This document shows, piece by piece, positions 1 to 45,667 of a stretch of DNA of 45,667 nucleotides. This DNA is from a virus. A model generated the notes under the pieces. It did not search any database, was not told the origin of the DNA, and was given only the letters and a program-made list of their open reading frames with translations. The first letter of the stretch is position 1, and every line of letters begins with the position of its first letter. Location: the IMG/VR virus record IMGVR_UViG_3300007540_000022, positions 1 to 45,667 of that record. One strand, written 5' to 3'. Made by a program: the position numbers and the translations under genes.

Positions 1-19
1 AATTCAAGATAAATAAATA

Positions 20-289
20 GTGGATATATTTAATGAAATATTGTGGCCCCAATTCATCAAGTTGAATGAAGTGCGTAGTTTATCTCTCAATGAGCAGGTA
101 AACCACTACAATCAATATTTAAATGAGTTACAAAACCGACGCCAACATTATATCCAACAGTTAAATTGGCTTGAGGGTAATAGGGGAGGAATTAAACCCG
201 AACAACCCGTTCAAGATGTAGGTTTTCTCTTACAAGAAGATGGATTTGATATTCTACAAGAAGATAATAATAAAATAATAATAACATAA
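20..289 (+). CDS. Small coiled-coil protein, tail-fibre region
   Basis: An 89-residue protein that I do not recognise with confidence. It begins at a GTG, because an in-frame TAA lies at 14-16 and the frame has no ATG. The middle (about residues 25-52) is rich in Gln, Asn, Leu and Arg and looks helical or coiled-coil. The acidic C-terminus contains the twin segments LLQEDGFDI and LQEDNNKIII. It stops 3 bases before a C1q-like fibre protein, so a role as a small partner or assembly factor of that fibre is plausible but only inferred. Being at the window edge, its true transcription unit may start further upstream. Confidence 0.55.
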   Translation: MDIFNEILWPQFIKLNEVRSLSLNEQVNHYNQYLNELQNRRQHYIQQLNWLEGNRGGIKPEQPVQDVGFLLQEDGFDILQEDNNKIIIT

Positions 290-292
290 GAT

Positions 293-1420
293 ATGGCTAA
301 CTTATCAATTTCAGGATTACCTGCCGTAACATCATTAGACGGAACAGAATTATTAGTTAATGTTCAAGGTGGGGTTACAAAACAACAAACAGTACAAGAT
401 ATACTCAATGCAAATCTACCCATTACCTCTAGCGGTATAATCTCAGATTTTGTAGATTTTAATACTACAGCTTCAGTAACAGGTAAACCCGGTAGATTAA
501 GATGGAACGATAATGACGGTACATTAGATTTAACCCTTAAAGGGGGAAACGTTACATTACAAATAGGTCAAGAGAATGTAATCTATACTCGTAATAATAC
601 AGGAGCACCACTTCTAGAATCAGAATATAAGGCTGTTTTCATTAGCGGGTCAGTCGGTAATTATCCGTCCGTAAATTTAGCTGATAATTTATCAAGAAAA
701 GCTTCAGAAAATACTATAGGAATTGTAACCGAGAACATAGGCAGTGGAGATTTAGGATTTGTAACTACTCAAGGTTTAGTTAGAAATGTAGATATGAGTG
801 CATACACAGCAGGTGATACTTTATATTTAGGTGGATCTAATGGTGAATTAGTAAATATACCCCCTACTCCTCCTGCCCTTACAGTAATAATGGGTTATGT
901 TATTGATAACTCTGCAACAACAGGTTCACTATATGTTAATGTTCGAAGTGGTTTTGAATACCCACAATACGCAATTGGGTATAACCTATCCAACCATACT
1001 GCGTCTATTGCTAATACAGAAACTCTTATAGATATAGATACCCCACAGGTACAGAGCGGAATAACACTTGTAGATAATTCTAAACTTACAGTATCAACCC
1101 CTGGATTATATGAATTTACAATGATATCCCAAATAAACAGAGTTTCAAGTTCAGGCACCGCCTCCATGTATTTTTGGGCAAAGAAAAATGGAGTAGATGT
1201 TCCAAATTCAAATAACAACATAGACATAACAGGAAATACCGGTACTGCTGCAACCTTATTAGATAGAAATCTTGTAATAGTACTTGAAGCAGGAGATTAT
1301 ATTCAATTCTATTGGGCAACCGATGATACGGATATGATATTAAAATACACTGCAGCATCATCTACCCCTACTAGACCAGCAACACCTGCTGTTAAAATTA
1401 CAGCAACAAGACTAAGTTAA
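293..1420 (+). CDS. Tail-fibre/adhesin protein with C1q-like C-terminal domain
   Basis: A 375-residue structural protein. The N-terminal half (about 1-90) is a beta-rich region of the kind that attaches phage fibres. A middle segment (about 100-220) contains GDTLYLGGSNGEL and MGYVIDNSATTG, resembling repeats of phage fibres and surface proteins. The last 150 residues look like a C1q/TNF-type jelly roll: 'LTVSTPGLYEFTM' matches the typical '-G-Y-F' strand, followed by a long loop, 'VIVLEAGDYIQFYW' and a terminal beta strand. Such domains usually trimerise and bind ligands at fibre tips. The ATG follows the previous stop by 3 bases and the stop overlaps the next ATG, so it is in one operon with its neighbours. 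Receptor binding is inferred. Confidence 0.7.
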   Translation: MANLSISGLPAVTSLDGTELLVNVQGGVTKQQTVQDILNANLPITSSGIISDFVDFNTTASVTGKPGRLRWNDNDGTLDLTLKGGNVTLQIGQENVIYTRNNTGAPLLESEYKAVFISGSVGNYPSVNLADNLSRKASENTIGIVTENIGSGDLGFVTTQGLVRNVDMSAYTAGDTLYLGGSNGELVNIPPTPPALTVIMGYVIDNSATTGSLYVNVRSGFEYPQYAIGYNLSNHTASIANTETLIDIDTPQVQSGITLVDNSKLTVSTPGLYEFTMISQINRVSSSGTASMYFWAKKNGVDVPNSNNNIDITGNTGTAATLLDRNLVIVLEAGDYIQFYWATDDTDMILKYTAASSTPTRPATPAVKITATRLS

Positions 1421-1671
1421 TGAACCCATACACAGATAATTCAAACATAAGAACATTCTCAGAAAATGTAGACCCAATGTCGTTAATTTGGCATGAAGAT
1501 CAAGAAGATAGAACAATAGAAGTTATAGAAGGGAATGGATGGAAATTCCAATTTGATGAAGAACTCCCATTTGAACTCACAGAAAATCTCAATTTTGACA
1601 TCCCTTGTGGATATTTACATAGGATAATAAAAGGTAGCGAAAATTTAACAATAAAAATTATAAAAAAATGA
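1420..1671 (+). CDS. Small cupin-like phage protein
   Basis: An 83-residue protein starting on the last base of the preceding stop codon (TAATG overlap), which implies translational coupling. The pattern 'LIWHEDQEDRTIEVIEG', 'WKFQFDEELPFEL', 'IPCGYLHRIIKG' and 'LTIKI' fits a small single-domain cupin-like beta barrel seen as a conserved hypothetical protein in many T4-like phages. The His in 'YLHRIIKG' sits where cupin metal ligands or fold-defining residues fall, but a full metal site is not evident. Its function is unknown. Position next to fibre genes suggests a structural or assembly role, which is inference. Confidence 0.6.
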   Translation: MNPYTDNSNIRTFSENVDPMSLIWHEDQEDRTIEVIEGNGWKFQFDEELPFELTENLNFDIPCGYLHRIIKGSENLTIKIIKK

Positions 1672-1838
1672 ATACTCAAGAGTTATTTGAACAAATCGAA
1701 GGTTTATATGAAACATTTAAAACCGAACATGAAGGTAAATCTAAAGCAGCACACGGCAGAGCTCGTAAATGCTTAGGTGAAATTAAAAAATTAGTAACTG
1801 AATATCGTAAAGCATCTGTAGCTGAAGATAAGAAGTAA
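1668..1838 (+). CDS. Hc1/histone H1-like small basic protein
   Basis: A 56-residue protein overlapping the upstream stop by ATGA. The sequence runs through 'ELFEQIEGLYETFK', 'GKSKAAHGRARKCLGEIKK' and 'EYRKASVAEDKK'. The signature of a helix, then 'G(K/N)xxAAxxRARKxxxE(I/L)xK', then a second helix ending 'YRKAS' is that of the Hc1/histone-H1-like proteins common in Bacteroidota, which bind DNA or are presumed to. It is near the usual size of that family. It ends an operon: the next 50 bases lead into a terminator hairpin. Possible roles are compaction of phage DNA or interference with the host nucleoid; both are inference. Confidence 0.65.
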   Translation: MNTQELFEQIEGLYETFKTEHEGKSKAAHGRARKCLGEIKKLVTEYRKASVAEDKK

Positions 1839-1890
1839 AAAACATATAGACTGATTCATAGCCAGTCGTAACTAAAAAAACATGACATCT

Positions 1891-1920
1891 GTGGCGTCTC
1901 CTTTGGAGACGTCACTTTTT
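1891..1920 (+). terminator. Rho-independent terminator after the Hc1-like gene
   Basis: The inverted repeat GTGGCGTCTCC / GGAGACGTCAC around a TTT loop gives a stem of about 11 pairs including one G-T wobble. It is followed directly by TTTTT (1916-1920). It separates the fibre-region operon from the FAD oxidoreductase operon. Confidence 0.85.
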
Positions 1921-1925
1921 GTTCG

Positions 1926-1936
1926 TATATTTACAT
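1926..1936 (+). promoter_or_regulatory. Intergenic motif TATATTTACAT (variant)
   Basis: This variant of the recurring (A/T)ATATTTAT(A/C)A motif lies 15 bases before the ATG at 1952 and just after the terminator. The longer string TTCGTATATTTA at 1922-1933 recurs at 6370-6381 ahead of the portal gene. Confidence 0.4.
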
Positions 1937-1951
1937 AATATTAATACAATA

Positions 1952-3337
1952 ATGGAAAAAATAGTAATAATTGGAGCCGGTGTGGCAGGTGTTAATGCTG
2001 CAACTAAATTAGTAGATAATGGATACGATGGAAGTTGTATCACAATTATTGATATGGGTAATGATCCGTACAATAGGAAACCTGAAGAAGTAATGACAGG
2101 GTTTATGGGTGCTGGTGGGTGGAGTGATGGTAAACTTACATACCATACTTCAATAGGTGGTCATTTAACTAAGTATACGGGCGATGAAAAAGCAATGGAG
2201 TTAATGGATCAGGTAATTACCAACTTTAAACGCTTCCACCCTAAGCCAGAAGAAGTACAATGTTCTAATCCTGTAGCAGAACCTGATTTTATTAAACCAT
2301 ATTTTGGTCTCCGTTTATTTCCTGTATGGCACGTTGGTACAGATTACTTGCATGAAATTGGTAAAAATTGGTATGATTTTCTTTGTGATAAAGGTGTTAA
2401 ATTTATTTGGAAAACTAAGGTAACATCAATTGATTTTGATGCTCAACAACTCCACACTGATAAAAGTACAGAAGATAATGATTGGGTAGGATATGATAAA
2501 CTCATTTTTGGTGTAGGTAAATCTGGAATTGACTTTGGTAAAAAATTAGCTGAACAATATGAATTACCAACGGAATCAAAACCAGTACAAATTGGTGTTA
2601 GATTTGAAGCACCACAAAAACACTTCCAAAAACTAATTGATGTAAGTTATGATTTTAAATTGTATCGTAAGTTTGAAGATGAAGGTGTATCACTTCGTTC
2701 ATTCTGCACTAATAACAATGCAGCTTATGTGGCCCTAGAAGAAACATATGGTGATTATAGCTACAATGGTCATGCTAAAAAAGGAGAAGAACATAGAAAC
2801 AATATGACTAATTTTGGTATCTTAATGGAAGTTAAAGGTATTGATAAACCATTTGATTGGTCACGTGAGTTAGTTTCTAAAGTACAAAGGAATACTATTG
2901 TATCTAATGAAGGAGGGAGTGGTCAAAAAGCACTAGGTCGTTTCCAAATAAAGTATCAAGCAGGTCTTTATTATAGTCCTGCAGGTAAAGATAAAACACT
3001 TACATCTGAAGGTGATTGGGTTAAAGCACATTACATTGGTGAATCAGGTCTTCAAGAAGTAAGAGACGCATTTAAAGGATATTTTAAATATATTGAAGAC
3101 TTTATTGGGGATATGAAAAAAGTATTCCCAACACTTGGAGATGATTGGGGAATTTATGTACCTGAAGTTAAGTACCTTTCACCTGAACCACTTGTAAACT
3201 ATGAGGATTTAAGTTTAACTACATACCCTAATGTACATTTTGTAGGAGATGCATTAAGTGCTAGAGGTATAACAGTATCAGGAGCACAGGGTACATTAGT
3301 AGCAGAACAAATATTAAAAGAAAATGGAACAAAATAA
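1952..3337 (+). CDS. FAD-dependent oxidoreductase (COG2509-like)
   Basis: A 461-residue flavoprotein. The N-terminus has a Rossmann dinucleotide-binding motif, GAGVAG at residues 8-13, followed by an acidic strand end (IIDMG). The block GAGGWSDGKLT (about 53-63) is characteristic of the uncharacterised FAD-dependent dehydrogenase group COG2509. The C-terminus (about residues 429-450) has 'FVGDALSARGITVSGAQG', the usual second FAD-contact segment. I chose the ATG at 1952. A frame-compatible TTG at 1919 overlaps the terminator's T-run and would add residues before the Rossmann strand. The substrate is unknown. It heads an accessory operon leading into the terminase gene, an unusual place for a metabolic enzyme. 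Redox support during infection is inference. Confidence 0.75.
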   Translation: MEKIVIIGAGVAGVNAATKLVDNGYDGSCITIIDMGNDPYNRKPEEVMTGFMGAGGWSDGKLTYHTSIGGHLTKYTGDEKAMELMDQVITNFKRFHPKPEEVQCSNPVAEPDFIKPYFGLRLFPVWHVGTDYLHEIGKNWYDFLCDKGVKFIWKTKVTSIDFDAQQLHTDKSTEDNDWVGYDKLIFGVGKSGIDFGKKLAEQYELPTESKPVQIGVRFEAPQKHFQKLIDVSYDFKLYRKFEDEGVSLRSFCTNNNAAYVALEETYGDYSYNGHAKKGEEHRNNMTNFGILMEVKGIDKPFDWSRELVSKVQRNTIVSNEGGSGQKALGRFQIKYQAGLYYSPAGKDKTLTSEGDWVKAHYIGESGLQEVRDAFKGYFKYIEDFIGDMKKVFPTLGDDWGIYVPEVKYLSPEPLVNYEDLSLTTYPNVHFVGDALSARGITVSGAQGTLVAEQILKENGTK

Positions 3338-3581
3338 CAAATGGCCTAAGCCAAAACGAACTAAAACTCCTGATGGAACTATAGTACACCATTGGGATGG
3401 TAAATTACATAATTGGGAAGGGCCTGCTCTTATACGTAAGGGTGTTTACCGGCAAAGGGAATATTATATTTACGGTATCTACCATACTGAAGATGAATGG
3501 AAGGAAGTTAAAAGAGAAAAGAATGGTGTACCTTGGTACAAGAATCCTGCAATGAGAGAATCAACCCGAAACGCTGGTTAA
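3324..3581 (+). CDS. Small MORN-like repeat protein, unknown function
   Basis: An 85-residue protein whose ATG lies 14 bases inside the end of the oxidoreductase gene. The segment 'HHWDGKLHNWEGPALI' followed by 'YYIYGIYHTEDEW' matches a short repeat found in many phage and giant-virus proteins (G-K-L-H-N/R-x-x-GPA ... Y-Y-x-x-G-x-x-H), loosely related to MORN repeats. The protein is basic and rich in Trp and Tyr. No catalytic residues can be named and its function is unknown. Tight overlap with both neighbours indicates co-translation. Confidence 0.6.
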   Translation: MEQNNKWPKPKRTKTPDGTIVHHWDGKLHNWEGPALIRKGVYRQREYYIYGIYHTEDEWKEVKREKNGVPWYKNPAMRESTRNAG

Positions 3582-3582
3582 A

Positions 3583-4104
3583 ATGAAAATAGGTTTTTGT
3601 GGAACAATGTCAGTAGGTAAAACAACGCTTGTAAATGCGTTGAAAGAATTACCTGAATTTAAGGGTTATAAATTTGCAACAGAACGTAGTAAATATCTTA
3701 ATTCATTGGGGATACCATTGAATCATAAAACTACTATTGAAGGGCAAACTATATTTTTAGCAGAACGTGTTACTGAATTAATGCAAGAAAAAATTGTTAC
3801 TGATAGAACGATTCTTGATGTAATGGCTTTTACTAATTGTGCTACTTATACGAGTTATATAGATGCTGATGCCTTTGAAACATATGCTAAGCGCTTCCTT
3901 TACCAATACGATTACATATTCTATATCTCCCCAGAGGGACTAGATATTGAAGATAATGGGGTACGTGAAACAAATATTGAATATAGAAATGAAATTGATA
4001 AAACTATTCAAAAACTTTTATCTAAACATCGTCCTGTCTTTTATACTATTAGTGGAACAACTGAAGAACGCATTAACCAGGTTTTAAAAACTATTAAATA
4101 TTAA
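3583..4104 (+). CDS. P-loop NTPase/kinase, NadR-kinase-like (AAA_28)
   Basis: A 173-residue P-loop protein. Walker A is GTMSVGKTT at residues 7-15. 'TDRTILDVMAF' (about 73-83) carries the DR motif used by nucleoside/nucleotide kinases for phosphate-acceptor handling. 'YDYIFYISPEG' and 'DNGVRE' (124-129) match the lid region of the AAA_28/NadR nicotinamide-riboside-kinase-like family. The length fits the single kinase domain without an adenylyltransferase. It probably phosphorylates a nucleoside or nucleotide, and the substrate cannot be read from sequence. A link with the FAD enzyme two genes upstream (redox-cofactor metabolism) is tempting but inferred. It lies one base after the previous stop. 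Confidence 0.65.
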   Translation: MKIGFCGTMSVGKTTLVNALKELPEFKGYKFATERSKYLNSLGIPLNHKTTIEGQTIFLAERVTELMQEKIVTDRTILDVMAFTNCATYTSYIDADAFETYAKRFLYQYDYIFYISPEGLDIEDNGVRETNIEYRNEIDKTIQKLLSKHRPVFYTISGTTEERINQVLKTIKY

Positions 4105-4113
4105 TATTTATAA
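4103..4113 (+). promoter_or_regulatory. Intergenic motif AATATTTATAA
   Basis: An exact copy of the recurring motif. It begins within the stop of the kinase gene and ends only 2 bases before the next ATG (4116). That is too close for it to act as a -10 box for that start codon. Confidence 0.55.
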
Positions 4114-4115
4114 TC

Positions 4116-4430
4116 ATGGAATCTTGGAAAATATACGTTATTATTAATTTACTTTTCGTACTTTTGTTTACTTTTATTTACTTTAAAAACAAAAAAGTAA
4201 CTAAAAATCAAATAAAAGATAATAAAGAAGAAATAAAAGTTATAAAAACTCAAGCTAAAAAAGTAGAAACTAAAAAAGTAGAAACTAAAAAAGCTATTAA
4301 AAATCAAAAAATTAAGACATCCGAAATAAAAGCTAAAGTTAAGGATACTACTACTGCTAAAAAAACGGTTAAAAATTTTGAAGATAAATATCGTAAAAAA
4401 GGCCCGGGCCGTCCAAAAACTAAATCATGA
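4116..4430 (+). CDS. Membrane-anchored Lys-rich protein with AT-hook-like tail
   Basis: A 104-residue protein. Residues about 4-23 (WKIYVIINLLFVLLFTFIYF) form one transmembrane helix. The rest is a highly charged, Lys-rich, probably disordered or coiled tail containing the tandem repeat KKVETKKVETKK. It ends with RKKGPGRPKTK, close to an AT-hook (GRP core flanked by Lys/Arg). This suggests a cytoplasmic tail that could bind DNA or another polyanion near the membrane, which is inference from composition. No homologous family is recognised. Its stop overlaps the next ATG by 4 bases. Confidence 0.6.
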   Translation: MESWKIYVIINLLFVLLFTFIYFKNKKVTKNQIKDNKEEIKVIKTQAKKVETKKVETKKAIKNQKIKTSEIKAKVKDTTTAKKTVKNFEDKYRKKGPGRPKTKS

Positions 4431-4795
4431 AGCAATTACTAACGTTATTACTATTAGGAATATCTAGTATTTGCTATTCACAAGATACTCTTCAAATTCC
4501 TTCATCGGAACTTGAGGAGTTTTTCTTAGCCCTAGATACTTTACAAACTCAAGATTCTATTAAAACTATTTATATTTCTAATTTAGAAACTGAATTGGTT
4601 TTACTTAAAAATTTAACCACACAAGATAGTTTATTATTATCTTATAAAAATCAAGAAGTTCAACTATTAAATGAACAAATTGAATTGTATGATAAACATT
4701 TAAATCAAGTAGATAAATGGTACAATAAACCCTGGATAGGGGTAGTAGGCACTATACTTTTTTTAAATGCTGTAGATTATACACTTCCTAAATGA
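4427..4795 (+). CDS. Exported coiled-coil protein with C-terminal membrane segment
   Basis: A 122-residue protein. Residues 1-19 are a signal peptide (KQLLTLLLLGISSICYSQ), ending in the Ser-Gln junction common in Bacteroidota secreted proteins. Residues about 25-95 are Leu/Glu/Gln/Asp-rich and predicted coiled-coil. Residues about 101-118 (PWIGVVGTILFLNAVDYTL) are hydrophobic and may be a C-terminal membrane segment. Exported coiled coil plus C-terminal anchor resembles unimolecular spanins, but the Cys at the signal end lacks a convincing lipobox, so I do not call it one. It overlaps both neighbours by 4 bases. Function unknown. Confidence 0.6.
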   Translation: MKQLLTLLLLGISSICYSQDTLQIPSSELEEFFLALDTLQTQDSIKTIYISNLETELVLLKNLTTQDSLLLSYKNQEVQLLNEQIELYDKHLNQVDKWYNKPWIGVVGTILFLNAVDYTLPK

Positions 4796-6363
4796 GTAAC
4801 CTTAAAAAAATAATAAGGCAAGAATATGTAAAGTGCGCCCAGGATCCTATACACTTCATGAAGAAGTATTGTATGATTCAACACCCACAAAGGGGTAGAA
4901 TACAGTTCCATTTATACCCTTTTCAAGAAAAAGTCTTAAAACTATTTGAAGACAATCCTTATTCTATTATTTTAAAATCGCGTCAATTAGGCATTTCAAC
5001 ACTATCTGCGGGGTACTCGCTATGGATGATGATTTTCCATGAAGATAAAAATATTTTATGCATAGCTACCAAGCAAGAAACCGCTAAAAACATGGTTACA
5101 AAGGTTAAATTTATGTATGAAAATTTACCTTCTTGGCTTAAAGTAGATTTTGAAGAAAACAACAAACTAACCCTTCGACTAACAAACGGGTCTCAAATTA
5201 AAGCCACATCAGCATCTAGTGATGCAGGTAGATCCGAAGCAGTTTCCCTTTTGCTAATTGATGAGGCTGCCTTCATTGATAATATTGGAGAAATATGGGC
5301 CTCGGCTCAACAAACACTCGCTACTGGTGGAGGGTGTATTGCTCTTTCAACACCTTATGGTACTGGAAATTGGTTCCACCAAACATGGGTTAGAGCAGAA
5401 TCCTCAGAAAATGAATTCTTACCTATTAAATTACCTTGGTATGTCCACCCTGAACGAGACCAAGTGTGGAGAGATAGACAAGATGAACTACTAGGAGATC
5501 CTAGAATGGCAGCACAAGAATGTGACTGCGACTTTAGCACCTCAGGTGACATTGTATTTTACCCTGAATATCTAGAATTTATAGAAAAATCTACACTTAA
5601 AGAACCTTTAGAAAGAAGAGGTGCAGACCAAAATTTATGGATTTGGGAATCAGCCGATTATTCAAGACAATACCTTATCTCAGCAGACGTAGCTAGAGGA
5701 GATGGTAAGGATTACTCAGCTTTTCACATTTTTGATGTAGAATCGGCTACTCAAGTAGGTGAATATAAAGGCCAAGTAGGTACTAAAGACTTTGGTAATA
5801 TTCTTACAGCAATTGCTACCGAATATAACAATGCCCTACTCATAGTGGAAAATGCTAACATTGGATGGAGTACAATTCAAACTATTATTGAACGTAATTA
5901 TTCTAATTTATACTACTCACCTAAATCCGATAATATAAATGTAGATTCTTATTTACAAAATTATGAAAATAATTCAAGTATGACTGCAGGTTTTACTATG
6001 TCAACAAGAACTCGCCCTATGGTAATAGGTAAATTTCAAGAATATGTAGCAGATAGAGGTGTTACAATCCAATCAAAACGCTTACTAGAAGAAATGAAAA
6101 CGTTTATATGGAAACATGGCAGGGCTGAAGCTCAAGGAGGCTATAATGACGATTTAATTATGAGTTTTGGTATGGGATTATACGTTAGAGACACAGCATT
6201 AAAATTTAAACAACACGGAGTAGATATAACAAAGGCAGCTTTAGGATCCTTTTCAAAAACCACAACCAACTACCAAGGAGCTTACTTCTCTACAGGACTA
6301 GATAATCCTTATACTATGGATGATGGAAAAGGGGGAACTGAGGATTTTAGTTGGCTTTTGTAA
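4792..6363 (+). CDS. terL: Terminase large subunit (T4 gp17-like)
   Basis: A 523-residue DNA-packaging motor ATPase/nuclease. The ATPase domain has a Walker A-like segment SRQLGIST (63-70), in which the classical Lys before Ser/Thr is Ile. It also has Walker B LLLIDEAA (153-160) and coupling motif ALSTP (184-188). The C-terminal RNase-H-like nuclease shows the acidic residues D299 (ISADVARG), E353 (LIVENAN) and D453/D454 (YNDDL), matching the gp17 Asp-Glu-Asp centre. It acts at the portal vertex to cut and pump DNA. It is somewhat shorter than T4 gp17 (610). No small terminase subunit is apparent nearby. It overlaps the upstream gene by ATGA, so packaging is co-expressed with the accessory operon. 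Confidence 0.95.
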   Translation: MSNLKKIIRQEYVKCAQDPIHFMKKYCMIQHPQRGRIQFHLYPFQEKVLKLFEDNPYSIILKSRQLGISTLSAGYSLWMMIFHEDKNILCIATKQETAKNMVTKVKFMYENLPSWLKVDFEENNKLTLRLTNGSQIKATSASSDAGRSEAVSLLLIDEAAFIDNIGEIWASAQQTLATGGGCIALSTPYGTGNWFHQTWVRAESSENEFLPIKLPWYVHPERDQVWRDRQDELLGDPRMAAQECDCDFSTSGDIVFYPEYLEFIEKSTLKEPLERRGADQNLWIWESADYSRQYLISADVARGDGKDYSAFHIFDVESATQVGEYKGQVGTKDFGNILTAIATEYNNALLIVENANIGWSTIQTIIERNYSNLYYSPKSDNINVDSYLQNYENNSSMTAGFTMSTRTRPMVIGKFQEYVADRGVTIQSKRLLEEMKTFIWKHGRAEAQGGYNDDLIMSFGMGLYVRDTALKFKQHGVDITKAALGSFSKTTTNYQGAYFSTGLDNPYTMDDGKGGTEDFSWLL

Positions 6364-6372
6364 TATTTATTC
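6362..6372 (+). promoter_or_regulatory. Intergenic motif AATATTTATTC
   Basis: This copy of the recurring motif starts within the terL stop codon, 16 bases before the portal ATG. A second similar box, TATATTTAATA, follows at 6374-6384. Confidence 0.5.
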
Positions 6373-6388
6373 GTATATTTAATATACT

Positions 6389-8290
6389 ATGGCCGATACA
6401 AGCATATTTACAAGATTAAAGAGATTATTCTCTACGGATGTAATAATCCGCAATACCGGAGGAAATCAACTTAAAGTTTTAGACTTTGATGAATTTCAAC
6501 AAGCAGGTCAATTAGAAACTAATTCCATGGTTGATAGGTACAATCGTTTGTATACTACTAACTCAATAGGAATTTACAACCCTGGAATAAATTACCAAAC
6601 CCTTAGACCACAACTTTATAGGGATTACGAAGCTATGGATACTGATGCTATAGTAGCATCAGCCCTTGATATAATAGCTGATGAATCCACTCTTAAAAAT
6701 TCAATGGGTGAGGTGATCCAAATAAAAAGTTCTGATGAGCATTTACAAAAAATTCTATATAATTTATTTTATGATGTATTAAATATAGAATTTAATTTAT
6801 GGATGTGGGTTCGCCAAATGTGTAAGTATGGTGACTTTTTTCTTAAATTGGAAATAGCAGATAAATTTGGTGTATATAATGTTATACCTTATACTGCTTA
6901 TAATATCATAAGAGAAGAAAAAATTGGAGAAAATAAACATGATGTAGAAGTCAAATTTAAATTTGATCCTGATGGGTTAAGTGGGGGTGGTGAATACGGG
7001 GGTTACTATGGAACCTCAACCTCAACTTCAGACTATAACAATCGGAATGCTATTTACTTTGACAATTATGAAATTGCCCACTTTAGACTACTCTCAGATG
7101 TAAACTACCTCCCATATGGTAGAAGCTACATAGAACCCGCACGTAAACTCTTTAAACAGTATGTTTTAATGGAGGATGCTATGTTAGTACATAGAATTGT
7201 AAGAGCACCTGAAAAACGTATTTTTTATATAAATGTAGGAGCTATACCACCTGCTGAAATAGAAAACTTCATGCAGAAGACTATTTCAAAAATGAAACGC
7301 ACTCCCTATATGGATCAAGAAACTGGGGACTATAATCTCAAATATAACATGCAAAACATGTTAGAGGATTTTTATATTCCTATGAGAGGTAATGACACCA
7401 CTACTAAAATTGATACCACCCCAGGCTTACAATATGATGGAATTCAAGACGTTGAATACTTAAGAGATAAATTATTTGCAGCTCTTAAAGTACCAAAGGC
7501 ATTTTTAGGATATGATGAAAACACAGGAGGTAAAGCAACTTTAGCATCAGAAGATATTAGATTTGCACGCACTGTAGAACGTATCCAAAAGATCGTTCTC
7601 TCAGAATTATATAAAATTGCAGTTGTTCACCTCTACACCCAAGGTTATGATGGGGAAGAATTAACAAATTTCGAACTTAATTTAACTATACCTTCTATCA
7701 TTTATGAACAGGAGAGAGTTGTATTAATGAAAGAAAAAATGGACTTAGCAGCTCAAATGATGGAGACTAAGCTATTCCCTACAGACTTTATTTATGATCA
7801 CCTGTTTGATATGAGTGAAGATGAGTATGTAGAATTTAGAGATTTGGTTAGAGAGGATGCTAAACGTGCCTTCCGTAACGCGCAAATCGAAACCGAAGGA
7901 AACGATCCTCAAGAAACCGGAGCTTCATATGGTACTCCACATGATTTAGCTACTATGTATGGTAAAGGTAGATATTATGATGAACCTGATAATGTACCTA
8001 CTGATTATAATCAAAGTGATCTAGGCAGACCCAAAGAAAATTCATCAAATCGTAATACTCAAGATAACGCCTTTGGTAAAGATAGATTAGGTGTAAAGGC
8101 TATGAAAGGTGTTGAAAATGAGTCTGATTCTAGAAAATCTACATATAAAGGAAATTCTCCTTTAGCTTTAGAAGCCAAAACAACATATCTGCAGAATAAA
8201 GATATGCTTAAAAAAATACCTGTTAATCGCAAACAATTAGTATTTGAGCAAGATGAGTCATTATTAGATGAAGGTAACTTAAAGGAGTGA
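6389..8290 (+). CDS. Portal vertex protein (T4 gp20-like)
   Basis: A 633-residue portal protein forming the dodecameric ring through which DNA enters and to which the neck attaches. Recognisable portal segments are 'YNPGINYQTLRPQLYRDYEAMDTDAIVASALDI' (residues about 57-90, quoted only in part in the gene), 'EIAHFRLLSDVNYLPYGRS' and 'EPARKLFKQYVLMEDAMLV'. 'YRIVRAPEKR'-type and 'VPKAFLGYD' segments also match. The last 130 residues are polar, Glu/Asn-rich and probably disordered. Position immediately after terL and before the core/protease/capsid genes is canonical for T4-like phages. The ATG at 6389 is preceded by the intergenic motif rather than by a ribosome-binding purine tract. Confidence 0.93.
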   Translation: MADTSIFTRLKRLFSTDVIIRNTGGNQLKVLDFDEFQQAGQLETNSMVDRYNRLYTTNSIGIYNPGINYQTLRPQLYRDYEAMDTDAIVASALDIIADESTLKNSMGEVIQIKSSDEHLQKILYNLFYDVLNIEFNLWMWVRQMCKYGDFFLKLEIADKFGVYNVIPYTAYNIIREEKIGENKHDVEVKFKFDPDGLSGGGEYGGYYGTSTSTSDYNNRNAIYFDNYEIAHFRLLSDVNYLPYGRSYIEPARKLFKQYVLMEDAMLVHRIVRAPEKRIFYINVGAIPPAEIENFMQKTISKMKRTPYMDQETGDYNLKYNMQNMLEDFYIPMRGNDTTTKIDTTPGLQYDGIQDVEYLRDKLFAALKVPKAFLGYDENTGGKATLASEDIRFARTVERIQKIVLSELYKIAVVHLYTQGYDGEELTNFELNLTIPSIIYEQERVVLMKEKMDLAAQMMETKLFPTDFIYDHLFDMSEDEYVEFRDLVREDAKRAFRNAQIETEGNDPQETGASYGTPHDLATMYGKGRYYDEPDNVPTDYNQSDLGRPKENSSNRNTQDNAFGKDRLGVKAMKGVENESDSRKSTYKGNSPLALEAKTTYLQNKDMLKKIPVNRKQLVFEQDESLLDEGNLKE

Positions 8291-8299
8291 AAATCTTTA

Positions 8300-8310
8300 T
8301 ATATTTATAA
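8300..8310 (+). promoter_or_regulatory. Intergenic motif TATATTTATAA
   Basis: A copy of the recurring motif, 12 bases before the ATG at 8323 and in the 32-base gap after the portal gene. Confidence 0.55.
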
Positions 8311-8322
8311 AAAAGCCCATCG

Positions 8323-9180
8323 ATGAGAATCAAACATTCTAAGTATAAAAACACCGGCCTTTTATTTGAGCTTTTAGTAAGACAGATAACTGCTGATGCC
8401 CTATCAGGAGGTGAATCTGCCTCACTTAAAATTCTAAAAAAATCATTTGCTAAGACTGAATTAGGAAAAGAATATAAACTTTACGAAACTTTATTTAAAA
8501 ATAAAAATATTAGTGAAACCAAAGCTGAAATTACACTAAATACTTTATTAGAAGCTGCTCGAAAATTAAATAGGAGTACCTTAAGAAGGGAAAAATACAA
8601 TTTAATAAACGAGATTCGTAAAAATTATAATTTAGAGGAATTTTTTAAACACCAAGTTCCTAATTATAAAGGATACGCTGCATTATATAAATTAGTAGAA
8701 ATCTACAACTCAGACAAACTATCTGAAACTGATGAAATTATTTCTAATAAAGTAACTATATTAGAAAACTTAACAGAAAAAATAGTAAATGAAAAAAAAG
8801 TTAAAGAAAACTTAATAGAAGAATTTGGTAAGTATGATAAAGATTTAAGAATTCTTACTTACAAAGTAATGCTTGAAAAATTTAATGGTAAATACTCTAA
8901 TTTAAATGAAGGGCAAAAAGAAATTCTTAGAGAATTCATTAACTCTATTGATAATACTCCACGTTTAAAAGAAATATATAATACTAAAATTGCTGAAGTG
9001 AAAGTGACACTAAATACTCAAGCTGAAAAAGTAGAAGATAGTGTTACTAAAATTAAATTGTTGGAAGTAGTAAAATTGCTTAAAGAAATAGATAAAGGTT
9101 CAAGAATTAACAATAATGATTTAATTAACCTCCTACAGTATTATGAATTAACTGAGGAATTATCTAAAACAACTAAATAA
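8323..9180 (+). CDS. Conserved head-module protein, unknown function
   Basis: A 285-residue, Lys/Glu-rich, mostly helical protein. The N-terminus 'MRIKHSKYKNTGLLFELLVRQ' is a conserved opening that I associate with a protein found between portal and protease genes in marine T4-like phages. The rest is a run of helices without catalytic motifs. T4 carries prohead-core proteins 67 and 68 in this slot, but this protein is longer and I see no direct similarity. It probably contributes to prohead assembly, an inference from position only. Its stop overlaps the next ATG (TAATG). Confidence 0.65.
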   Translation: MRIKHSKYKNTGLLFELLVRQITADALSGGESASLKILKKSFAKTELGKEYKLYETLFKNKNISETKAEITLNTLLEAARKLNRSTLRREKYNLINEIRKNYNLEEFFKHQVPNYKGYAALYKLVEIYNSDKLSETDEIISNKVTILENLTEKIVNEKKVKENLIEEFGKYDKDLRILTYKVMLEKFNGKYSNLNEGQKEILREFINSIDNTPRLKEIYNTKIAEVKVTLNTQAEKVEDSVTKIKLLEVVKLLKEIDKGSRINNNDLINLLQYYELTEELSKTTK

Positions 9181-9707
9181 TGGCTGAAATTATTAAACCT
9201 AAAGATTTATCACCTGAATTCCTTAAAAGGGTTGAAGATCGGTATGGGGAAGTTAATGTTGAAGAAGATTTCTTTAGCCCGAACTTAGCTACTTATTACA
9301 AATATAACCCCAAATATAAATCAGAAGGAGGAGGCAAAGAACATCTAGTATTGCGTTTAGCTAGTTTTGTTGACTTATATAAAAATCTAGGACAAGCCAA
9401 AAACTCAGCTAAATCCCTTTATTCAAGCCCCGATTTAAAAGGAGATGTACCCTTTCAAAAAGAAGCTAACCAAGTAATTGATACATTTAACTCATTTAGG
9501 ACTTATTTTAGAAAAAATTATCCGGATCAATACTCCTTAGTAAAAAGTAGCATTAAAGAAATGGCAGGAATGGGGTACAATACTCCTTATGCGTTTGGTA
9601 AAGCCAATACCTCTCAATACACCTCAATAGGATACAAACCCGTTAATCAAAAAGAACTTAGAAAAAAATCTAAAGCCGTTGATTATATAGATTTGTATAA
9701 AGATTAA
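9180..9707 (+). CDS. Hypothetical head-module protein
   Basis: A 175-residue soluble protein with no recognised domain. It has a mixed helical N-terminal half containing 'VVRLASFVDLYKNLG'-like hydrophobic positions, a central 'DTFNSFRTYFRKNYP' segment, and a Gly/Tyr-rich C-terminal part (MGYNTPYAFGKANTSQY). It starts on the last base of the preceding stop, implying coupling, and precedes the core proteins. A structural or assembly role in the head is inferred from context alone. Confidence 0.55.
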   Translation: MAEIIKPKDLSPEFLKRVEDRYGEVNVEEDFFSPNLATYYKYNPKYKSEGGGKEHLVLRLASFVDLYKNLGQAKNSAKSLYSSPDLKGDVPFQKEANQVIDTFNSFRTYFRKNYPDQYSLVKSSIKEMAGMGYNTPYAFGKANTSQYTSIGYKPVNQKELRKKSKAVDYIDLYKD

Positions 9708-9716
9708 TATTTATCA
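9706..9716 (+). promoter_or_regulatory. Intergenic motif AATATTTATCA
   Basis: A copy of the recurring motif beginning inside the upstream TAA stop and ending 2 bases before the ATG at 9719. Confidence 0.55.
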
Positions 9717-9718
9717 CC

Positions 9719-10570
9719 ATGTCAAGCAATATCATATATAATTTTAAAAACTATTTAGCAGAAGCGGAAACGAAATCTACTAAAAAGAAAGCTACTAAAA
9801 AGAAAGCTACTAAAAAAGCAAACGAGCAGGATACTAAAGGGTGGGATTATGAAGACCATAAACTTTTTAATAATCTAAACCCTGGCCAGCTTCATAATGG
9901 GGTATCTTTTGAAATTAGACAAAACCCTAAACTCCACAAAGATGAAGCTATAGACATAGTAGTTAAAAAATTAGGAGAAGACCCTACATACTATATGAAA
10001 AATGCAGCATTTCAAGTTGATGGTATAGGTTATGAAGAATCTAAATTACAAGAAGAACCTAAAGGTGAACATAAATCCTCCGGCTATGGAGATATAAAAG
10101 AAAATAACATGAAAAAGTCCGAACAATTAAAAGAACTATTAGAAGAAGCAGTAGCAGGTATCCCCTCAATAGGAAACCCATTTGCAGAACGCAAACAAAC
10201 CTCTTATGAAACTAAATTTGAAGCTTATTTATCCGAGAATGCTAGAACAGATGCCGAAGAAGAGGGCTATTTAGATGGCATGAAAGACGAAAAGAAAGAT
10301 AAGAAAAAAGAAGCTAAGAAAGAGGGCCGAATGGGTATGAAAGACATTATGAAAGAAGCAAAACGTCTAGGAGAAGTAGCTAAAAAAAGAGTTGAAGCTA
10401 AAATCTACGAAAGAGCTATTGCTGAAAGAAAAAGTGCTCTTATGGTAAACGAAGATGAATCTATTTCTGAATTCATTAACCAATCAGCAGTACAATCAGT
10501 CCAAAAAGAAGTTGCTTTATTAGAAAAAAAGTTAATGGAAGTAACGGCTGACGCTAATACTATGGGATAA
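9719..10570 (+). CDS. Prohead-core/scaffold-like protein with shared ENARTDAEEEGYLDG cassette
   Basis: A 283-residue, strongly charged protein. An early Lys-rich tandem tract (TKKKATKKKATKKA, about residues 20-33, encoded by a roughly 15-base repeat at 9778-9819) is followed by an ordered-looking stretch (WDYEDHKLFNNLNPGQL to FQVDGIGYEESKL). Then comes an acidic and basic helical region. Residues 173-192 carry the cassette ENARTDAEEEGYLDGMKDEK, which is identical at DNA level to a segment in the downstream scaffold. The C-terminal 90 residues are long charged helices. It lies directly before the protease, with stop/ATG overlap. I infer a core protein processed or removed by gp21. The cassette may be a docking or cleavage tag. 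Confidence 0.6.
   Translation: MSSNIIYNFKNYLAEAETKSTKKKATKKKATKKANEQDTKGWDYEDHKLFNNLNPGQLHNGVSFEIRQNPKLHKDEAIDIVVKKLGEDPTYYMKNAAFQVDGIGYEESKLQEEPKGEHKSSGYGDIKENNMKKSEQLKELLEEAVAGIPSIGNPFAERKQTSYETKFEAYLSENARTDAEEEGYLDGMKDEKKDKKKEAKKEGRMGMKDIMKEAKRLGEVAKKRVEAKIYERAIAERKSALMVNEDESISEFINQSAVQSVQKEVALLEKKLMEVTADANTMG
10235..10294 (+). repeat. 60-base coding repeat, copy 1
   Basis: This copy encodes ENARTDAEEEGYLDGMKDEK. It is identical over all 60 bases to the copy at 11682-11741, which lies in a different gene. It is also close to the copy at 12021-12080. Confidence 0.9.
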
Positions 10571-11187
10571 TGAGACAGACCCTCATAGATACTCAGTTTT
10601 TTAAAATTGCACCCCAAGCAATTACCGAAGCCCTTAAAACGGATAATGGTAATTTAATAGTTGAGGGTAGACTACAAACCGCCGAAACAAAAAACGGTAA
10701 TGGTAGGTACTATCCTAGAGAAATTTTAGAAAGAGAAGTAAAAAACTATATTGATGGTCCTATTAAAGAAAATAGAGCATTAGGTGAATTGGATCACCCT
10801 GATTCCTCTATTATCAATTTAAAAAATGTTTCACATAATATAAAAAATATCCGTTGGGAAGGTGATGATGTAGTAGGCACTATTGAAATCCTCCCCACCC
10901 CATCAGGTAATATTCTAACAGAGTTATTCCGAAACGGGATTACAGTCGGTGTTTCATCTAGAGGAATGGGTAGTTTACAACCTAATTCTAATGGAGTCCA
11001 AGAAGTACAAGATGATTTCGAATTACTATGTTGGGATTTTGTATCAACTCCCTCTACCCCAGGAGCATATGTCCACCCTATAAGTGAAGGTTTAGACCCC
11101 TCTACTACGGTTCCCAACACATATCATAAAATAAACGAAATTATTACAGAGATCCTTTGTAATAATGGACAGTGCCCTATTATATAA
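10570..11187 (+). CDS. Prohead core protease (T4 gp21-like, peptidase U9/S78 type)
   Basis: A 205-residue serine protease that matures the prohead by cleaving scaffold and capsid N-termini. The herpesvirus-assemblin-like fold is signalled by 'LIVEGRLQTAETKNGNGRYYP' near the start. The catalytic His lies in LGELDHP (H76) and the catalytic Ser in VGVSSRGMGS (S129 or S130), followed by 'DFELLCWDFVSTPSTPGAYV'. Size matches the gp21 family. It starts on the last base of the preceding stop codon and is flanked by core proteins, as in T4. A terminator follows 23 bases after its stop. Confidence 0.93.
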   Translation: MRQTLIDTQFFKIAPQAITEALKTDNGNLIVEGRLQTAETKNGNGRYYPREILEREVKNYIDGPIKENRALGELDHPDSSIINLKNVSHNIKNIRWEGDDVVGTIEILPTPSGNILTELFRNGITVGVSSRGMGSLQPNSNGVQEVQDDFELLCWDFVSTPSTPGAYVHPISEGLDPSTTVPNTYHKINEIITEILCNNGQCPII

Positions 11188-11210
11188 TTTTTTCTAGGTA
11201 TAGAAGAGTA

Positions 11211-11245
11211 AGAGAGATGCAAGAAATTGTGTCTCTCTTTTTTTC
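11211..11245 (+). terminator. Rho-independent terminator after prohead protease
   Basis: Stem AGAGAGATGCAA / TTGTGTCTCTCT (12 pairs with two G-T wobbles) closed by a GAAA tetraloop, then a run of seven T (11238-11244). It separates the protease unit from the scaffold-capsid unit. Confidence 0.85.
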
Positions 11246-11247
11246 TA

Positions 11248-11258
11248 TATATTTATCA
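11248..11258 (+). promoter_or_regulatory. Intergenic motif TATATTTATCA at head of a long leader
   Basis: A copy of the recurring motif just after the terminator. Unlike all other copies it lies about 100 bases before the next ATG (11358), leaving a structured leader in between. Confidence 0.5.
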
Positions 11259-11265
11259 CAAGAAT

Positions 11266-11338
11266 ATGTTGTCAGTCTATACAACATTTGATTTAAATTA
11301 TTAATCACTATTACGCTTCTACAGAATAAGCGTATTTT
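11266..11338 (+). promoter_or_regulatory. Structured 5' leader of the scaffold-capsid transcript
   Basis: Two perfect 7-base inverted repeats occur in a row. ATGTTGT / ACAACAT at 11266-11272 and 11281-11287 has an 8-base loop. TACGCTT / AAGCGTA at 11312-11318 and 11328-11334 is followed by TTTT. The second could act as a weak terminator or as a translation/stability element for the most highly expressed genes. Function is inferred. Confidence 0.45.
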
Positions 11339-11357
11339 CCAAAAAAATTTAGGAACA

Positions 11358-12455
11358 ATGGCAAATAGAAATTTGTTAGAAGAAGCTATTGCTGATGCAA
11401 AAGCTGTCAGAGAAACTGCTATCGCTAATGCGAAAGCAGCTTTAGAAGAAGCCTTCACACCTCATCTTAAAGACATGCTTTCTGAGAAAATCCACGAAAT
11501 GGAGGAACTCGACGAAAAGAAAGAATACATGACTAAAAAAGAAAAGGCAGAAGGAGATGATCGCACTTACGATAATAAGGCGGAAGCCGAAACTATGAAG
11601 ATGCGAAAAATCAAAGAGGAAGAGGAACTCGATGAGGAATTCAACCTTGATGAAATTCTAGCTGAGCTAGAAGGTTTAGATGAGAATGCTAGAACAGATG
11701 CCGAAGAAGAGGGCTATTTAGATGGCATGAAAGACGAAAAGGAAGATTTATCAGAGGAATCAGAAGCTGAACGCGCTGACGTAGACAAGTTTGAATACGA
11801 AAAGGGCAAAGAAGCAGGTGAGGACGATGATGAAATTGATCTGGACGATATGAGTGAAGAGGAATTAAAAGCTATGATCGAAGATGTAATCGAAGACATG
11901 GTATCCTCAGGCGACTTAGAAGCAGGCGGAGACGCTGTTGAATTTGTTGATGACGAAGAGGAAATTGAAGATGTAGACGTAACAGTTGATGTTACTGATA
12001 CTGAAGAAATTGAATTGGAAGAAAATGCTAGAACAGATGCCGAAGAAGAAGGCTATCTAGATGGAAAGGCTGATGAAAAGAAGAAGCTTGAAAAAGATCT
12101 TAAAGAATCCCAATCCGCAATTTCTCATTTACGTTCTGAACTTAATGAAGTCAATTTATTAAATTCCAAGTTACTCTATACTAATAAGATTTTCAAGGCT
12201 AAAACCTTAACAGAAAATCAGAAAATTAAGGTTTTAAAGGCTTTTGATAGAGCCGAAACAGTAAAAGAAGCTAAAGCTATTTATTCTACTCTTAGCGAAA
12301 ACTTAGTTGTTAAATCTCCTAAGTCTAATATAAGAGAAGCAATGGGTATGGCTTCCAAGCCTGCAGGTGTAGCTCCAAAACGCCCTCTAACTGAGAATAT
12401 CATTCCAGAGGATGCTATGGTGTCACGCTTTAAAAGATTAGCAGGTATTAATTAA
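11358..12455 (+). CDS. Prohead scaffold/core protein (T4 gp22-like)
   Basis: A 365-residue, very acidic protein. After an amphipathic N-terminal helix (NLLEEAIADAKAVRETAIANAKAAL) it is dominated by Glu/Asp tracts (about 40-240), typical of internal scaffold that is later degraded. Two copies of ENARTDAEEEGYLDG occur at about residues 109-123 and 222-236. The C-terminal 120 residues form a coiled coil ('LEKDLKESQSAISHLRSEL') and end in 'VSRFKRLAGIN', like the conserved tail of gp22-type scaffolds in marine T4-like phages. Position between the gp21 and gp23 homologues supports gp22. Cleavage by gp21 is expected from the family. Confidence 0.8.
   Translation: MANRNLLEEAIADAKAVRETAIANAKAALEEAFTPHLKDMLSEKIHEMEELDEKKEYMTKKEKAEGDDRTYDNKAEAETMKMRKIKEEEELDEEFNLDEILAELEGLDENARTDAEEEGYLDGMKDEKEDLSEESEAERADVDKFEYEKGKEAGEDDDEIDLDDMSEEELKAMIEDVIEDMVSSGDLEAGGDAVEFVDDEEEIEDVDVTVDVTDTEEIELEENARTDAEEEGYLDGKADEKKKLEKDLKESQSAISHLRSELNEVNLLNSKLLYTNKIFKAKTLTENQKIKVLKAFDRAETVKEAKAIYSTLSENLVVKSPKSNIREAMGMASKPAGVAPKRPLTENIIPEDAMVSRFKRLAGIN
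11682..11741 (+). repeat. 60-base coding repeat, copy 2
   Basis: Exact duplicate of 10235-10294, here within the gp22-like scaffold gene and in the same reading register. Confidence 0.9.
12021..12080 (+). repeat. 60-base coding repeat, copy 3 (diverged)
   Basis: This copy encodes ENARTDAEEEGYLDGKADEK. It shares the first 15 residues with copies 1 and 2 but carries several silent changes and two changed residues, so it is the older copy. Confidence 0.85.
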
Positions 12456-12479
12456 TTTTAAACTTTAAAAACAAACAAA

Positions 12480-14117
12480 ATGTCAAATTTAAATTCTCTT
12501 TTAGAGAGCGCAAATCAGTGGAAAAACGTCCAATCGGACTCCGCTAGATTAGCTAACAAATGGAATCAGACAGGATTGTTAGAAGGACTCAATAGTGAGA
12601 CTGACAAAAACAATATGGCTTTGATTCTCGAAAACCAAGCTAAACAGCTTGTTGTTGAATCTTCACAAACTGGTGGTGGTGTAGCAGGTGCTTCATTTAC
12701 TCCTGGAACAGGTGAACAATGGGCAGGAGTTGCTCTTCCTTTGGTAAGAAAAGTATTCGGTATGATTGCTGCGAAAGATTTCGTAAGTGTTCAACCTATG
12801 AGCTTACCTTCAGGACTTGTTTTCTTCCTCGATTTTCAATATGGAACAGCTAAGTCTGGTTCTAAATTCAATGTAGGTGGTGATGTATTTGGTGCAGGCT
12901 CTATGTATGGTGTTACTAACACTGAGGGTGCCCCTACTGATGGTTTATACGGTGCAGGTAAGTGGACTTACTCTACCAATGTAACTTCATCAGGCCCAAT
13001 TGCAACCGCTGCGAGTATCAGCTCAGCCTCATGGGCCGAAGTTGGATTCGACTCAGCGTTATCTGCTTCTATTGCAGGAACTGCTAGTACCTTAAAGAGA
13101 CTAGTATTCAACTCATCATCATTCGCCTTCCCAGACCTTGATGGTGTTAGAGGATTCGTTGTAGACGGTACTAGTGTTGGAGTTAATATTCCTCAATACA
13201 ATTATGCCTCAGGAAGTGCTAATGATATTGTTTTATACGTTCAAGGTACCGCGGGTGCCACTGACCCAACTGCCTTTACTATCACTTATGTACAGGCACC
13301 ACAGGATAACCGAAGAGGTGATTTCGAAGATGGTAACACCACTTTGAACGGAAATAACAGCCCGATCGATATCCCAGAAATCAACATTAAGATGAAGTCT
13401 GAAGCAATCGTTGCTAAGACTAAGAAACTTAAGGCTGTATGGACTCCAGAATTTGCTCAAGATTTGAACGCTTACCATTCTTTGGATGCTGAAGCTGAAT
13501 TGACAAGCATCATGAGTGAGTACATTGCTCTTGAAATTGATTTGGAGATCCTAGGTATGTTAATTGAAAATGCTCTTACTACTGACTACTGGTCAGCTAG
13601 GAACAATGAAACATTTGATGCTAGTGGTGAAACCAACAATGGTACTTTCTATAATACTCAAGGTCAATGGTTCCAAACTCTCGGTACTAAGTTAAACAAG
13701 GTATCTAACAAGATTCACCAATTAACTTTGAGAGGAGGTGCTAACTTTATGGTATGTTCTCCAACAATCGGTACTATCTTGGAATCAATCCCAGGATTTG
13801 CTGCTACAGATGGAGCGGATGCTGATACTATGAACTACGCGTTTGGTATCCAAAAAGTAGGTAACTTAAACACCAAGTTTGATGTTTATAAGAACCCATA
13901 TATGACTGAAAACACTATCCTATTAGGATTTAGAGGTTCTCAGTTCTTGGAAACAGGTGCTACTTTTGCTCCTTATATTCCATTGATCATGACTCCTCTT
14001 GTATACGATCCACAGACCTTCACTCCACGTAAAGGCCTCTTGACTCGCTATGCTAAGAAGATGTTAAGACCTGAATACTATGCTAAGATCTATGTGAACG
14101 GTTTGAATACCCTCTAA
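12480..14117 (+). CDS. Major capsid protein (T4 gp23-like)
   Basis: A 545-residue major head protein with the HK97-type fold. The N-terminal 60 residues are a helical propeptide expected to be removed by the prohead protease. Candidate (I/L/V)-x-E sites are ILE at 49-51 and VVE at 58-60, just before the Gly-rich SSQTGGG segment. 'WAGVALPLVRKVFGMIAAKDFVSVQPM' and 'FFLDFQYG' (about 80-120) are hallmark gp23 segments. 'DLEILGMLIENA', 'FMVCSPTIGTILESIPGF' and the C-terminal 'RYAKKMLRPEYYAKIYV' also match. It lies 24 bases after the scaffold gene without its own motif, so it is probably co-transcribed from 11248 onward. A strong terminator follows. Confidence 0.95.
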   Translation: MSNLNSLLESANQWKNVQSDSARLANKWNQTGLLEGLNSETDKNNMALILENQAKQLVVESSQTGGGVAGASFTPGTGEQWAGVALPLVRKVFGMIAAKDFVSVQPMSLPSGLVFFLDFQYGTAKSGSKFNVGGDVFGAGSMYGVTNTEGAPTDGLYGAGKWTYSTNVTSSGPIATAASISSASWAEVGFDSALSASIAGTASTLKRLVFNSSSFAFPDLDGVRGFVVDGTSVGVNIPQYNYASGSANDIVLYVQGTAGATDPTAFTITYVQAPQDNRRGDFEDGNTTLNGNNSPIDIPEINIKMKSEAIVAKTKKLKAVWTPEFAQDLNAYHSLDAEAELTSIMSEYIALEIDLEILGMLIENALTTDYWSARNNETFDASGETNNGTFYNTQGQWFQTLGTKLNKVSNKIHQLTLRGGANFMVCSPTIGTILESIPGFAATDGADADTMNYAFGIQKVGNLNTKFDVYKNPYMTENTILLGFRGSQFLETGATFAPYIPLIMTPLVYDPQTFTPRKGLLTRYAKKMLRPEYYAKIYVNGLNTL

Positions 14118-14141
14118 TTAGACTTTAGAATATACTAAGAG

Positions 14142-14168
14142 AAAGCCCCGCTTATGCGGGGCTTTTTT
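14142..14168 (+). terminator. Strong rho-independent terminator after the capsid gene
   Basis: A perfect 10-base stem AAAGCCCCGC / GCGGGGCTTT with a TTAT loop, followed by TTTTTT. Flanking A-rich sequence on the other side would let it work in both directions. Confidence 0.93.
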
Positions 14169-14179
14169 ATTCTCTAGTA

Positions 14180-14196
14180 GTATACTATATGTATAC
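14180..14196 (+). promoter_or_regulatory. Twin GTATAC palindromes before the enzyme cassette
   Basis: Two copies of the palindromic hexamer GTATAC at 14180-14185 and 14191-14196, spaced 11 bases apart (one helical turn), lie 13 bases before the ATG at 14209. The usual intergenic motif is absent here. It may be an operator or a different promoter class; this is inference. Confidence 0.35.
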
Positions 14197-14208
14197 ACGT
14201 AATTAAAA

Positions 14209-15135
14209 ATGTTATATAAAATGAAAGAGACCCCCTCACAACTGCCTATACCGGCATTCGTTATGAATTTTCCCTTCACATTATCTACTGCAAACCCCAA
14301 TAATATTTGGATGCAAGAAATGGAAGAAGAAGCACTTAAAATAAATAAAGGAACTGCTTATCGTCAATTTTTAGATTTATATCAATTTGTAGCAGGCAAT
14401 AGCTTAGCTTATGTACTACCCGCTGATGGAGATTTCCAAGATTTGGTATATGTAGCAAATTTAGGTATTTATTTACCTCATATTAAAGATTCAAATAATA
14501 TTATTATGGCAAACTTTACTTCTGAACCTCGACAAGGGGAAGAAGAAGTTGGAAAACCATTTTTTGAATCCATGGGTTATAAAGTTCATATGTGTCCCTT
14601 TAAATGGGAAGGTGAAGCAGATTTAAAATATCTCTATGACAATGTTTATGTAGGGGGTTACGGAATGCGCTCAGATATCCAAGCCTATGAATGGATGGAA
14701 AAAGAATTTGGTATGAAAATCATTAAACTAGAAATGGTTGATGAATATCTATACCACTTAGATTGTTCTATTTTCCCGTTAACTAAAGAAAAAACATTGG
14801 TTTGCACGGAACTATATGATGATGTTGAATTAGCTGAATTATCACAATATACTGACGTAATAAACATAGAAGGTGACGACGCCCTTAACGGAATGGCAAA
14901 TTCAGTACGTTTGGGCAACACAATTTTATGTGCTTCAAATATTTCTGAAATGACTAGAGCAGATGAAAATTATGAAGCAGAAAAACATAAAATTGAAAGC
15001 TTAGAAAAAATCTGCTTTAACGAAGGACTCGAACCAGTATTTTTCAATATCTCAGAATACATGAAGTCAGGAGCTATGTTAAGCTGTATGATAATGCATT
15101 TGAATTATGTAGATTACGATAAATCCCTCCTATAA
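14209..15135 (+). CDS. Pentein-fold amidinotransferase/DDAH-like enzyme
   Basis: A 308-residue protein of the guanidino-modifying pentein superfamily (arginine deiminase, dimethylargininase, amidinotransferase). Diagnostic features in order are 'LAYVLPADGDFQDLVYVANLG', 'ANFTSEPRQGEE', 'WEGEADLKYL' then 'YVGGYGMRSD', 'YHLDCSIFPL' with the catalytic His183, 'MANSVRLGNTIL', and 'ISEYMKSGAMLSCMIMHL' with the nucleophile Cys293 about 15 residues from the end. All catalytic elements appear present, so it should be active on a guanidino compound, substrate unknown. An ATG at 14221 is an alternative start. The stop shares its last base with the next ATG, coupling it to the decarboxylase. Such an enzyme between capsid and fibre genes is unusual. 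Confidence 0.75.
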   Translation: MLYKMKETPSQLPIPAFVMNFPFTLSTANPNNIWMQEMEEEALKINKGTAYRQFLDLYQFVAGNSLAYVLPADGDFQDLVYVANLGIYLPHIKDSNNIIMANFTSEPRQGEEEVGKPFFESMGYKVHMCPFKWEGEADLKYLYDNVYVGGYGMRSDIQAYEWMEKEFGMKIIKLEMVDEYLYHLDCSIFPLTKEKTLVCTELYDDVELAELSQYTDVINIEGDDALNGMANSVRLGNTILCASNISEMTRADENYEAEKHKIESLEKICFNEGLEPVFFNISEYMKSGAMLSCMIMHLNYVDYDKSLL

Positions 15136-15884
15136 TGGCTCAATATTTAGAAGACTGGTTAGAGGGGGAGGTTGCAGAATTATCAAAATTGGAAGTAGGT
15201 GAATTATCAAATACTTTCTTTTTTAGAGACCCAATGCGCCCTAACTATGTAGACCACAGACACTTTTACTCCCCAGCCGACGGAACAATTTTATATCAAA
15301 AGGTAGTTCAAAACGCTACTGACCCTATAGTAGAAATTAAGGGTATGAATTATACAATTCAAGATGTACTTGGGGATAAAACTTACGATAAACCTTCTCT
15401 TGTAATTGGCATATTTATGTCATTTTATGATGTTCATATAAATAGAATACCCTACCCTGGTATATTACAATATAAAGGTTTAGATCCTATAGAATCTACT
15501 AACAAACCTATGTTAGCTATAGAAAAAGATATTTTAAATGCTGCTATTAACCCTAATAATTTAGAATATCTTAAGTATAATGAAAGAATGTGGAATAAAA
15601 TTTACTCTCCACAATTAGATTATACTTATTACTTAGTCCAAATAGCAGACGAGGACGTAAATGTTATAGCTCCCTTCATTAATGACCAGAATTCACCTGT
15701 ATCACAAAATGAACGTTTTTCACTTATAAGATGGGGCTCACAAGTTGACCTAGTTTTACCACTGGATGATAGATTTAACTTTGACCTTGTTTTAGAGAAT
15801 GAAATGCATGTAAACGCCGGATTAGATAAACTAGTTAAAATTAACTTTAATAATGACCCATTTCAATACGACCGAAGAAGCTAA
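15135..15884 (+). CDS. Phosphatidylserine decarboxylase-like pyruvoyl enzyme
   Basis: A 249-residue member of the PSD family, which self-cleaves to form a pyruvoyl cofactor and decarboxylates phosphatidylserine or, in related members, other amino-acid substrates. 'FFFRDPMRP' (28-36) and 'YSPADG' (45-50) match the N-terminal family motif, with Asp49 as the triad acid. 'GIFMSFYDVHINRIPYPG' (92-109) holds the triad His101. 'RFSLIRWGSQVDLVLP' (194-209) carries the Gly201-Ser202 self-cleavage site, here GSQ rather than the common GST. No membrane helix is seen, so any lipid action would be peripheral. It is coupled to both neighbours, starting on the upstream stop and overlapping PhoH by 32 bases. 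Confidence 0.8.
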   Translation: MAQYLEDWLEGEVAELSKLEVGELSNTFFFRDPMRPNYVDHRHFYSPADGTILYQKVVQNATDPIVEIKGMNYTIQDVLGDKTYDKPSLVIGIFMSFYDVHINRIPYPGILQYKGLDPIESTNKPMLAIEKDILNAAINPNNLEYLKYNERMWNKIYSPQLDYTYYLVQIADEDVNVIAPFINDQNSPVSQNERFSLIRWGSQVDLVLPLDDRFNFDLVLENEMHVNAGLDKLVKINFNNDPFQYDRRS

Positions 15885-16551
15885 AGAAATTTTTAGAGAA
15901 AAAAAAGTAGCAAAAAACCCTATAAAGTTTAAAATACAATTAAACGATGAACAGAAAGAAGCAAAACAACTAATACTAGACAACACAATTACACTATTAG
16001 CGGGTCAAGCAGGATCAGGTAAAACCCTATTAGCTTGTCAAGTAGCTTTAGATGGTTTACTTAGAAGAATCTACACCAAAATCATTATTACTCGTCCTAC
16101 AGTAAGTAAAGAAGAAATCGGTTTCCTCCCAGGTGATTTAAGAGAAAAAATGGACCCCTGGGTGCAACCTATTTATCAAAATTTATTTATGTTATATGAT
16201 AAGGCTAAAATCGAAAAACTTATAGCAGATGGTAAAATAGAAATTGTACCTGTTTCATTTATGAGAGGTAGAACATTTTTAGATGCATGTGTTATTGTAG
16301 ATGAAGCTCAAAATGTAACCCACGATCAAATGGAAATGATTACAACACGTCTGGGTTTAAGGTCCAAAATGATGGTATGTGGTGATGCTCACCAAACAGA
16401 TTTAAAGAAAAAATCAGACTCTGGATTTAAATATCTTTACAAAGCATCACGAAAAATTAAAAATCTTGAAGCTATTACACTCCAATCTAACCACCGCAAT
16501 GAAATTGTAGAAGATTTACGTGATTATTATGAAGATAACCCCATTTTCTAA
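15853..16551 (+). CDS. phoH: PhoH-like ATPase
   Basis: A 232-residue PhoH-family P-loop ATPase. Walker A is GQAGSGKT (51-58). 'ITRPTVSKEEIGFLPGDLREKMDPW' follows (starting near residue 79, part of the family signature). 'VPVSFMRGRTF' precedes Walker B VIVDEAQN (147-154), and 'MMVCGDAHQTDL' follows. The RNA-helicase-like core is complete and near full length for phage PhoH. The gene is common in marine phages but its role there is unsettled; phosphate stress or RNA metabolism have been proposed. It overlaps the decarboxylase gene by 32 bases in another frame, the tightest coupling in the cassette. Confidence 0.93.
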   Translation: MTHFNTTEEAKEIFREKKVAKNPIKFKIQLNDEQKEAKQLILDNTITLLAGQAGSGKTLLACQVALDGLLRRIYTKIIITRPTVSKEEIGFLPGDLREKMDPWVQPIYQNLFMLYDKAKIEKLIADGKIEIVPVSFMRGRTFLDACVIVDEAQNVTHDQMEMITTRLGLRSKMMVCGDAHQTDLKKKSDSGFKYLYKASRKIKNLEAITLQSNHRNEIVEDLRDYYEDNPIF

Positions 16552-16563
16552 TATTTATAAATA
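16550..16563 (+). promoter_or_regulatory. Intergenic motif AATATTTATAA overlapping TATAAATA
   Basis: A copy of the recurring motif at 16550-16560, 15 bases before the ATG at 16576. The overlapping TATAAATA at 16556-16563 is the exact T4 late-promoter box in the direction of the genes. Confidence 0.55.
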
Positions 16564-16575
16564 AATCGACTTAAC

Positions 16576-18972
16576 ATGGCAAAAATTGAATGGGCTAATA
16601 GAGCAGACTCTGGATCTAACAGTGAGGTTAGTGCATCTATATTTAACGAAACCAAAACCTCAGTTAACACCTTATATGATATAATAGAGGCCCAAACTGG
16701 AAACACAGGCTCTTCCCCAACAGGAAGCCAATTTATCTCAGGCACTATTTATATCTCAAGTAGTATAATACCCAATACCGCACCGGGTGAAACCGTTTCT
16801 TCTTTTAGTTTAGGGGGACCTAACTCGGCATGGAGCGAAATTTATGTATCCGATGGATCTATAAATTTTGTATCGGGGTCAAATATATCTTCTTTTACTA
16901 AAGCGGAGTTAGACTCAATAAAAGAAGGTAAATCCGCTTCTACAGGATCAAAAGGGGGAATTAATTCGGGTTCATGGATTACAACTCAAGCAATATTTTC
17001 TGAAGGGGTTGATACTAGCTACTTCAGACTAGGCCCAGATAGAATTTATACATCTATAGGATCAAACCTTTTATTAGACCTTACAGGCTCTCAAGTTTTA
17101 ATAGGTTTAAGTGGTTCTTCTAGTACTAACACACTTTATGGAAATCTTCATATTCCTTCTGGGAGTATCGAAGTAACAGGATCTATTATAGTTAAATCTA
17201 ATTCCCCAGGCATTTTATCTTTAGGAGACCTTGTGCTGGGAGCAGGAGAAACAGGATCAGGGGGAGGTATCTTTCCCTTAAGTCCCTTTGCAGATGAAAC
17301 CTTTTTGGGTGCCCTTGCTTCAGGAAACGATCAAATATGGATGTACAATAACGGAACATCTTCTTTTTCTTCTTTTGCTAACTTAGGTTACCAAAGTAAA
17401 ATCTCAGGATCTAACTCTCTAACTACAGGATTCCAAACAATAGCAGGATACTACTCTCATGCTGAAGGACATCACACAACAACTAATCCTTCTACGGATG
17501 TAGTCTTAGGCCCTACAGTATATGGATTTGGTGCTTATGCCCACGCTGAAGGATCATATAGCACAGCTTCTGCATTTTATTCACATGCTGAAGGTCTAAA
17601 TACTCTAACCACAGGCTCATCAGGAGGAGGACAGCATTCCGAAGGTAAAGAAACTATAGCAAGTGGTGAAGCTTCCCATGCTGAAGGTTACTTAACTATA
17701 GCATATGGGGCTACATCTCATACCGAAGGATTTGGAACTATAGCACTAGGAGTTTCCTCTCATGCTGAAGGATTTTATACCATAGCATCGGGGTCAGCTC
17801 AACACGTTCAAGGTAAATATAATACCCATGATAATACTACTTCCTTAATGATTATAGGAAACGGTGTTAGCGATGGAGCTAGAAGTGACTTAGCTTTATT
17901 TAATTCTAATGGCATTGAATTTAAAAACGACCTTACAGCATCTCTCATCTCAGCTAGTGGTGCTTTATATGCCGCTATCCCTGAAGATACTAATAGTAGT
18001 GGTACTAATGTTGTAGTATATGATCCTACAACAGGTCAATTCGAATATACAGGTTCATATTCTTCTGGGGGGAGTGGAGGGGAAGATACTGATTGGTATA
18101 TAACCGCTGATAATTTAAATGTTACTTCTTCCCGAACTGTAGTTATCACAGGAAGTTTAGCTCAAGGCCAATTTAACATTGTTGGAGGTTTATACTCCCA
18201 TGCACAAGGATATGATACTATAACACAAGCAGGATATTCACATGCTGAAGGAAATGGAACCGTAGCGGGGGCTGAAGGATCTCATGCTGAAGGACGCACT
18301 ACAAAAACTAATGGAGTTTACTCCCACACTGAGGGCCGTGAAACCCAAACTTTAGGGAACTACTCTCACGCTGAAGGTTACCTAACTACAGCATCAGGTC
18401 AATTCTCTCATACTGAAGGCGAAGCCACACTTGCCTCAGGGAGGGGATCTCATGCTGGAGGTTATAACACCCATGCAACAGGATCATTTACCCATGCTGA
18501 AGGGTACGATACATTTGCCTTTGGAAGGGGAGCCCATACCGAAGGATCTTTCACATCCGCCTCAGGTGATTTTTCCCATGCTGAAGGTACCCTTACACTA
18601 GCTATAGGAGAATCATCACATGCTCAAGGATTCACAACTCTAGCAAATGGTTCTTACTCATTTGCAGCAGGTTCTGGATCAAGAGCCCAAGGTACCGGTT
18701 CATTTTCTACAGGTGATAATACAATTGCCCAAAGGGATTACTCAACTGCGGTAGGTAAATTTACAAAATTCGGTGATGCTGATGGGATAGGAAAAATCGA
18801 TGAAGCTTTATTTATTGTAAGTAATGGTACTAACGATGGAAGTAGAAAAAATATTGTAGTAATCAATACGGCTTCAATATTCTTAGATGCTCAAAGCTTA
18901 CCCACATCAGACCCCGAATTTATAGGCCAAGTATGGAGAGATGGAGTTAACTTAAAAATTTCATTAGGATAA
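16576..18972 (+). CDS. Tail-fibre/adhesin with YadA-head SHAEG repeats
   Basis: A 798-residue protein. The N-terminal segment 'AKIEWANRADSGSN' and following helical residues probably attach it to the virion. Two blocks of left-handed-roll repeats follow (S-H-A-E-G-x-x-T-x-A-x-G type), with about 8 units at residues 290-420 and about 12 at 540-720. These are like the trimeric head domains of YadA/Hia autotransporters. Each block ends in a related stalk, 'IIGNGVSDGARSDLALFN' and 'IVSNGTNDGSRKNIVVIN', so the protein arose by internal duplication. It should form a trimeric, ligand-binding fibre. It is preceded by the intergenic motif and starts the adhesin island. Confidence 0.85.
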   Translation: MAKIEWANRADSGSNSEVSASIFNETKTSVNTLYDIIEAQTGNTGSSPTGSQFISGTIYISSSIIPNTAPGETVSSFSLGGPNSAWSEIYVSDGSINFVSGSNISSFTKAELDSIKEGKSASTGSKGGINSGSWITTQAIFSEGVDTSYFRLGPDRIYTSIGSNLLLDLTGSQVLIGLSGSSSTNTLYGNLHIPSGSIEVTGSIIVKSNSPGILSLGDLVLGAGETGSGGGIFPLSPFADETFLGALASGNDQIWMYNNGTSSFSSFANLGYQSKISGSNSLTTGFQTIAGYYSHAEGHHTTTNPSTDVVLGPTVYGFGAYAHAEGSYSTASAFYSHAEGLNTLTTGSSGGGQHSEGKETIASGEASHAEGYLTIAYGATSHTEGFGTIALGVSSHAEGFYTIASGSAQHVQGKYNTHDNTTSLMIIGNGVSDGARSDLALFNSNGIEFKNDLTASLISASGALYAAIPEDTNSSGTNVVVYDPTTGQFEYTGSYSSGGSGGEDTDWYITADNLNVTSSRTVVITGSLAQGQFNIVGGLYSHAQGYDTITQAGYSHAEGNGTVAGAEGSHAEGRTTKTNGVYSHTEGRETQTLGNYSHAEGYLTTASGQFSHTEGEATLASGRGSHAGGYNTHATGSFTHAEGYDTFAFGRGAHTEGSFTSASGDFSHAEGTLTLAIGESSHAQGFTTLANGSYSFAAGSGSRAQGTGSFSTGDNTIAQRDYSTAVGKFTKFGDADGIGKIDEALFIVSNGTNDGSRKNIVVINTASIFLDAQSLPTSDPEFIGQVWRDGVNLKISLG

Positions 18973-18978
18973 TAATTA

Positions 18979-19296
18979 ATGTCTTCTAGAATACCATTTG
19001 AATGGGGTAATGCTAATTTTGCCTGGAACACTAACCCATTTGGAGCAAGACAAAGCCGTAACCCCTTTACATGGGACGATTGCGCTCTAGTTGAAGAAGT
19101 AATACAAGCCGGAAGAGCTTATGGTGAAGTATTTAAAGATAAAAAAAAGAAAAAACGCTTTATAAAACTTATATGCCAAATAGAGGGCGTAGAATACAAA
19201 GAAACTAAAGAGGTAAAGGAAAGGCAAATACGTATTACGGATGTAGCGCTAGTTGCTAAGGAAGTATTAGGAATAGATTTAAAAATAGACATATAA
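18979..19296 (+). CDS. Small conserved virion-type protein
   Basis: A 105-residue protein. The N-terminus 'IPFEWGNANFAWNTNPFGARQSRNPFTWDDCALVEEV' (given here only as a region, residues 4-40) is aromatic and repeated in pattern (F-x-W twice). A Lys-rich helix and a C-terminal 'ALVAKEVLGIDLKIDI' follow. I recall similar small proteins beside fibre genes in T4-like marine phages, with no assigned function. It starts 6 bases after the fibre gene and its stop overlaps the next ATG, so it probably works with those proteins. Confidence 0.55.
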   Translation: MSSRIPFEWGNANFAWNTNPFGARQSRNPFTWDDCALVEEVIQAGRAYGEVFKDKKKKKRFIKLICQIEGVEYKETKEVKERQIRITDVALVAKEVLGIDLKIDI

Positions 19297-19868
19297 TGTA
19301 CAAATTATTTACTGACAAAACCGAACTCTTTGAGTGTAATATAAAATTAGAAGGGGCTTCTTTAAAGAATAGTCAAGCACGTCTATTAGTAGAATCTGAA
19401 GGCTTAAACCTTATGTTTAAGGGCACTATAAGTTCAACAGGCAAATGCCAAATTCCTATTAAAAAATTAAAAGGTCTCTTAGATGAAAACATCAGTGGAG
19501 ATATCAAATTGGAAGTAATTGCGGATGATACTTATTTTACCCCATGGAAATCAAAATTTACAGTAGATACTTCACGAAAGATTACCGTAGAAGTTAAATC
19601 TCAAGAAGATTTAGAAGTCTTAACTGAATCAAAACCTACAGTCTCTGTAGAGAATGTTAAAAATAGCGTGTCTCTCCACGAAAGGGAACATATCATTACC
19701 CTACTACGGTTGTTGATTAAGGAAGATATTAATTTAGAAAATCTCTCTATTAAAAAAGATAAACTCAACAATCTTGTTGGTACTTACTTACAAGAAAATG
19801 AAATTGCCTCTAATCAAAAGGAAACCATCATTGAAGGAGTATTAACAGGGTTGTCTAAAATAGGTTAA
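19296..19868 (+). CDS. Conserved structural/assembly protein, unknown function
   Basis: A 190-residue protein. Residues about 1-100 are a predicted beta-sandwich of alternating strands ('FECNIKLEGASLKNSQARLLV', 'GDIKLEVIADDTYFTPWKS', cited as landmarks). Residues about 130-190 are helical ('REHIITLLRLLIKEDINL', 'IIEGVLTGLSKI'). It resembles conserved unknowns beside fibre genes in marine T4-like phages. It starts on the last base of the preceding stop. I propose a fibre adaptor or chaperone from context, without direct evidence. Confidence 0.5.
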   Translation: MYKLFTDKTELFECNIKLEGASLKNSQARLLVESEGLNLMFKGTISSTGKCQIPIKKLKGLLDENISGDIKLEVIADDTYFTPWKSKFTVDTSRKITVEVKSQEDLEVLTESKPTVSVENVKNSVSLHEREHIITLLRLLIKEDINLENLSIKKDKLNNLVGTYLQENEIASNQKETIIEGVLTGLSKIG

Positions 19869-19870
19869 GA

Positions 19871-21733
19871 ATGGCATTACCTGATTTAACAGGGCAAAAT
19901 ATAGAAAATACTTATCAAAGGGTATTACAAACTGATGGCACTGTTATATATGATGGTACTGGGTCAGTTTTTCTCCCTATAAGTGCTTCTTACGCGGTAA
20001 CTGCTTCTTATGCTGAATATGCTGTATCTGCTTCCCATGAGATTATAAAAGAAGTATCCTCTTCTTATGCCGATTACGCCAAAGAATCAGGATTATCCAC
20101 CTCCTCCATATCTGCCTCTTATGCTTTAACAGCTTCTTATGCTTTAAACTCCCCTGATACATTCCCATACACAGGGAGTGCTATAATTAGTGGTAGTTTA
20201 GTAGTTACTGGATCTACAGAAATACAATACTTAACAGCCTCAGGACTTAACTACCCTGCTATTGATGGGGGTGAAAAACAATTTATTACTACTGATGGTA
20301 GTGGTAATCTAAGTTTTGATTGGTCTGATAGAACTAACATAGATGTAAAAAATACATATGGGATAACCTTACCTATAGGAACACCTGTATACATAAGTGG
20401 CTTCCAGGGAGCTTCTATATTTCAAATTGCCCCTGCTTCTGCTTCAGAAGCTAACACCATGCCCTCTATTGGTATTTTAGACCAAACATTAAATGCCAAC
20501 GATCAGGGTTATGCTACTTTATTAGGTGCCGTAAGAGGGGTTGATACTAATGGGTATTCAATTAATCAAAGTTTATATGTAGGTGAAGGAATCTTAACTC
20601 CTAACAGACCAACAGGTTCTGCTTTAATCCAAAAAATCGCTAGAGTAGGAAGAGTTGCCAATAATGGAGAAATAACAGTATTAGGAGCGGGGAGAAGTAA
20701 TGATATACCTAACCTCCAACCAGGTTATGCTTGGGTAGGAGATAGTACCTGGAATGCGGTTGCAACACCTACATCATCATTTAATGAAGATCCATTCCCA
20801 TATACAGGAAGTGCTATAATTAGTGGTAGTTTAGAGGTAATAGGAGATACTAACATTACAGGTTCACTTATCACATCAGGTTCTATTGTAGATTTTTCTT
20901 TAGCATCTTCTATTAATCTAGGTTTAGAACCTGCATTTAAGTCCGCAGGACTTTTTTTTATAAATACTTCAGTAAACTATAACGTAACTACCCCTATAAA
21001 TGTTCAGTTTGACCAAATTGAATACAACCAAGGAAGTTCTTTAACCCCTTCAACAGGGAGTAATACATCAGTAATTACTATTTCTGAAGCAGGATATTAC
21101 CAAGTAGATGCTGCAGTTGCCTTTAATACAGGTGGGGCAAGAACTACTCCTGGAATGAATATCTTTATTAATGGGGTTGAAGTACAAGGTAGAGCTTATG
21201 GTTATATAAGAAATGCTAGTGGGGCTGATGAGGCTAGTTGTACTCTTTCTAGAATTATTTATTGTCCTGGCGGTAATGAACAAATAGAAATTAAAGTAGC
21301 TAACTATGCAGCAAGCGGTACTTGCAACGCCCAACAAGGATATTTTCAATTAACTAAAGTAGATAATCCCGCTTTACAAGGTCCTGCTGGACCAGCAGGC
21401 CCCGCAGGGCAAGCTGGTACTTCTTTTTCAGTTTCTTTAGAAAGTACAGGAAGAACACTTGCTTTAAGTGATAATTTAACCTATATAAAATGTTCTCCTT
21501 CCTCCCCAGGAGCTACTTACACAGTCCCTCCCCAATCAGATGTTTCATGGCCTGATTCATGTGAAGTAGCTTTTGAACAGGGTAATGCCTTTCCTATTAC
21601 TATAGCAGCAGGGAGCGGAGTTACAATTAATTCCTCAGCAACTCTTGTAACGTCAGGTCAATATGCTGTTATAGCTTTAAAAAGAGTCAGTACTAATACA
21701 TGGACTTTAACAGGTGAACGAGCAACTACTTGA
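19871..21733 (+). CDS. Tail-fibre protein with C1q-like domain and collagen linker
   Basis: A 620-residue fibre protein. Residues about 35-95 carry ASYA repeats (SASYAVTASYAEYA, SASYALTASYALN), predicted to form a trimeric helical or beta stalk. The segment YTGSAIISGSL occurs twice (about 98 and 311), marking a duplicated module. Residues about 355-495 are a C1q-like jelly roll ('VITISEAGYYQVDAAVAF'). A short collagen linker GPAGPAGPAGQAG follows at about 500. The C-terminal 100 residues are a beta domain ('ALSDNLTYIKC', 'SGVTINSSATLVTSGQYAVIALK') common at phage fibre ends. A receptor-binding fibre is the natural reading. Its stop region overlaps the next start. Confidence 0.8.
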   Translation: MALPDLTGQNIENTYQRVLQTDGTVIYDGTGSVFLPISASYAVTASYAEYAVSASHEIIKEVSSSYADYAKESGLSTSSISASYALTASYALNSPDTFPYTGSAIISGSLVVTGSTEIQYLTASGLNYPAIDGGEKQFITTDGSGNLSFDWSDRTNIDVKNTYGITLPIGTPVYISGFQGASIFQIAPASASEANTMPSIGILDQTLNANDQGYATLLGAVRGVDTNGYSINQSLYVGEGILTPNRPTGSALIQKIARVGRVANNGEITVLGAGRSNDIPNLQPGYAWVGDSTWNAVATPTSSFNEDPFPYTGSAIISGSLEVIGDTNITGSLITSGSIVDFSLASSINLGLEPAFKSAGLFFINTSVNYNVTTPINVQFDQIEYNQGSSLTPSTGSNTSVITISEAGYYQVDAAVAFNTGGARTTPGMNIFINGVEVQGRAYGYIRNASGADEASCTLSRIIYCPGGNEQIEIKVANYAASGTCNAQQGYFQLTKVDNPALQGPAGPAGPAGQAGTSFSVSLESTGRTLALSDNLTYIKCSPSSPGATYTVPPQSDVSWPDSCEVAFEQGNAFPITIAAGSGVTINSSATLVTSGQYAVIALKRVSTNTWTLTGERATT

Positions 21734-23751
21734 TAATGGCTTTTCTTTTTGAATTATCTGCTGCCGCTTATCCAAGAACATCAACAAATGTTTTACCTTT
21801 TAATTTTACTATAGATACTAGAAATACTGAAGTTGGAAGTACCACAATATTTCAATATAGACTTCCCACAATATCTACAGGAACTTATGATTTTAGTGTT
21901 TCTTGGGGTGATGGTACCTCTGATAATATCACTTCTTGGAATCAATCTGAAGTTGTTCACACGTATAATTCTGTTGGGATATATGATATCATTATTTCTG
22001 AAAATATTTCTAATGGGGTTGACCATATTTCATGGGCAGCCCAAGATGGCAGTACAGCAACTGCTGCTAATGATAGGCTTAAATTAATAAATGTAAAATC
22101 TTGGGGTCCTGTAAAAATATATCTTTCTGATAAAATTTTTCAAAATTGTGAAAACTGGTATATGACTGCTACGGATGTTCCTAATTTTGGATCTAAAGAT
22201 ATTCCTCGAGGTGGTAATTATCAAACCTTTATAAATAATAATTCTCTTGTAGGTGATTTTACTTCTTGGGGTACTTCTGGGAGCCCTATAACAGGAGACT
22301 TTAGACAATTTGCACAAGGATCTGACAACCCAAATATTAATTTTCATGCTACCATAGGACTTTCAAGTACTTCACCCCCATACGCAATGGAGGGAGTATT
22401 TCAAGATACCCAATTTACAGGATCTATATCTAATTGGGACATTAGTAATGTAACTTCATTTAACTCACTATTTGCCGGAAATACTGTTTATAATAATCCC
22501 GAGATTGTAAATTTTAATACAAGTTTAATAACTAGAATGAATGCGATGTTCAACGGAGCTACTTCATTTAACCAGGATATTTCAGGTTGGGATGTAAGTA
22601 GTGTAACGGATATGAGGTCCATGTTCCTAAATGCCTCCTCATTCAATCAAGATATTAGTAGTTGGGATGTGGGTTCTTTAACAGCTATGAGTTACATGTT
22701 TGCAGGAATATCATTCAATCCTGATGTTTCTTTATGGGATGTGAGTAATGTTACAGATTTCCTAAGATTTATTCAAGAAAATCCTATATTCAATGCTGAT
22801 ATATCAAATTGGGATGTCAGTAGCGCGTCAACCTATGAATTTATGTTTAATTTCGCCCCCGTATTTAACCAACCCATAGGTAATTGGACTTTAAGTTCTA
22901 CTGCTACTTCTATGCGTAGAATGTTCCAAGGAGCTACATCATTTAACCAAAGCCTTTCAGGGTGGGATGTGAGTAACATTACTAATTTTACTGAAGTTTT
23001 TACAGGTGCCACTGCTTTTAATGGAAATGTTACAACTTGGGATGTTTCTAGCGGAACTACATTTTTTGAAATGTTTGAAAATTGTTCTAGCTTTAACCAA
23101 AATATTGATAATTGGAATATTTCTGGGGGTTCTCTTTATGGAATGTTTAATGGTTGTACTAATTTTGATCAACCCCTCACAAGTTGGTCAAGTTCTATTA
23201 GTAATGTTTCTACTATAGATACTATATTTTTTAATGCAACATCTTTTAATCAGGATATATCAAGTTGGGATGTAAGTAATTTAACAAGTATGCAACGGGT
23301 ATTTTATAATGCCGATGCTTTTGATCAAGATATTAGCAGTTGGGATGTATCTAATGTTACTAATTTTACTAGTATGTTTTATGATTGTCGTGATTTTGAT
23401 CAAGATATATCTAATTGGAACACAAGTGCCGCTACTACATTTCAAGATATGTTTTTTAGAGCAGGATTTGGTGCCCCTACAGGAACTGGATTTAACCAAG
23501 ATTTAGGAAGTTGGGATATAAGTGGTGTAACTAATATGTCTAGAATGTTTAGAAATGTACCTAACCTTTCAGACGAAAACTATAGTAATATTCTTATAGG
23601 ATGGGCTGCCCAAGCTCCTAATATACAATCTAATGTAACCCTTGAGGCTAATTTAACCCAATACTCAGGATCCATTGCAAGTTCTGCACGAAACACTCTT
23701 ACCGGTACTTACGGGTGGACTATTTTAGATGCGGGTGATAATGGTCAATAA
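21730..23751 (+). CDS. BspA/DUF285-repeat adhesin with PKD-like domain
   Basis: A 673-residue protein that looks like a Bacteroidota surface protein rather than a classic phage fibre. Residues about 40-95 form a PKD-type domain ('VSWGDGTSDNITSW', 'VHTYNSVGIYDI'). From about residue 220 to 620 there are around 14 DUF285/26-residue surface-protein repeats of the form F-N-Q-D-I-S-x-W-D-V-S-x-V-T-x-M-x-x-M-F. The C-terminus ('NILIGWAAQAP', 'LTGTYGWTILDAG') matches the usual end of such proteins. No signal peptide is seen, consistent with a virion protein. It starts 4 bases inside the preceding gene. Host-derived adhesion specificity is inferred. Confidence 0.8.
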   Translation: MIMAFLFELSAAAYPRTSTNVLPFNFTIDTRNTEVGSTTIFQYRLPTISTGTYDFSVSWGDGTSDNITSWNQSEVVHTYNSVGIYDIIISENISNGVDHISWAAQDGSTATAANDRLKLINVKSWGPVKIYLSDKIFQNCENWYMTATDVPNFGSKDIPRGGNYQTFINNNSLVGDFTSWGTSGSPITGDFRQFAQGSDNPNINFHATIGLSSTSPPYAMEGVFQDTQFTGSISNWDISNVTSFNSLFAGNTVYNNPEIVNFNTSLITRMNAMFNGATSFNQDISGWDVSSVTDMRSMFLNASSFNQDISSWDVGSLTAMSYMFAGISFNPDVSLWDVSNVTDFLRFIQENPIFNADISNWDVSSASTYEFMFNFAPVFNQPIGNWTLSSTATSMRRMFQGATSFNQSLSGWDVSNITNFTEVFTGATAFNGNVTTWDVSSGTTFFEMFENCSSFNQNIDNWNISGGSLYGMFNGCTNFDQPLTSWSSSISNVSTIDTIFFNATSFNQDISSWDVSNLTSMQRVFYNADAFDQDISSWDVSNVTNFTSMFYDCRDFDQDISNWNTSAATTFQDMFFRAGFGAPTGTGFNQDLGSWDISGVTNMSRMFRNVPNLSDENYSNILIGWAAQAPNIQSNVTLEANLTQYSGSIASSARNTLTGTYGWTILDAGDNGQ

Positions 23752-23766
23752 TCTTTAAATTAAAAA

Positions 23767-24042
23767 ATGCAATTAACTACTACTACTTTCCAATGCACAG
23801 AAGAAACAGGACCCAAATTTTGGGTTGCATATTCTAATGGAATTGAGCTAACACCCCAACAAATTGGTTATATAGAACCTGAACAAACATTAACCACAGG
23901 TCAACAATTTTTAAGTATTTTTAATGATGAACAATCCCTTGCTGATTATATTGAATTGATTAATGGGATTAGTGATTGGTATTGGAGAGATGACGTACGT
24001 ATCCCTTACCCTCCTAATCCTAATGAATGGTACCCTATTTAA
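23767..24042 (+). CDS. Small hypothetical protein at end of adhesin island
   Basis: A 91-residue acidic, aromatic-rich protein with no recognised domain. Hydrophobic positions alternate in the first 30 residues ('FQCTEETGPKFWVAYSNG'). A helical stretch ('LADYIELINGISDWYW') leads to a Pro-rich end (YPPNPNEWYPI). It follows the BspA-like gene by 15 bases and is the last gene before the neck module, so it may assist or cap the preceding adhesin. That role is inferred. Confidence 0.5.
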   Translation: MQLTTTTFQCTEETGPKFWVAYSNGIELTPQQIGYIEPEQTLTTGQQFLSIFNDEQSLADYIELINGISDWYWRDDVRIPYPPNPNEWYPI

Positions 24043-24082
24043 TTTATAAATAATTAAAACCTAACCTCCTTTAAAATCCTGC

Positions 24083-24093
24083 TATATTTATAA
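24083..24093 (+). promoter_or_regulatory. Intergenic motif TATATTTATAA
   Basis: A copy of the recurring motif 9 bases before the neck-gene ATG (24103). A forward TATAAATA, the T4 late box, also occurs 31 bases upstream at 24045-24052. Confidence 0.55.
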
Positions 24094-24102
24094 CAAAACA
24101 AC

Positions 24103-25257
24103 ATGCCCAATACTCCCATCTGGCCCGGTTCATCTTCATTTGCCCCGGGTGAAACACCATTCGGTTTTTATGACAGTGATGTTGAATTCCAAACTGATGC
24201 TGATGCCGTATCTGTATTTTGTGCTCGCCGTTTAGGATACCCTTTAACAGATGTTGAATTGCAAGATATTAGCTTTTATGCTGCGTTTGAGGAAGCAGTA
24301 ACCACGTATGGTAATGAAGTATACGCGTTTCAAGCGAGTGAAAACTATCTCTCACTAGAGGGGTCGACAACGGGATCACTATTAAATTATAAACTACAAC
24401 AACCTAACTTAGCAGGAATTGTTCGTTTATCTGAACAATATGGTGAAGAAGCAGGTGTAGGAGGTACTGTAACTTGGAGAGATGGTAGCCTCGATCTATC
24501 AGCTAATGTTCAAACTTATGACATGACAGCCTGGGCAACGGGTTCAGGTATAGAAGCAGGCAATTTAGAAATTAAACAAATATTTTATGAATCTACTCCC
24601 GCTATTGTAAGATTCTTTGACCCCTACGCAGGTGTTGGAGGTTCTGATGTAGGAGGGATGATGGACCAATTCGGATTTGGAAACATGTCTCCGGGTATCA
24701 ATTTCATGATGATGCCCATTAACTATGACTTACAAGTCTTACAAGCTATTGAGCTTAATGATACTATTAGAAGATCTAACTATAGTTTTGAATTAATAAA
24801 TAATCAACTAAGAATATTCCCTATTCCTAATGGTCCCGGAAAGCTACGTTTTAAATACATTTTAAAAACTGATAGAAATAGGGCAGTAGTATCTGGAAGT
24901 ATGGGAATAGGAGTAGTAACAGATATCTCCACAGTACCCTATACAAATCCAACTTATTCATACATTAATTCTATTGGCAGACAATGGATATTTGAATACA
25001 CTTTAGCTCTATCTAAAGAAATATTAGGTTATGTAAGAGGTAAATATACAACAGTACCTATCCCGGGAGCTGAAGTAACCCTCAACCAGGCAGATCTAAT
25101 CCAATCCGCCACTACAGATAAAACAGCTTTAATTGAAAGATTAAGAGCATATCTAGAAGAAACATCAAGAAATAGGTTATTAGAAAAGAAAGCAGCAAAC
25201 GCCGAGTTTATACAAAAGGATCTTAGTGCAGCACCCTGGACAATCTTTATAGGCTAA
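24103..25257 (+). CDS. Neck protein, T4 gp13-like
   Basis: A 384-residue protein. The segment 'VSVFCARRLGYPLTDVELQDISFYAAFEEAVTTYG' (residues about 37-71, partly quoted) matches the pattern of gp13-type neck proteins, in which a conserved C-x-R-x-L-G-x-P motif is followed by an amphipathic helix. A central Gly-rich loop and 'RRSNYSFELINNQLRIFPIP' follow. The C-terminal helices are Glu/Arg-rich. It opens the neck/tail module, overlaps the next gene by one base, and is followed by gp14- and gp15-like genes, the T4 order. It should help close the filled head and join it to the tail. Confidence 0.65.
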   Translation: MPNTPIWPGSSSFAPGETPFGFYDSDVEFQTDADAVSVFCARRLGYPLTDVELQDISFYAAFEEAVTTYGNEVYAFQASENYLSLEGSTTGSLLNYKLQQPNLAGIVRLSEQYGEEAGVGGTVTWRDGSLDLSANVQTYDMTAWATGSGIEAGNLEIKQIFYESTPAIVRFFDPYAGVGGSDVGGMMDQFGFGNMSPGINFMMMPINYDLQVLQAIELNDTIRRSNYSFELINNQLRIFPIPNGPGKLRFKYILKTDRNRAVVSGSMGIGVVTDISTVPYTNPTYSYINSIGRQWIFEYTLALSKEILGYVRGKYTTVPIPGAEVTLNQADLIQSATTDKTALIERLRAYLEETSRNRLLEKKAANAEFIQKDLSAAPWTIFIG

Positions 25258-25769
25258 TGGCATTTTTTGGACGAACACGAGATGTAAATTTATTTACAAC
25301 TGTCAATAGAGAGTTGTTAGGGAATATTATAACCCAAGAATGTGCATTTTACAAATATAACCTAAACCAGACTACTATAAACATATATGGTGAATCTGCT
25401 GAAGATAAGTATTACGATGGGCCGGTTTTATTCAATTGTTTAATTGAAAGACAAGTCCAAGCAAACCCCATAGATGATATGGGTCTTCCTGATTTTGAAT
25501 GGCCCATTACCTTTAGATTTCTTCGTGAAGATTTACAAGATGCCAAATTAGTTCCCGAAGTAGGAGATATAATTTTATATTATGGAGGTTACTATGAGAT
25601 AGAAAACACTAATGCTAACCAATTTATTGTAGGTAAAGACCCGGATTACCCATATAATGTAAATCCACTCAACCCAGGCTTAGAAATTTTTGGATCTAAT
25701 TTTTCTATTATTTGTGAAACTCATTATGTCCCTGGTGATAAACCCGGCATAACTAAAGAAAGATTATAA
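25257..25769 (+). CDS. Neck protein, T4 gp14-like
   Basis: A 170-residue protein. The sequence 'IITQECAFYKYNL', 'ITFRFLREDLQDAK', 'VPEVGDIILYYGGYYEIEN' and 'IFGSNFSIICETHY' reproduces the gp14 layout. That layout is a strand pair, then a G-D-x-I-x-Y-x-x-x-Y-x-E-I barrel segment, then a terminal strand. It is shorter than T4 gp14 (256), lacking its N-terminal part. It overlaps both neighbours by one base (stop/ATG), so the three neck genes are translationally coupled. Role: head-tail joining. Confidence 0.65.
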   Translation: MAFFGRTRDVNLFTTVNRELLGNIITQECAFYKYNLNQTTINIYGESAEDKYYDGPVLFNCLIERQVQANPIDDMGLPDFEWPITFRFLREDLQDAKLVPEVGDIILYYGGYYEIENTNANQFIVGKDPDYPYNVNPLNPGLEIFGSNFSIICETHYVPGDKPGITKERL

Positions 25770-26692
25770 TGGCTACACAAGGAAGAATACCAATACCAAA
25801 AACTCAAGCAGAGATAGCTAATAGCTTTATTGAACCCTTTGATACTGCAAGGGGTAATCCAAACCAACCTCAAGATTTAAATAGAGGTAATAAAACATCT
25901 CTTAGAGATGACACTGCTAAGCCTTTTTCAGTAGGAATTAAGGATATAGATGAGTCTATAATGTATTACTTTCAAAATGTTATTAAACCTTTTGTAATGC
26001 AGAATGGACAACGTATTGAAGTTCCTTTAATATATGGTTCTCCTGAAAGATGGAAAACAGTCCAACGTGATGGATACATGAGAGACCAGAGAGGTAAACT
26101 TATGTCTCCTGTAATTATGTTTAAACGTAATTCACTTACTCCTATTAAGGGGCAGTATAATAAATTGGATGCTAACCACCCGGTTAACGTAGCTTATTCG
26201 CAAACTTCTTATAATAAACAAAATGCGTATGATAAGTTTAATATTCTTAATAATAGGGTTCCTGTTAGAGAATTTCATACTATTGTAGTCCCCAACTACG
26301 TTCAAATGACTTATAGCTGCATAGTATACACATATTATGTAGAACAATTAAATAAAATAATTGAATCTGTAAATTATGCTGCAGATTCATATTGGGGAAA
26401 TCCCGAAAGATTTAAATTTAAAGCAACTATTAATTCCTTCACTACAGTAACTGAAGTAAGTGCTGGGAAAGATCGTACTGTTAGAGCTAATTTTGATGTA
26501 AATCTAATGGGGTATATCATTCCTGATATCCCTCAAAAAGACCTTACAGTAGATAAGAAAAGATTCAGCCAAGCTCAGTTTGTCGTACAACAAGAAACTG
26601 TAGCTAATTTAAATGATCTTAATCAAGCCCAAATCAACCAACCCATCGACACCAGAAATCCTCAAAATACTGATACAAATATTTTTCTTTAA
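25769..26692 (+). CDS. Tail terminator/sheath stabiliser, T4 gp15-like
   Basis: A 307-residue protein. It aligns by eye with T4 gp15: 'IMYYFQNVIKPFVMQNG' and 'IEVPLIYGSPERW' mirror gp15's 'F...R.....G' and 'IRVPITYASKEHF'. 'VPNYVQMTYSCIVYTYYVEQLNKIIE' mirrors its central 'IKMIYELSIFTRYEDDMFQIVE'. 'RANFDVNLMGYIIPD' mirrors 'EWSLTFEVNGWMYPP'. It caps the tail tube and sheath and joins them to the neck. The last 50 residues are Asn/Gln-rich and disordered. It starts on the previous stop's last base and is followed by a motif-bearing gap. Confidence 0.8.
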   Translation: MATQGRIPIPKTQAEIANSFIEPFDTARGNPNQPQDLNRGNKTSLRDDTAKPFSVGIKDIDESIMYYFQNVIKPFVMQNGQRIEVPLIYGSPERWKTVQRDGYMRDQRGKLMSPVIMFKRNSLTPIKGQYNKLDANHPVNVAYSQTSYNKQNAYDKFNILNNRVPVREFHTIVVPNYVQMTYSCIVYTYYVEQLNKIIESVNYAADSYWGNPERFKFKATINSFTTVTEVSAGKDRTVRANFDVNLMGYIIPDIPQKDLTVDKKRFSQAQFVVQQETVANLNDLNQAQINQPIDTRNPQNTDTNIFL

Positions 26693-26712
26693 TGTTTTTT
26701 TAGAAAAAAGTT

Positions 26713-26723
26713 AATATTTATGA
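26713..26723 (+). promoter_or_regulatory. Intergenic motif AATATTTATGA
   Basis: The first of two tandem copies in this 67-base gap, 36 bases before the ATG at 26760. Confidence 0.5.
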
Positions 26724-26745
26724 CAAACAGTTTCAATAAAAATTT

Positions 26746-26756
26746 AATATTTATCA
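26746..26756 (+). promoter_or_regulatory. Intergenic motif AATATTTATCA
   Basis: The second tandem copy, ending 3 bases before the ATG at 26760. The two copies start 33 bases apart, about three helical turns. Confidence 0.5.
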
Positions 26757-26759
26757 AAA

Positions 26760-27014
26760 ATGAGTGAACAAATTAAACTATCTCAAGAAGAAATAAATTC
26801 TATTAAAGAGTTACAATCCCAGCAACAGAATCTTATTACCCAATTTGGGCAATTAGAATACCAAATGCAGTTGTTAGAGTTGCAAAAAGACCAATTAGTA
26901 GAAGCTATGGGTGAGTTACAAACTAGAGAAACAAAAACAGGACAAGACTTAACAGAAAAATATGGGAACGGAACCGTCGATTTAGAATCGGGGATGTTTT
27001 CAAAAACGGAATAA
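26760..27014 (+). CDS. Small coiled-coil protein before tail sheath
   Basis: An 84-residue protein. Residues about 8-65 form a heptad-rich Leu/Gln coiled coil ('EEINSIKELQSQQQNLITQF', 'LEYQMQLLELQKDQLVEAM'), reminiscent of prefoldin-like helical hairpins. The Gly/Thr-rich end is probably disordered. Its function is unknown. Position between tail terminator and sheath, with tandem motifs upstream, suggests a tail assembly helper or minor virion protein (inference). Confidence 0.6.
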   Translation: MSEQIKLSQEEINSIKELQSQQQNLITQFGQLEYQMQLLELQKDQLVEAMGELQTRETKTGQDLTEKYGNGTVDLESGMFSKTE

Positions 27015-27036
27015 AATATTTTAACAATATATCAAA

Positions 27037-28752
27037 ATGGCAGAACAAATAGTATCACCTGGAGTATTCACAAGAGAAAACGACCAGTCATTTATCACAC
27101 AACAACCTGTAGAAGTAGGAGCTGCAATTGTAGGCCCTACTGTTTTAGGCCCTGTTGAAATCCCAACTATAGTTACTTCTTATAGTGAATACCAAAATAG
27201 ATTTGGCTCAACTTTTGTAAGTGGTGGGCAAGTTTATTCCCATTTAACAGCGGTATCAGCATATAATTACTTCCAAAACGGAGGTAATACTTTGTTGGTA
27301 ACTAGAGTTGTAACAGGTTCATTTACGTCTGCTGAATCCAGGATTGACGGAGACTCATCTACATCTCTTATACTTAAAACTATTTCTGAAGGTACTATTA
27401 TGAATAGTGGTGGGGGAGTTGAAGGAAATGATGGGGATTTACCAAATGGAACTGATAGCAATGTAAGATGGGAAGTATCTTTTTCAGACACAGGATCTGG
27501 AACTTTTAATCTTTTAATTAGACAGGGTAACGATTTAACCAACGACAAATCTGTATTAGAAACTTATGCCGGAGTATCATTAGATCCTTTCCAAGATAAT
27601 TATGTAGCTAAAGTAATAGGTGACAGTTCTCAACAACTCCTATCTGATAGTGATGGAAATAAGTATTTACAAGTAACTGGATCTTATCCTAATAAAAGTA
27701 ATTATGTTTATGTAAGTGAAGTATTGCAACCTACCCCTAATTTCTTTAATAACACAGGGTCCGCTGCAAGTGTTGCTTATGAAGAATCTATCCCTGTAGT
27801 TGCAAGTGGATCTTTCTTACAAGGCTTAGGTGAATTAACAGGCAGTGAACAAGCTTTATTTAATGAAAAAATTGATACTAATACTCAAGGCTTAAGAGCT
27901 GAGGATTATAGCGACGCATTTAGTTTGTTAACTAACAACGACGAATACCAATACAACGTAATCACCGCTCCTGGATTGTTCCACGGTATAGCAGCACATA
28001 CTGGCGTATTAAACACATTAATAGCTAATACTCAAAATAGAGGAGATGCGATCGCTGTAGTTGATCTTACAAAATATGGATCTACTATTACTTCTACCAC
28101 AAACCAAACTTCAGGCATTAACTCTAGCTATGCAGCTTCATACTGGCCTTGGTGTCAGATTATTAATCCTAATACAGGAAAAACTAATTGGGTTCCAGCA
28201 TCAACATTAATCCCAGGTGTATATGCCTTTAATGACAATGCTTCTGAACCGTGGTTTGCACCTGCAGGTATTAATAGAGGAGGTTTATCTCAAGTAATCC
28301 GTCCTGAAAGAAAATTACAAAGATCACAAAGAGATACTTTGTACGAGAGCAATGTAAACCCAATTGCTAATTTCCCTGCAACCGGAACAGTAGTATTTGG
28401 ACAAAAGACATTACAAAAGAAAGCATCTGCACTTGATCGTGTAAATGTTAGAAGGTTATTAATTGCCCTTAAGAGCTATATTGGTCAAGTTGCTAACGAC
28501 TTAGTATTTGAACAAAATACTGCAGCTACTAGAAATAACTTCTTAGCCCAAGTAAATCCATACATGGAAAGTGTGCAACAAAGACAAGGTGTATATGCCT
28601 TTAAGGTAGTAATGGATGCGTCTAATAACACTCCTGATGTAATCGATAGAAATCAAATGGTAGGCCAGATATTCTTACAGCCAACCAGAACAGCAGAATT
28701 TATAATCCTCGATTTCAACGTATTGCCAACAGGAGCTGAATTCCCCGCATAA
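27037..28752 (+). CDS. Tail sheath protein (T4 gp18-like)
   Basis: A 571-residue contractile sheath subunit. The N-terminus 'IVSPGVFTRENDQSFI' and 'GAAIVGPTVLGPVEIPTIVTS' are hallmarks of the sheath family. A variable domain (about 90-300) follows. Then come the conserved C-terminal features 'DAIAVVDL', 'SSYAASYWPWCQIINPNTG', 'APAGINRGGL' and 'NPIANFPATGTVVFGQKTLQ', with 'RVNVRRLLIALKSYIGQVANDLVFEQN' (part) forming the inner core. It polymerises around the tail tube and contracts at infection. It is followed 40 bases later by the tube gene, as in T4. Confidence 0.95.
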   Translation: MAEQIVSPGVFTRENDQSFITQQPVEVGAAIVGPTVLGPVEIPTIVTSYSEYQNRFGSTFVSGGQVYSHLTAVSAYNYFQNGGNTLLVTRVVTGSFTSAESRIDGDSSTSLILKTISEGTIMNSGGGVEGNDGDLPNGTDSNVRWEVSFSDTGSGTFNLLIRQGNDLTNDKSVLETYAGVSLDPFQDNYVAKVIGDSSQQLLSDSDGNKYLQVTGSYPNKSNYVYVSEVLQPTPNFFNNTGSAASVAYEESIPVVASGSFLQGLGELTGSEQALFNEKIDTNTQGLRAEDYSDAFSLLTNNDEYQYNVITAPGLFHGIAAHTGVLNTLIANTQNRGDAIAVVDLTKYGSTITSTTNQTSGINSSYAASYWPWCQIINPNTGKTNWVPASTLIPGVYAFNDNASEPWFAPAGINRGGLSQVIRPERKLQRSQRDTLYESNVNPIANFPATGTVVFGQKTLQKKASALDRVNVRRLLIALKSYIGQVANDLVFEQNTAATRNNFLAQVNPYMESVQQRQGVYAFKVVMDASNNTPDVIDRNQMVGQIFLQPTRTAEFIILDFNVLPTGAEFPA

Positions 28753-28769
28753 TAAGAAATTGAATTTGT

Positions 28770-28780
28770 AATATTTATAA
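28770..28780 (+). promoter_or_regulatory. Intergenic motif AATATTTATAA
   Basis: A copy of the recurring motif 12 bases before the tail-tube ATG (28793). Confidence 0.55.
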
Positions 28781-28792
28781 CAAAACACGACA

Positions 28793-29278
28793 ATGGCAGT
28801 ATTAGATCCCAACGAAATATTTTTCACCCCGTTTGAACCAAAACAACAAAATAGATTTGTTTTGTATGTAGATGGATTTCCCGCTTACCTTATTAAAGGA
28901 TTAGGAGCAGTTTCAGTATCCCAAGCAACAATTCCTTTGAATCACATTAACGTTCAAAGGTTTGTAAAAGGCAAAACCACTTGGGGTACCATATCAATGA
29001 CATTATTTGATGCAATTACTCCTTCTGGAGCTCAATCAGTAATGGAATGGGTAAGATTACACCACGAATCAGTAACAGGCCGAGATGGTTATTCTGATTT
29101 CTATAAAAAGGATATGACAGTAAATGTCTTGGGTCCTGTAGGTGATGTAGTCTCAGAATGGATCATTAAAGGAGCTATAATTACCGAAGCAACATTTGGT
29201 GATTACAATTACGATAGTGAGGGTGCTGTTGAAATCTCAATGACAGTACAACCTGATTACTGTGTATTGAATTTCTAA
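28793..29278 (+). CDS. Tail tube protein (T4 gp19-like)
   Basis: A 161-residue tube subunit. 'NRFVLYVDGFPAYLIKGL', 'ISMTLFDAITPSGAQSVMEWVR' (part), 'YSDFYKKDMTVNVLGPVG' and 'WIIKGAIITEATFGDYNYD' follow the gp19 pattern of a small beta barrel with one helix. Size matches T4 gp19 (163). It forms the inner tube through which DNA passes. It is a separate motif-led unit ending in a terminator, which would allow strong independent expression. Confidence 0.93.
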   Translation: MAVLDPNEIFFTPFEPKQQNRFVLYVDGFPAYLIKGLGAVSVSQATIPLNHINVQRFVKGKTTWGTISMTLFDAITPSGAQSVMEWVRLHHESVTGRDGYSDFYKKDMTVNVLGPVGDVVSEWIIKGAIITEATFGDYNYDSEGAVEISMTVQPDYCVLNF

Positions 29279-29299
29279 TACAAAATACAAAATATAAAG

Positions 29300-29328
29300 A
29301 AAGAGCGTACGAAAGTGCGCTCTTTTTA
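29300..29328 (+). terminator. Rho-independent terminator after tail tube
   Basis: An 11-pair stem AAAGAGCGTAC / GTGCGCTCTTT (one wobble) closed by a GAAA tetraloop, followed by a T-run (29323-29327). It has the same tetraloop as the terminator at 11211. Confidence 0.9.
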
Positions 29329-29336
29329 TTTTATTA

Positions 29337-29347
29337 TATATTTATAT
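29337..29347 (+). promoter_or_regulatory. Intergenic motif TATATTTATAT
   Basis: A copy of the recurring motif between the terminator and the ATG at 29368, 20 bases upstream of the start. Confidence 0.5.
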
Positions 29348-29367
29348 CAAACAAATAGTTATCCATA

Positions 29368-30102
29368 ATGGCACTCGACAACCTAAAGTTACCTACAGAA
29401 ACTGTAGAACTCCCTTCAAAAGGTCTTTTATACCCAAAAGACAACCCCCTTTCTTCCGGAACCATAGAAATGAAGTATATGACTGCTAGGGAAGAAGATA
29501 TTTTAACCAACTCTGCTTACATTAAAAACGGAACAGTAATTGATAAACTTCTTCAATCTTTAATAGTTTCAAGTATTAAGTATGATGACTTATTAATTGG
29601 GGATAAAAACGCAATTTTAATAGCAGCACGTGTATTGGGGTATGGTAAAGACTATGAGTTTACTGTAGGAGATACTACTCATATTGTAGATCTTACCCAA
29701 ATTGAAAATAAACCCTTCGATGAATCTCTTTTTACCTCCGGAGTAAATGAATTTAGTTATACCTTACCTCATACAGATACCGACATCACTTTTAAATTAC
29801 TATCCCATGGTGATGAGAAAAAAATCCAAAAAGAACTTGCAGGTATTAAAAAACTAAACCAATCTAATCCCGATGGTTCTACAAGATTAAAGTATATCAT
29901 TACTTCAGTAGGGGAAAGTAGGGAACCTAAGGATATAAGAGAATTTGTAGATAATTACTTACTAGCTAAAGATGCCAGAGCTTTTAGAAAATATGTTCTT
30001 GAATTTCAACCCGACGTTGATTTAACTTTTTTTCCCGATGATGGAGGGGATTCTTTCCCCCTCCCAATTGGTATCCGCTTTTTTTATCCTGACTTCGAGT
30101 AA
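29368..30102 (+). CDS. Baseplate hub/assembly protein, T4 gp26-like
   Basis: A 244-residue protein. The opening 'TVELPSKGLLYPKDNPLSSG' and 'IEMKYMTAREEDILTNSAYI', then 'DKLLQSLIV', are characteristic of the gp26-type baseplate hub family (T4_baseplate). The C-terminus 'DLTFFPDDGGDSFPLPIGIRFFYP' region keeps the usual strand pattern. The pair of Cys that I recall in this position in many relatives is replaced (FFPDDGGD), so a zinc site is not expected. A downstream frame overlaps its last 65 bases and may be reached by +1 frameshifting. It directly precedes the tape-measure gene, as tail-assembly chaperones do. Confidence 0.75.
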   Translation: MALDNLKLPTETVELPSKGLLYPKDNPLSSGTIEMKYMTAREEDILTNSAYIKNGTVIDKLLQSLIVSSIKYDDLLIGDKNAILIAARVLGYGKDYEFTVGDTTHIVDLTQIENKPFDESLFTSGVNEFSYTLPHTDTDITFKLLSHGDEKKIQKELAGIKKLNQSNPDGSTRLKYIITSVGESREPKDIREFVDNYLLAKDARAFRKYVLEFQPDVDLTFFPDDGGDSFPLPIGIRFFYPDFE

Positions 30103-30364
30103 GGCAGCTTATTTAAGAAAGTCTACATTTACTCAAATACATGAAATAGTATTTCATGGGCAAGGGGGATATGATTGGGAAACTGTGTATAATATGCCCT
30201 TATGGCTTAAAAAATTTACTTTTGAGCAAATTAAAGATTATTATAATCAAAAATCTAACAATGCTAAAGAATCCCAATCTAAAACCCCTAACCAAACCAC
30301 AGTAATAGATTCATCTGGAAAGGTCAAATCCCCAGAACATTTAAAACGAACCACATATCGATAA
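30038..30364 (+). CDS. Overlapping downstream frame (gp51-like or tail-assembly chaperone extension)
   Basis: A 108-residue frame, +1 relative to the gp26-like gene and overlapping its last 65 bases. Residues from about 22 on ('AAYLRKSTFTQIHEIVFHGQ', 'YDWETVYNMPLWLKKFTFEQ') are clearly coding-like, a helical domain of the kind encoded next to gp26 in T4-like phages. The first 20 residues from the ATG at 30038 look like an arbitrary reading of the overlapping gene. Expression may come from that ATG or from a +1 slip at the T7 run 30079-30085, making a fused product. The C-terminal 35 residues are polar and disordered. Confidence 0.6.
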   Translation: MMEGILSPSQLVSAFFILTSSKAAYLRKSTFTQIHEIVFHGQGGYDWETVYNMPLWLKKFTFEQIKDYYNQKSNNAKESQSKTPNQTTVIDSSGKVKSPEHLKRTTYR

Positions 30365-30378
30365 AGGTTTTATTTTTA

Positions 30379-30389
30379 AATATTTATAA
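30379..30389 (+). promoter_or_regulatory. Intergenic motif AATATTTATAA
   Basis: A copy of the recurring motif 12 bases before the tape-measure ATG (30402). Confidence 0.55.
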
Positions 30390-30401
30390 TAAATCCTTAA
30401 C

Positions 30402-32540
30402 ATGGCAGCAGGAGACGACATCAATAGAGCTAGAGAAGAAACTCAAAAATTAACTCAAGAAACCACTTTTTTAATTGATGCCTTTTCTTCATTAGGTGTT
30501 ACTATTACGGATGCTATTACGGATGCTATTGACTCTGCTCAAGGGTTAGATAAAATTAGCCAAAAAATAGCTAAAACTTATGAAAGGGATTTAACTAAAT
30601 CCGTTAAGGGAATAGTCAGTAGCCTGGATACTCAACTTGATCTTCAAAGAAAGATAAACAAAGGTCAAGATATAAGTAAAGAAATTCTTTCTATTAGAGA
30701 AAAAAGCGAACAAAACATAGTAGCACTCCAATCCCGTATTAATTTACTTCAGATGAATGGAGTAGGAATAAGCGAAGAACTTACAGTAGAACTTCAAAAT
30801 CAAATTAAGTTAGAACGTAAAATTTTAAAGGATTTAGAAGAACAAAATGATGAAAGAGGTAAATCTTTAGGCCTTGTAGGAAAACTTACGGGGGGGTTAA
30901 ATGGAATTCTAAAAAACTTTGATAAGTCTGGAAAATTATCTTCTATTTTAGATATAGAGGGGGCTACTAATCAAACATCTCGTATGACAGATGTTATGAG
31001 TCGTAGATTAAAAATAAGTAGTAAGGAAATTTCAAATTCTAAAAAATTAGGATTTTTTATTAAACAAATAGGTAAAAACTTATTATCAAACATTAAACCC
31101 ACTGATATATTTACTGCTCTTTTAGTTAAAAGTTCCCAAGCTCTTAAAAAAATAGATACTAGAGTAGTAGGTTTAAGAAAAAATTTAGGATTAAGTGCTG
31201 GTGAAGCTACTAACCTAAATGATAAACTTGCTATGACCGCTTTCACGAGCAACAAAATAGGAGTTAATGTTGATACCCTTACTAAATCCGTTAATGATTT
31301 AAACTCATCATTAGGAGGTACTGCTATAATATTTGATGAAGATTTACTAGTATCTGCTACCTTTTTAAGAGAAAGATTTAATATGTCTGAAGAAGCTTTA
31401 GGTAATGTTACTAAAGAAGCATTAGCTACGGGTCGTTCTTTAGAAAGTATAAAAAATTACCAATTAGAATCTTTAGTAGCAGCTGAAAAAACCTTAAAAG
31501 TTAACTTAAACACAAATGCCGCTTTAGATAAAGCTAACAAAATATCAGGAGCCCTAAGACTAAACCTAGAAAAAACCCCTGGAGGTTTAGTTAAAGCGGT
31601 AGCTCAAGCAACTGCTTTAGGTTTAGAAGTAGAGCAAACTGCTAAAATGGCTGGAAAGTTACTTGATTTTGAATCAAGTATTGAAGCTGAAATGCAAGCT
31701 GAACTTTTAACTGGTAAACAACTTAATCTTGAACAAGCTAGATTACTAGCATTAAATGGAGATACAGCAGGAGCGGCCGCTGAAATAGCTAAACAAGTAG
31801 GTAGTGCTGCTGAATTCCAAGCTATGAATGTAATTCAACAACAAGCGTTAGCGGATGCTGTTGGATTAACTGCTGATGAATTAGCTAATTCTCTTAGAAC
31901 TCAAGAAAGCATATCATCAGAAGCAGATAAATTTACGGAACGAACTGCCGAAGGAGCAGAAGAAGCAGCTACAGCATTATCGGTCCAACAAAGATTAGCG
32001 GGTGCTGCTGAAAAATTGGCAGGAATATTAGAATTTTCTGCTATAGCTGCCGCTGTTTTTGCAGGAGCTTTAACAGGAATTTTCTTTGGTCCTATAGCTG
32101 CAATTGCTATGGCAGCCACTGCGGGATTAGCAACAGCAGCACTTTTAGGCACATTCCAGGGAGACGATATTATCTCTCCATCACAAGGAGGATCAGGATA
32201 CGGTAAACGTACCTTATTTGGTCCTGAAGGTGCAATTTCCCTAAATGATAAAGATACTATAGTAGCAGGTACTGATTTAAAAATGGGAGATGATATAGTA
32301 TCACCCCCACAAATGGGTATAACTGAAACTATTACAAATAATAACAATACTGAAACTGTTACTAATAATAATAACAATACTGAAAGTTCTCCTACCTCAA
32401 TAAACATAGCTCCTTTAGTAGAACAAATGAATAAAATGAATGCTACCTTAAATGCTATTTTAGGTAAAGAGGGTACGGTTACATTGGATGGTACAAAAGT
32501 AGGAACTGCCTTAACAGTAGGATCTTATAAATTACAATAA
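30402..32540 (+). CDS. Tail tape-measure protein (gp29-like role)
   Basis: A 712-residue, mainly helical protein. Long coiled-coil stretches (about 50-160 and 240-520, Ala/Leu/Lys/Glu-rich) are followed by two adjoining hydrophobic segments around 545-590 ('LEFSAIAAAVFAGALTGIFFG', 'AAIAMAATAGLATAALLG', landmarks). Next come a Gly-rich joint, an Asn/Thr-rich linker (TNNNNTETVTNNNNNTE) and a short C-terminal domain ending 'VTLDGTKVGTALTVGSYKLQ'. This layout, and its place after tube and gp26-like genes and before hub genes, is that of a tape-measure protein that sets tail length. The hydrophobic part may insert into the host membrane during injection. Confidence 0.8.
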   Translation: MAAGDDINRAREETQKLTQETTFLIDAFSSLGVTITDAITDAIDSAQGLDKISQKIAKTYERDLTKSVKGIVSSLDTQLDLQRKINKGQDISKEILSIREKSEQNIVALQSRINLLQMNGVGISEELTVELQNQIKLERKILKDLEEQNDERGKSLGLVGKLTGGLNGILKNFDKSGKLSSILDIEGATNQTSRMTDVMSRRLKISSKEISNSKKLGFFIKQIGKNLLSNIKPTDIFTALLVKSSQALKKIDTRVVGLRKNLGLSAGEATNLNDKLAMTAFTSNKIGVNVDTLTKSVNDLNSSLGGTAIIFDEDLLVSATFLRERFNMSEEALGNVTKEALATGRSLESIKNYQLESLVAAEKTLKVNLNTNAALDKANKISGALRLNLEKTPGGLVKAVAQATALGLEVEQTAKMAGKLLDFESSIEAEMQAELLTGKQLNLEQARLLALNGDTAGAAAEIAKQVGSAAEFQAMNVIQQQALADAVGLTADELANSLRTQESISSEADKFTERTAEGAEEAATALSVQQRLAGAAEKLAGILEFSAIAAAVFAGALTGIFFGPIAAIAMAATAGLATAALLGTFQGDDIISPSQGGSGYGKRTLFGPEGAISLNDKDTIVAGTDLKMGDDIVSPPQMGITETITNNNNTETVTNNNNNTESSPTSINIAPLVEQMNKMNATLNAILGKEGTVTLDGTKVGTALTVGSYKLQ

Positions 32541-32543
32541 TTT

Positions 32544-32554
32544 AATATTTATAA
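32544..32554 (+). promoter_or_regulatory. Intergenic motif AATATTTATAA
   Basis: A copy of the recurring motif 13 bases before the ATG at 32568. Confidence 0.55.
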
Positions 32555-32567
32555 CAAAATCACAATC

Positions 32568-32798
32568 ATGTCAATTATTAACCTATACAACACATCACCT
32601 TCTGATCTTGCAAGTAGACCCCCAACGGTTCCTGCAGGCTCATTTTTTGGAACTAATTTATCAAAACTCCATGATGAGTATTCTTTAAATGCTAATCCTA
32701 AATTACCTAGTTTACCCTCTCCAACCTCTCTAGGTTTGCGAGGCATTACTCCTGCAGATAATTATAGGGATAACGCTCCTGAAAATAGATCATTCTAA
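32568..32798 (+). CDS. Small Pro/Ser-rich baseplate-module protein
   Basis: A 76-residue protein of unknown function, rich in Pro, Ser, Leu and Asn ('SRPPTVPAGSFFGTNLSKLH', 'PKLPSLPSPTSLGLRG'), with little predicted regular structure. It is led by the intergenic motif and followed 3 bases later by a large baseplate protein, with which it is probably co-expressed. Proteins like this may be extended linkers or pegs in the baseplate, but that is inference. Confidence 0.5.
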   Translation: MSIINLYNTSPSDLASRPPTVPAGSFFGTNLSKLHDEYSLNANPKLPSLPSPTSLGLRGITPADNYRDNAPENRSF

Positions 32799-32801
32799 TA
32801 G

Positions 32802-34475
32802 ATGCCCTTAATTGATCTTAAAACAGACCTTAAGTCTCTAACCTATGGAAAGGATCGCCCTGGTGGGGGTAGTAGTAAAGAACCTTTTATTACAGAACCT
32901 ATTCCGGAAGGGGAAACTCCTGGGGCTTCTAACGACTTTCTCCTACGCCAAGGAGCTATCGGAAGAGGAGTTGAAGATGTTTCAAGATTAACTAAATTAC
33001 TTTTTTCTACTACTAAAGGTCTTAACTTTACAACTACTACTAATCTTCTATCTAGAACATCAGTAAAAACAGAAGCAACTACCGGCCCTGCTTACGCTGC
33101 AGGTACCATTAATCAAGGAGTTTATGTTCCCTCTTCTACCCTAGCTCAAGTTGTGGCTGGATTTGGAGGCACTCATTTAAATTTATTAGGCTTGGATCCA
33201 ACTTCTCCCATGGCTGGGATAGTTGAAGGAGGGTTATTCCCTGGAGGGGGTCTTATTAGATATGAACAAGCGGTCCACGACCAAAATAATCAATTAGGAG
33301 ATAGTAGTAATAATAGATTAGTATCTTTATATGATACTAAAATTTTAGGTTCACTATTTCCTAAAAACCCTCTAGTTGCTTCTAGTGACCTTAATATACT
33401 ATCTTATAGTGGGGGGCCGGGATCCACATTAGGTGTAGGTAAGACTATAACTAAAAGAGCAACCTATACTACAGGCAAAAATGAATACGGGTGGACTACT
33501 GGATCTTTTTTAGACAATTCCTTCAACAAAGTATCAGCAGCTCAAACTTATTTTAATACTAATTACTCTTCTAAAGAACAAGAAATTAATACACCTTTAG
33601 GTCCAATTACTTTAAAGGGAATTGAAGCAGGCACATACAATAGTGCTGAAAACTTTCCTAAGGGGGTAGTTAATTCTGGCTCTATTGTAACACTTACTAC
33701 GGCATACAAAAAACCTGATGGAAGCTCTATTGAATACCATCCAAACTCTCCTAATGAGTTAACTAATGACTCTGTCACTAGTTATACCCAACGTTCATAT
33801 CAATCCAACCCAGATTTTATACTTAGAAAGTATGGTAACTTAGCATCTCCTGTAAGTGGGAGTAAACAATATACTTACACAGGGGATAAATTTAGTGCAA
33901 CAAATACCAACTTATTAAATGTTAGTAGTGGGTCAAGCGCAGAAGAACTTGGAGAATCCCAATTATTTAAATTTTATTTAAATCTTCTTAACCCTGATAA
34001 CCCCTCTGATAACGAATACCTTTACTGGCAAGCTTATGTAGACAACTTCTCAGATTCTATAGGAGCCCAATATGATGAATACACTTATACCGGTAGAGGA
34101 TATCCTTCATATAAGTATAAGGGGTTTAGTAGGGCAATAAATTTAGACTTTACAATAGTAGCCGAAAATCCAAATCAAATAATTCCTATTTATGCTAAAT
34201 TAAATAAATTAATACAAAATTTAGCCCCTAACTACAGTAATAGCGGTTATATACGTGGAAATTTTGTTAAATTGACATTTGGAGATTATTTGAATGACGT
34301 ACCCGGAATTGTAACTGGTTTTACATTATCTCCAATATTTGAAGCTGGGTTTGATATAGATAAGGGGAAACAACTCCCAAAATCCATTAAAGTAAGTGGG
34401 TTTAATTTTACTCCAATAACTGATAATAGTAAAGGATTAGTAAGCAGTGATAGCAAATTTATTTCATATCAATAA
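32802..34475 (+). CDS. Baseplate/tube-initiator-like structural protein
   Basis: A 557-residue protein. The N-terminal region contains 'GVEDVSRLTKLLFSTTKGLN' and 'LLSRTSVKTEA', a helix and Arg-rich motif seen in baseplate proteins of marine T4-like phages. The middle is long, Ser/Asn-rich and variable. The C-terminal 150 residues ('YPSYKYKGFSRAINLDFTIV', 'IYAKLNKLIQNLAPNY', 'VKLTFGDYLNDVPGIVTGF') resemble the tail-tube-fold domain of proteins that seat the tube on the baseplate (gp48/gp54 type). The assignment to a specific T4 counterpart is uncertain. The stop overlaps the next ATG. Confidence 0.55.
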   Translation: MPLIDLKTDLKSLTYGKDRPGGGSSKEPFITEPIPEGETPGASNDFLLRQGAIGRGVEDVSRLTKLLFSTTKGLNFTTTTNLLSRTSVKTEATTGPAYAAGTINQGVYVPSSTLAQVVAGFGGTHLNLLGLDPTSPMAGIVEGGLFPGGGLIRYEQAVHDQNNQLGDSSNNRLVSLYDTKILGSLFPKNPLVASSDLNILSYSGGPGSTLGVGKTITKRATYTTGKNEYGWTTGSFLDNSFNKVSAAQTYFNTNYSSKEQEINTPLGPITLKGIEAGTYNSAENFPKGVVNSGSIVTLTTAYKKPDGSSIEYHPNSPNELTNDSVTSYTQRSYQSNPDFILRKYGNLASPVSGSKQYTYTGDKFSATNTNLLNVSSGSSAEELGESQLFKFYLNLLNPDNPSDNEYLYWQAYVDNFSDSIGAQYDEYTYTGRGYPSYKYKGFSRAINLDFTIVAENPNQIIPIYAKLNKLIQNLAPNYSNSGYIRGNFVKLTFGDYLNDVPGIVTGFTLSPIFEAGFDIDKGKQLPKSIKVSGFNFTPITDNSKGLVSSDSKFISYQ

Positions 34476-34774
34476 TGAATAGATATAATAATATTCCCAT
34501 ATTTCGTACTCCTGTAGGGAAAAGATATAGAGCTAATGTAAAATATCCTGAAATTCCCTTTAGCGATAATGATTTCTACGTTATAGCCGAAGAAGGGGAT
34601 AGATACGATCTATTAGCTTATCAATACTATGGGGATGTTACTTTATGGTGGGTTATATCATCCGCAAACCCTAGATTCAAACCTAATAGTTTGTACCCTA
34701 CATTGGGCCACCAAATAAGAATACCCTCTAATATTTCTGATATTATAGAGGCATATAAAGTTTTAAATAAATAA
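34475..34774 (+). CDS. LysM-like baseplate protein (gp53 / P2 gpX type)
   Basis: A 99-residue protein. Residues about 33-90 ('FYVIAEEGDRYDLLAYQYYG', 'TLWWVISSANPRF', 'HQIRIPSNISDII') match a LysM-type fold: a conserved D-R-Y-D-L-L-A-x-x-Y-Y-G-D helix, then L-W-W-V-I-x-x-A-N, then P. Small LysM-like proteins are standard baseplate wedge or hub parts (T4 gp53, P2 gpX). It is coupled to the preceding gene by stop/ATG overlap and is followed 3 bases later by a large hub protein. Confidence 0.75.
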   Translation: MNRYNNIPIFRTPVGKRYRANVKYPEIPFSDNDFYVIAEEGDRYDLLAYQYYGDVTLWWVISSANPRFKPNSLYPTLGHQIRIPSNISDIIEAYKVLNK

Positions 34775-34777
34775 ATT

Positions 34778-37225
34778 ATGGGGAAAATTATAGGTGAAAA
34801 TTTCGCTCCTTTTGTAGATAAACAAATAAAAGTTAGACAAGAAAAATTAGGATCTACTACTTACGATAACGAACTTATTTCATATACTACAAGTAAAGAT
34901 AGTTGGTTACGCCTAACATCAGGAGTTAACATAGACCAAACTAGACTTAACAACCTCCCCGGCACCCCCATCGGAAAAGGTGGAATTCCTGAGGGATCTG
35001 GGTTAGCTGAGAGATATGTTTTATTTGGGGGGGCCAATAATACTACAACTTCTTCAAAACCTAAAGGAGGAATTGTAGACAATTATACTGATTCTATATT
35101 AAAAAATGCTTCCTATGGATTTGATTCAACTGCAAATTATGGCTTAACTCCACTCCCAGGTGTTACTTCTTTTAATATTAAACCTAAAAATAATGGTTCT
35201 TTAATAGAAGGAGAAATTAAAATTAAATGCTATAACGTACAACAATTTAATCATATTGAAGCTCTTTACTTGAGATTAGGATATACTTTACTTTTAGAAT
35301 GGGGACACACTATATATTTTAAAAATGATAAATCCCTCGAAAGTGATGTCACCTCGGGTAACCAGGTATATAAAGAGTTTCTTCAAGCTAAAAGTGGAAA
35401 TGATGAAGACCCTCAAACTTACATACAAAATAAAATAAAACAAACTAGATCAGATTCCTCAGGTAACTATGATGGTATGTTAGGTAGAGTGCTCAATTAT
35501 AATTGGGAAGTTACTCCTGAAGGGGAATATAATATAACTGTAAAAGTTCTTTCCCCAGGAGATATTATAGAATCTCTTTCTATATCTACAAATCTACCCG
35601 GTGACAAACGTTCAGAACCCGATTCCCCTTCTTCGGGAATAGAAAATAAAATTGAATCAACAACTATAGGAAGAATATTGGGAGACTTTAAAAAACGTCT
35701 TGATGGTGTCTCTATTTTTTCAAGCGATGATTCCCCTCTTGGAGAACTTAAAACTGAAAATTTGGGCGTATATAGTGGTATTGTTGTTCCAACCCCACGT
35801 AAGGCATCTTATTTTAATTCTAACCTTACCAATGACTCTATAAAATTAAGTGCCAACCTAGAAGATTTAAATCCCTACAAAGATGAAATTATTTCTCCCC
35901 CTTCATCTCAACCCCTTAAAGAATTAATAAAACTTGAAGGAGAAAACTCAGACGAAGCTTTTTATTATATTAAATTTGGGGCGTTATTAAGGATAATTCA
36001 AAATTTTCTTCTATTATATAATACTACCGAAAATTCTACTCCTATAATAGGTATAAATTGGGAATATGATGAAAATCAATGCTTTATCCCCCTTGAAGAT
36101 TTATTTTCATCAGATCCTCGTACTTGCTTAATACCCTCTAGATTTAAAACCGGAGTAGTAGAATTTTCTCTTGAAGGTTCCGATGAATTAGGATTTGAAA
36201 ATACTTTTGATTTCAAAAAAATTAACCAGATTTTAGGATCAGATTTTTTAACTAGTAAAGATAAAAAAAATGATAAATTTACTTATAATTTTATGCATAT
36301 TCATTTAAATATAGATTTAATTTTTAATATACTTGATAAAAACATAAACAGCGCAGGAAACTTAGCTTTAATTGACTTTCTACTAGCTTTGTGCACCCAA
36401 ATAAATTCATCTTTATCTAATGCAACCGAATTAACCCCATTCCATGATACCGATGATAATATTTTATATATAGTTAATAAAAGAAACTCGAATAACATTT
36501 TACCTGATTCTGAAAAGGAAGCTTCAAAATTCCAAATAGGATTTTATAATAGTGGGCAAGGAAACATAACAGGTATTCAAAAGGGTAGTTTTGTAAAAAA
36601 TATTTCTATAAACTCAACAATCCCTCCTAATTTTGCAACCCAAATAGCAATAGGGGCTCAAGCTAACAACACTAGCGTAGACCAAAATTCCTTTTCTTTT
36701 TCAAATTGGAATAGGGGATACACAGACAGAATAGTTTTAGATAAAAAAACTTCTGCTGAATCAACAACAGCAAAAGAAGAACAAATTAGGCAGGATAGAA
36801 GATTAAAATATGCTGAAACTGTAAAAAGTACAGAAATAGCAGTTATGCTTAATAGTACCTTTAGTTATAGTGCGAATCTTTACAAACTTTCTACAGCCAT
36901 AAATAAATACTTTGAAATACGATCTTCTGAAAATATAAAAAAGGATAATTCTTTAACATCTCCCGTTTTAATTCCTATTTCATTATCTCTTACTATGGAT
37001 GGTCTTTCTGGAATGAAAATTTTTCAAAAATACACTATCACAGATGAATTTCTCCCCCAAAGTTATAGGGATAATATAGAATTTATTATTAAAGGCATAA
37101 ACCATACCATAGATGGTTCAGGATGGATTACTAATGTTGAAGGGCAGTTTATGCCCAAAGCTAGACTAAGTGAACCTATTACAGAGGATAATCCCCTCTT
37201 TACGGGCCCCCAAAATCAGTTTTAA
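34778..37225 (+). CDS. Large baseplate hub-like structural protein
   Basis: An 815-residue protein. The segment 'LPGVTSFNIKPKNNGSLIEG' and 'YLRLGYTLLLEWGHTIYF' (about 127-185) is conserved among baseplate proteins of marine myophages and suggests a hub (gp27-like) beta domain. The rest alternates polar, Asn/Ser-rich loops with beta-rich regions. The C-terminal 140 residues ('IPISLSLTMDGLSGMKIFQK', 'IIKGINHTIDGSGWITNVEG') look like another tube/hub-type barrel. No lysozyme motif is present. Exact T4 equivalence is uncertain. It is the largest protein of the baseplate cluster. Confidence 0.55.
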   Translation: MGKIIGENFAPFVDKQIKVRQEKLGSTTYDNELISYTTSKDSWLRLTSGVNIDQTRLNNLPGTPIGKGGIPEGSGLAERYVLFGGANNTTTSSKPKGGIVDNYTDSILKNASYGFDSTANYGLTPLPGVTSFNIKPKNNGSLIEGEIKIKCYNVQQFNHIEALYLRLGYTLLLEWGHTIYFKNDKSLESDVTSGNQVYKEFLQAKSGNDEDPQTYIQNKIKQTRSDSSGNYDGMLGRVLNYNWEVTPEGEYNITVKVLSPGDIIESLSISTNLPGDKRSEPDSPSSGIENKIESTTIGRILGDFKKRLDGVSIFSSDDSPLGELKTENLGVYSGIVVPTPRKASYFNSNLTNDSIKLSANLEDLNPYKDEIISPPSSQPLKELIKLEGENSDEAFYYIKFGALLRIIQNFLLLYNTTENSTPIIGINWEYDENQCFIPLEDLFSSDPRTCLIPSRFKTGVVEFSLEGSDELGFENTFDFKKINQILGSDFLTSKDKKNDKFTYNFMHIHLNIDLIFNILDKNINSAGNLALIDFLLALCTQINSSLSNATELTPFHDTDDNILYIVNKRNSNNILPDSEKEASKFQIGFYNSGQGNITGIQKGSFVKNISINSTIPPNFATQIAIGAQANNTSVDQNSFSFSNWNRGYTDRIVLDKKTSAESTTAKEEQIRQDRRLKYAETVKSTEIAVMLNSTFSYSANLYKLSTAINKYFEIRSSENIKKDNSLTSPVLIPISLSLTMDGLSGMKIFQKYTITDEFLPQSYRDNIEFIIKGINHTIDGSGWITNVEGQFMPKARLSEPITEDNPLFTGPQNQF

Positions 37226-37227
37226 TT

Positions 37228-37238
37228 AATATTTATCA
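37228..37238 (+). promoter_or_regulatory. Intergenic motif AATATTTATCA
   Basis: A copy of the recurring motif ending 2 bases before the ATG at 37241. Confidence 0.55.
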
Positions 37239-37240
37239 AT

Positions 37241-37837
37241 ATGCCCTATGTTCCCAAAAGTAGAATTCAAACTAATCTGTATACTGCGGGAAAGAACTAT
37301 GTAATCAAAGGAACAACCCAACCTTACATTGGGTACTACTACAAAACATATAAGGGCCAATTATTTACAGGAAAAAATCCTGATAATAAACCCAATAGAC
37401 TCCTAATCCCAATTCCTGAACCAGTACAAGCTAACCAAACTCAAGTCTATATTAAAGACAATGTTGAAAATGAAAATTATAAACTCTTAAGAGGAATCTC
37501 AGGAAATAATTTACGAAATTCCCCCCAACTATTCTTTACACAACCCACTGAACAGGATTACCAACTTGGTGAATTTAGAAGATTTTTTTGTAAAAGTAGA
37601 AATGAATTTATTTATTTAGAAACTTCCGAATCTGACTATAACGCATTAGTTCAAAATAGTCCAACTATAGATTTCCAAAACTGGGTACCTTTTAATATAC
37701 CTTGGACATTAACAGGAGATGAAAATCAAGTATATCGTACAAATCATAGTATAGTAAAATTAAAAGAAAAAAATGAAGGTTTTTATGGATTAGGAAAATA
37801 TCTTCAAGAGAAATATTTAAGGTACTATAAACCTTGA
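37241..37837 (+). CDS. Baseplate-associated structural protein, unknown
   Basis: A 198-residue protein. The start 'MPYVPKSRIQTNLYTAGKNY' and 'QPYIGYYYKTYKGQLFTGKN' resembles conserved tail proteins of marine T4-like phages. A central polar stretch and an acidic 'YLETSESDYNALVQ' region follow, then Lys-rich helices to the end. No catalytic motif is seen. It sits between the hub gene and the giant collagen fibre, each separated by a motif-bearing gap, so it could be the adaptor that anchors that fibre to the baseplate (inference). Confidence 0.5.
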   Translation: MPYVPKSRIQTNLYTAGKNYVIKGTTQPYIGYYYKTYKGQLFTGKNPDNKPNRLLIPIPEPVQANQTQVYIKDNVENENYKLLRGISGNNLRNSPQLFFTQPTEQDYQLGEFRRFFCKSRNEFIYLETSESDYNALVQNSPTIDFQNWVPFNIPWTLTGDENQVYRTNHSIVKLKEKNEGFYGLGKYLQEKYLRYYKP

Positions 37838-37847
37838 ATATTTATAA
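37837..37847 (+). promoter_or_regulatory. Intergenic motif AATATTTATAA
   Basis: A copy of the recurring motif 17 bases before the ATG of the giant fibre gene (37865). Confidence 0.55.
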
Positions 37848-37864
37848 CGAAGAACCACTAATCT

Positions 37865-40800
37865 ATGGCACAAAAATTTATTATAGATAGAGATTTAGGA
37901 GCATTTTGTATACCTTACAAGGTTTCAACTCCCTCTACAATCCCCTCCCCTGGTAGATTAAGTCTTTATAGTAGTTTAGATGTTAGAAATACAACTCGTG
38001 TTGATATTAACATATCGGACCTTAATAATATTAACATATCGGATTACCTAAAAGATAGTACTAAAGGTAATTTAACAATACACAGTAAAAAATATCCTGC
38101 TAACTACGCAGTTTTTCCTTACACAGCTGTAACGGATAATACTAATTATATATCTTTTACAATAACTGCAGGAGCTAGTGCTCAATCTGGTAATTTTCCA
38201 TTAAATGCTGAGGAAGAAGTTTGTATTGTATTAGATTATAATGACGGAACAGGAGGAGGAGGAAGCGGCTCATCAGGTACATCAGGATCATCGGGTGCCG
38301 AAGGCTCCTCAGGTACTTCAGGTACTTCAGGCACTTCGGGTTCATCTGGTGAAGATGGTGACATATATGCCGATTGTAGCACTCAAACCATTACCGATCC
38401 CCCTGGAGACCCCCTTAATATAAACATAGCCGCAGGACTAGCATATACAGTAGGTCAAACTGTAATACTAGCATATAGTGCCACACAGTATATAGTAGGA
38501 ATAGTTAATTCATATAACTCATCAAATGGGGATATAGAAATCGATATTACTTCCCAAACAGGGAATTGGCCTACCCCTACTTCTCTACAATGGTGTATAA
38601 ACCTAGAGGGAGCTCCAGGAGCAGCAGGATCATCAGGCACTTCAGGCACTTCAGGATCATCGGGTTCATCGGGTACTAGCGGTTCATCAGGTATGACAGG
38701 TGCTTCAGGTACATCCGGTTCTTCAGGTACTTCAGGTAGTTCGGGCACATCTGGCTCCTCAGGCTCATCTGGCACCTCAGGCTCATCGGGCACTTCAGGT
38801 ATATCGGGTTCATCGGGTACTTCAGGTTCATCTGGTACTTCAGGTTCTTCAGGTTCTTCAGGTACCTCAGGCATAGACGGTTCCTCAGGCACTTCAGGTT
38901 CTTCAGGTTCTTCAGGCACATCAGGTTCATCAGGTACTTCAGGTTCATCTGGAATATCAGGTTCATCAGGTACTTCAGGTACATCTGGAGAATCAGGCTC
39001 ATCAGGTACTTCAGGTTCTTCAGGTATGACAGGTGCCTCAGGTACCTCGGGTTCATCAGGCTCATCAGGTTCGTCAGGTACCTCAGGTTCCTCAGGTTCC
39101 TCAGGCACCTCAGGTATAGATGGTTCCTCAGGTACTAGTGGTTCTTCGGGTACTTCAGGTATAGATGGCTCTTCAGGTACCTCAGGTTCTTCAGGTACTA
39201 GTGGTTCTTCAGGCTCATCAGGTACATCAGGTACATCCGGCTCATCAGGCACTTCAGGTTTTTCAGGCTCCTCAGGCACCTCAGGTAGCTCAGGCACATC
39301 GGGATCATCAGGCATCAGTGGCTCTTCAGGTACTAGTGGCTCATCAGGCACATCAGGTACTAGTGGTTCATCAGGCACTTCAGGTACTAGTGGTTCATCA
39401 GGTATTAGTGGTTCATCAGGCACTTCAGGTTCATCGGGCACTTCAGGCATAGATGGCTCTTCAGGTACTGCAGGTTCATCAGGTACTTCAGGTTCTTCGG
39501 GTATGACGGGTGCATCAGGTACTTCAGGCTCTTCAGGTACTAGCGGTTCGGCAGGTACTAGTGGTTCTTCAGGCACATCAGGTTCTTCAGGCACCTCAGG
39601 TTCATCAGGATCGTCGGGTACCTCAGGTATAGACGGTTCTTCGGGTACTTCAGGTACTTCAGGCTCTTCAGGTACTAGCGGTTCTGCAGGTACTAGTGGT
39701 TCTTCAGGCACTAGTGGTTCTTCAGGTACATCAGGTTCATCAGGTACTTCAGGCTCATCAGGCATTAGTGGTTCATCAGGTACCTCTGGTACATCAGGCT
39801 CTTCAGGTGCCTCAGGTTCTTCAGGTACTAGTGGTTCTTCAGGAACCTCAGGCACCTCCGGCTCTTCAGGATCATCAGGTACCTCAGGTATAGATGGTTC
39901 TTCAGGTACCTCAGGTTCTTCAGGTACTAGTGGTTCTTCAGGTACCTCAGGTACCGCCGGCTCTTCAGGATCATCAGGCACCTCAGGTTCCTCAGGAATG
40001 ACGGGGGCTTCGGGCACATCAGGTTCATCAGGTACTTCGGGTATCGATGGTTCATCTGGCACTTCAGGATCTTCGGGTACCTCAGGTTCTTCCGGCACCT
40101 CTGGGATAAATGGCTCTTCAGGAACTTCAGGCACTTCGGGTTCATCTGGCACTTCAGGTTCTTCAGGTACATCGGGTATTAGTGGTTCCTCAGGTACATC
40201 AGGTACTAGTGGTTCCTCAGGCACTAGTGGTATCTCGGGTTCCTCAGGTACTAGTGGCTCTTCAGGTACTAGTGGCTCTTCAGGTACTAGTGGTTCTTCC
40301 GGCACTAGTGGTTCTTCAGGTACTAGTGGCTCTTCAGGCACATCAGGCTCATCTGGTACCTCAGGTACAGCTGGCTCATCAGGTACTTCAGGTTCCTCAG
40401 GCACATCAGGTTCTTCAGGTATGACAGGTGCCTCAGGAACATCAGGTTCTTCAGGTACATCAGGTTCTTCAGGTACTAGTGGTTCTTCGGGTACTTCGGG
40501 TTCATCAGGTGAGGATGGTGACATATACGCCAATTGTAGTACCCAATCCCTCACTTCCCCCGCTTCGGGTACCCTTAATCTTGTTATAGGAATTGGATTA
40601 GCTTATACAACGGGACAAAGTATAATATTGGCTACCCCAGGTAATGTTAATAACCTAATTGAAGGAACGGTTGGGTCCTATAATTCGGGAACAGGGGGCA
40701 TTAGTATTATAGTTACCTCTTCTACAGGGACTTTTAGTGGTTCTCAACAATGGTGTATAAACCTAGCGGGAGCCCCCGGAGCATCAGGTTCTTCGGGTAC

Positions 40801-43800
40801 ATCGGGTATCTCAGGTTCTTCAGGAACATCAGGTATCTCAGGTTCATCAGGCACTTCAGGTGCTGCAGGTTCATCAGGTACTTCAGGCATAAGTGGTTCT
40901 TCAGGCACATCAGGTTCTTCAGGTATGACAGGTGCCTCAGGTACTTCAGGTTCTTCAGGCACATCAGGTATTAGTGGTTCCTCAGGCACCTCAGGTTCAT
41001 CAGGTTCATCAGGCACCTCAGGCACCTCAGGCGCCATAGGTATTAGTGGCTCCTCAGGTACTTCGGGTACATCAGGCTCTTCAGGTACTAGTGGTTCATC
41101 AGGTATGACAGGGGCCTCAGGCACATCAGGTTCATCAGGTACTTCAGGCAGCTCAGGTTCTTCAGGCACCTCAGGTGTTTCAGGTTCTTCAGGAACTTCA
41201 GGTAGTTCAGGCATTTCAGGCTCATCAGGTTCCTCAGGTACTAGTGGTTCCTCAGGTTCATCAGGTACTTCAGGCTCATCAGGCATTAGTGGTTCATCAG
41301 GTACCTCTGGTACATCAGGTTCATCGGGTACATCGGGTACTTCAGGTTCATCAGGTACTAGTGGTTCTGCAGGCACCAGTGGTTCATCAGGTATTAGTGG
41401 CTCTTCAGGCACCTCCGGTTCATCAGGTATGACAGGTGCTTCGGGTACATCAGGCTCCTCAGGTATTTCGGGCTCATCGGGAACTTCAGGTACATCAGGC
41501 TCATCGGGTATTTCAGGCTCCTCAGGTACTTCGGGTACATCAGGTTCTTCAGGTACTAGTGGTTCTTCAGGTACATCAGGTTCATCGGGTACTTCAGGCT
41601 CATCAGGTATTAGTGGTTCATCAGGTACCTCTGGTACATCAGGTTCATCGGGTACTTCAGGCTCATCAGGTACTAGTGGTTCATCAGGTACTAGTGGTTC
41701 ATCAGGTACTTCAGGTACTAGTGGCTCCTCAGGTTTTAGCGGTTCATCAGGTACTTCAGGTTCTTCAGGCACTTCAGGCACTTCAGGCTCTTCAGGTGTT
41801 AGCGGTTCATCAGGTACTAGTGGTTCATCAGGTATGACTGGAGCCTCAGGTACTTCTGGTTCTTCGGGTACTAGTGGTTCCTCGGGTACATCAGGAGCTA
41901 CAGGGGATAGTGGTTCTTCAGGCACATCAGGCTCATCGGGTACTTCAGGCTCCTCAGGCACTTCAGGTATAGATGGTTCTTCAGGCACTAGTGGTTCTTC
42001 AGGTACATCAGGTTCGTCAGGTACTTCAGGGGCTACAGGTGAGGATGGCTCATCAGGCACATCAGGTTCATCAGGTACGTCAGGTTCATCAGGCACCTCA
42101 GGAGCTACAGGTGAAAGTGGCTCTTCAGGAACTTCAGGTTCCTCGGGTATAACAGGTGCTTCAGGTACTTCAGGTTCTTCAGGTACTTCAGGTTCTTCAG
42201 GCACCAGTGGCTCTTCAGGCATTAGTGGTTCTTCAGGCACATCAGGAGCTACAGGTGAAAGTGGCTCTTCAGGTACCTCAGGTTCCTCAGGTATGACAGG
42301 TGCCTCAGGCACATCAGGTTCTTCAGGCACTTCAGGTTCCTCAGGTACTAGTGGTTCTTCAGGTACTTCAGGTATAGATGGTTCTTCAGGTACAAGTGGT
42401 TCATCAGGTACTTCAGGTATAGACGGCTCTTCAGGCACCTCAGGTTCATCGGGTACATCAGGTTCATCAGGTACATCAGGTACTTCGGGTTCTTCAGGTA
42501 TTAGTGGTTCTTCAGGCACTTCGGGTTCATCAGGTATGACAGGAGCCTCAGGCACTTCAGGTTCTTCAGGTACATCAGGTACTGCAGGTTCATCAGGTAC
42601 TTCAGGTATATCGGGTTCATCAGGTACATCAGGTTCTTCAGGTATGACTGGAGCTTCAGGTACATCAGGTTCTTCAGGTACTAGTGGTTCATCAGGCACA
42701 TCAGGCTCATCAGGCACTTCAGGTATAGATGGTTCTTCAGGCACTTCAGGCACTTCAGGTTCTTCAGGAGCTGCTGGAGCGGATGGTGATGTATACGCGG
42801 ATTGTGCAAATCAAACTATTACTAGTGGTACCCCTCCACCATCACTTACTTTAACTTTTGCTACTGATTTAGCTTATACCGCAGGACAGAATGTAATATT
42901 AGCACATAGTGCTACCCAATTTATTGAAGGAACAGTAGATAGTTATACTCCCAATTCAGGGGTAATAGTATTAATTAATTTAACTTACACGGGAACATTC
43001 TCAGGTACTATAGAATGGTGTTTAAACTTAGCAGGAGCCCCAGGGGCATCGGGTTCATCAGGAACCTCTGGTACATCAGGCTCATCAGGCACTTCAGGTA
43101 TAGATGGTTCATCGGGCACCTCAGGTTCTTCAGGTACATCAGGCTCTTCAGGTACTAGTGGTTCATCCGGTACTTCAGGTATAAATGGTTCATCAGGTAC
43201 CTCAGGTTCTTCAGGTACATCAGGCTCTTCAGGTATATCTGGTTCTTCAGGTACATCAGGTACATCAGGTATATCGGGTTCATCAGGTACATCAGGTTCT
43301 TCAGGTATGACTGGAGCTTCAGGCACATCAGGTTCTTCAGGTACATCAGGTTCTTCAGGCACCAGTGGCTCCTCAGGTACTAGTGGTTCTTCAGGTACAT
43401 CAGGTACATCAGGTGTATCAGGTTCCTCAGGTACCTCAGGCTCTTCAGGAACATCAGGTATAGATGGTTCTTCGGGTACTTCAGGTGCTGCAGGTTCATC
43501 AGGTACTTCAGGCATAAGTGGTTCTTCAGGCACATCAGGTTCTTCAGGTATGACAGGAGCCTCAGGAACATCAGGTTCTTCAGGTACATCAGGTTCTTCA
43601 GGCACTTCGGGTTCATCAGGTACTAGTGGTTCTTCAGGCACCAGTGGTTCTTCAGGTACATCAGGTACATCAGGTTTATCAGGTTCCTCAGGTACCTCAG
43701 GCTCTTCAGGTATGACAGGAGCTTCAGGTACTTCAGGTTCCTCAGGTACTTCAGGTTCCTCAGGTACTAGTGGTTCTTCAGGTACTTCAGGTATAGATGG

Positions 43801-45667
43801 TTCTTCAGGTACAAGTGGTTCATCAGGTACTTCAGGTATAGACGGCTCTTCAGGTACTTCAGGTTCATCGGGTACATCAGGTTCATCAGGAGCAACAGGT
43901 GAAAGTGGCTCATCAGGCACCTCAGGCTCTTCAGGTACTAGTGGTTCTTCAGGCACTTCGGGTTCATCAGGTATGACAGGAGCCTCAGGAACATCAGGTT
44001 CTTCAGGTACATCAGGTACTGCAGGTTCATCAGGTTCTTCAGGTACTAGTGGTTCTTCAGGCACTAGTGGCTCTTCAGGTACCTCAGGAGCTACAGGTGG
44101 AAGTGGCTCTTCAGGTACCTCAGGTTCCTCGGGTATGGCAGGTGCTTCAGGTACTTCAGGTTCATCAGGTACATCAGGTTCTTCAGGCACCAGTGGTTCT
44201 TCGGGTACTTCAGGTATTAATGGTTCATCAGGTACTAGCGGTTCTTCGGGTACTAGTGGTTCTTCAGGTACTTCAGGTTCTTCAGGTACCGGTGGTTCTT
44301 CTGGCACCTCAGGTATTGATGGTTCTTCAGGCACTTCAGGTTCATCAGGCACCTCAGGCTCTTCAGGTATGACCGGAGCTTCGGGTACTTCAGGTTCTTC
44401 AGGCACTAGTGGTTCTTCAGGTACTAGTGGTTCCTCAGGTTCATCGGGTATTTCAGGTACTTCAGGTTCATCAGGTACTTCAGGTTCATCAGGCACATCG
44501 GGTTCCTCTGGCACATCGGGCACTTCAGGCACTTCAGGTTCTTCAGGTATGACAGGTGCCTCAGGTACTTCAGGTTCTTCAGGCACTTCAGGTATAGACG
44601 GTTCATCAGGTACTTCAGGCACTTCAGGCACTTCGGGTTCATCAGGCACTTCAGGTTCTTCAGGCACTTCAGGTTCATCAGGTATGACAGGTGCTTCAGG
44701 CACATCCGGCTCATCGGGTACCTCAGGCTCCTCAGGCACTTCAGGTATAGATGGCTCTTCAGGTACTAGTGGTTCTTCAGGCACATCAGGCTCATCAGGT
44801 ACCTCAGGCTCATCAGGTGCTTCAGGAACCGATGGAGATATCTATGCTGCATGTGTTAATAACCTTACAATTTCAAACCCTCCTTCATCCCCTCTTACTA
44901 TTGCTATAGGATCCGGATTAGCTTATACTGCGGGGCAGAACATAATATTAGCAATTGATTCCTCTAATTTTATTGAGGGTACCGTAAACAATTATAACTC
45001 AGGAACTGGAAATATTGAAATTAATGTTACTTCTTCCACAGGGTCTTGGTCTTCAATTACCTCTTATACATGGTGTATAAACCTAGCAGGAGCCCCAGGA
45101 GCATCAGGTTCTTCAGGTACATCAGGTTCTTCAGGCACTTCAGGTACTTCAGGTATAGATGGTTCATCGGGCACCTCAGGTTCTTCAGGTACTTCAGGCT
45201 CTTCAGGCTCTTCAGGTACTTCGGGTTCTTCAGGTATGACAGGGGCTTCAGGTACTTCAGGTTCTTCAGGTACTAGTGGTTCCTCAGGTACATCAGGCTC
45301 ATCAGGCACTTCAGGTTCTTCAGGAACAAGTGGTTTATCAGGCACCAGTGGTTCATCGGGTACTTCAGGGATTGCAGGTATAGACGGCTCTTCAGGCACA
45401 TCCGGTTCATCAGGTATGACAGGCGCCTCAGGTACTTCAGGCTCTTCGGGTACTAGTGGCTCTTCAGGTTCTAGCGGCACCTCAGGAACAAGTGGTTCCT
45501 CAGGTACTTCAGGTTCATCAGGTACATCAGGTATAGACGGTTCATCGGGTACCTCAGGTTCATCAGGTACATCAGGTATAGACGGTTCATCAGGTACAAG
45601 TGGCTCATCAGGTACCTCAGGTATAGATGGTTCATCAGGTACAAGTGGTTCATCAGGTACTTCAGGT
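37865..45667 (+). CDS. Giant collagen-like modular fibre protein (partial, runs off the end)
   Basis: An open frame of at least 2601 codons with no stop before the window end. Residues 1 to about 128 form a non-repetitive N-terminal domain ('AQKFIIDRDLGAFCIPYKV'), presumably the virion anchor. A Gly4 joint and short Gly-X-Y stretch follow. Then four globular modules of about 90 residues (38351-38620, 40511-40780, 42779-43045, 44831-45100) alternate with collagen-like arms of roughly 630, 666, 595 and more than 189 residues. Arms are strict Gly-X-Y triplets, mainly GTS and GSS with GMT, GAS, GID and GIS, and without proline. Triple-helical arms with bead-like modules are predicted, giving a very long flexible fibre for host contact. 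Codon register is kept across all four modules. Confidence 0.85.
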   Translation, partial: MAQKFIIDRDLGAFCIPYKVSTPSTIPSPGRLSLYSSLDVRNTTRVDINISDLNNINISDYLKDSTKGNLTIHSKKYPANYAVFPYTAVTDNTNYISFTITAGASAQSGNFPLNAEEEVCIVLDYNDGTGGGGSGSSGTSGSSGAEGSSGTSGTSGTSGSSGEDGDIYADCSTQTITDPPGDPLNINIAAGLAYTVGQTVILAYSATQYIVGIVNSYNSSNGDIEIDITSQTGNWPTPTSLQWCINLEGAPGAAGSSGTSGTSGSSGSSGTSGSSGMTGASGTSGSSGTSGSSGTSGSSGSSGTSGSSGTSGISGSSGTSGSSGTSGSSGSSGTSGIDGSSGTSGSSGSSGTSGSSGTSGSSGISGSSGTSGTSGESGSSGTSGSSGMTGASGTSGSSGSSGSSGTSGSSGSSGTSGIDGSSGTSGSSGTSGIDGSSGTSGSSGTSGSSGSSGTSGTSGSSGTSGFSGSSGTSGSSGTSGSSGISGSSGTSGSSGTSGTSGSSGTSGTSGSSGISGSSGTSGSSGTSGIDGSSGTAGSSGTSGSSGMTGASGTSGSSGTSGSAGTSGSSGTSGSSGTSGSSGSSGTSGIDGSSGTSGTSGSSGTSGSAGTSGSSGTSGSSGTSGSSGTSGSSGISGSSGTSGTSGSSGASGSSGTSGSSGTSGTSGSSGSSGTSGIDGSSGTSGSSGTSGSSGTSGTAGSSGSSGTSGSSGMTGASGTSGSSGTSGIDGSSGTSGSSGTSGSSGTSGINGSSGTSGTSGSSGTSGSSGTSGISGSSGTSGTSGSSGTSGISGSSGTSGSSGTSGSSGTSGSSGTSGSSGTSGSSGTSGSSGTSGTAGSSGTSGSSGTSGSSGMTGASGTSGSSGTSGSSGTSGSSGTSGSSGEDGDIYANCSTQSLTSPASGTLNLVIGIGLAYTTGQSIILATPGNVNNLIEGTVGSYNSGTGGISIIVTSSTGTFSGSQQWCINLAGAPGASGSSGTSGISGSSGTSGISGSSGTSGAAGSSGTSGISGSSGTSGSSGMTGASGTSGSSGTSGISGSSGTSGSSGSSGTSGTSGAIGISGSSGTSGTSGSSGTSGSSGMTGASGTSGSSGTSGSSGSSGTSGVSGSSGTSGSSGISGSSGSSGTSGSSGSSGTSGSSGISGSSGTSGTSGSSGTSGTSGSSGTSGSAGTSGSSGISGSSGTSGSSGMTGASGTSGSSGISGSSGTSGTSGSSGISGSSGTSGTSGSSGTSGSSGTSGSSGTSGSSGISGSSGTSGTSGSSGTSGSSGTSGSSGTSGSSGTSGTSGSSGFSGSSGTSGSSGTSGTSGSSGVSGSSGTSGSSGMTGASGTSGSSGTSGSSGTSGATGDSGSSGTSGSSGTSGSSGTSGIDGSSGTSGSSGTSGSSGTSGATGEDGSSGTSGSSGTSGSSGTSGATGESGSSGTSGSSGITGASGTSGSSGTSGSSGTSGSSGISGSSGTSGATGESGSSGTSGSSGMTGASGTSGSSGTSGSSGTSGSSGTSGIDGSSGTSGSSGTSGIDGSSGTSGSSGTSGSSGTSGTSGSSGISGSSGTSGSSGMTGASGTSGSSGTSGTAGSSGTSGISGSSGTSGSSGMTGASGTSGSSGTSGSSGTSGSSGTSGIDGSSGTSGTSGSSGAAGADGDVYADCANQTITSGTPPPSLTLTFATDLAYTAGQNVILAHSATQFIEGTVDSYTPNSGVIVLINLTYTGTFSGTIEWCLNLAGAPGASGSSGTSGTSGSSGTSGIDGSSGTSGSSGTSGSSGTSGSSGTSGINGSSGTSGSSGTSGSSGISGSSGTSGTSGISGSSGTSGSSGMTGASGTSGSSGTSGSSGTSGSSGTSGSSGTSGTSGVSGSSGTSGSSGTSGIDGSSGTSGAAGSSGTSGISGSSGTSGSSGMTGASGTSGSSGTSGSSGTSGSSGTSGSSGTSGSSGTSGTSGLSGSSGTSGSSGMTGASGTSGSSGTSGSSGTSGSSGTSGIDGSSGTSGSSGTSGIDGSSGTSGSSGTSGSSGATGESGSSGTSGSSGTSGSSGTSGSSGMTGASGTSGSSGTSGTAGSSGSSGTSGSSGTSGSSGTSGATGGSGSSGTSGSSGMAGASGTSGSSGTSGSSGTSGSSGTSGINGSSGTSGSSGTSGSSGTSGSSGTGGSSGTSGIDGSSGTSGSSGTSGSSGMTGASGTSGSSGTSGSSGTSGSSGSSGISGTSGSSGTSGSSGTSGSSGTSGTSGTSGSSGMTGASGTSGSSGTSGIDGSSGTSGTSGTSGSSGTSGSSGTSGSSGMTGASGTSGSSGTSGSSGTSGIDGSSGTSGSSGTSGSSGTSGSSGASGTDGDIYAACVNNLTISNPPSSPLTIAIGSGLAYTAGQNIILAIDSSNFIEGTVNNYNSGTGNIEINVTSSTGSWSSITSYTWCINLAGAPGASGSSGTSGSSGTSGTSGIDGSSGTSGSSGTSGSSGSSGTSGSSGMTGASGTSGSSGTSGSSGTSGSSGTSGSSGTSGLSGTSGSSGTSGIAGIDGSSGTSGSSGMTGASGTSGSSGTSGSSGSSGTSGTSGSSGTSGSSGTSGIDGSSGTSGSSGTSGIDGSSGTSGSSGTSGIDGSSGTSGSSGTSG
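38351..38620 (+). repeat. Globular module 1 of the giant fibre
   Basis: This module begins EDGDIYADC, contains AAGLAYTVGQTVILAYSATQY and VNSYNSSNGDIEIDI, and ends WCINLEGAPG. Two Cys, one near each end, are kept in all four modules. Confidence 0.85.
38621..40510 (+). repeat. Collagen-like arm 1 (Gly-X-Y, about 630 residues)
   Basis: Continuous Gly-X-Y triplets, mostly GTS/GSS, with GMTGAS and GIDGSS punctuation. At DNA level this is a degenerate 9-base-period repeat built on GGTACTTCA, GGTTCATCA and related forms. Confidence 0.88.
40511..40780 (+). repeat. Globular module 2 of the giant fibre
   Basis: This module begins EDGDIYANC, contains GIGLAYTTGQSIILA and VGSYNSGTGGISIIV, and ends WCINLAGAPG. 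It starts 2160 bases after module 1. Confidence 0.85.
40781..42778 (+). repeat. Collagen-like arm 2 (Gly-X-Y, about 666 residues)
   Basis: The same triplet vocabulary as arm 1, plus several GATGES and GATGED interruptions (around 41909, 42034, 42102 and 42247) that place acidic residues at intervals. Confidence 0.88.
42779..43045 (+). repeat. Globular module 3 of the giant fibre
   Basis: This module begins ADGDVYADC, contains ATDLAYTAGQNVILAHSATQF and VDSYTPNSGVIVLI, and ends WCLNLAGAPG. It starts 2268 bases after module 2. Confidence 0.85.
43046..44830 (+). repeat. Collagen-like arm 3 (Gly-X-Y, about 595 residues)
   Basis: Gly-X-Y triplets as in the other arms, with GMTGAS recurring at irregular spacing and rare GING, GLSG and GTGG variants. 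Confidence 0.88.
44831..45100 (+). repeat. Globular module 4 of the giant fibre
   Basis: This module begins DGDIYAACVN, contains GSGLAYTAGQNIILA and VNNYNSGTGNIEINV, and ends WCINLAGAPG. It starts 2052 bases after module 3. Confidence 0.85.
45101..45667 (+). repeat. Collagen-like arm 4 (partial)
   Basis: Gly-X-Y triplets continue to the last base of the window. The final 150 bases are nearly regular GTSGIDGSSGTSGSS units. Confidence 0.88.

What the first reader, a model, noticed from the sequence alone, without database searches (positions are those of the whole stretch)
14209..16551. Coupled pentein enzyme - PS decarboxylase-like - PhoH cassette inside the structural region
Three genes are fused by translational coupling. 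A shared stop/start base joins the first pair and a 32-base overlap joins the second. They are isolated from the capsid operon by a strong terminator. Two encode apparently intact small-molecule or lipid enzymes. Coupling suggests they act together, for instance remodelling host membrane or amine metabolism during infection. I know of no described phage system with this combination.
Basis: partly seen in the sequence, partly recalled or inferred. Interest (0 to 1): 0.8.

Follow-up and report, generated by a model that had tools for sequence, protein, structure and literature searches.

The report
Portable two-enzyme arginine module in phages
A pair of enzyme genes, one resembling an arginine-breaking enzyme and one a soluble relative of a lipid-making enzyme, travels together through distantly related phages and through bacteria, where an export pump often sits next to it, which points to a shared small-molecule pathway rather than membrane remodelling.

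Summary
The three genes and the terminator are real and where stated. The three-gene reading is not: PhoH is a resident neighbour. Of 62 capsid-gene relatives with enough flank, 37 have PhoH without the pair (33 within 371 nt of the capsid gene), 17 have pentein, PSD-like and PhoH, 8 have none, and none has one of the pair alone. The pentein/PSD-like pair is the unit. It recurs in Bacteroides phages (adjacent), Campylobacter phages (both present, unlinked), a contig with reversed order, and bacteria of four phyla: the pentein lies beside the PSD-like gene in 21 of 21 close-subfamily loci and 0 of 10 ordinary PSD loci. A MATE exporter is next in 15 of 21. The PSD-like family lacks the N-terminal membrane helix of ordinary PSDs (16 of 16 against 0 of 10). 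The pentein is closest to arginine dihydrolases, with seven mapped residues invariant. Best reading: a soluble arginine-to-amine pathway, most likely arginine to ornithine to putrescine; the product is inferred. Membrane remodelling is not supported.

The parts
12480..14117 (+). Major capsid protein gene (T4-like), resident upstream neighbour, not part of the module
   Evidence: PHROG 138 major head protein 2e-65; in 37 of 62 relatives with at least 2200 nt downstream PhoH is found without the pair
14142..14169 (+). Rho-independent terminator of the capsid gene (hairpin 14142-14165 plus T run)
   Evidence: Fold of 14120-14185: -27.8 kcal/mol, z -5.8; position checked; a hairpin at the same place in the 14 pair-bearing and 18 pair-less relatives printed
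14185..14195 (+). CTATATGTATA, at the place where several close relatives have CTATATTTATA; possibly the promoter that served PhoH before the insertion
   Evidence: Intergenic sequences; position; TATTTATA lies within 60 nt upstream of 9 of 38 + gene starts. Promoter role inferred
14209..15135 (+). Pentein (guanidino-group-modifying enzyme), arginine-dihydrolase-like, 308 aa
   Evidence: PHROG 12759 1.6e-61; NCBIfam arginine dihydrolase 1.9e-23; model pLDDT 92, best PDB match ArgZ 6jv0 E 6.3e-21; D78 N84 R108 E134 R154 H183 C293 invariant in 17 of 17
15135..15884 (+). Soluble PSD-like pyruvoyl decarboxylase, 249 aa
   Evidence: PF02666 1.9e-24; PHROG 12670 1e-43; D49, H101 and G201-S202-Q203 invariant in 16 of 16; no N-terminal hydrophobic segment; fold matches E. 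coli PSD and, weakly, PsiD
15853..16551 (+). PhoH-like ATPase, resident neighbour, not part of the module
   Evidence: PF02562 3.8e-62; present without the pair in 37 of 62 relatives; not found beside the pair in bacteria, DAC19 or L129
16552..16559 (+). TATTTATA element before the next gene at 16576 (YadA-like fibre)
   Evidence: function inferred

Best explanation
The pentein and the PSD-like gene are a portable two-gene metabolic module lying between the capsid terminator and a resident phoH gene. It encodes a soluble two-step pathway that starts from L-arginine. The pentein most likely works as an arginine dihydrolase (arginine to ornithine, ammonia and CO2). The PSD-like protein, after self-cleavage at S202 to make a pyruvoyl group, most likely decarboxylates the free basic amino acid to an amine: putrescine if the substrate is ornithine. 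In bacteria the same unit is often joined by a MATE exporter, so there the amine is probably secreted; in phages it would be made during infection, for example as counter-ion for packaged DNA or to change host amine pools. Shown: adjacency, co-occurrence, conserved catalytic residues, lack of a membrane helix, exporter association, and relatives without the insert. Inferred: both reactions, the product and the use.
For: Unit: all 45 phage records that match the PSD-like protein are among the 47 that match the pentein (accession lists; two of the 45, PV052264 and PV052266, have the weakest and, in PV052264, fragmentary matches). Of 112 distinct viral pentein/PSD pairs, 109 are pentein first with a gap of 200 nt or less; 7 further contigs show one gene only and are cut by a contig end there. 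Bacteria: pentein beside the PSD-like gene in 21 of 21 close-subfamily loci and in 0 of 10 ordinary PSD loci. In 189 genomes of one order, 9 carry each gene, the same 9, side by side; 180 carry neither at E 1e-30. The main clades of the two gene trees agree apart from NCTC12673, and gene order is swapped between lineages. Pair-less site: 37 of 62. Soluble: hydropathy before PADG at most 0.31 in 16 of 16, against at least 2.03 in 10 of 10 ordinary PSDs. Exporter: one BLASTP cluster next to the pair in 15 of 21 loci, and the 7 members scanned are all MatE; an ABC exporter follows in L136. Arginine: AgrE D65, N71, R90, E118, R139, H168, C264 align with invariant D78, N84, R108, E134, R154, H183, C293. 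Fold E 6e-21 to ArgZ against 1e-12 or weaker for DDAH, amidinotransferases and deiminases. Acidic residues special to the PSD-like family (D174 15/16 against 0/10, D231 15/16 against 0/10) could hold a basic side chain. Precedent: phage pyruvoyl ornithine and arginine decarboxylases derived from SpeD (PMC9992855 abstract; PMC10407285 passages).
Against: No activity data. Scores are far below the NCBIfam equivalog cut-offs (pentein 83 against 450; PSD-like 71 against 183), so substrates may differ. I know of no PSD-fold ornithine decarboxylase (recall). Fold rank alone does not separate a dihydrolase from an amidinotransferase. In NCTC12673 the two genes are about 43 kb apart. No SpeD family member in 13 virus records, 11 of them pair-bearing, two of those complete isolates, so no further polyamine step is seen. 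Seven of 20 bacterial genomes with the unit carry an agmatine-deiminase family gene and so may have another putrescine route. At D172, 3 of 10 ordinary PSDs also have Asp, and at D99 2 of 10. No MATE was found beside the pair in L147 and L148.
Confidence: 0.4

Rival explanations
1. Amidinotransferase route: the PSD-like enzyme decarboxylates an amino acid to an amine, and the pentein moves an amidino group from arginine to it, giving a guanidino compound (for example agmatine from putrescine, or guanidinoethanol) that bacteria export.
For: Pentein fold also matches SxtG, HsvA polyamine amidinotransferase and AGAT; residues aligned with the arginine enzyme's kept; exporter neighbour; some GenBank annotators called it amidinotransferase.
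Against: ArgZ/AgrE match is about nine orders of magnitude better by E-value; no PDB amidinotransferase reaches E 0.01 by profile; the Asn mutated in the ArgZ N71S structure is kept.
Confidence: 0.3
2. Lipid route: a phage phosphatidylserine decarboxylase raises PE during infection, with an arginine enzyme acting on lipid head groups.
For: PF02666 match above cut-off, catalytic residues kept; psd is discussed as a marine viral gene in PMC11360552 (passages).
Against: No membrane helix in 16 of 16; below the cut-off of every NCBIfam PSD model listed; partnership with a pentein, and often an exporter, in the bacterial loci.
Confidence: 0.1
3. DNA base hypermodification: the decarboxylase and pentein tailor an amino-acid adduct on thymine.
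For: In L129 the pair sits beside a Tet/JBP oxygenase (62.9 bits, above cut-off), a PLP-enzyme-like gene (20.1 bits, under the cut-off of 35) and an aGPT-Pplase3-like gene (17.6 bits, under the cut-off of 25).
Against: The two PHROG families tested (3271, 3650) are in 1 of 15 records, L129's own; the two complete phages with the pair lack both; most of the 15 are fragments. HMUDK and other clades were not searched. Bacterial loci show an exporter instead.
Confidence: 0.05
4. Nitrogen supply: the main benefit is ammonia released from arginine, and the decarboxylation only pulls the reaction or balances pH.
For: ArgZ-like pentein; MATE could export the waste amine.
Against: Does not explain why a pyruvoyl decarboxylase is kept with it.
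Confidence: 0.15

Closest known systems
Arginine dihydrolase ArgZ/AgrE N-terminal domain (cyanobacteria)
   Same: Pentein fold, seven mapped active-site residues including the Asn and Cys mutated in solved structures
   Different: 22-23% identity to the closest structures, no C-terminal domain, partner is a PSD-like decarboxylase; far under the NCBIfam cut-off
Type II phosphatidylserine decarboxylase (PF02666) and PsiD L-tryptophan decarboxylase
   Same: Fold, PADG Asp, His, GS self-cleavage site
   Different: No membrane helix, family-specific insert and acidic residues, partnered with the pentein in the 21 bacterial loci seen
SpeD-derived pyruvoyl ornithine/arginine decarboxylases of phages (PMC9992855)
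   Same: Phage-carried pyruvoyl decarboxylase, precedent for the proposed chemistry
   Different: Unrelated protein family; that paper reports no arginase homologue in phages (section 5), and the words phosphatidylserine and dihydrolase do not occur in its held text
Separately annotated phosphatidylserine decarboxylase and 'aminidotransferase' genes of Campylobacter Fletchervirus
   Same: Same two families, mostly 38-40% identity to the window's
   Different: Unlinked in NCTC12673, and not described as a system in anything I saw

Membership tests
Phosphatidylserine decarboxylase | PF02666 above gathering score | tested here: met
   86.9 bits against 22
Phosphatidylserine decarboxylase | Catalytic Asp, His and Ser of the GS motif (roles recalled) | tested here: met
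   D49, H101, S202 invariant in 16 of 16 and in 10 of 10 ordinary PSDs
Phosphatidylserine decarboxylase | N-terminal membrane segment as in the ordinary type II comparators | tested here: not met
   16 of 16 at most 0.31, against 10 of 10 at least 2.03
Phosphatidylserine decarboxylase | NCBIfam equivalog cut-off | tested here: not met
   Best 71 bits against 183
Phosphatidylserine decarboxylase | Activity on phosphatidylserine | not testable with these tools
   Needs enzyme assay
Arginine dihydrolase (ArgZ/AgrE) | Residues at AgrE D65, N71, R90, E118, R139, H168, C264 (numbering by hand; roles other than N71 and C264 recalled) | tested here: met
   Aligned and invariant in 17 of 17; N71S, C264S and C264A structures named
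Arginine dihydrolase (ArgZ/AgrE) | NCBIfam NF052232 cut-off | tested here: not met
   83.1 bits against 450
Arginine dihydrolase (ArgZ/AgrE) | Arginine to ornithine activity | not testable with these tools
   Needs enzyme assay
Arginine amidinotransferase | Closer in sequence and fold to amidinotransferases than to hydrolases | tested here: not met
   SxtG 9e-12, HsvA 7e-11, AGAT 5e-10 against ArgZ 6e-21
Arginine amidinotransferase | Transfer of amidino group to an acceptor | not testable with these tools
   Needs enzyme assay
Three-gene cassette with PhoH | PhoH travels with the pair | tested here: not met
   37 of 62 capsid relatives have PhoH without the pair; no PhoH match in the bacterial loci, DAC19's or L129's
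DNA hypermodification system | phrog_3271 (aGPT-Pplase3-like) and phrog_3650 (PLP-enzyme-like) in pair-bearing genomes | tested here: not met
   1 of 15 records, most of them fragments, two complete

The most novel reading that the evidence does not exclude
A PSD-fold enzyme family has left the membrane and become an amino-acid decarboxylase that is paired with an arginine pentein, making a small cationic metabolite that bacteria secrete through MATE pumps and that phages of at least two host phyla make during infection: an undescribed pathway shared by phages and bacteria.
Probability: 0.5. Interest if true: 0.8.

Novelty: new variant of a known kind. Interest (0 to 1): 0.62.

Why it matters
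It turns two separately annotated phage enzymes ('phosphatidylserine decarboxylase' and 'amidinotransferase') into one testable pathway, questions the lipid reading of this psd subfamily, and offers an isolated phage (Bacteroides DAC19) and named bacterial strains (Saccharothrix coeruleofusca, Streptosporangium violaceochromogenes, Streptomyces sp. NK08204) in which the metabolite can be looked for. If the product is a polyamine, it would be a phage route unlike the SpeD-derived ones; if it is a guanidine or other amine, it would be a new shared metabolite.

Tried and rejected
DNA hypermodification: suggested by L129's neighbours, rejected as the general function because the two families tested appear in 1 of 15 records. 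Polyamine context: no SpeD family member in 13 virus records; spermidine-synthase family in 14 of 20 and agmatine-deiminase family in 7 of 20 bacterial genomes with the unit, L147's genome not being held; neither decides the product. Ten neighbours in the actinobacterial, L152 and L155 loci gave unrelated or mixed families; L147 has adenylation and ketosynthase genes and an ABC transporter piece some kilobases away, not followed up. Plasmids: 10 records, all under 60% identity and 26-28% in the rows shown, so ordinary PSDs. A phage search with a bacterial pentein gave the same 47 records by organism count as the window's pentein. The consensus promoter scan found no excess over shuffles, and TATAAATA with up to one mismatch is not clearly in excess in the whole window (174 against 157 expected; 11 of 100 shuffles as high). 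One-base overlap counts: 76 of 99 pentein-first loci; 7 of the 99 rows are measuring failures (gaps of 914-920 because the hit began upstream of the start codon), and gaps for PSD-first loci are measured from the hit, not the start codon, so are too large. A first count of viral loci (109 with both genes, 8 with one) was replaced after collapsing repeats of one contig. NCTC12673 is placed differently in the two trees and is unsure.
Full report
What is there. The window is a T4-like structural region: terminase 4792-6363, gp20-like portal 6389-8290, major head protein 12480-14117, tail sheath 27037-28752. The gene at 14209-15135 is a pentein, 15135-15884 is PSD-like, 15853-16551 is PhoH. The hairpin after the capsid gene is strong.

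Coupling is weak evidence by itself. Eight neighbouring gene pairs in this window overlap by exactly one base, so a shared stop/start base is house style. What matters is whether the genes stay together elsewhere.

PhoH is not part of the unit. In 62 of the 80, at least 2200 nt lie downstream of the capsid gene: 17 have pentein, PSD-like and PhoH, 37 have PhoH without the pair, 8 have none of the three, and none has only one of the pair. Of the 37, PhoH lies within 77-371 nt of the capsid gene in 33, and 1047-1795 nt away in 4, which must carry something else. The 18 with less sequence: 2 pentein only, 3 both pair genes, 7 PhoH only, 6 nothing. The hairpin is present in the 14 pair-bearing and 18 pair-less relatives that I printed, and a TATTTATA-like element follows in many of them. 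So the pair was placed between the capsid terminator and phoH, or lost from there. The same interval takes other inserts: an ORF with NUMOD3 in L053 and one with GIY-YIG in L296 between PSD and PhoH (homing-endonuclease signs), and fibre-like ORFs, judged by eye, between capsid and pentein in L025, L029, L118 and L125.

The pair is a unit. Among 50,697 phage records, 45 match the PSD-like protein and 47 the pentein; all 45 are among the 47. The two extra are a Campylobacter phage with a fragmentary match and Xanthomonas phiXF1, a DDAH-annotated 21% match. The 45 are 39 Campylobacter and 6 Bacteroides records, many near-copies. In Bacteroides DAC19 the genes are adjacent, among replication genes. 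In Campylobacter NCTC12673 they are about 43 kb apart. In the viral contigs fetched, 112 distinct pairs: 109 pentein-first with small gap, one PSD-first (L129), one on opposite strands (L392), one with an ORF between (L393); 7 more contigs show one gene at a contig end. These are the best 80 loci per scan, so they lean towards the window's own clade.

Bacteria. One scan of 84,980 species genomes with the phage profile gave 32 loci. One, L135 from a Flavobacteriales MAG, has the phage arrangement at 68% and 77% identity and is probably a phage contig. Twenty-one (L136-L156; Verrucomicrobiota, Campylobacterota, Actinomycetota and Pseudomonadota by record title, L142 without a phylum) match over nearly the full length at 44-53% identity, and all 21 have the pentein next to the PSD-like gene, in the order PSD then pentein; in L138, L152 and L155 the contig ends inside the pentein. 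The other 10 are ordinary PSDs at 25-33% and show no pentein. The scan used two short patterns, so its count is a lower bound. In 189 genomes of the order of L137, both genes occur in the same 9 and lie side by side; 180 have neither at E 1e-30 (eight of the nine were already known).

Third neighbour. A protein cluster next to the pair in 15 of 21 loci is a MATE exporter in all seven members scanned (L137, L140, L142, L146, L151, L153, L156). L136 has an ABC exporter as the next gene. In L147 and L148 none was found beside the pair, but my ORF calling in these G+C-rich loci is rough. In Verrucomicrobiota the MATE gene converges on the pair; in L140, L142, L151, L153 and L156 it follows in the same direction. 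This speaks for a diffusible product.

PSD-like protein. The catalytic D49, H101 and S202 are invariant. All 16 family members tested lack the hydrophobic segment that all 10 ordinary PSDs have before PADG. D174 and D231 are acidic in 15 of 16 and in none of the 10 ordinary ones; D99 (15 of 16 against 2 of 10) and D172 (acidic in 16 of 16 against 3 of 10) separate less well. The model (pLDDT 80, with a weak stretch at 136-145) matches E. coli PSD at 1e-5 and PsiD, which decarboxylates free tryptophan, at 1.3e-3.

Pentein. The model (pLDDT 92) matches ArgZ and AgrE best, 6e-21, against 1e-12 for DDAH and 9e-12 or weaker for amidinotransferases, deiminases and AstB. Numbering the AgrE row by hand puts seven residues, D65, N71, R90, E118, R139, H168 and C264, on columns that are invariant in 17 of 17 (C264 comes from the weak second domain of that alignment). 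N71 and C264 are confirmed by structure titles (N71S, C264S, C264A); the roles of the others are recalled. R90 and R139, which I recall as carboxylate-binding, argue for arginine rather than agmatine as substrate.

History. Trees of 47 rows each (31 phage, 16 bacterial) separate the same main groups: window clade with L129, Bacteroides-type phages, bacteria; NCTC12673 moves and several long branches make its place and others unsure. Bacteria and phages fall on two sides of a branch in 99% (pentein) and 91% (PSD-like) of bootstrap trees. So the pair seems to have been inherited together for long, with gene order swapped at least once.

Mechanism and its certainty (my estimates). That the two enzymes act in one pathway, about 0.9. 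That the substrates are soluble, about 0.85. That arginine is the pentein's substrate, about 0.75. That ornithine and then putrescine are made, about 0.4. The phage use (DNA counter-ion, host amine pools, counter-defence, nitrogen) is open.

Literature. PMC9992855 (abstract and outline, section 5, passages) describes SpeD-derived pyruvoyl decarboxylases in phages and reports no arginase homologue in phages. PMC10407285 (passages) extends the decarboxylases to bacteria and archaea. PMC11360552 (passages) discusses psd as a marine viral gene of lipid synthesis. PMC7029224, PMC8226683, PMC3322345, PMC7824862 and PMC11659421 were seen in passages only; a term search in PMC6024767 had no hit. The ArgZ, AgrE and NCTC12673 genome papers were not held. 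Searches showed me no paper that treats the pair as a system; most hits were seen only as listings.

Noticed in passing
window, upstream of 4116, 8323, 16576, 24103, 28793, 29368, 30402, 32568, 37865: TATTTATA lies within 60 nt upstream of 9 of 38 + strand gene starts, often as TAATATTTATA; perhaps the late promoter of this phage group. The looser motif is not in clear excess over the whole window.
   Followed up: partly
L129:6966-12620: Tet/JBP-type oxygenase with weaker PLP-enzyme and aGPT-Pplase3-like matches beside the reversed pair: possibly a DNA hypermodification cluster.
   Followed up: partly
L053 and L296 (between PSD and PhoH); L130:10799-12319; L131:6731-8185: NUMOD3, GIY-YIG or annotated homing-endonuclease genes beside the PSD-like gene in several phages; might help move it. 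The ORF between the genes in L393 gave no Pfam match.
   Followed up: partly
window 21730-23751: 673-aa protein with five DUF285 stretches (3e-111), a repeat named from Mycoplasma, in a phage structural region.
   Followed up: no
window 16576-18972: 798-aa YadA-head-like repeat protein, not matched in many of the relatives that keep the three genes before it.
   Followed up: no
window 37865-45667: Open reading frame of at least 2601 aa running off the window, with long antisense open frames on the other strand.
   Followed up: no
L147:1-9700: In Saccharothrix the pair lies near adenylation, ketosynthase and ABC transporter genes, possibly a natural-product cluster.
   Followed up: no
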